From positions 1 through 20,643 of the IMG/VR virus record IMGVR_UViG_3300044675_004084: a DNA stretch of 20,643 nucleotides. One strand, 5' to 3'. The stretch is from a virus. The notes under the pieces were generated by a model. The model was not told the DNA's origin. It ran no database searches and saw only the letters and a program-made list of their open reading frames with translations. Below, piece by piece: positions 1 to 20,643 of this stretch; position 1 is the first letter of the stretch; each line of letters opens with the position of its first letter. The position numbers were made by a program, and so were the translations under genes.

Positions 1-1185
1 TTGATGTCGAATCCGAAGTTTGCGGTGGCACTGCAAACACTGGGGGTTATCCCCCCCACTAAAATCTCTATCCGCACAGGCAAGCAAGCGTTTGCATTTG
101 CAAAGAGCGACGAGGGGTTCAAGGCATTACAGGAACATGAAGACTCAAGGGTGCAGGCATTACACGCAGCTAGGGTTGGACTGAAAAGTACGTTAGAGGA
201 AACACGTACGGAGAGGTTCTTAGACATTGCGATGCGGGGGACGTTACCCGTACCCATAAAATACTACGCTGCACATACGGGACGTTGGGGCGGCTCTGAC
301 CGGATAAACTTGCAGAACCTACCAAGCCGCGGGACAAACGCTAAGGTGTTAAAGTCTTGCATCGTGGCTCCAACGGGGTACACACTCATACAAGCGGACT
401 CAGCACAGATCGAAGCGCGGGTGCTTGCGTGGCTAGCGCAGCAAGAAGACCTCGTGTTGGCGTTTACCCGAGGCGAGGATGTGTACAAGAAAATGGCAGC
501 GGTGATCTACAACAAAGAGGAAGGGGACATCACTGACCAAGAGCGGTTTGTGGGTAAGTCCGTCATACTCGGGTGCGGGTATGGTATGGGGGCAGACAAG
601 TTCCGCGCACAGCTACAAGGATTCGGTACAGAGTTGAGTGAGAAGGAAGCTAAACGGATCGTGTCGGTGTACAGGGATACCAACGAGAACATTGTTGAGC
701 TGTGGAAGGAAGCGCAGAATTGTTTGATGCATATGTATCAGGGGTACGAATCCACATTGGGGCGCACCGGAGTGTTAGAGGTAGTGCCTAATCTTACTGC
801 CATAAAGCTACCGTCCGAGCTGATGATGTATTACACAGACTTGACCGCGGACGATACAGATAAGGGTGTGCAGTTTACGTACAAGACTAGGGAAGGGTAC
901 ATCAAACTGTACGGAGGGAAGGTAACGGAGAATGTTTGCCAAGCGATTGCCCGCTGCATAATGGCGGAGCAAATGCTCCAAATAGCTAAACGATATCGTG
1001 TTTTACTTACCGTACACGATTCGGTAGTATGCTGTGTGAGAGACACTGAAGTAGAAGAAGCAGCTACTTATGTGGATTCTTGTATGCGGTTCACCCCGCA
1101 CTGGGCGGAGGGTCTTCCGGTTCGCGGTGACGTGGAAGTCGGCAAGAACTACGGAGAGTGTGTTAAGTGGAAACCAAAACGGTGA
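1..1185 (+). CDS. Family A DNA polymerase, C-terminal polymerase domain (5' partial)
   Basis: Phage replicative DNA polymerase of the PolA/T7 family, which extends primers in the phage replisome. Numbering from base 1, the visible motifs are the template-binding segment HTGR (92-95) followed by NLQNLP, motif A with D133 (DSAQIEAR), motif B as R182-x3-K186 with Y194-G195, the phage-type YGGKVTENVCQAIAR segment (304-318), and motif C VHDS (338-341) with catalytic D340. Both metal-binding aspartates are present, so the polymerase looks active. The frame is open to base 1 and the protein opens inside the thumb/fingers region, so the TTG at base 1 is probably an internal codon. Compared with T7-like polymerases of about 650-700 residues, roughly 250-300 N-terminal residues, including any 3'-5' exonuclease domain, lie upstream. 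The 3' end overlaps the nuclease gene by 19 bases. The polymerase call is very secure; the start is not visible. Confidence 0.95.
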   Translation: MMSNPKFAVALQTLGVIPPTKISIRTGKQAFAFAKSDEGFKALQEHEDSRVQALHAARVGLKSTLEETRTERFLDIAMRGTLPVPIKYYAAHTGRWGGSDRINLQNLPSRGTNAKVLKSCIVAPTGYTLIQADSAQIEARVLAWLAQQEDLVLAFTRGEDVYKKMAAVIYNKEEGDITDQERFVGKSVILGCGYGMGADKFRAQLQGFGTELSEKEAKRIVSVYRDTNENIVELWKEAQNCLMHMYQGYESTLGRTGVLEVVPNLTAIKLPSELMMYYTDLTADDTDKGVQFTYKTREGYIKLYGGKVTENVCQAIARCIMAEQMLQIAKRYRVLLTVHDSVVCCVRDTEVEEAATYVDSCMRFTPHWAEGLPVRGDVEVGKNYGECVKWKPKR

Positions 1186-1865
1186 AGGATAAGAAGATTA
1201 CGTGGTCGTTCAGCAGTATTAAGATGTTCGATCAATGTCCTAAAAAGTACTACCATATAAAAGTAGCGAAAGATTACACAGAAGATTTTAATACCCAAGT
1301 TATCTTATACGGTAACGAGTTTCATAAAGCAGCGGAAGACTATGTATCAGGAGCAAAAGCAGAGTTAGACGCCCGATTTATTTACGCAAAGGCAGCACTT
1401 GATAAGCTAATAGGTATGTCGGGAGATAAACTTTGCGAGTATAAAATGGGGTTAACAGAAAGATTAGACCCCTGTGACTTCTACGCAAAAGATGTTTGGT
1501 ACAGAGGAATAGCGGATTTGTTGATCATCGACAAGGCCGCGGGTGTAGCTAAAGTAATCGACTATAAAACAGGCAAGTCCGCACGGTATGCGGATAAGGG
1601 ACAGCTTGAGCTAATGGCGTTGTGTGTGTTCAAGCACTTCCCAGAAATAAAAGTAGTTAAAGCAGGGCTGTTGTTCGTTGTGTGCAATGCGTTTATTAAA
1701 GAAGTGTACAGCGTGGAGAAACAATCGGCGCTGTGGCAAAAGTGGATGACGGTGTATGGGGATTTGGAGCGGGCTTTCTCCAACGATGTGTGGAACGCCA
1801 GACCCACTGGGTTATGTCGGGCGCACTGTGTGGTATTGGAATGTCCGCATAATGGTAGGCGGTAA
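1167..1865 (+). CDS. PD-(D/E)XK nuclease, Cas4/RecB-like, possible Fe-S cluster
   Basis: 232-residue single-domain nuclease of the RecB/Cas4 (PD-(D/E)XK) superfamily. Visible elements are an N-terminal segment with C24 in FDQCPKKYY, H53 in GNEFH, D117 in GIADLLII, the core D132-Y-K134 in IDYKTGK, and Q146 in GQLELMAL. This is the H / D / D-x-K / Q pattern of Cas4, AddB and lambda-exonuclease-like enzymes. C217-x3-C221-x4-C226 at the C-terminus, with C24, could hold a [4Fe-4S] cluster as in Cas4, AddB and Dna2; this is inferred from residue layout. The start is GTG at 1167, preceded by GGAGA at 1153-1157, inside the polymerase reading frame, which suggests coupled translation. The likely role is DNA end processing or exonuclease action in replication or recombination. 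No cas1 or cas2 is nearby, so this is not a CRISPR adaptation gene. Confidence 0.88.
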   Translation: METKTVKDKKITWSFSSIKMFDQCPKKYYHIKVAKDYTEDFNTQVILYGNEFHKAAEDYVSGAKAELDARFIYAKAALDKLIGMSGDKLCEYKMGLTERLDPCDFYAKDVWYRGIADLLIIDKAAGVAKVIDYKTGKSARYADKGQLELMALCVFKHFPEIKVVKAGLLFVVCNAFIKEVYSVEKQSALWQKWMTVYGDLERAFSNDVWNARPTGLCRAHCVVLECPHNGRR

Positions 1866-1880
1866 TTGGAGGTAGGCAAC

Positions 1881-2147
1881 ATGCCGTACGTAAACAAAGA
1901 TAGACCCTACAAAAAAGAATACCAACAGCAGAAAGAACGTGGTGAACACCCTGACCGCATGGAGCGTCAGCGGGCTAGACGCGCTGTAGATAAAAACGGG
2001 GCGGACAAGAACGGGAATGGCAAAGCTGATAAGCGCGAAGGCAAAGACGTAAGCCACAACAAACCGCTTAGTCGTGGTGGTACAAACAAAGACGGGTACA
2101 AGATAGAAAGTAGTAGTAAAAACAGAGCTAGAAACTATAAAAAGTAA
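1881..2147 (+). CDS. Small HNH-like phage protein
   Basis: 88-residue very basic protein rich in Lys, Arg and Asn. The C-terminal half resembles the core of small phage HNH proteins: D-V-S-H-N-K-P-L-S-R-G-G-T-N followed by S-K-N-R-A. The His, the Asn after GG and the final Asn are present. The first Asp-His of a classic DH..PL..GG..N core appears here as Ser-His, so catalysis is uncertain. A strong GGAGGT site at 1868-1873 fixes ATG 1881 as the start; the in-frame TTG at 1866 lies before this site and is not favoured. It sits between the Cas4-like nuclease and the SNF2 gene. A nicking, homing or packaging-associated nuclease is possible. It may instead be a DNA-binding protein that has lost activity. 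Confidence 0.72.
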   Translation: MPYVNKDRPYKKEYQQQKERGEHPDRMERQRARRAVDKNGADKNGNGKADKREGKDVSHNKPLSRGGTNKDGYKIESSSKNRARNYKK

Positions 2148-2156
2148 AGGTGAATG

Positions 2157-3698
2157 ATGCAAGTTATAGACAACAGAGGGTTACTTCTGCGCGTTCGTAA
2201 TCCCGAAAAAATATTAGCCGCTATACCAACCAGTAGAAAACTAGGCAGCAACAACGTGCTAGTGCGCTGGGGGGTGGACGAGTCCCGTGTGTTACGCAAC
2301 ATGAACATACGGGATGTCCCCTCCCCCATCATAGGGAAATACAACTGGCCGGGGGTCTACCCACCGTTTGCCCACCAGAAAACAACTGCTGCGTTTCTTA
2401 CGATGCACCCTAGATCCTTTTGCTTTAACGAGCAAGGGACTGGCAAGACAGGGTCAGCGATATGGGCGTCTGATTTTTTAATGAAGGAGCGTTTAATCAA
2501 ACGTGTTTTGATTATATGCCCTGTGTCGATTATGGATTCGGCATGGAGAGCTGACCTTTTTAAGTTTGCCATGCATCGTACTGTGGATATCGCCCACGGC
2601 AGCAAAGCCAAGCGCATAGAGATCATTACAGGTACTGCCGAATACGTTGTCATTAACTACGACGGGGTCGAGATTGTAAAAGACTACATAGCAGCAGCTA
2701 AGTTTGACCTCATCATCGTGGACGAAGCTACGCACTATAAAAACGCACAAACAAAACGATGGAAAGCCTTGAACGGTTTGGTGACCCCACATACATGGCT
2801 GTGGCTGATGACGGGGACTCCGGCGGCTCAATCACCAATGGATGCGTACGGGCTAGCTAAACTTGTTGCACCTAAGAACGTACCTCAATTTTTTGGTGCA
2901 TTTAGAAGCATGGTGATGGTTCAACTTACTCCATTTAAGTGGGCGCCAAAAACAAACGCAGTTGACATAGTCTTCAACGCCCTACAACCAGCCATTCGGT
3001 TTACCAAAGACCAATGTCTGGACTTGCCCGAGATGACCTACGTTAAACGGGAAGTGGAGCTGACCGCCCAACAGAAAAAGTACTATTCGGACATTAAAGA
3101 AGACTTGATGGCGGTAGTGGCAGGGGAGCAGATATCCGCAGTTAACGCTGCGGTAAGTATGAATAAACTATTACAGATAGCCTGCGGGGCGGTGTATACC
3201 GACAACGGAGAGGTAGTAGAGTTTGACATCAAGAACCGGTACAACGTGTTGAAGGAAGTGATAGCGGAGTCCAGTCAGAAGGTACTTATATTTGTCCCCT
3301 TCCGGCATGTGATAAATATACTAGCGGCCAAGCTTTCTAAAGATGGGGTCACTAACGAGATCATACAGGGCGATGTATCTCCGGCTAAACGCACTGAGAT
3401 ATTTAAAAAGTTTCAGGAAACGTCCGAGCCACAGGTACTCATCATCCAACCGCAAGCAGCGGCTCACGGGGTCACCCTCACTGCCGCAAATACGATTGTG
3501 TGGTGGTCGCCAGTATCGTCATTGGAAACGTACGCACAGGCTAACGCTAGGGTGCATCGAGCAGGACAGAAACACCCGTGTACAGTGGTGCGGTTGCAAG
3601 GCTCTAAAGTAGAAAAACATATATACAGAATGCTGGACGAAAGAATCGATGTGCATTCGAAAATAATAGACTTGTACAAACACGTACTTGACGAGTAA
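2157..3698 (+). CDS. SNF2-type superfamily 2 helicase/translocase
   Basis: About 513 residues with the full set of SF2/SNF2 motifs. Numbering from ATG 2157: a Q-like segment PFAHQKT (70-76), Walker A GTGKT (94-98), Walker B DEAT (189-192, in place of DEAH), motif III TGTP (219-222), motif V in QAAAHGVTLTAA (about 433-444), and motif VI QANARVHRAGQ (461-471) with the arginine finger region. The size is that of compact phage SNF2 proteins: two RecA-like lobes with little added. It would use ATP to translocate on, remodel or anneal DNA. Such genes are commonly linked to PolA and Cas4-like nuclease genes in phage replication cassettes. AGGTG at 2148-2152 favours ATG 2157 over the adjacent ATG 2154. 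Nothing looks broken. Confidence 0.93.
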   Translation: MQVIDNRGLLLRVRNPEKILAAIPTSRKLGSNNVLVRWGVDESRVLRNMNIRDVPSPIIGKYNWPGVYPPFAHQKTTAAFLTMHPRSFCFNEQGTGKTGSAIWASDFLMKERLIKRVLIICPVSIMDSAWRADLFKFAMHRTVDIAHGSKAKRIEIITGTAEYVVINYDGVEIVKDYIAAAKFDLIIVDEATHYKNAQTKRWKALNGLVTPHTWLWLMTGTPAAQSPMDAYGLAKLVAPKNVPQFFGAFRSMVMVQLTPFKWAPKTNAVDIVFNALQPAIRFTKDQCLDLPEMTYVKREVELTAQQKKYYSDIKEDLMAVVAGEQISAVNAAVSMNKLLQIACGAVYTDNGEVVEFDIKNRYNVLKEVIAESSQKVLIFVPFRHVINILAAKLSKDGVTNEIIQGDVSPAKRTEIFKKFQETSEPQVLIIQPQAAAHGVTLTAANTIVWWSPVSSLETYAQANARVHRAGQKHPCTVVRLQGSKVEKHIYRMLDERIDVHSKIIDLYKHVLDE

Positions 3699-3787
3699 AT
3701 AAACGAAATATAATATTAAACTTGATCATACTTAACTATAGTGATATAAACTTAGCTGTACATATAGTAAAATTTAGAGGTGATGCG
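3699..3787 (+). promoter_or_regulatory. AT-rich gap with probable sigma70-type promoter
   Basis: This is the only sizeable AT-rich gap in the rightward block. TTGATC (3722-3727) and TATAAA (3745-3750) are separated by exactly 17 bases, a good match to -35/-10 elements, which would place the start of transcription near 3757. A ribosome binding site AGAGGTG follows at 3776-3782. The site would drive the Gp157-like, HTH, ssDNA-binding and primase-helicase genes apart from the upstream polymerase genes. It was found by eye only. AT-rich spacers give such matches by chance, although the gap's location between two tight gene runs supports the call. Confidence 0.5.
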
Positions 3788-4192
3788 ATGGACACAGAAG
3801 GCAACATAGACCTTGATAGGGTAGTGTCGGCTTATATAAAACTGAGGGACAAGAAGAGAGACTTAGCTACCGAGTTTGAAGCGCAGGAAGCTGTTTTAGA
3901 TACGAAGATTAAGACGTTGGAAAAGGCTTTACTCGGGTACTGTGAGTCTAGTGGGGCGGAATCTGTTCGCACAGAGTCAGGTACTTTTTATCGGTCAATA
4001 CGCTCCAAGTATTGGACGTCAGACTGGGAAGCCATGAACCGATTCATTATTAAACATGAAGTCCCCGAGTTGTTGGAGAAAAGAGTTCATCAAGGGAACA
4101 TGAAACAGTTCCTAGAAGACCACCCCGATCTGCTACCACCGGGGCTAAATCGTGATAGCGAATATACTGTGACTGTGCGGAGGAAAAAATGA
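3788..4192 (+). CDS. Gp157-like conserved phage protein
   Basis: 134-residue protein. The N-terminal half (about residues 8-50) is a charged helical, coiled-coil-like segment (YIKLRDKKRDLATEFEAQE...). It is followed by GAESVRTESGTFYRS (56-70), KYWTSDWEAMNRFI (74-87), PELLEKRVHQGNMKQFLE (93-110) and a basic end TVTVRRKK. This arrangement matches a family common beside phage replication genes and resembles the Gp157 type (helical N-terminus, small mixed C-terminal domain). The biochemical role is unknown; a link to replication or recombination is inferred from neighbours only. ATG 3788 is chosen because AGAGGTG (3776-3782) is 5 bases upstream; an in-frame TTG at 3722 would run through the promoter region. 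The stop overlaps the next start as ATGA. Confidence 0.7.
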   Translation: MDTEGNIDLDRVVSAYIKLRDKKRDLATEFEAQEAVLDTKIKTLEKALLGYCESSGAESVRTESGTFYRSIRSKYWTSDWEAMNRFIIKHEVPELLEKRVHQGNMKQFLEDHPDLLPPGLNRDSEYTVTVRRKK

Positions 4193-4434
4193 CAGCTGCG
4201 TACGTTTCGTTTGAGGAACTAGCTAAGCACTTGTCAGTTAAGGTCACTACTGTGCGTGACTGGGTAGCTAAAGGACATATACCAAAACAAACCTACATAA
4301 AGGTTGGTACTACGTATAGGTTTAGCCTCCCAGAAGTAGTAGCGGCGTTGAAGCAAGAGACAAGTGATAACACAAAAGAGAAAAACGCTCCGGTTCAATT
4401 GGAGTTTAACTTTACTGATGAGGATGATGTATGA
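4189..4434 (+). CDS. MerR/excisionase-type helix-turn-helix protein
   Basis: 81-residue protein. Residues about 5-52 form a winged helix-turn-helix of the excisionase/MerR N-terminal type (HTH_17): VSFEELAKHLSVKVTTVRDW, then VAKGHIP, and a wing-like segment VGTTYRFSLPEVVAAL. The last 25 residues are acidic and probably disordered. It would bind DNA as a small regulator or architectural protein. No integrase is present in the window, so a true excisionase role is not supported. A strong GGAGGAAA at 4179-4186 precedes ATG 4189. The gene overlaps both neighbours by four bases (ATGA at each end), so translation is likely coupled. Confidence 0.82.
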   Translation: MTAAYVSFEELAKHLSVKVTTVRDWVAKGHIPKQTYIKVGTTYRFSLPEVVAALKQETSDNTKEKNAPVQLEFNFTDEDDV

Positions 4435-5399
4435 GTAACATAGCACTGTTTGAAAATATGCCCGAAGCATACAAAGCACTCTTGGCTAAATTGCAGCCAG
4501 ACACTAACGCCATCGGTCGCCAGACGTCTGGGGTTAGCCGCTTGAGTATCCGCGGCGGGGTGTTCCGCAAAGTGGTTAACGGACAAGAGGTAGGAGAACT
4601 TGAACAGCGTGCGATAAAAGCCGTGCTGGTTAAGACCGCTCCGATTACCCGCATGTACTACGCGGGGCAGTTTGTGCAAGGGCAAACCACCGCTCCAGTA
4701 TGCTGGTCATCTGATACTAGCACGGGACGGCCTGCCTCCGAGGTTATTGCCTCTGACCGCCAGTCCGAGTCTTGCTTTGACTGTAAGCAGAACATAAAAG
4801 GTTCCGGCATGGGGGAAGGGCGAGCGTGTCGTTTCTCTCAGCGTGTGGCTGTACTGTTGGCGGACGCAAACGGTGCGATTAACTCCAAAGAGGTGTATCA
4901 GCTTTCTTTGCCTGCCACTAGCGTGTTCGGTGACAACAAGCAGAAGATGGCGTTGCAGTCTTACGCTCGTTTCTTGGACAATCAACGTGCTCCGTTGGCA
5001 TCCCTACTTACAGAAATACGTTTCGATACTGACTCTTCTACCCCCAAGTTGTGCTTTAAAGCACTGCGGGTACTGGAGGCGTCGGAGTTGGAGTTGGCAA
5101 TTGAAGCGCAACAGAGCGCGGATACCGAAAAACTTATTGCGCTGTATGTAAAATCGAAGGAAGATACTCCCCCCGCGTTTCAAAAACCAGCAGCACCGAA
5201 GCCGATAGCCGCACCACCAAAGCCTAGAGTAGAAGAGGAAGAGTTGGGGTTGTTTGGCGGACTTAACAGTGCAACTGAGGACGAGTCCGAGGCAGTGGAA
5301 GAACCAAAGATTAAGGCAGCTAAAAAGAAAAGCGAACCTGCCCCCACTGCTCCCGATCTTGCTGGTCTGCTGGATGAATTAGACGGGTACGACGATTAA
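4431..5399 (+). CDS. Probable phage ssDNA-binding protein with zinc-type cysteines and acidic tail
   Basis: 322 residues. The central part has four cysteines, C91 (VCWSSD), C115 and C118 (SCFDCKQN) and C133 (GRACRFSQR), spaced as in a zinc-binding insertion of an OB-type phage ssDNA-binding protein. Residues from about 240 are Pro/Ala/Glu/Lys-rich and look disordered. The protein ends in the strongly acidic DLAGLLDELDGYDD, like the C-terminal tails by which SSB proteins and T7/T4 analogues recruit partners. It directly precedes the primase-helicase gene. Coating ssDNA at the fork is therefore the best guess. The OB fold is not provable by eye, and a different zinc-containing replication protein is the alternative. 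The start overlaps the previous stop as ATGA. Confidence 0.68.
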   Translation: MSNIALFENMPEAYKALLAKLQPDTNAIGRQTSGVSRLSIRGGVFRKVVNGQEVGELEQRAIKAVLVKTAPITRMYYAGQFVQGQTTAPVCWSSDTSTGRPASEVIASDRQSESCFDCKQNIKGSGMGEGRACRFSQRVAVLLADANGAINSKEVYQLSLPATSVFGDNKQKMALQSYARFLDNQRAPLASLLTEIRFDTDSSTPKLCFKALRVLEASELELAIEAQQSADTEKLIALYVKSKEDTPPAFQKPAAPKPIAAPPKPRVEEEELGLFGGLNSATEDESEAVEEPKIKAAKKKSEPAPTAPDLAGLLDELDGYDD

Positions 5400-5409
5400 A
5401 AATAATATA

Positions 5410-5440
5410 GGGGGGCGCTAGTTTAGGCTCCCTTCTTCTC
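5410..5440 (+). terminator. Hairpin with pyrimidine tail, possible attenuator
   Basis: GGGGGC (5411-5416) pairs with GCTCCC (5427-5432) with one G-T pair. After a bulged G the stem continues as CTA/TAG around a GTT loop. A T/C-rich stretch (TTCTTCTC, 5433-5440) follows. It lies in the 56-base gap before the primase-helicase gene. The tail is not a pure T run, so partial termination, transcript processing or translation control are equally possible. Confidence 0.4.
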
Positions 5441-5455
5441 TGATATGGGAATGCT

Positions 5456-8443
5456 ATGGAACCTAAAGACTTTTTAAGTGCCGCTCTAGGCACTGACGGG
5501 TACTATTGTGTAGTAGGGATAAAAGATAAAAAAAGGGTAGTACCCAAATTTTGTTTGTCTATTGATGAAGTACATGAGACTGCATCAGCATTTGACTCCG
5601 AGGGTTTCGATACTTTTGTAGCTCTTGCTACCTTTGTCACTAACGAGAGCCGCAAAGCCGACAACGTACTGGGAATAAAAACACTATTCCTTGATATCGA
5701 TTGTGGGGAAGGGAAACCTTACGCAACCCAGCGTGAAGGGTGGGCGGCTGTGCAGGCGTTAAGGGTGAAGTACGGGTTGCCGGAATGCTCCGTGGTAGTA
5801 AACTCGGGGCGCGGGCTGCATGTGTATTGGATACTGGATGCCACGTATACACGGGAGCAATGGCTACCTGTGGCGGAACATCTTAAAGCCACCTGCATGG
5901 AAGCGGGGCTGCACATCGATCCTGCGGTTACTGCGGACGCGGCTAGGGTTTTGCGGGTTCCGAATACGCACAACTATAAAGGCAACGTCCCCAAGTTAGC
6001 TAAAATCATTAATGCCAATCCGACACCCGTGTCTTTGAGCGATTTTGCCAGCAAGCTTCCTGCGGTATCGATACCAGTTCTCCCCCTTGCTACAGCGAGG
6101 GAGTACACAGAAGCGGACGCGAAAGACATGGCGCGGGCGCTGGGGGACAAAAAGTATATAAAGAAGTTTTCCAAACTACTCAAAGCAACTGCGGTAGGTA
6201 AAGGGTGCGCCCAGATACATAGGGCGATAATGACCCCTGACGAGTTGTCGTACCCCGACTGGCTCCACGTATTGTCTATTGCCAAGTTCTGTGACGATGA
6301 CGGGGCGCAAGCGATTCACCTTGTGTCACAGGGGTACAGTAACTACAGCGCGGAGGAAACGGAAAAGATAGCTGCCTCTATTGATACCCCACACCTGTGT
6401 TCCACGTTTGAAAGGGATAACCCCGCTGGATGTGAAGGCTGTCCACACAAACTGGCAGGCACAATACGCTCACCCATAAAGCTGTGCATGGAAGTGCGTA
6501 CGTCTGAAGAGGAAGTCGTGGAAGTTAAAGTTCCTGTACCCAAGAATAATTGGGATGAGGAAGAGGCAGAGCACTACGCACAGCAAGAAGACGAGGATTG
6601 CGAGGACGGTGAGGGTGACCCTAACGCCCCCCAGCCACCTCCGGAACCTACTCTACCCGCACCGTTTAAAACAGTATCCATACAGATACCAAAATACCCA
6701 TTTCCATACGAGAGGGGTGCAACGGGCGGGGTGTACGTACGCATAAAACATCCGGACGGTACGGAGGAGCAGAAGGAGATATACAAACGAGATTTATATG
6801 TAACTAAACGGTTGTTAGATCCTATCGAAGGCCCCGCATTTGAGTTTAAGCACCACACTACCCGAGAGGGGGTGCAGACGTTTGTTATTTCTATGAACAA
6901 AATAACGTCAAAGGAGGAATTTCGTAAGGTTATGGGGATGCACGATATCTTTGTACTTGCTAAACAGGCGGATGCACTTATGACTTACATTGGTAGGTGG
7001 ATAGAGACCCTAAAAGACTCGCAGGACATCATAAATGTACACACCCAGTTTGGGTGGACGGAAGATAGAAATTCCTTTGTGTTGGGAGAGCGGGAGATAT
7101 TTGCAGACCGTGTCACTATAAATCCTCCCAGCGTTCGTACTGCACAGTACTTCCCCTTTTTCCACAAGAAAGGCACGTTAGAGGGATGGAAAAGGGTAAC
7201 CGGCTACTACAACCGAGAGGGGTTTGAAGAACACCAGTACATGTTCGCTATAGCGTTCGGCTCCCCCCTGATGATATTCATCCCTAACATAGCAGGGTCT
7301 ATATACCATTTGATGAGTTCCGATTCTGGGTATGGAAAAACTACAGGTATGAACGGAGGGGCGTCGGTCTGGGGTAACTATAAGAAGTTGGTGCTCAAGG
7401 GAAAGGACACCGGCAACTCAGCGTGGAACCGTGCTGAGATATGGAAAAACCTACCGTTGTATATCGACGAGATCACTAACTACAAACCCGCGGATGCTAG
7501 CGAGTTTACCTATGCGGTAAGTGATGGGGAACAAAAGAACAGGATGTCCAACACCGGACAAAACGCGGAGCGTTACCGTGGGGCGGAATGGGCTTTTATC
7601 GTAGGAACTACAGGCAACACCAGCCTAGCGGACATTGTTTCTCAACATAGGGCGCTGGCTAAAGGGGAAATTGGGCGCATGTTAGAAGGCACGGTGATTA
7701 AAACTTTGAAAACTACAGAGGACGCGATGAAGGCGAATATATTGAATGAAGACTTGTCGAACAACTACGGACATGCGGGGGAAGTGTTTATACAACACGT
7801 ACTCAACCACATGGTAGAGGTAGAAAAACTTGTACTCGCTACTAGGGACAAGCTGATGGTATCCGCGGGTTTGGAAGCGCAACACCGCTTCTGGGTTGCT
7901 CAAACAGCTACAACTTTTGCGGCGTGCATCGTTACAAACCAATTGGGGTTAACTAACTGGGACTTACAGAGGTTGTACCGGTGGATAGTAAGGAAACTTA
8001 AAAAGGCGAGAGAAGATATGAAAGACATGGTTATAGACATTGAGGATTTGGTAGGGCAATACCTGAGCGATAACCCCCGCGGTATACTGCGTTTGAAGAG
8101 TACTGACAGCGCGAAAACGAAAGACGCAGAACTTGAGAAGCTGATTTTGCCGGATGCTACGCCTATGTTTAGATGGGTGGCACGGCACGAGTACGATGCC
8201 AACCGGTTGTTCCTGCTACCTACTCCATTTAAAGAGTGGTGTATTAAACGCGGACATCACTATGCATCCATACGCGGCCTGATCAAAAGCGAGATGAATG
8301 GCAAGTTCCACAAGGTACGCTTGGGTAGAGGCACTAAGTTGGACTTGGGGGCTATGCACACCATAGAACTTACATGGAACCAGTCCAAACATGAATCAGT
8401 ACAGTCGAGTTTAGCGGAAGATGACGAGGTTAATGGTAACTGA
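5456..8443 (+). CDS. Primase-helicase: AEP-type primase fused to DUF927-like helicase
   Basis: 995-residue bifunctional replication protein. The N-terminal part carries archaeo-eukaryotic primase signatures: D80-x-D82 in FLDIDCG, SGRGLH (117-122) with H122, and D155...R167-V-P in DPAVTADAARVLRVPNTHN. A helical PriCT-like segment (about 262-305, with PDWLHVLSIAKF) comes next. Then there is a Cys cluster C315-x10-C326-x2-C329 with C344 as a possible fourth ligand, which may bind zinc. A long acidic/proline linker (about 350-405) leads into an ATPase region with Walker A GYGKTT (625-630) and Walker B YIDE (669-672), followed by a DUF927-like SDGEQKNRMS segment (689-698). The C-terminal ~200 residues are not recognised. 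It would make primers and unwind DNA for the family A polymerase. A short GGGA (5447-5450) precedes ATG 5456, so translation initiation may be modest. Confidence 0.88.
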   Translation: MEPKDFLSAALGTDGYYCVVGIKDKKRVVPKFCLSIDEVHETASAFDSEGFDTFVALATFVTNESRKADNVLGIKTLFLDIDCGEGKPYATQREGWAAVQALRVKYGLPECSVVVNSGRGLHVYWILDATYTREQWLPVAEHLKATCMEAGLHIDPAVTADAARVLRVPNTHNYKGNVPKLAKIINANPTPVSLSDFASKLPAVSIPVLPLATAREYTEADAKDMARALGDKKYIKKFSKLLKATAVGKGCAQIHRAIMTPDELSYPDWLHVLSIAKFCDDDGAQAIHLVSQGYSNYSAEETEKIAASIDTPHLCSTFERDNPAGCEGCPHKLAGTIRSPIKLCMEVRTSEEEVVEVKVPVPKNNWDEEEAEHYAQQEDEDCEDGEGDPNAPQPPPEPTLPAPFKTVSIQIPKYPFPYERGATGGVYVRIKHPDGTEEQKEIYKRDLYVTKRLLDPIEGPAFEFKHHTTREGVQTFVISMNKITSKEEFRKVMGMHDIFVLAKQADALMTYIGRWIETLKDSQDIINVHTQFGWTEDRNSFVLGEREIFADRVTINPPSVRTAQYFPFFHKKGTLEGWKRVTGYYNREGFEEHQYMFAIAFGSPLMIFIPNIAGSIYHLMSSDSGYGKTTGMNGGASVWGNYKKLVLKGKDTGNSAWNRAEIWKNLPLYIDEITNYKPADASEFTYAVSDGEQKNRMSNTGQNAERYRGAEWAFIVGTTGNTSLADIVSQHRALAKGEIGRMLEGTVIKTLKTTEDAMKANILNEDLSNNYGHAGEVFIQHVLNHMVEVEKLVLATRDKLMVSAGLEAQHRFWVAQTATTFAACIVTNQLGLTNWDLQRLYRWIVRKLKKAREDMKDMVIDIEDLVGQYLSDNPRGILRLKSTDSAKTKDAELEKLILPDATPMFRWVARHEYDANRLFLLPTPFKEWCIKRGHHYASIRGLIKSEMNGKFHKVRLGRGTKLDLGAMHTIELTWNQSKHESVQSSLAEDDEVNGN

Positions 8444-8642
8444 CATATCCCCTGACGGGGTGCGTGTTGTCATAGACTGGAGCAAGTTTGTCCCCGGGGC
8501 TTCAGTGTTTATACCATGTATAAACACCGCAAAAGCCCTAGAGCATTTCGTAGAAGCGGGGGGCGTACGTAAAAGCGATATAACACACCGAATACGTGTT
8601 GAAGATGGCAAGTACGGTATTCGAATTTGGAGGCTAAAGTAA
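8433..8642 (+). CDS. Small conserved phage protein, unknown function
   Basis: 69 residues if started at ATG 8433. An in-frame ATG at 8421 would give 73, but GGAAG abuts it with no spacing, while GAGGT (8426-8430) sits just before 8433. The protein has IDWSKFVPGASVFIPCINTAKA in its first half and a basic second half (SDITHRIRVEDGKYGIRIWRLK), with no transmembrane segment. Short proteins of this look, with 'W..F..GASVF(I/V)PCINT', recur beside phage primase genes. The function is not known to me. The 5' end overlaps the primase-helicase gene by 11 bases in another frame, and the gene is the last before the terminator. It could be a small accessory or DNA-binding factor, but nothing in the sequence proves it. 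Confidence 0.72.
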   Translation: MVTDISPDGVRVVIDWSKFVPGASVFIPCINTAKALEHFVEAGGVRKSDITHRIRVEDGKYGIRIWRLK

Positions 8643-8686
8643 TTGTGGTACTATAGCCCCGCATCATTCTCTATCAGAGAGAGTTA

Positions 8687-8710
8687 GCCCCCGCAAGGGG
8701 GCATTTTTTT
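8687..8710 (+). terminator. Intrinsic terminator with GNRA loop at the convergent junction
   Basis: A perfect 6-bp stem GCCCCC (8687-8692) / GGGGGC (8697-8702) closes a GCAA tetraloop and is followed by ATTTTTTT (8703-8710). It ends the rightward replication transcript. On the minus strand the sequence after the same hairpin is not T-rich, so it should act mainly in the rightward direction. A weak 5-bp hairpin TCTCT-ATC-AGAGA (8668-8680) lies just upstream. Confidence 0.9.
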
Positions 8711-11700
8711 ACCAGTCCATCCAACTAATCCCTTCCTCAAACTCTCTGTTTGATTCCAACATTTCAAGTGCCGTTTTCCTATCCACAGGCGCTCCACCTG
8801 TAATTGCCGCCATCTCCGTACGTGTTTGTCTAGCCCTGATAGAGCGCAGTAGCGTGTCCACTCCTATGGGGAATGCCGGATAGTCCGCATTAAACGCTTG
8901 CGCTTCTTGCCACGCTTGCGTCAACAGCCCTGAGTGTTCACCCTCTCCGGAAACGGCATACACGAGCTTATCGATTATGCGGTTCCTACGCTCTCGCCTA
9001 CCCAAATCTTTACGGATATTAAGCGATAGCTTGTCTCTGGCTGAGCGCGTGGATATTGGGGCAAACCCCAAGGACTGTCTAAGGATGTCCCCTGCTGGCA
9101 GCGCCCCAGATATTATAGGATCTAGTCGTCCGGTCTCGTACCCTTCGGTAGCAAACCGATACCCTTTTACAAGGTTGGATAACGCTGTCGGTAGAATGGC
9201 TTCCACCGCACGGTCGTTGTTTTTCGGGTCATCGTCAAACAGCCTGAGTCCACCCTCCAAACTACGCACGGTCACACCAAACGCGGGGCCAAGTGATGCC
9301 TCTACTGCATACTGATATTCATTGTCTGGTTTGTAGTTGCCGCGGTCGCGTATCATCAAGTTGGTCAAGGACACACGATCCGTAATATCTACCCCAAACA
9401 TATTTGCGATTAACCCGTAGTACTTGTCCTCCCCTATCGTCTTAGCGATAAGAGTGTTGAAGTCGTCTTCGTCGTCGTCCAAGAACAAGTTGGCAATTGA
9501 CGCTACTACCCCGTACATTGGGATGCCCTTCACCCCCACAAGCACGCCACCCACTGCAGCCGTGTAGAAGAACGTGTTTCGCAGCGCCCTTGCCTCTTCG
9601 AGTTCAGCGGGGGTGCGGGCTTTACCTGTCAGGTCTTTAAAAATACTGTTCAACATACTGAAGTGGGTGTACAGCATCTGCCCCGGTACTTTTTTAAACT
9701 GCCACACCAAGCTGCCTACAGATGTTTGTGCAATACGCGGAGCGGCGGTGATAAGTGCAGAGCTGTTTACATACAACATGGTATCAATAGCGGTTTCTGC
9801 GGCTTTATTCCCGTACTGTGCGATATCCGGATCGGTTAACTTCCCAAACTTCTTACCCGTAAGTTTTTCCATCTCCAGTATGTAGGTGCTGATTGCACTA
9901 ACCTGCCGTATCCCACGTTCAGAGTGGGCAAACAAGAACCCGCCTATATAGTTAAGCTTATTAATCCACGGGGCTGTCGGACTATCCAGCTCAGACATCT
10001 CTGCGGCTTGTGTGCGGGTATCAAATCCACGTTCCTTAAATATAGAGGTCAGAGGTTCTAGTTTTTTATATCCTGCCTGACGCTTAGGATCGGTTGAAAA
10101 ATCATTAGTTATTGAGAACCCACCACGCTCCCGTATGGGTGCGCTAGGGCTTAACGGTTTTCCGTCAGCATCCAAATTCGTTATACCTTCTCTGGACACT
10201 TTCCCAAAAGACCCCACATACAACTTAGCTGCCATTGCCGAGGCAATAGTTGCTTTACCCGCTCCGTATCTACCAGCCAACGTGTTTTGCAGGACAAGGG
10301 GTAGAATGGCAGTGTTTACCGCTACTGAGCTTATGTTGCCCGCCAGAGTCATAGTGAACGTACCCGAGCGTAACATCCTAGCTACGTTGGAAATATACGG
10401 GTTTTTAGAGAACTGCAGGTAGCTGGGCAAAGACCCAAACACTATCATGGCCTCTGTCTCTTTTTTGGTTCCGGCAATACTAGTAGCAGCGTCCTTGTAG
10501 AACACTTCCGAGTCCGGCAACTTGTCCCGCTCATCCCGTACTTTCTTCGATACTTGCTCCAACTCCACCATATAGGAAAGGTTGGAAAGGCTCGTTATAA
10601 ACTGAGGGCCACGTTGTTGAAGCGCGGTAACTGCGTCCCCTTCAAAGAATGCAACCCCTTTACGTACTTGACGTGATTGAACAATAGCCTGTTCAGGTAG
10701 AGAACGCAGGATGATATTGGCTAAGAACTCATTGAGCTGCCTTTTACCTTCGGGGTTTACTTCTTTGCCATCCTTATCTTTAAGCTCAAGGTCTTTTATC
10801 TTTTTTTGCAAGTCGGTAAGGAAAGGTATGGGGATACTTCCATCGTACGCACGTTGCTCAATCTCGGATAAAGGCCGCTCACGTATGCTATCTCTGTCTA
10901 CTTCGGTCATATTACGCAATTTCTCAATTGCTTTGCCCCGCTCCAACGCAGAGTTAAAGGAGCCAGTACCGTATACCAACTGCCCGTTGTCGTCCCGGTA
11001 GGTAAACTCCACCCAGAACTCTCCACCACGCGTTAACGGGAAGTAGGGTTTGATTGACCCAGTTAGTATTCTTCGCAACAACATGGTGTGCTTTACAGAA
11101 GTTTTAATTTCAGGATCAATATCCATCCGGTCTATGTTGGCTTCTTCTGCAGTTATTATTTTATCGTTTATGTCTGCGTAAAAGTCCCGCAGTTTTGTAT
11201 ACGCCCCACGTTGGGTAGGGGTAAGAGAGGCAAACATTTGCCGGACTTTTGCATCGTCTGCTTTACGTATATCCGTAGGCTCCGTAGCTTTAATGCCATC
11301 CACATCCCCGAGTATAGGGGAGGGGCGGTTTGCCGCTTTGGCACTCGCTATTTGAGCACTTAACTGCGCTTTCCTAGCCTCCATTTGCTCTTTGGTATTA
11401 AACTTTTCTTCCTTTTGTGTAGCTTTGTTTGTACTTGGGTTGATTACCCCGTACCGCAACCAGAACTTGTTAACGATATCAGGATCAGCAGTTGGGTCTG
11501 CACCATTTAGAGTTGAGAAAGACACAAGCTCGTTATAGGTTTTTCGCCCTTCGACATCCCCTTTGAACGCTTTATTTACGTCGTTGAGTAGCCCGCTGTA
11601 CGTCTTCATATTCTGAGTGCGTACCCCGTCCATCTTATACATAATTTTTTCAAATTCTTTAGCTGAAGGAACAACGTCTTTTAGGATGTTGGTAATACCT

Positions 11701-14700
11701 TCTAACCCCAACCCATTCAAAAGTGTTGCCCGTACCTTTTCGGAACTCCTAGCAATTACGGCAACATAGTCTTTAAATTTGGAAGGTGGAGTGTCCCGTA
11801 TAAAGTTTTTACCCCCACTCAAGAGACTATTTAGCGCTTTTTCAGGATCGTCTTTAGCTATCGCTGAAGCAATCGTTGTGGCGTTACGGGTGTTTGGCGC
11901 GGTGGCAAGTATAGTGTTGATGAGGTTTAGGGCCTCTGTGTTTGCTGTATCGGTGGTGTAGTTCATACCAAACAGCCGTCCTACCGCCTCCCAGAATCTA
12001 TCCCAGCCGGTTATCTTGTCTCCGCTTATACGGTACGCTGCTAGTTTTGTTTGGAACTCAGAGTTGGAGAACGCTTCAGCAACAAATTCCTCCAAAGACT
12101 TCATGGCATATTCGTCGGGCATTTTGTCTTTGAGGTTGTTGTATAGCTGGGTAAGTCGCTGCGTTGTTGGATGGCTCGGGTTCTTCAATACTTTTATGGT
12201 CGCCGCATGGGTGGCTTCGTGCAGTACTGTGTGTGTACTAAGCGGCATACTCGTATTTATAACAAGCGTGTCCGTGGCAGCATCGTAAATACCAGCCAAC
12301 ATGTTTCCCTTAGCGTCGGTAAGGGTAGCATTCATTGAAACTTTAAGGCCCGCTATTGCCTGCTTTAAGCTATTCGCGGCTCTACGAACGCTAGCGTTAA
12401 GGGTTGTTTTGGAAATACTATCAAGCGCCCCGAATGCGTTCCCGTTCTTTAATTGTTCAGTGACACTTGGGTCAGCGTTGACCATCGTTGCAGCAACGGC
12501 GTCTGCCCTTAAGGCGTAGGTTACAACCCCATCGTACGCCGTTATGGCGTCGTTTAATTGTTCCCGCAACGCCGATTTATCAACAGCTGCCAAAACTTCT
12601 ACATCAGGAGTGGCGCTAAAATCGATTATAGCGTTAACCGCCTCCATTGTTAAACCGTCGTTTCGATCAGTATCTTTAGCCGCGGGGGCTACATAGTCCG
12701 CAACTACTTTTGCATTTGCTGCAGCAGTTTTTTGCAGGTCTCCCCGATTTTTTTGTAGCCTAGCTTCTTCCTTAAGGTCCGCCCTTTTTATATCCCTTCT
12801 AGTGCGGTACTGCTCCTCTTGCCGAGCGATATCTATCATAGTGTCCAATATGGGGGTGTATTCTGGGGCGTTAGCTCGTACCCACTCCCTTGCGCTATTG
12901 GCGCGTTTTAGATCATTTACTCTGGCTGGGACTATGCTATTTAGGGGATTGTTTATTTCAAACGCAATAGTTTTAAGCAACATGTCTGGGGTATCTGTAG
13001 TCCCCAAGTAATAAAACATAGCCCCTTCGGGGGTGTACTTATTATTTTTGTCTAGTTTAAACTTGCCCGCTTTACCAAACGCTTCAGGTGCTTTGTCTTT
13101 AAGCTCCCCCTTGAGGCTCGGCATAGGCGGCGGTTTAGGAACCATACGCATAGACGCGGAGGATACTAACGCATTAACCTTGTCGGATACCTCGGGGGTT
13201 TGCTCTTTGACCACTTTGTTGTTTGCAAAATCGGTCAACTCTTTTTGTACAACTGGATCAGAAACATCTTTACCTAGCACACGACGGTAAACAGGCGCAG
13301 TATCTGGGATACCCGCTGCGTCAAGAACTTCTTTGGTTGCTATAACTGTTGGGGCGGAGTCCTCAGCTTCGCGAAGGTCAGCTTCGGTCAACGGGGTGAA
13401 CGCAGCAACCCCGGGTGTGGCCTGCCCTGATACTTCAACCCCCTCCTCAAATGGACTAGGCTCCGCAAACATGTCTAATTGTCTTTGCGATTGGGGGTCC
13501 TCCGCCTCAACGTCGCGCAGGTCAGCTTCTGTCAACGGAGTGAACGCAGCAACACTGGGTGCGGTCTGCCCCGATACTTCAACCCCTCTCTCAAATGGAC
13601 TAACCCTAGCTGCCGATGCCCGTTCAATAGCGGGAATCTCAAGTTGCCCTTCCAGCCCTCTACCGGTACGGTCTAAGCGTTCTCTGTTAAGCCGAGCCTT
13701 TTCCGCACGTTCTTGTTCCTGCGGAGTGAGTTCTGGAGGTGTAGTAGAGGGGGTGGTTTTAAGTTCCGATATCAAGCTTTCTAGCTCTGACACTCCCGCA
13801 CGCTGTTCCGCTTCTTGCCTAGCTTGTATTGCCGCTGCAGTTTCGGCCTGCTCAGATTCGCGGGTAGTAATAGCTTGCTGCACACCAACAGCCCGATTAA
13901 TCGTAGCAAGCTCAGACTCCGTAGGAGTTGTATTGGTAAAACCTTGGCGGCGAAGCTCCGCACTAAACGCCCTTGCTAAATTAGGAGCGTCAAGAATACC
14001 TCGGGTTTCAATGATGGGCAGCAGTACCTGTCTGCGCTTTTCTTCTGATTCGGTTTGACGTCCTGTCTCCAACCGCTCCCCGAGTAGAAATGTTTCTTCT
14101 CTTATACGGGCTTGCTCGTCTCGTTGCCGCTGGACTTCTTGAGCGGCCAACTGGGCATCTTCTTCCGCTTGTAACTGTGCCAGCTCGTCAGTGTCCAACA
14201 GGTCTTGTATTTGACGAGTCTCGTCAATGTCGAGCATGTCCAGCTGAGTACCTTGAGGGACATCTCGTTGTCCGGGTGCTTCCTTCGCTATTATGTCTTC
14301 TATCTCTTCGCGGGAACGCCCTTCAGCGGCCAACTGATTTCGTCTATTGGTTTCAGGTTTAAAAACGTCGCTTCTAAGCAAAGAAGATATTCGGCTTACC
14401 GTTTGAGGGGCAAGCTGTTGAGTTTTAGAGTTGTTTGTGTAGGCGGTTAAAATCCTACGGGCTTCAGCCTGCTGTTCGGGTATGGCGAGGTCGAGACCAA
14501 ATAGTTTTTCTGCAGTGGCTTTGTTTAAATTTAAACCGAGCGCCTGTAAATCATCGGCGGAAAGAACGGAAGCTACATCCTGTCTACCAAGCAAATCCCC
14601 TTCTTGTTGAGGCGGTGGGGGAGGAGGAGGCGCAGCAATGCCCGGAGCCGTATCGGGGGATACTTCAACCCCCGTACTAAACGGATCGGCTGGCGGGGGA

Positions 14701-15575
14701 GGAGCACCTGCAGCACCACGGGACTTTACCCCCAAAGCCATTTCGGTAAACAGCTGTAACAGACCACCGACACTACCACCGATCTGTGCGGACTCACCTA
14801 CCCCCGCAAAGGTTTCGGTTTCGGGGTCGTAAACACCTTGGGAAATTAAGTTTTGCATAACTTCGGTGGCGGCTTCTTGTGCAGCTTCTTGTGCAGCTGC
14901 TTCCCCGACACGTCCAAGCCCTCCCGCTCGTACACGGGACAGTCTTGCTCTAACACTATCATCCAAGGCTTTGGCTATAGTTTCTGTGTTTGGCCCCAAC
15001 GCCCTTCTGGCACGGGATACAATAAGTGCGGGAGCCACCATTTCGAAAGCGCCCGGGATTATACCCAGACCAGCGGCAGTACTAATTTCGTCTTCTGTTG
15101 CCCCTGCAGCCACTGCGCGTTGCGCCGCTTCGCCTGAACCCGAGGCTATACCCAACCCTGTACCAGCAACAACGCCGGGAACTCCGAATGGTGCAGCAAG
15201 AATAAAGGGTGCGGTCGATCCCAAACCCCGTACCACGTCAAGGTACGTGCCCTCATACCCGGCATCAGGAGCCAAGAACTCCTGTACCCCACCACCTATT
15301 TCTGCAATTCTCTGCCGTGCAGCTTGCTCCTGACGCTCCGGCAATAAGAAGGACGCGCCAGTTAACCCTGCTTCTACCGTGCCTGCAGCTCCGGCCCCAA
15401 GGGCTTTAAATGTTTCGGGGACATACCCAAACAACGAGGGTTCCTCGGGGGTGGGTGCTTGATACTGCCCGGATTGTATTTGCTTAATTGTATCCGCAAG
15501 CCTTTTGGCCGCAGCAGTATCCCCCGCAGCGTGCGCGTTACGAAAAGCAGATACTAACTGTTCAAAACTAGCCAT
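8709..15575 (-). CDS. Giant virion/ejected-type protein with zincin motif and LPD38-like C-terminus
   Basis: 2288 residues, the largest gene here. The N-terminus (FRNAHAAGDTAAAKRLADTI, 11-30) matches the start of many large phage injected proteins. Hydrophobic, glycine-rich stretches follow (about 121-146, 166-187). A Pro/Gln/Glu-rich disordered region (about 280-800) contains repeats. A metallopeptidase motif HEATH (1119-1123) with E1163 or E1167 in LEEFVAEAF as third zinc ligand suggests a zincin. KPYFPLTR (1509-1516) begins a further large-polyvalent-protein-like segment. Hydrophobic helices occur at 1743-1764 and 2002-2032. The C-terminus (DRGNY..., GAFAG-like repeats of small residues, LGFAP) resembles large polyvalent protein domain 38. 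The role is probably an internal virion protein delivered with DNA, with possible proteolysis of host wall or membrane targets. The stop lies inside the T-tract of the opposing terminator. A weak AAGG precedes the start. Confidence 0.82.
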   Translation of the reverse strand: MASFEQLVSAFRNAHAAGDTAAAKRLADTIKQIQSGQYQAPTPEEPSLFGYVPETFKALGAGAAGTVEAGLTGASFLLPERQEQAARQRIAEIGGGVQEFLAPDAGYEGTYLDVVRGLGSTAPFILAAPFGVPGVVAGTGLGIASGSGEAAQRAVAAGATEDEISTAAGLGIIPGAFEMVAPALIVSRARRALGPNTETIAKALDDSVRARLSRVRAGGLGRVGEAAAQEAAQEAATEVMQNLISQGVYDPETETFAGVGESAQIGGSVGGLLQLFTEMALGVKSRGAAGAPPPPADPFSTGVEVSPDTAPGIAAPPPPPPPQQEGDLLGRQDVASVLSADDLQALGLNLNKATAEKLFGLDLAIPEQQAEARRILTAYTNNSKTQQLAPQTVSRISSLLRSDVFKPETNRRNQLAAEGRSREEIEDIIAKEAPGQRDVPQGTQLDMLDIDETRQIQDLLDTDELAQLQAEEDAQLAAQEVQRQRDEQARIREETFLLGERLETGRQTESEEKRRQVLLPIIETRGILDAPNLARAFSAELRRQGFTNTTPTESELATINRAVGVQQAITTRESEQAETAAAIQARQEAEQRAGVSELESLISELKTTPSTTPPELTPQEQERAEKARLNRERLDRTGRGLEGQLEIPAIERASAARVSPFERGVEVSGQTAPSVAAFTPLTEADLRDVEAEDPQSQRQLDMFAEPSPFEEGVEVSGQATPGVAAFTPLTEADLREAEDSAPTVIATKEVLDAAGIPDTAPVYRRVLGKDVSDPVVQKELTDFANNKVVKEQTPEVSDKVNALVSSASMRMVPKPPPMPSLKGELKDKAPEAFGKAGKFKLDKNNKYTPEGAMFYYLGTTDTPDMLLKTIAFEINNPLNSIVPARVNDLKRANSAREWVRANAPEYTPILDTMIDIARQEEQYRTRRDIKRADLKEEARLQKNRGDLQKTAAANAKVVADYVAPAAKDTDRNDGLTMEAVNAIIDFSATPDVEVLAAVDKSALREQLNDAITAYDGVVTYALRADAVAATMVNADPSVTEQLKNGNAFGALDSISKTTLNASVRRAANSLKQAIAGLKVSMNATLTDAKGNMLAGIYDAATDTLVINTSMPLSTHTVLHEATHAATIKVLKNPSHPTTQRLTQLYNNLKDKMPDEYAMKSLEEFVAEAFSNSEFQTKLAAYRISGDKITGWDRFWEAVGRLFGMNYTTDTANTEALNLINTILATAPNTRNATTIASAIAKDDPEKALNSLLSGGKNFIRDTPPSKFKDYVAVIARSSEKVRATLLNGLGLEGITNILKDVVPSAKEFEKIMYKMDGVRTQNMKTYSGLLNDVNKAFKGDVEGRKTYNELVSFSTLNGADPTADPDIVNKFWLRYGVINPSTNKATQKEEKFNTKEQMEARKAQLSAQIASAKAANRPSPILGDVDGIKATEPTDIRKADDAKVRQMFASLTPTQRGAYTKLRDFYADINDKIITAEEANIDRMDIDPEIKTSVKHTMLLRRILTGSIKPYFPLTRGGEFWVEFTYRDDNGQLVYGTGSFNSALERGKAIEKLRNMTEVDRDSIRERPLSEIEQRAYDGSIPIPFLTDLQKKIKDLELKDKDGKEVNPEGKRQLNEFLANIILRSLPEQAIVQSRQVRKGVAFFEGDAVTALQQRGPQFITSLSNLSYMVELEQVSKKVRDERDKLPDSEVFYKDAATSIAGTKKETEAMIVFGSLPSYLQFSKNPYISNVARMLRSGTFTMTLAGNISSVAVNTAILPLVLQNTLAGRYGAGKATIASAMAAKLYVGSFGKVSREGITNLDADGKPLSPSAPIRERGGFSITNDFSTDPKRQAGYKKLEPLTSIFKERGFDTRTQAAEMSELDSPTAPWINKLNYIGGFLFAHSERGIRQVSAISTYILEMEKLTGKKFGKLTDPDIAQYGNKAAETAIDTMLYVNSSALITAAPRIAQTSVGSLVWQFKKVPGQMLYTHFSMLNSIFKDLTGKARTPAELEEARALRNTFFYTAAVGGVLVGVKGIPMYGVVASIANLFLDDDEDDFNTLIAKTIGEDKYYGLIANMFGVDITDRVSLTNLMIRDRGNYKPDNEYQYAVEASLGPAFGVTVRSLEGGLRLFDDDPKNNDRAVEAILPTALSNLVKGYRFATEGYETGRLDPIISGALPAGDILRQSLGFAPISTRSARDKLSLNIRKDLGRRERRNRIIDKLVYAVSGEGEHSGLLTQAWQEAQAFNADYPAFPIGVDTLLRSIRARQTRTEMAAITGGAPVDRKTALEMLESNREFEEGISWMDW
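13362..13601 (-). repeat. In-frame 48-residue tandem duplication in the giant protein
   Basis: Two copies of the pattern SPFE(R/E)GVEVSGQ followed by P-(S/G)-VAAFTPLTEADLR lie at residues 659-690 (13506-13601) and 707-738 (13362-13457), offset by 144 bases. The first 32 residues of each unit are nearly identical; the spacer (AEDPQSQRQLDMFAEP) is seen once between them. A shorter diverged copy, DPFSTGVEVS then TAPGIAA, is at residues 297-315 (14631-14687). All lie in the disordered linker region. Confidence 0.9.
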
Positions 15576-15592
15576 AGTAGTGCCTTAACGTC

Positions 15593-17770
15593 TTAGTTAG
15601 AGTATAGGTCGAGATCCCTTTGAATGTCCGGGGAAATTATAAAATTATTATTATTGTTAGCTCCCCCAGTTTCCATCACTTCGCCTGAAAGGCCCAACAA
15701 CTCAGCACTTCTAGTGCGTAACTGATTTATCTCATTTTCTTGTAGTCGTATTGCCTTATCAATTGCTTCTAGCGCCGTGGGGTTCTCACTTAGCAGAGGA
15801 CGCCTTGAAGCTAAATCCGCAAGGGCGGTGGTAGCATCTTGTATCCTGTTAGCGACAGTAGCGGATAATTGCGTTTTGTTTTGCTCGGATAAAAGGTTCT
15901 GTCTTCCACGTTCAAGTGCAATTTCAAGTTGGGTTTTTACACTATCAAATGCCCTTTGCTCTCTTCCTAAGATTTGTGCCGCTTCTATTTCGTTTGCGCT
16001 ATTAAATTGGGCTATAACTGACTGATACACTTGTGCTCTTTGTGTGTTTGAGGCCCCAAACGCCCCTTCTCCAGCTGCAAGCGCACCTTGCCTAGCGGCC
16101 CTTTCTTGCTCAATCAATCCCGTAGCCAGATCAAACTGACTTCCCGCACGCGTACGAGCATCGGCACGAACTGCGTCCTCTACTTCCCTTACTCCTCTGG
16201 ATGCAGCAGGACCGCCTTGAGCAATTAGATTGGAACTCGCAAGCCCGCCTAACAACGCACTAATCTCACGGCTACGTTGTTCTTCAGGAGAGTATAAGGG
16301 AGCGTCCAGCGCAGCGGATCTGGAACGTATTAAAGCTTTTAACTCTTCCATTGATGGGTCTGTAGCAGCTCTGTACCTAGCTTCTGCAGCCGCACGCGCA
16401 GTTTCTGGGGCGTTCGGGTCCATCATTGCGCTTTCATATTCTTGATACGGACGAGAAGGGGGTGTAGAAACATTAGTACCACCGGAAGGAGATAGTGATG
16501 CTATTAGGGCGTCAAGATCTGAAACTGAAACAGCCTCCCCGCCGCTTGGACTAACTGGCAGAGAAGTTTGACTCGCTGGTGTGGAAGTTTGGGCGCCCCC
16601 ATCCAACGCGCTAAGGTTAAGGGTGCTATCTTTCGGGGGTGTGGTTTCGTTAGTGAGGACAGTGGGAGCAGGCTCGCCCTGCGCTGAAGATCGACCCGCA
16701 TAAATAGGGCTTCCCTCTGCGTTGAAGCCAACGATATTAGACCCGCCCGGCACTCCGTTAAATATGCTTGCTAAGCCTCGAGCCATGGCAGGTGGAGCCC
16801 CAACTACGACGTCCTTCACGCCCGACAGCACCCCCATTAGATTTTCACCCTGCCCGGTACGGTCTCCCATACTGTAGGAGGTGGACGGTACAGACGTTTG
16901 CCTACCTTCTTCTCGCATTGCACGTCGTTCCGCAGCGGAAGGGCCTGAGTAAGGTCCCGGTACCTCAGCCTTATCTAACTCCCGTAGATTTTCTACCAGC
17001 TTTTGTATGCGTTCGCGACGTGCAATTTCAGCCTGCATTTCTTCCCGATTAGTTGGTAGGTTTTCACGTGGAAGCGTTCCAACGCGCCCCGGCAACAGAT
17101 AATCCGTTGGCTGGGCGTATGCATCCGTAGTTCTGCTTTGAGTGTCCCCACCATCAGAGGGAGTAGTTTGCGACTGGTCTGAATTTCTTCTGCGTTCCGC
17201 TTGCTCTTGCATACGTTCAAGCCGTGCAATTTCAGACAGTAATTCTTCTCGAGTAGTTGGTAAATTTGAAGGCGGTAGCATCCCAACGCGCCCCGGCAAC
17301 AAATAATCCGTTGGCTGCGCATATACGCCTTCAACACCGCCCCCATTGTCAAACCCAACAATCCCACCTTCAGCCATACCCGCCATGTTCGGTGCAGGTA
17401 GCTGAGGTAACCCGCCGCTCATCGCTTGCTGCATCTGTTGAGCCTGCATGTTGCCGCCTTGACGCTGAATACCCGGGGACAGCCGTGAGGCAAGTTCTGC
17501 AATACCCTGCTCGGCTGCAAGTTTAGTGCGCTCAGCAACGGTAGGGGGCATAGGCTGAGGCTGCGTCGCGGCCATCATCTGGTCAGCAGCTTGCATCGCT
17601 TGCAGTGCATCTTTGTACTTCAACATCGCCAATGTGCGCGGGTCGAGTATCTGCTTCTCTGCATCCGACGAAACAACGTCAACAGCGGCGTTAAGCCGTG
17701 GGTTATTCATTTGCGGAGCCTGCTGCTGACCTTGCGGCATCAGCGCACCTAGACCTTGAGATTGCATCAT
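15593..17770 (-). CDS. Repeat-containing probable virion protein with GGIV motif
   Basis: 725 residues, low complexity, rich in Gln, Ala, Ser, Pro and Met. The N-terminal ~130 residues are helical and Gln/Met-rich. GMAEGGIVGFDNGGG (131-145) is a short glycine motif that recurs in virion proteins of marine phages. Two copies of an AQPTDYLLPGRVG unit follow (150-195 and 218-263). The middle is Ser/Thr/Pro-rich and probably disordered. From about 470 the protein is alanine-rich and helical, with coiled-coil-like stretches (FDSVKTQLEIALERGRQN, LEAIDKAIRLQENEINQL). No catalytic motif is seen. It is probably a structural or internal virion component delivered with its neighbours. AGGAG (17777-17781) precedes tandem ATGs at 17770 and 17767. 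The gene lies 17 bases from the giant protein gene and is likely co-transcribed with it. Confidence 0.72.
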   Translation of the reverse strand: MMQSQGLGALMPQGQQQAPQMNNPRLNAAVDVVSSDAEKQILDPRTLAMLKYKDALQAMQAADQMMAATQPQPMPPTVAERTKLAAEQGIAELASRLSPGIQRQGGNMQAQQMQQAMSGGLPQLPAPNMAGMAEGGIVGFDNGGGVEGVYAQPTDYLLPGRVGMLPPSNLPTTREELLSEIARLERMQEQAERRRNSDQSQTTPSDGGDTQSRTTDAYAQPTDYLLPGRVGTLPRENLPTNREEMQAEIARRERIQKLVENLRELDKAEVPGPYSGPSAAERRAMREEGRQTSVPSTSYSMGDRTGQGENLMGVLSGVKDVVVGAPPAMARGLASIFNGVPGGSNIVGFNAEGSPIYAGRSSAQGEPAPTVLTNETTPPKDSTLNLSALDGGAQTSTPASQTSLPVSPSGGEAVSVSDLDALIASLSPSGGTNVSTPPSRPYQEYESAMMDPNAPETARAAAEARYRAATDPSMEELKALIRSRSAALDAPLYSPEEQRSREISALLGGLASSNLIAQGGPAASRGVREVEDAVRADARTRAGSQFDLATGLIEQERAARQGALAAGEGAFGASNTQRAQVYQSVIAQFNSANEIEAAQILGREQRAFDSVKTQLEIALERGRQNLLSEQNKTQLSATVANRIQDATTALADLASRRPLLSENPTALEAIDKAIRLQENEINQLRTRSAELLGLSGEVMETGGANNNNNFIISPDIQRDLDLYSN
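16982..17323 (-). repeat. In-frame duplication around AQPTDYLLPGRVG
   Basis: Copy 1 spans residues 150-195 (17186-17323) and copy 2 residues 218-263 (16982-17119), offset by 68 residues (204 bases). Each reads YAQPTDYLLPGRVG, then LP, NLPT, REE and an EIAR(L/R)ER(M/I)Q helix. The DNA over the LPGRVG part is almost identical between copies, so the duplication is probably recent. A Ser/Thr/Asp-rich spacer separates them. Confidence 0.9.
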
Positions 17771-17791
17771 TTGTAGCTCCTGTTAATTTTA

Positions 17792-18784
17792 TTACGGCCC
17801 TATACCGGCTAGTTTGTCCCGTTCCTGCTTCTGGCGAGCTGCTTCTAGTATTAACGCCTGTTGCGGATTAGCCGTTTGATTAGTTCCGCCGCCGAGAATG
17901 CCCGCTTTTCTAAGTAATGCTAAGATGGAATTACCAGCGTCAAGGGTGCCCGCCACAGTCTGCAGACCACTAGGCTCATAAGTTTCGTATGTCTGGGTTT
18001 CAAGTGGTAGCCCATCCAGCAACGATTGCAGGAACTGAATCTGCTTCTGCGGGTAATCTCGCTCTTCTGTGAACTGCGCCAAGTCCGCACTTATACCCTG
18101 CTGCTCAATACCACGCTGCTCGGCACCCGCCGTACGCTGTTTGTCCAAGATGTCAAAGCCCAACCGGCTGGCTTGCTCGGCAGCTTGTCTACGACGGTCT
18201 TCCTCAGTGTTGAACTGATTCTGCGCTTGCGTAAACGCTTGGTTGTAACCTTGCCCGGTGATCCCCGACATACGATCTAACAACCCACGTTGCAACTCAG
18301 CTTCAGCTACACCCTGACGTGATCCGCCGTACGCCCCGGCTCTACCGTACTGGCTCTGCAGTGCTTGTTGTTGAATCTCACTTTGCCTGCGTGCAGCCGC
18401 ATACTGCGGGTCTAAGACCGACTGCAAATACGGGGTCATGTAGTTCTGTACGACGTTGTTTGACGCAGGTGTAAAGGTAGGTGTTGCCCCGCCAGCAAGT
18501 GCCGCTGCAGAAGGCTGCGTGTACGCAGAGCCTGTAAACGACATCGGGTTGTACGCCATGGAAGAAGCGCTTGGAGTTTGCAACGCCCCCAGCCCCTGAA
18601 ATGCCTGCGTTTGCAATGCAGATGGCCCAGCAGTCAACGGTCCTTCATAGGCTGTGTACGGCAGGTTTGATGCCGCTGCGCCTCGACCCAACATCTGGGT
18701 AACATAAGGACCCGCCCAACTGGACAGCGAGGATTCTTCCGCTCGTTGTGCTCCTGCCGGTACTATGCTGTCTGTAACTGCCAT
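17792..18784 (-). CDS. Conserved virion-type protein (YMTPYLQ/GAYGGSRQ family)
   Basis: 330 residues. It has YTAYEGPLTAGPSALQ (43-58), NYMTPYLQSVLDPQ (114-127) and a helical Gln/Ala-rich segment with RAGAYGGSRQGVAEAEL (148-164). A second charged helical part follows (TEEDRRRQAAEQASRLGFDILDKQRTAG), and then a flexible, alanine- and glycine-rich C-terminus. This order of motifs is familiar from structural gene blocks of marine phages, where such proteins are taken as tail or internal virion components. The exact place in the particle is unknown. The Shine-Dalgarno GAGGTGA (18789-18795) includes the TGA stop of the gene before it. The gap to the next gene is 21 bases. Confidence 0.75.
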   Translation of the reverse strand: MAVTDSIVPAGAQRAEESSLSSWAGPYVTQMLGRGAAASNLPYTAYEGPLTAGPSALQTQAFQGLGALQTPSASSMAYNPMSFTGSAYTQPSAAALAGGATPTFTPASNNVVQNYMTPYLQSVLDPQYAAARRQSEIQQQALQSQYGRAGAYGGSRQGVAEAELQRGLLDRMSGITGQGYNQAFTQAQNQFNTEEDRRRQAAEQASRLGFDILDKQRTAGAEQRGIEQQGISADLAQFTEERDYPQKQIQFLQSLLDGLPLETQTYETYEPSGLQTVAGTLDAGNSILALLRKAGILGGGTNQTANPQQALILEAARQKQERDKLAGIGP

Positions 18785-18793
18785 TTCGTCACC

Positions 18794-19909
18794 TCACGCG
18801 GGTGTAAATTTATTGGGGGCTATTTTACGGCCTTGCTCTTTGGTGCCTGTGCGAGCCTGACGAACCCGATCCATCATGGAGTATAACACTTTTGCACCTG
18901 CATCCGAATTGCCATTACCCAGCCCACTAACAACGTCAGCAGGTACAACAAACTCACCGTCACTGAGCGCAGCGGGTTGTGTGTCTTCAATAGTTGCTGG
19001 GATTTCATCGGCCATACCGTCAGTGGAACCACCCAAGTAGTAACCACGACTGGCGGGCACCGCACCGCCTTGTGCAAATTCTTCCATGTTTGTATCGTCC
19101 ATGGTTAGTGGAATCCCCCCACCACCGGTATTTGTTCCGCCACCGCCACTGACATTTGTTCCGCCACTGACGTTTGTTCCGCTACCGTCACTGACATTTG
19201 TTCCGCCACTGACGTTTGTTCCGCTACCGCTACCAAATAAATTTTTAAATACTTTTGCGGCATCTTCCGGGGTTAACGCTCCAAACAAACCCTGCGCCGA
19301 TCTATTGGCAACAACGGGTGGGCTAGACGGCGGAACAAAAAGTTGTGAAGGCACAGTAACGGGGCTAATTCTATTAGCGGCCATTGTTTTACCCGTTGGG
19401 GTATAGGTCGTATCGGTAAAGTACCGACGTCCGCCACTGCCCGGTCTACGCTGCCCTATCACAGCAGGTTCTGTTGTTGGCGTACCGTAGCCAAACGCTT
19501 TGTAATCCGCTTCCACTTCCTGCGGAGTAAAGCCCGTCGCTCTTGCAACTTGTGTTGGGGAAACACCGTACTGGTTCATTGCTTTTGCAATTTCGCGGTG
19601 CGCAGCAGCCCCGGGACCGCCGTACTGCCCATAAGTTTTATTAACAAAGTTTGCTACTTCTTTGTCGGGATAGTTTAGGAAAGCATCAGGCGTCAATGCT
19701 CGGGTAATACCGTATTCTGGTATCCCTTCACTGTAACCTACGGGGCGCTGAGTGCCTCCAGTCAGGAACTTACCAATACCGCTGTCGCGGTTAGTAACGC
19801 CATATAACGCAGCCAAACCTGCCCCGGACAAAGCAAGTTTCTTTGGGTCCAGCTTGCCCTCACTGTCAAAAATTAAACCCTTTAAAAAATCTTTAACGGC
19901 ATTGCTCAT
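18794..19909 (-). CDS. Virion-associated protein with C-terminal LSDGEFVVPA module
   Basis: 371 residues. The N-terminal part holds a helical segment (AHREIAKAMNQYGVSPTQVARATGFTPQEV, 103-132) that looks like a small HTH-type or helical repeat unit found in phage tail proteins. Residues about 227-265 are Gly/Thr/Asn/Ser repeats. The C-terminal 95 residues form a recognisable module: FAQGGAVP (278-285), GGSTDGMADEIPATIE, LSDGEFVVPADVVSGLGNG (315-333), then LYSMMDRVRQARTG. This module is widespread at the ends of virion-region proteins of uncultured phages; its role is not known to me. GAGGGTGA (19914-19921) overlaps the previous gene's TGA and lies 4 bases before ATG 19909, which points to coupled translation. 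It is likely structural or assembly-related. Confidence 0.75.
   Translation of the reverse strand: MSNAVKDFLKGLIFDSEGKLDPKKLALSGAGLAALYGVTNRDSGIGKFLTGGTQRPVGYSEGIPEYGITRALTPDAFLNYPDKEVANFVNKTYGQYGGPGAAAHREIAKAMNQYGVSPTQVARATGFTPQEVEADYKAFGYGTPTTEPAVIGQRRPGSGGRRYFTDTTYTPTGKTMAANRISPVTVPSQLFVPPSSPPVVANRSAQGLFGALTPEDAAKVFKNLFGSGSGTNVSGGTNVSDGSGTNVSGGTNVSGGGGTNTGGGGIPLTMDDTNMEEFAQGGAVPASRGYYLGGSTDGMADEIPATIEDTQPAALSDGEFVVPADVVSGLGNGNSDAGAKVLYSMMDRVRQARTGTKEQGRKIAPNKFTPA
19148..19231 (-). repeat. 42-base tandem repeat (two copies) encoding TNVSGG/TNVSDGSG
   Basis: Two adjacent copies of a 42-base unit (starting at 19148 and 19190) encode the 14-residue pattern TNVSGGTNVS plus DGSG or GGGG. They form a flexible linker between the N-terminal part and the C-terminal module of the 371-residue protein. 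A diverged GGGGTNTGGGG lies at the low-coordinate side. Confidence 0.9.
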
Positions 19910-19913
19910 GCGG

Positions 19914-20643
19914 TCACCCTCTCAACAAACGTATAATTTCATCTATGTCGGCGTAAGGCGCCACTTTACCGCCCCTATAATAAGGAACCCCGGCACTATT
20001 GTCATCTTCGCTGGACAATATCCGCAGCAAGTTATCTAAAAGGCTTGCATTTAAATCAAACTGAGGGTCAATCTCCGCTAACCCCGCTTTCTCCGTACCT
20101 TCCACCCGCATACCTTGCTGCGGTGCGGGAGTTGTTATTCTGGGTGTCGGCGTAGGCGTAGGCGTTGGCGTAGGCGTAGGCGTAGGCGTAGGTGTCGGCG
20201 TAGGCGTTGGCGTAGGCGTTGGCGTTGGCGTAGGCGTAGGTGTCGGCGTAGGCGTAGGCGTAGGTGTCGGCGTAGGCGTAGGCGTAGGCGTTGGCGTTGG
20301 CGTAGGCGTAGGCGTAGGTGTCGGCGTTGGCGTTGGCGTTGGCGTTGGCGTAGGCGTTGGCGTTGGCGTTGGCGTTGGCGTTGGCGTAGGCGTTGGCGTA
20401 GGTGTCGGCGTTGGCGTTGGCGTTGGCGTTGGCGTAGGCGTTGGCGTTGGCGTTGGCGTTGGCGTAGGCGTTGGCGTTGGCGTAGGCGTTGGCGTAGGCG
20501 TTGGCGTTGGCGTAGGCGTAGGTGTCGGCGTAGGCGTAGGCGTAGGTGTAGGCGTAGGTGTCGGCGTTGGCGTTGGCGTTGGCGTTGGCGTAGGCGTTGG
20601 CGTTGGCGTTGGCGTTGGCGTTGGCGTAGGCGTTGGCGTAGGT
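19914..20643 (-). CDS. Thr-Pro repeat protein, C-terminal part (5' partial)
   Basis: The frame is open from the right edge of the window down to the TGA at 19914-19916, about 242 visible residues. It consists of at least 166 residues of uninterrupted Thr-Pro, a short junction ([10 protein letters not shown]), then a 65-residue end starting [10 protein letters not shown]. That end has a predicted helix ([15 protein letters not shown]) and finishes [22 protein letters not shown]. The ATG at 20111 is therefore probably internal: no good Shine-Dalgarno lies before it, and the frame upstream stays open through the array. Thr-Pro runs form stiff, extended stalks or linkers. The protein may be a virion component, since it leads into the structural genes with a 4-base gap. 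The gene is cut by the window edge, so its N-terminal domain and total length are unknown. Confidence 0.8.
20143..20643 (-). repeat. Hexanucleotide array (83 units) encoding (Thr-Pro)n
   Basis: 83 complete hexamers (20143-20640) plus three further bases run to the window edge. By my count there are about 39 GGCGTT, 35 GGCGTA, 8 GGTGTC and 1 GGTGTA on the + strand. Read on the minus strand each gives a Pro codon (CCA, CCT or CCG) and a Thr codon (ACG or ACA). Only the third and sixth bases of the unit vary, and these are the wobble positions of Thr and Pro. The frame never shifts. The array may extend past the window. Confidence 0.97.
20317..20640 (-). repeat. Higher-order 84-base duplication within the hexamer array
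   Basis: A block of 14 hexamers beginning with GGTGTC is exactly the same at 20317-20400 and 20557-20640, an offset of 240 bases. The match continues a further 18 bases to the low-coordinate side with a single mismatch (20307 versus 20547). A related block begins at 20401 but lacks one hexamer in its middle, as expected from slippage or unequal recombination. Confidence 0.9.

What the first reader, a model, noticed from the sequence alone, without database searches (positions are those of the whole stretch)
11900..12300. Zinc metallopeptidase motif buried in a 2288-residue phage protein
Seen: HEATH at residues 1119-1123 and, 39-43 residues on, LEEFVAEAF with two candidate glutamates. Known: HExxH with a downstream Glu is the zincin (gluzincin) arrangement. 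Inference: a protease delivered with the DNA could cut host envelope proteins or process virion proteins during maturation.
Basis: partly seen in the sequence, partly recalled or inferred. Interest (0 to 1): 0.55.

Follow-up and report, generated by a model that had tools for sequence, protein, structure and literature searches.

The report
Zincin domain in giant phage protein
A giant phage protein, probably carried inside the virus particle, contains a well-preserved zinc-protease-like domain of a kind already described in such proteins, more likely used to cut the protein itself than the bacterial envelope.

Summary
P0001 (window 8709-15575, minus strand, 2288 aa) has one HExxH, HEATH 1119-1123, with Y1156, E1163 and E1167 downstream. 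Relatives fetched by C-terminal motifs only keep it in 65 of 65 usable ORFs (of 79 loci); in 58 distinct domain sequences H, E, H, Y1156 and E1167 are invariant and position 1163 is E (47) or D (11). AlphaFold2 gives a confident zincin-like domain (pLDDT 88.1); its top structural match is the HExxH domain of N4 virion RNA polymerase (Z 8.0). The family profile matches two solved phage internal-virion/ejection proteins, a phage gp10 and, more weakly, lethal factor. The gene ends a small-medium-giant cassette like T7 gp14-15-16 and carries LPD39 and PLxRFG regions: a new member of the known polyvalent-protein zincins (Iyer 2017). Self-processing is the likeliest role; envelope cleavage is unsupported; activity is untested. 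Side result: the linker upstream carries QxxLF motifs far above chance in 51 of 86 relatives (94 versus about 8), resembling beta-clamp binding motifs; function unknown.

The parts
8709..15575 (-). P0001, 2288-aa giant protein
   Evidence: ORF and translation
14706..15575 (-). N-terminal Gly/Ala-rich region, residues 1-290
   Evidence: sequence; a membrane-active role is inference by analogy with the N4 vRNAP N-terminal domain
12477..14705 (-). Low-complexity, Pro/Gln/Glu-rich linker, residues 291-1033, fast evolving
   Evidence: sequence; dN 0.257 against L002 versus 0.05 in the zincin domain
14232..14246 (-). QLDML (444-448), QxxLF-type motif with Leu in place of Phe
13467..13481 (-). QLDMF (699-703), QxxLF-type motif
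11817..12476 (-). Zincin-like metallopeptidase domain, residues 1034-1253 as modelled
   Evidence: AlphaFold2 pLDDT 88.1, pTM 0.82; fold matches; profile matches
12207..12221 (-). HEATH, predicted zinc-binding and catalytic helix, residues 1119-1123
12108..12110 (-). Y1156, candidate catalytic Tyr
   Evidence: 58 of 58 distinct sequences; pairs with the Tyr of lethal factor that counts to 728 in the profile alignment
12087..12089 (-). E1163, candidate third zinc ligand
   Evidence: E 47, D 11 of 58; E in all 9 rows of A1
12075..12077 (-). E1167, candidate second-shell acid
   Evidence: 58 of 58 but W, H and G in LKD16, Vibrio 1.205.O and Axy23
11103..11750 (-). LPD39 region, residues 1276-1491
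   Evidence: Pfam PF18858 E 1.9e-7, 31.4 bits, cut-off 27
8811..11048 (-). PLxRFG 'tail-700' region, residues 1510-2255
   Evidence: NCBIfam NF032893 E 7.9e-60, 203.1 bits, cut-off 100
15593..17770 (-). P0002, 725 aa, medium member of the cassette
   Evidence: position; no family above its cut-off
17792..18784 (-). P0003, 330 aa, small member, ejection-protein-like
   Evidence: phrog_4287 'DNA ejection protein' E 1.5e-10
5456..8443 (+). P0005, convergent primase/helicase-like gene next to the giant gene (landmark)
   Evidence: phrog_8841, DUF927; a convergent ORF of at least 850 aa is next downstream in 108 of 113 testable giants (its identity was not tested there)

Best explanation
P0001 is the giant, last-encoded ejection (internal virion) protein of a probable short-tailed phage, of the polyvalent type. 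Residues 1034-1253 are a zincin-like (gluzincin, lethal-factor/N4-C1-like) metallopeptidase domain with a complete set of active-site residues: H1119, H1123 and E1163 bind zinc, E1120 is the general base, Y1156 stabilises the transition state, E1167 is second shell. Best-supported mechanism: the protein is packaged in the capsid, ejected ahead of or with the DNA, and the zincin cuts its own chain (or a partner ejection protein), probably in the unstructured linker upstream, separating the N-terminal part from the conserved C-terminal core. Shown: the sequence motif, its conservation, a predicted fold and its matches, gene position. Inferred: virion location, metal binding, the residue roles, any proteolysis, the substrate. 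Confidence is about 0.93 for an intact zincin-type domain, about 0.85 for an ejection/polyvalent protein, and about 0.45 for self- or partner-processing; the figure below is for the whole statement.
For: HExxH kept in 65 of 65 usable ORFs of 79 loci selected without it, with Y1156, E/D1163 and E1167; confident model with HExxH and E1163/E1167 on two helices; VIA ranks 1-19 are N4 gp50 2124-2366 (Z 8.0, 165 aligned, 3.7 A), lethal factor, Certhrax and ArdC; profile A3 hits 9sfn 'internal virion protein' 3e-20, 8vb2 'tetrameric ejection protein' 1.1e-15, 23sg gp10 2e-11 and lethal factor 1.1e-4. The domain goes with the C-terminal core in 65 of 65. The giants of LASTA, POI1126 and PEp14 each have exactly one HExxH, 487, 374 and 724 residues before the point that matches P0001 residue 1620, 1510 and 1850; in P0001 the distances are 501, 391 and 731 (reckoned). 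Cassette small-medium-giant with a large convergent ORF; P0003 ejection-like. Constraint on the domain: dN 0.05, dS 0.615 against L002. Self-processing was proposed for this domain class by Iyer et al. 2017 (passages).
Against: No cleavage data. The N4 vRNAP, which has the homologous domain, is packaged unprocessed (Iyer, passages) and the authors of its structure report no evidence of degradation (passages). The ArdC metalloprotease mutant keeps its function (passages). Foldseek alone gave no match at E 0.001 or better; Z 8 lies within what models without a clear match can reach (note). Ejection from this phage's own virion is not shown. The T7 core-protein resemblance of the C-terminal region is weak (Z 5.0) and absent by profile.
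Confidence: 0.5

Rival explanations
1. The zincin is an injected effector that cuts a host protein (restriction enzyme, defence or envelope protein) after ejection.
For: Zincins act as effectors in other conflict systems and Iyer et al. allow this role (passages); the profile matches lethal factor, an effector protease; related giants are annotated 'DarB-like antirestriction'.
Against: The domain goes with the C-terminal core in 65 of 65 ORFs and is about as constrained as the core, whereas a host-target effector would be expected to come and go. No target evidence. 'DarB-like' is an annotation only; PADLOC gave no hit.
Confidence: 0.25
2. The domain is a structural or metal-stabilised part of the ejection complex with no needed proteolysis (a pseudo-enzyme in practice).
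For: N4 vRNAP unprocessed; ArdC activity dispensable; the solved chains 9sfn and 8vb2 keep HExxH and the PhiM1 ejectosome paper has no occurrence of protease, peptidase or HExxH in its main text (find); the Tyr is missing in LKD16, Vibrio 1.205.O and N4.
Against: H1119, E1120, H1123 and Y1156 are invariant in this group (58 of 58), which a purely structural role would not require.
Confidence: 0.22
3. The HExxH domain is a metal enzyme of another chemistry, e.g. like the alpha-ketoglutarate-dependent HExxH oxygenases.
For: A structure of that kind appears at VIA rank 48, Z 3.5; the N4 authors name radical-SAM HExxH proteins beside zincins (passages).
Against: Much weaker than the zincin rows; the conserved Tyr/Glu pattern aligns with lethal factor.
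Confidence: 0.03

Closest known systems
Zincin-like MPTase of polyvalent proteins (Iyer et al. 2017, PMC5512222, passages)
   Same: HExxH helix plus Glu on a later helix, three-stranded sheet, giant multidomain phage protein with LPD and PLxRFG regions
   Different: Which of their 12 clades it belongs to was not tested; Pfam, NCBIfam, PHROGs and PADLOC named no other enzyme domain in P0001
phiKMV-type gp37 internal virion protein (LKD16 gp37; PDB 9sfn, assigned to this type by its 1337-aa length and sequence, the tool gives no phage name)
   Same: Same domain by profile (3e-20); largest of a small-medium-large internal virion cassette
   Different: 1337 aa; lacks the Tyr and E1167 equivalents; its annotated lysozyme motif was not found in P0001
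PhiM1 gp48 tetrameric ejection protein (PDB 8vb2)
   Same: HExxH...YGx5E kept
   Different: 1263 aa; Gln at the E1167 position
N4 virion RNA polymerase gp50, C1 domain
   Same: Top structural match (Z 8.0); HELVH and a later NEF
   Different: Carries an RNA polymerase; no Tyr at the -7 position and Trp at the E1167 position; C2 not detectably related to residues 1250-2288 by profile
Anthrax lethal factor catalytic domain (peptidase family M34, recalled)
   Same: Profile match 1.1e-4; GlY, HExxH and YGx5EFxAEAF aligned
   Different: A bacterial toxin domain, distant; structural match only Z 4.6-5.1 in the first 19 rows
Giants of LASTA, POI1126 and PEp14 ('DarB-like')
   Same: C-terminal region homologous (LASTA 100%, 4.5e-75; all three by tblastn), one HExxH at a closely similar distance upstream
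   Different: 4433-4914 aa; their HExxH regions are matched weakly (POI1126) or not convincingly (LASTA, PEp14) by the A3 profile

Membership tests
Zincin-like MPTase of polyvalent proteins | HExxH on the active-site helix | tested here: met
   Model helix 81-97 holds HExxH at 86-90; 58 of 58
Zincin-like MPTase of polyvalent proteins | Conserved Glu on the second C-terminal helix | tested here: met
   E1163 E 47 / D 11 of 58, on helix 128-137
Zincin-like MPTase of polyvalent proteins | Three-stranded sheet with flanking helices | tested here: met
   Strands 45-49, 62-65, 70-74 and helices in order; predicted, not solved; an extra helix 103-116 lies between the two active-site helices
Zincin-like MPTase of polyvalent proteins | Fused to polyvalent-associated regions in a giant phage protein | tested here: met
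   LPD39, PLxRFG tail-700
Zincin-like MPTase of polyvalent proteins | Placement in one of the 12 published clades | not tested
   The published alignments were not on hand
Gluzincin, lethal-factor-like active site | HExxH, Tyr seven residues before the ligand Glu, acid four after it | tested here: met
   Profile-to-sequence alignment; residue roles in lethal factor are recalled; the role of such a Tyr in ArdC was read in passages
Gluzincin, lethal-factor-like active site | Same fold | tested here: inconclusive
   Lethal factor rows Z 4.6-5.1, rmsd 6.4-7.1 A among ranks 2-19; Foldseek E 0.5
Gluzincin, lethal-factor-like active site | Zinc binding and peptidase activity | not testable with these tools
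   needs purified protein
Metzincin (HExxHxxGxxH, recalled) | Third ligand in the extended motif | tested here: not met
   Sequence after H1123 is AATIKV; no Gly or His at the required places
Podophage gp16-position ejection protein | Last and largest of a small-medium-large internal virion cassette | tested here: met
   P0003 330 aa, P0002 725 aa, P0001 2288 aa; the two upstream ORFs of relatives have medians 302 and 623 aa in 50 testable loci; 36 of 50 (550-850 aa) and 37 of 50 (220-400 aa) fit
Podophage gp16-position ejection protein | Homology to T7 gp16 | tested here: inconclusive
   VIA, T7 core chain 9jyy_I: Z 5.0, 237 aligned, 5.5 A; hhalign with T7 gp16 probability 0.3%
Podophage gp16-position ejection protein | Presence in the virion | not testable with these tools
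   Only by analogy: JC1 gp69 (4515 aa, DarB-like) found in virions with 51 unique peptides (PMC9144972 passages); its homology to P0001 was not tested
Beta sliding clamp binding motif | Q-aliphatic-x-[LM]-[FL] | tested here: met
   QLDMF and QLDML in the window; definition from PMC11139829 passages. Most copies in relatives do not meet it: position 2 is G in 41 and Q in 12 of 90 tabulated
Beta sliding clamp binding motif | Binds DnaN | not testable with these tools
   needs a binding assay

The most novel reading that the evidence does not exclude
The ejected giant is a three-part device: arrays of short QG[DE][LM]F-type motifs in its disordered linker dock it on the host beta sliding clamp (DnaN) at the replication fork, while the adjacent zincin frees the linker part from the C-terminal core once inside the cell. 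A phage would then seize or block host replication with a virion protein before any phage gene is expressed. A not excluded alternative of similar novelty: the motifs are the zincin's own repeated cleavage sites.
Probability: 0.15. Interest if true: 0.7.

Novelty: new member of a known kind. Interest (0 to 1): 0.36.

Why it matters
In the sampled group of environmental phages the zincin is a fixed part of the giant protein's core, with a complete set of active-site residues, so the open question of what these domains cut can be asked in a cultured relative by one active-site mutation and virion mass spectrometry. The linker motif arrays are a separate, readily testable lead on how an ejected protein might contact host replication or be processed.

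Tried and rejected
Chance motif: rejected. Metzincin arrangement: rejected on sequence. Conservation in the first set of relatives (A1 scan; tabulated) was not used for H, E, H or T1126, because the scan pattern itself required HE..H and the following T; T1126 indeed varies in the second set (T in 50 of 58). Homology of residues 1250-2288 to N4 C2, LKD16 gp37 or T7 gp16 by hhalign against single sequences: not found (probabilities 0.1, 0.2 and 0.3%); profile search of solved sequences with A6: one irrelevant hit at E 1.6. N4 vRNAP was not listed for the C-terminal model in VIA, which excludes nothing. PADLOC: no hit. PHROGs with three medium proteins of relatives (635, 635 and 623 aa): no hit at E 0.01; one of three small ones (L022, 303 aa) hits phrog_4287 at 0.0033, the other two nothing. 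Cellular genomes: one relative confirmed among 109 pattern stretches. The phage P1 proteome paper was looked at for DdrB processing (passages): it lists DdrB as 108.7 kDa with 59.5% coverage in virions and decides nothing. The full canonical clamp pattern Q[AILMV].[LM][FL] in linkers is only modestly above chance (21 versus mean 9.5, maximum 17); the strong excess lies in the versions ending in F.

Full report
What was reported and whether it is there. The giant ORF, HEATH at 1119-1123 and LEEFVAEAF at 1161-1169 are present as described, with three rather than two Glu in the latter. It is the only HExxH in 2288 residues that hold nine histidines; composition predicts 0.0026 such motifs. The window is a whole IMG/VR virus record of 20,643 bases; the DNA polymerase ORF runs off its left end, so it is most likely a genome fragment, and the phage is unnamed.

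Is the motif kept by selection? The five rows of A5 come from HExxH-bearing proteins, but the searched region does not include the domain. Of the 79 loci, 65 have at least 400 residues upstream of the match in the same ORF; 14 were dropped as contig-truncated, short or split (six of these still hold a fragment of the domain, and the contig of L125 also gave L040, whose ORF has an HExxH). All 65 have the domain. Among 58 distinct domain sequences H1119, E1120, H1123, Y1156, F1164, E1167, N1171, F1174 and L1178 are invariant, position 1163 is E in 47 and D in 11, while the inner residues of the motif vary (1121: A 26, V 10, S 8 and others). Some contigs occur in both sets. Between the window and L002 the domain has dN 0.05 and dS 0.615, the C-terminal region dN 0.035 and dS 0.353, the upstream linker dN 0.257 and dS 1.041.

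Fold. With 62 sequences (A3) AlphaFold2 gives residues 1034-1253 mean pLDDT 88.1 and pTM 0.82: N-terminal helices, a three-stranded sheet, a helix carrying HExxH, and a later helix carrying E1163 and E1167. Foldseek against the PDB gave nothing at E 0.001 or better, with lethal factor on top at 0.5. The VIA second look put the N4 virion RNA polymerase gp50, residues 2124-2366, first (Z 8.0, 165 aligned, 3.7 A), then lethal factor entries (Z 4.6-5.1, 6.4-7.1 A), Certhrax (the aligned range, 20-232, is its N-terminal part) and ArdC (Z 4.7, 48 residues, 2.3 A); ranks 1 to 19 are all from these proteins, and rank 20 is not. Z 8 alone is not decisive, but N4's matched range is the C1 domain that its authors describe as bearing a conserved HExxH (PMC12633501, passages). 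No coordinates were available to me, so the His-His-Glu distances were not measured.

Sequence relatives with solved structures. The A3 profile, which contains no phiKMV-type row, finds 9sfn 'internal virion protein' (3e-20), 8vb2 'tetrameric ejection protein (gp48)' (1.1e-15), 23sg 'gp10' (2e-11), lethal factor (1.1e-4) and, weakly, a virion RNA polymerase 11fw (0.013). In the lethal factor alignment HExxH pairs with HExxH and the profile segment seyGltnldEFVAEaf pairs with TSYGRTNEAEFFAEAF; for entry 1j7n the matched range ends at residue 741, so its Tyr counts to 728 and the two Glu to 735 and 739. That these are the catalytic Tyr, the zinc ligand and a neighbouring acid is recalled; the role of such a Tyr is described for ArdC (PMC7213743, passages). 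On this basis E1163 is the ligand candidate, Y1156 the catalytic Tyr candidate and E1167 second shell. The Tyr and the E1167 acid are missing in LKD16 gp37, Vibrio 1.205.O and N4, and Axy23 and PhiM1 gp48 keep the Tyr but not the second acid, so the window's group has the fuller set.

Surroundings. P0001 carries LPD39 at 1276-1491 and the PLxRFG 'tail-700' region at 1510-2255. Upstream on the same strand lie P0002 (725 aa, no family above cut-off) and P0003 (330 aa, phrog_4287 'DNA ejection protein', 1.5e-10). Across 126 distinct giants in the fetched loci, the next downstream ORF is a convergent one of at least 850 aa in 108 of 113 testable cases, and the two ORFs upstream have medians of 623 and 302 aa in 50 testable cases. 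This order of sizes is that of T7 gp14-gp15-gp16 and phiKMV gp35-gp36-gp37. The C-terminal half models at pLDDT 82.7; its best VIA rows include core proteins of phage E1004 (Z 6.0, 250 aligned, 7.0 A, rank 1) and T7 (Z 5.0, 237 aligned, 5.5 A, rank 5) over the same model range, which is suggestive only, and hhalign with T7 gp16, LKD16 gp37 and N4 C2 finds nothing. The giants of LASTA, POI1126 and PEp14, annotated DarB-like, share the C-terminal region (LASTA: 100%, 4.5e-75; all three by tblastn). Each has exactly one HExxH, and its distance to the matched C-terminal point is close to that in P0001: 487 versus 501 (LASTA, point 1620), 374 versus 391 (POI1126, point 1510), 724 versus 731 (PEp14, point 1850), reckoned by hand. 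The A3 profile itself matches POI1126 weakly and the other two not convincingly. A giant of a Bcep22-like phage, JC1 gp69, was found in purified virions with 51 unique peptides (PMC9144972, passages); I did not test its homology to P0001.

How it probably works. The protein is most likely packaged and ejected. The zincin went with the C-terminal core in all 65 testable ORFs, while what lies before it varies: in 5'-closed ORFs the HExxH sits anywhere from residue 415 to 1936. That pattern fits a housekeeping step on the protein itself, such as cutting the linker, better than a host-specific effector. Iyer et al. (PMC5512222, passages) proposed such processing for this domain class and also allowed effector roles. 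Against it stand the unprocessed N4 polymerase and ArdC, whose metalloprotease mutant still works. I commit to self- or partner-processing at about 0.45, host cleavage 0.25, structural role 0.22. Nothing found supports cutting of envelope proteins in particular.

An unexpected feature. In the linkers (residue 251 to 90 before HExxH) of 86 non-redundant relatives, out of 123 with enough linker, the pentamer Q..[LM]F occurs 94 times in 51 proteins; 200 shuffles of the same linkers give a mean of 8.1 and a maximum of 17. Q.[DE][LM]F occurs 74 times against 1.3, and QG[DE][LM]F 39 times against 0.1. Most controls are flat: Q..[LM]Y 5 versus 5.2, Q..[IVA]F 21 versus 21.0, E..[LM]F 12 versus 14.4, reversed F[LM]..Q 1 versus 8.4, the same pentamer in the C-terminal halves 11 versus 20.9, and in 404 other ORFs of the same loci 23 versus 31.4. 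Some are not flat: in linkers Q.[LM]F is 19 versus 8.2, Q...[LM]F 23 versus 8.4, N..[LM]F 9 versus 5.0, and [LM]FG (44 versus 10.6) and [DE][LM]F (109 versus 24.1) are well up, in part because they overlap the motif; without the Q, [^Q].[DE][LM]F is 35 versus 23.4, within the shuffle maximum of 36. Some copies sit at homologous positions, so they are not independent events; up to four occur in one linker. None of eight named phage proteins outside the group has the pentamer. The window has QLDMF at 699 and QLDML at 444; L002, L011/L092, L012/L093 and L095 keep variants at both places, L005/L091 at one, L099 at the later one, and L003 (contig-truncated), L104, L105, L107 and L108 show none. QLDLF-type pentamers are the known beta-clamp binding motif (PMC11139829, passages); most family copies differ from it at position 2. 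Two literature searches (70 and 76 papers, 15 listed each) showed no paper on clamp-binding motifs in ejected virion proteins, judged from titles and abstract openings only. Clamp docking and zincin cleavage sites are both open.

Novelty. A zincin in a giant phage protein is an established theme, so this is a new member of a known kind. The conservation test free of motif selection and the linker motifs are the additions.

Noticed in passing
P0001 linker, window 13467-13481 and 14232-14246; linkers of relatives: QxxLF-type motifs, strongly enriched in linkers (94 copies in 51 of 86 relatives versus about 8 by shuffling), resembling beta-clamp binding motifs; function unknown.
   Followed up: partly
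window 20149-20639: Hexanucleotide repeat GGCGTT, about 82 copies, encoding a (Pro-Thr)n run on the minus strand at the very end of the record; the contig breaks inside it.
   Followed up: no
P0001 residues 297, 659 and 707: Three copies of a [SD]PF..GVEVS linker segment, two of them nearly identical over about 30 residues.
   Followed up: no
window 19130-19230 (P0004): Short Gly-Thr-Asn-Val-Ser tandem repeats in a 371-aa protein of the same cassette.
   Followed up: no
L008, gene 7014-12425 (crAss-like phage cr4_1): Carries a related HExxH domain with an in-frame stop just after the HExxH helix, perhaps stop-codon reassignment (recalled for some crassviruses); the record's note reads exonuclease.
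   Followed up: no
P0001 residue 1115, window 12231-12233: A His one helical turn before HExxH is kept in 55 of 58 relatives, W in 3.
   Followed up: no
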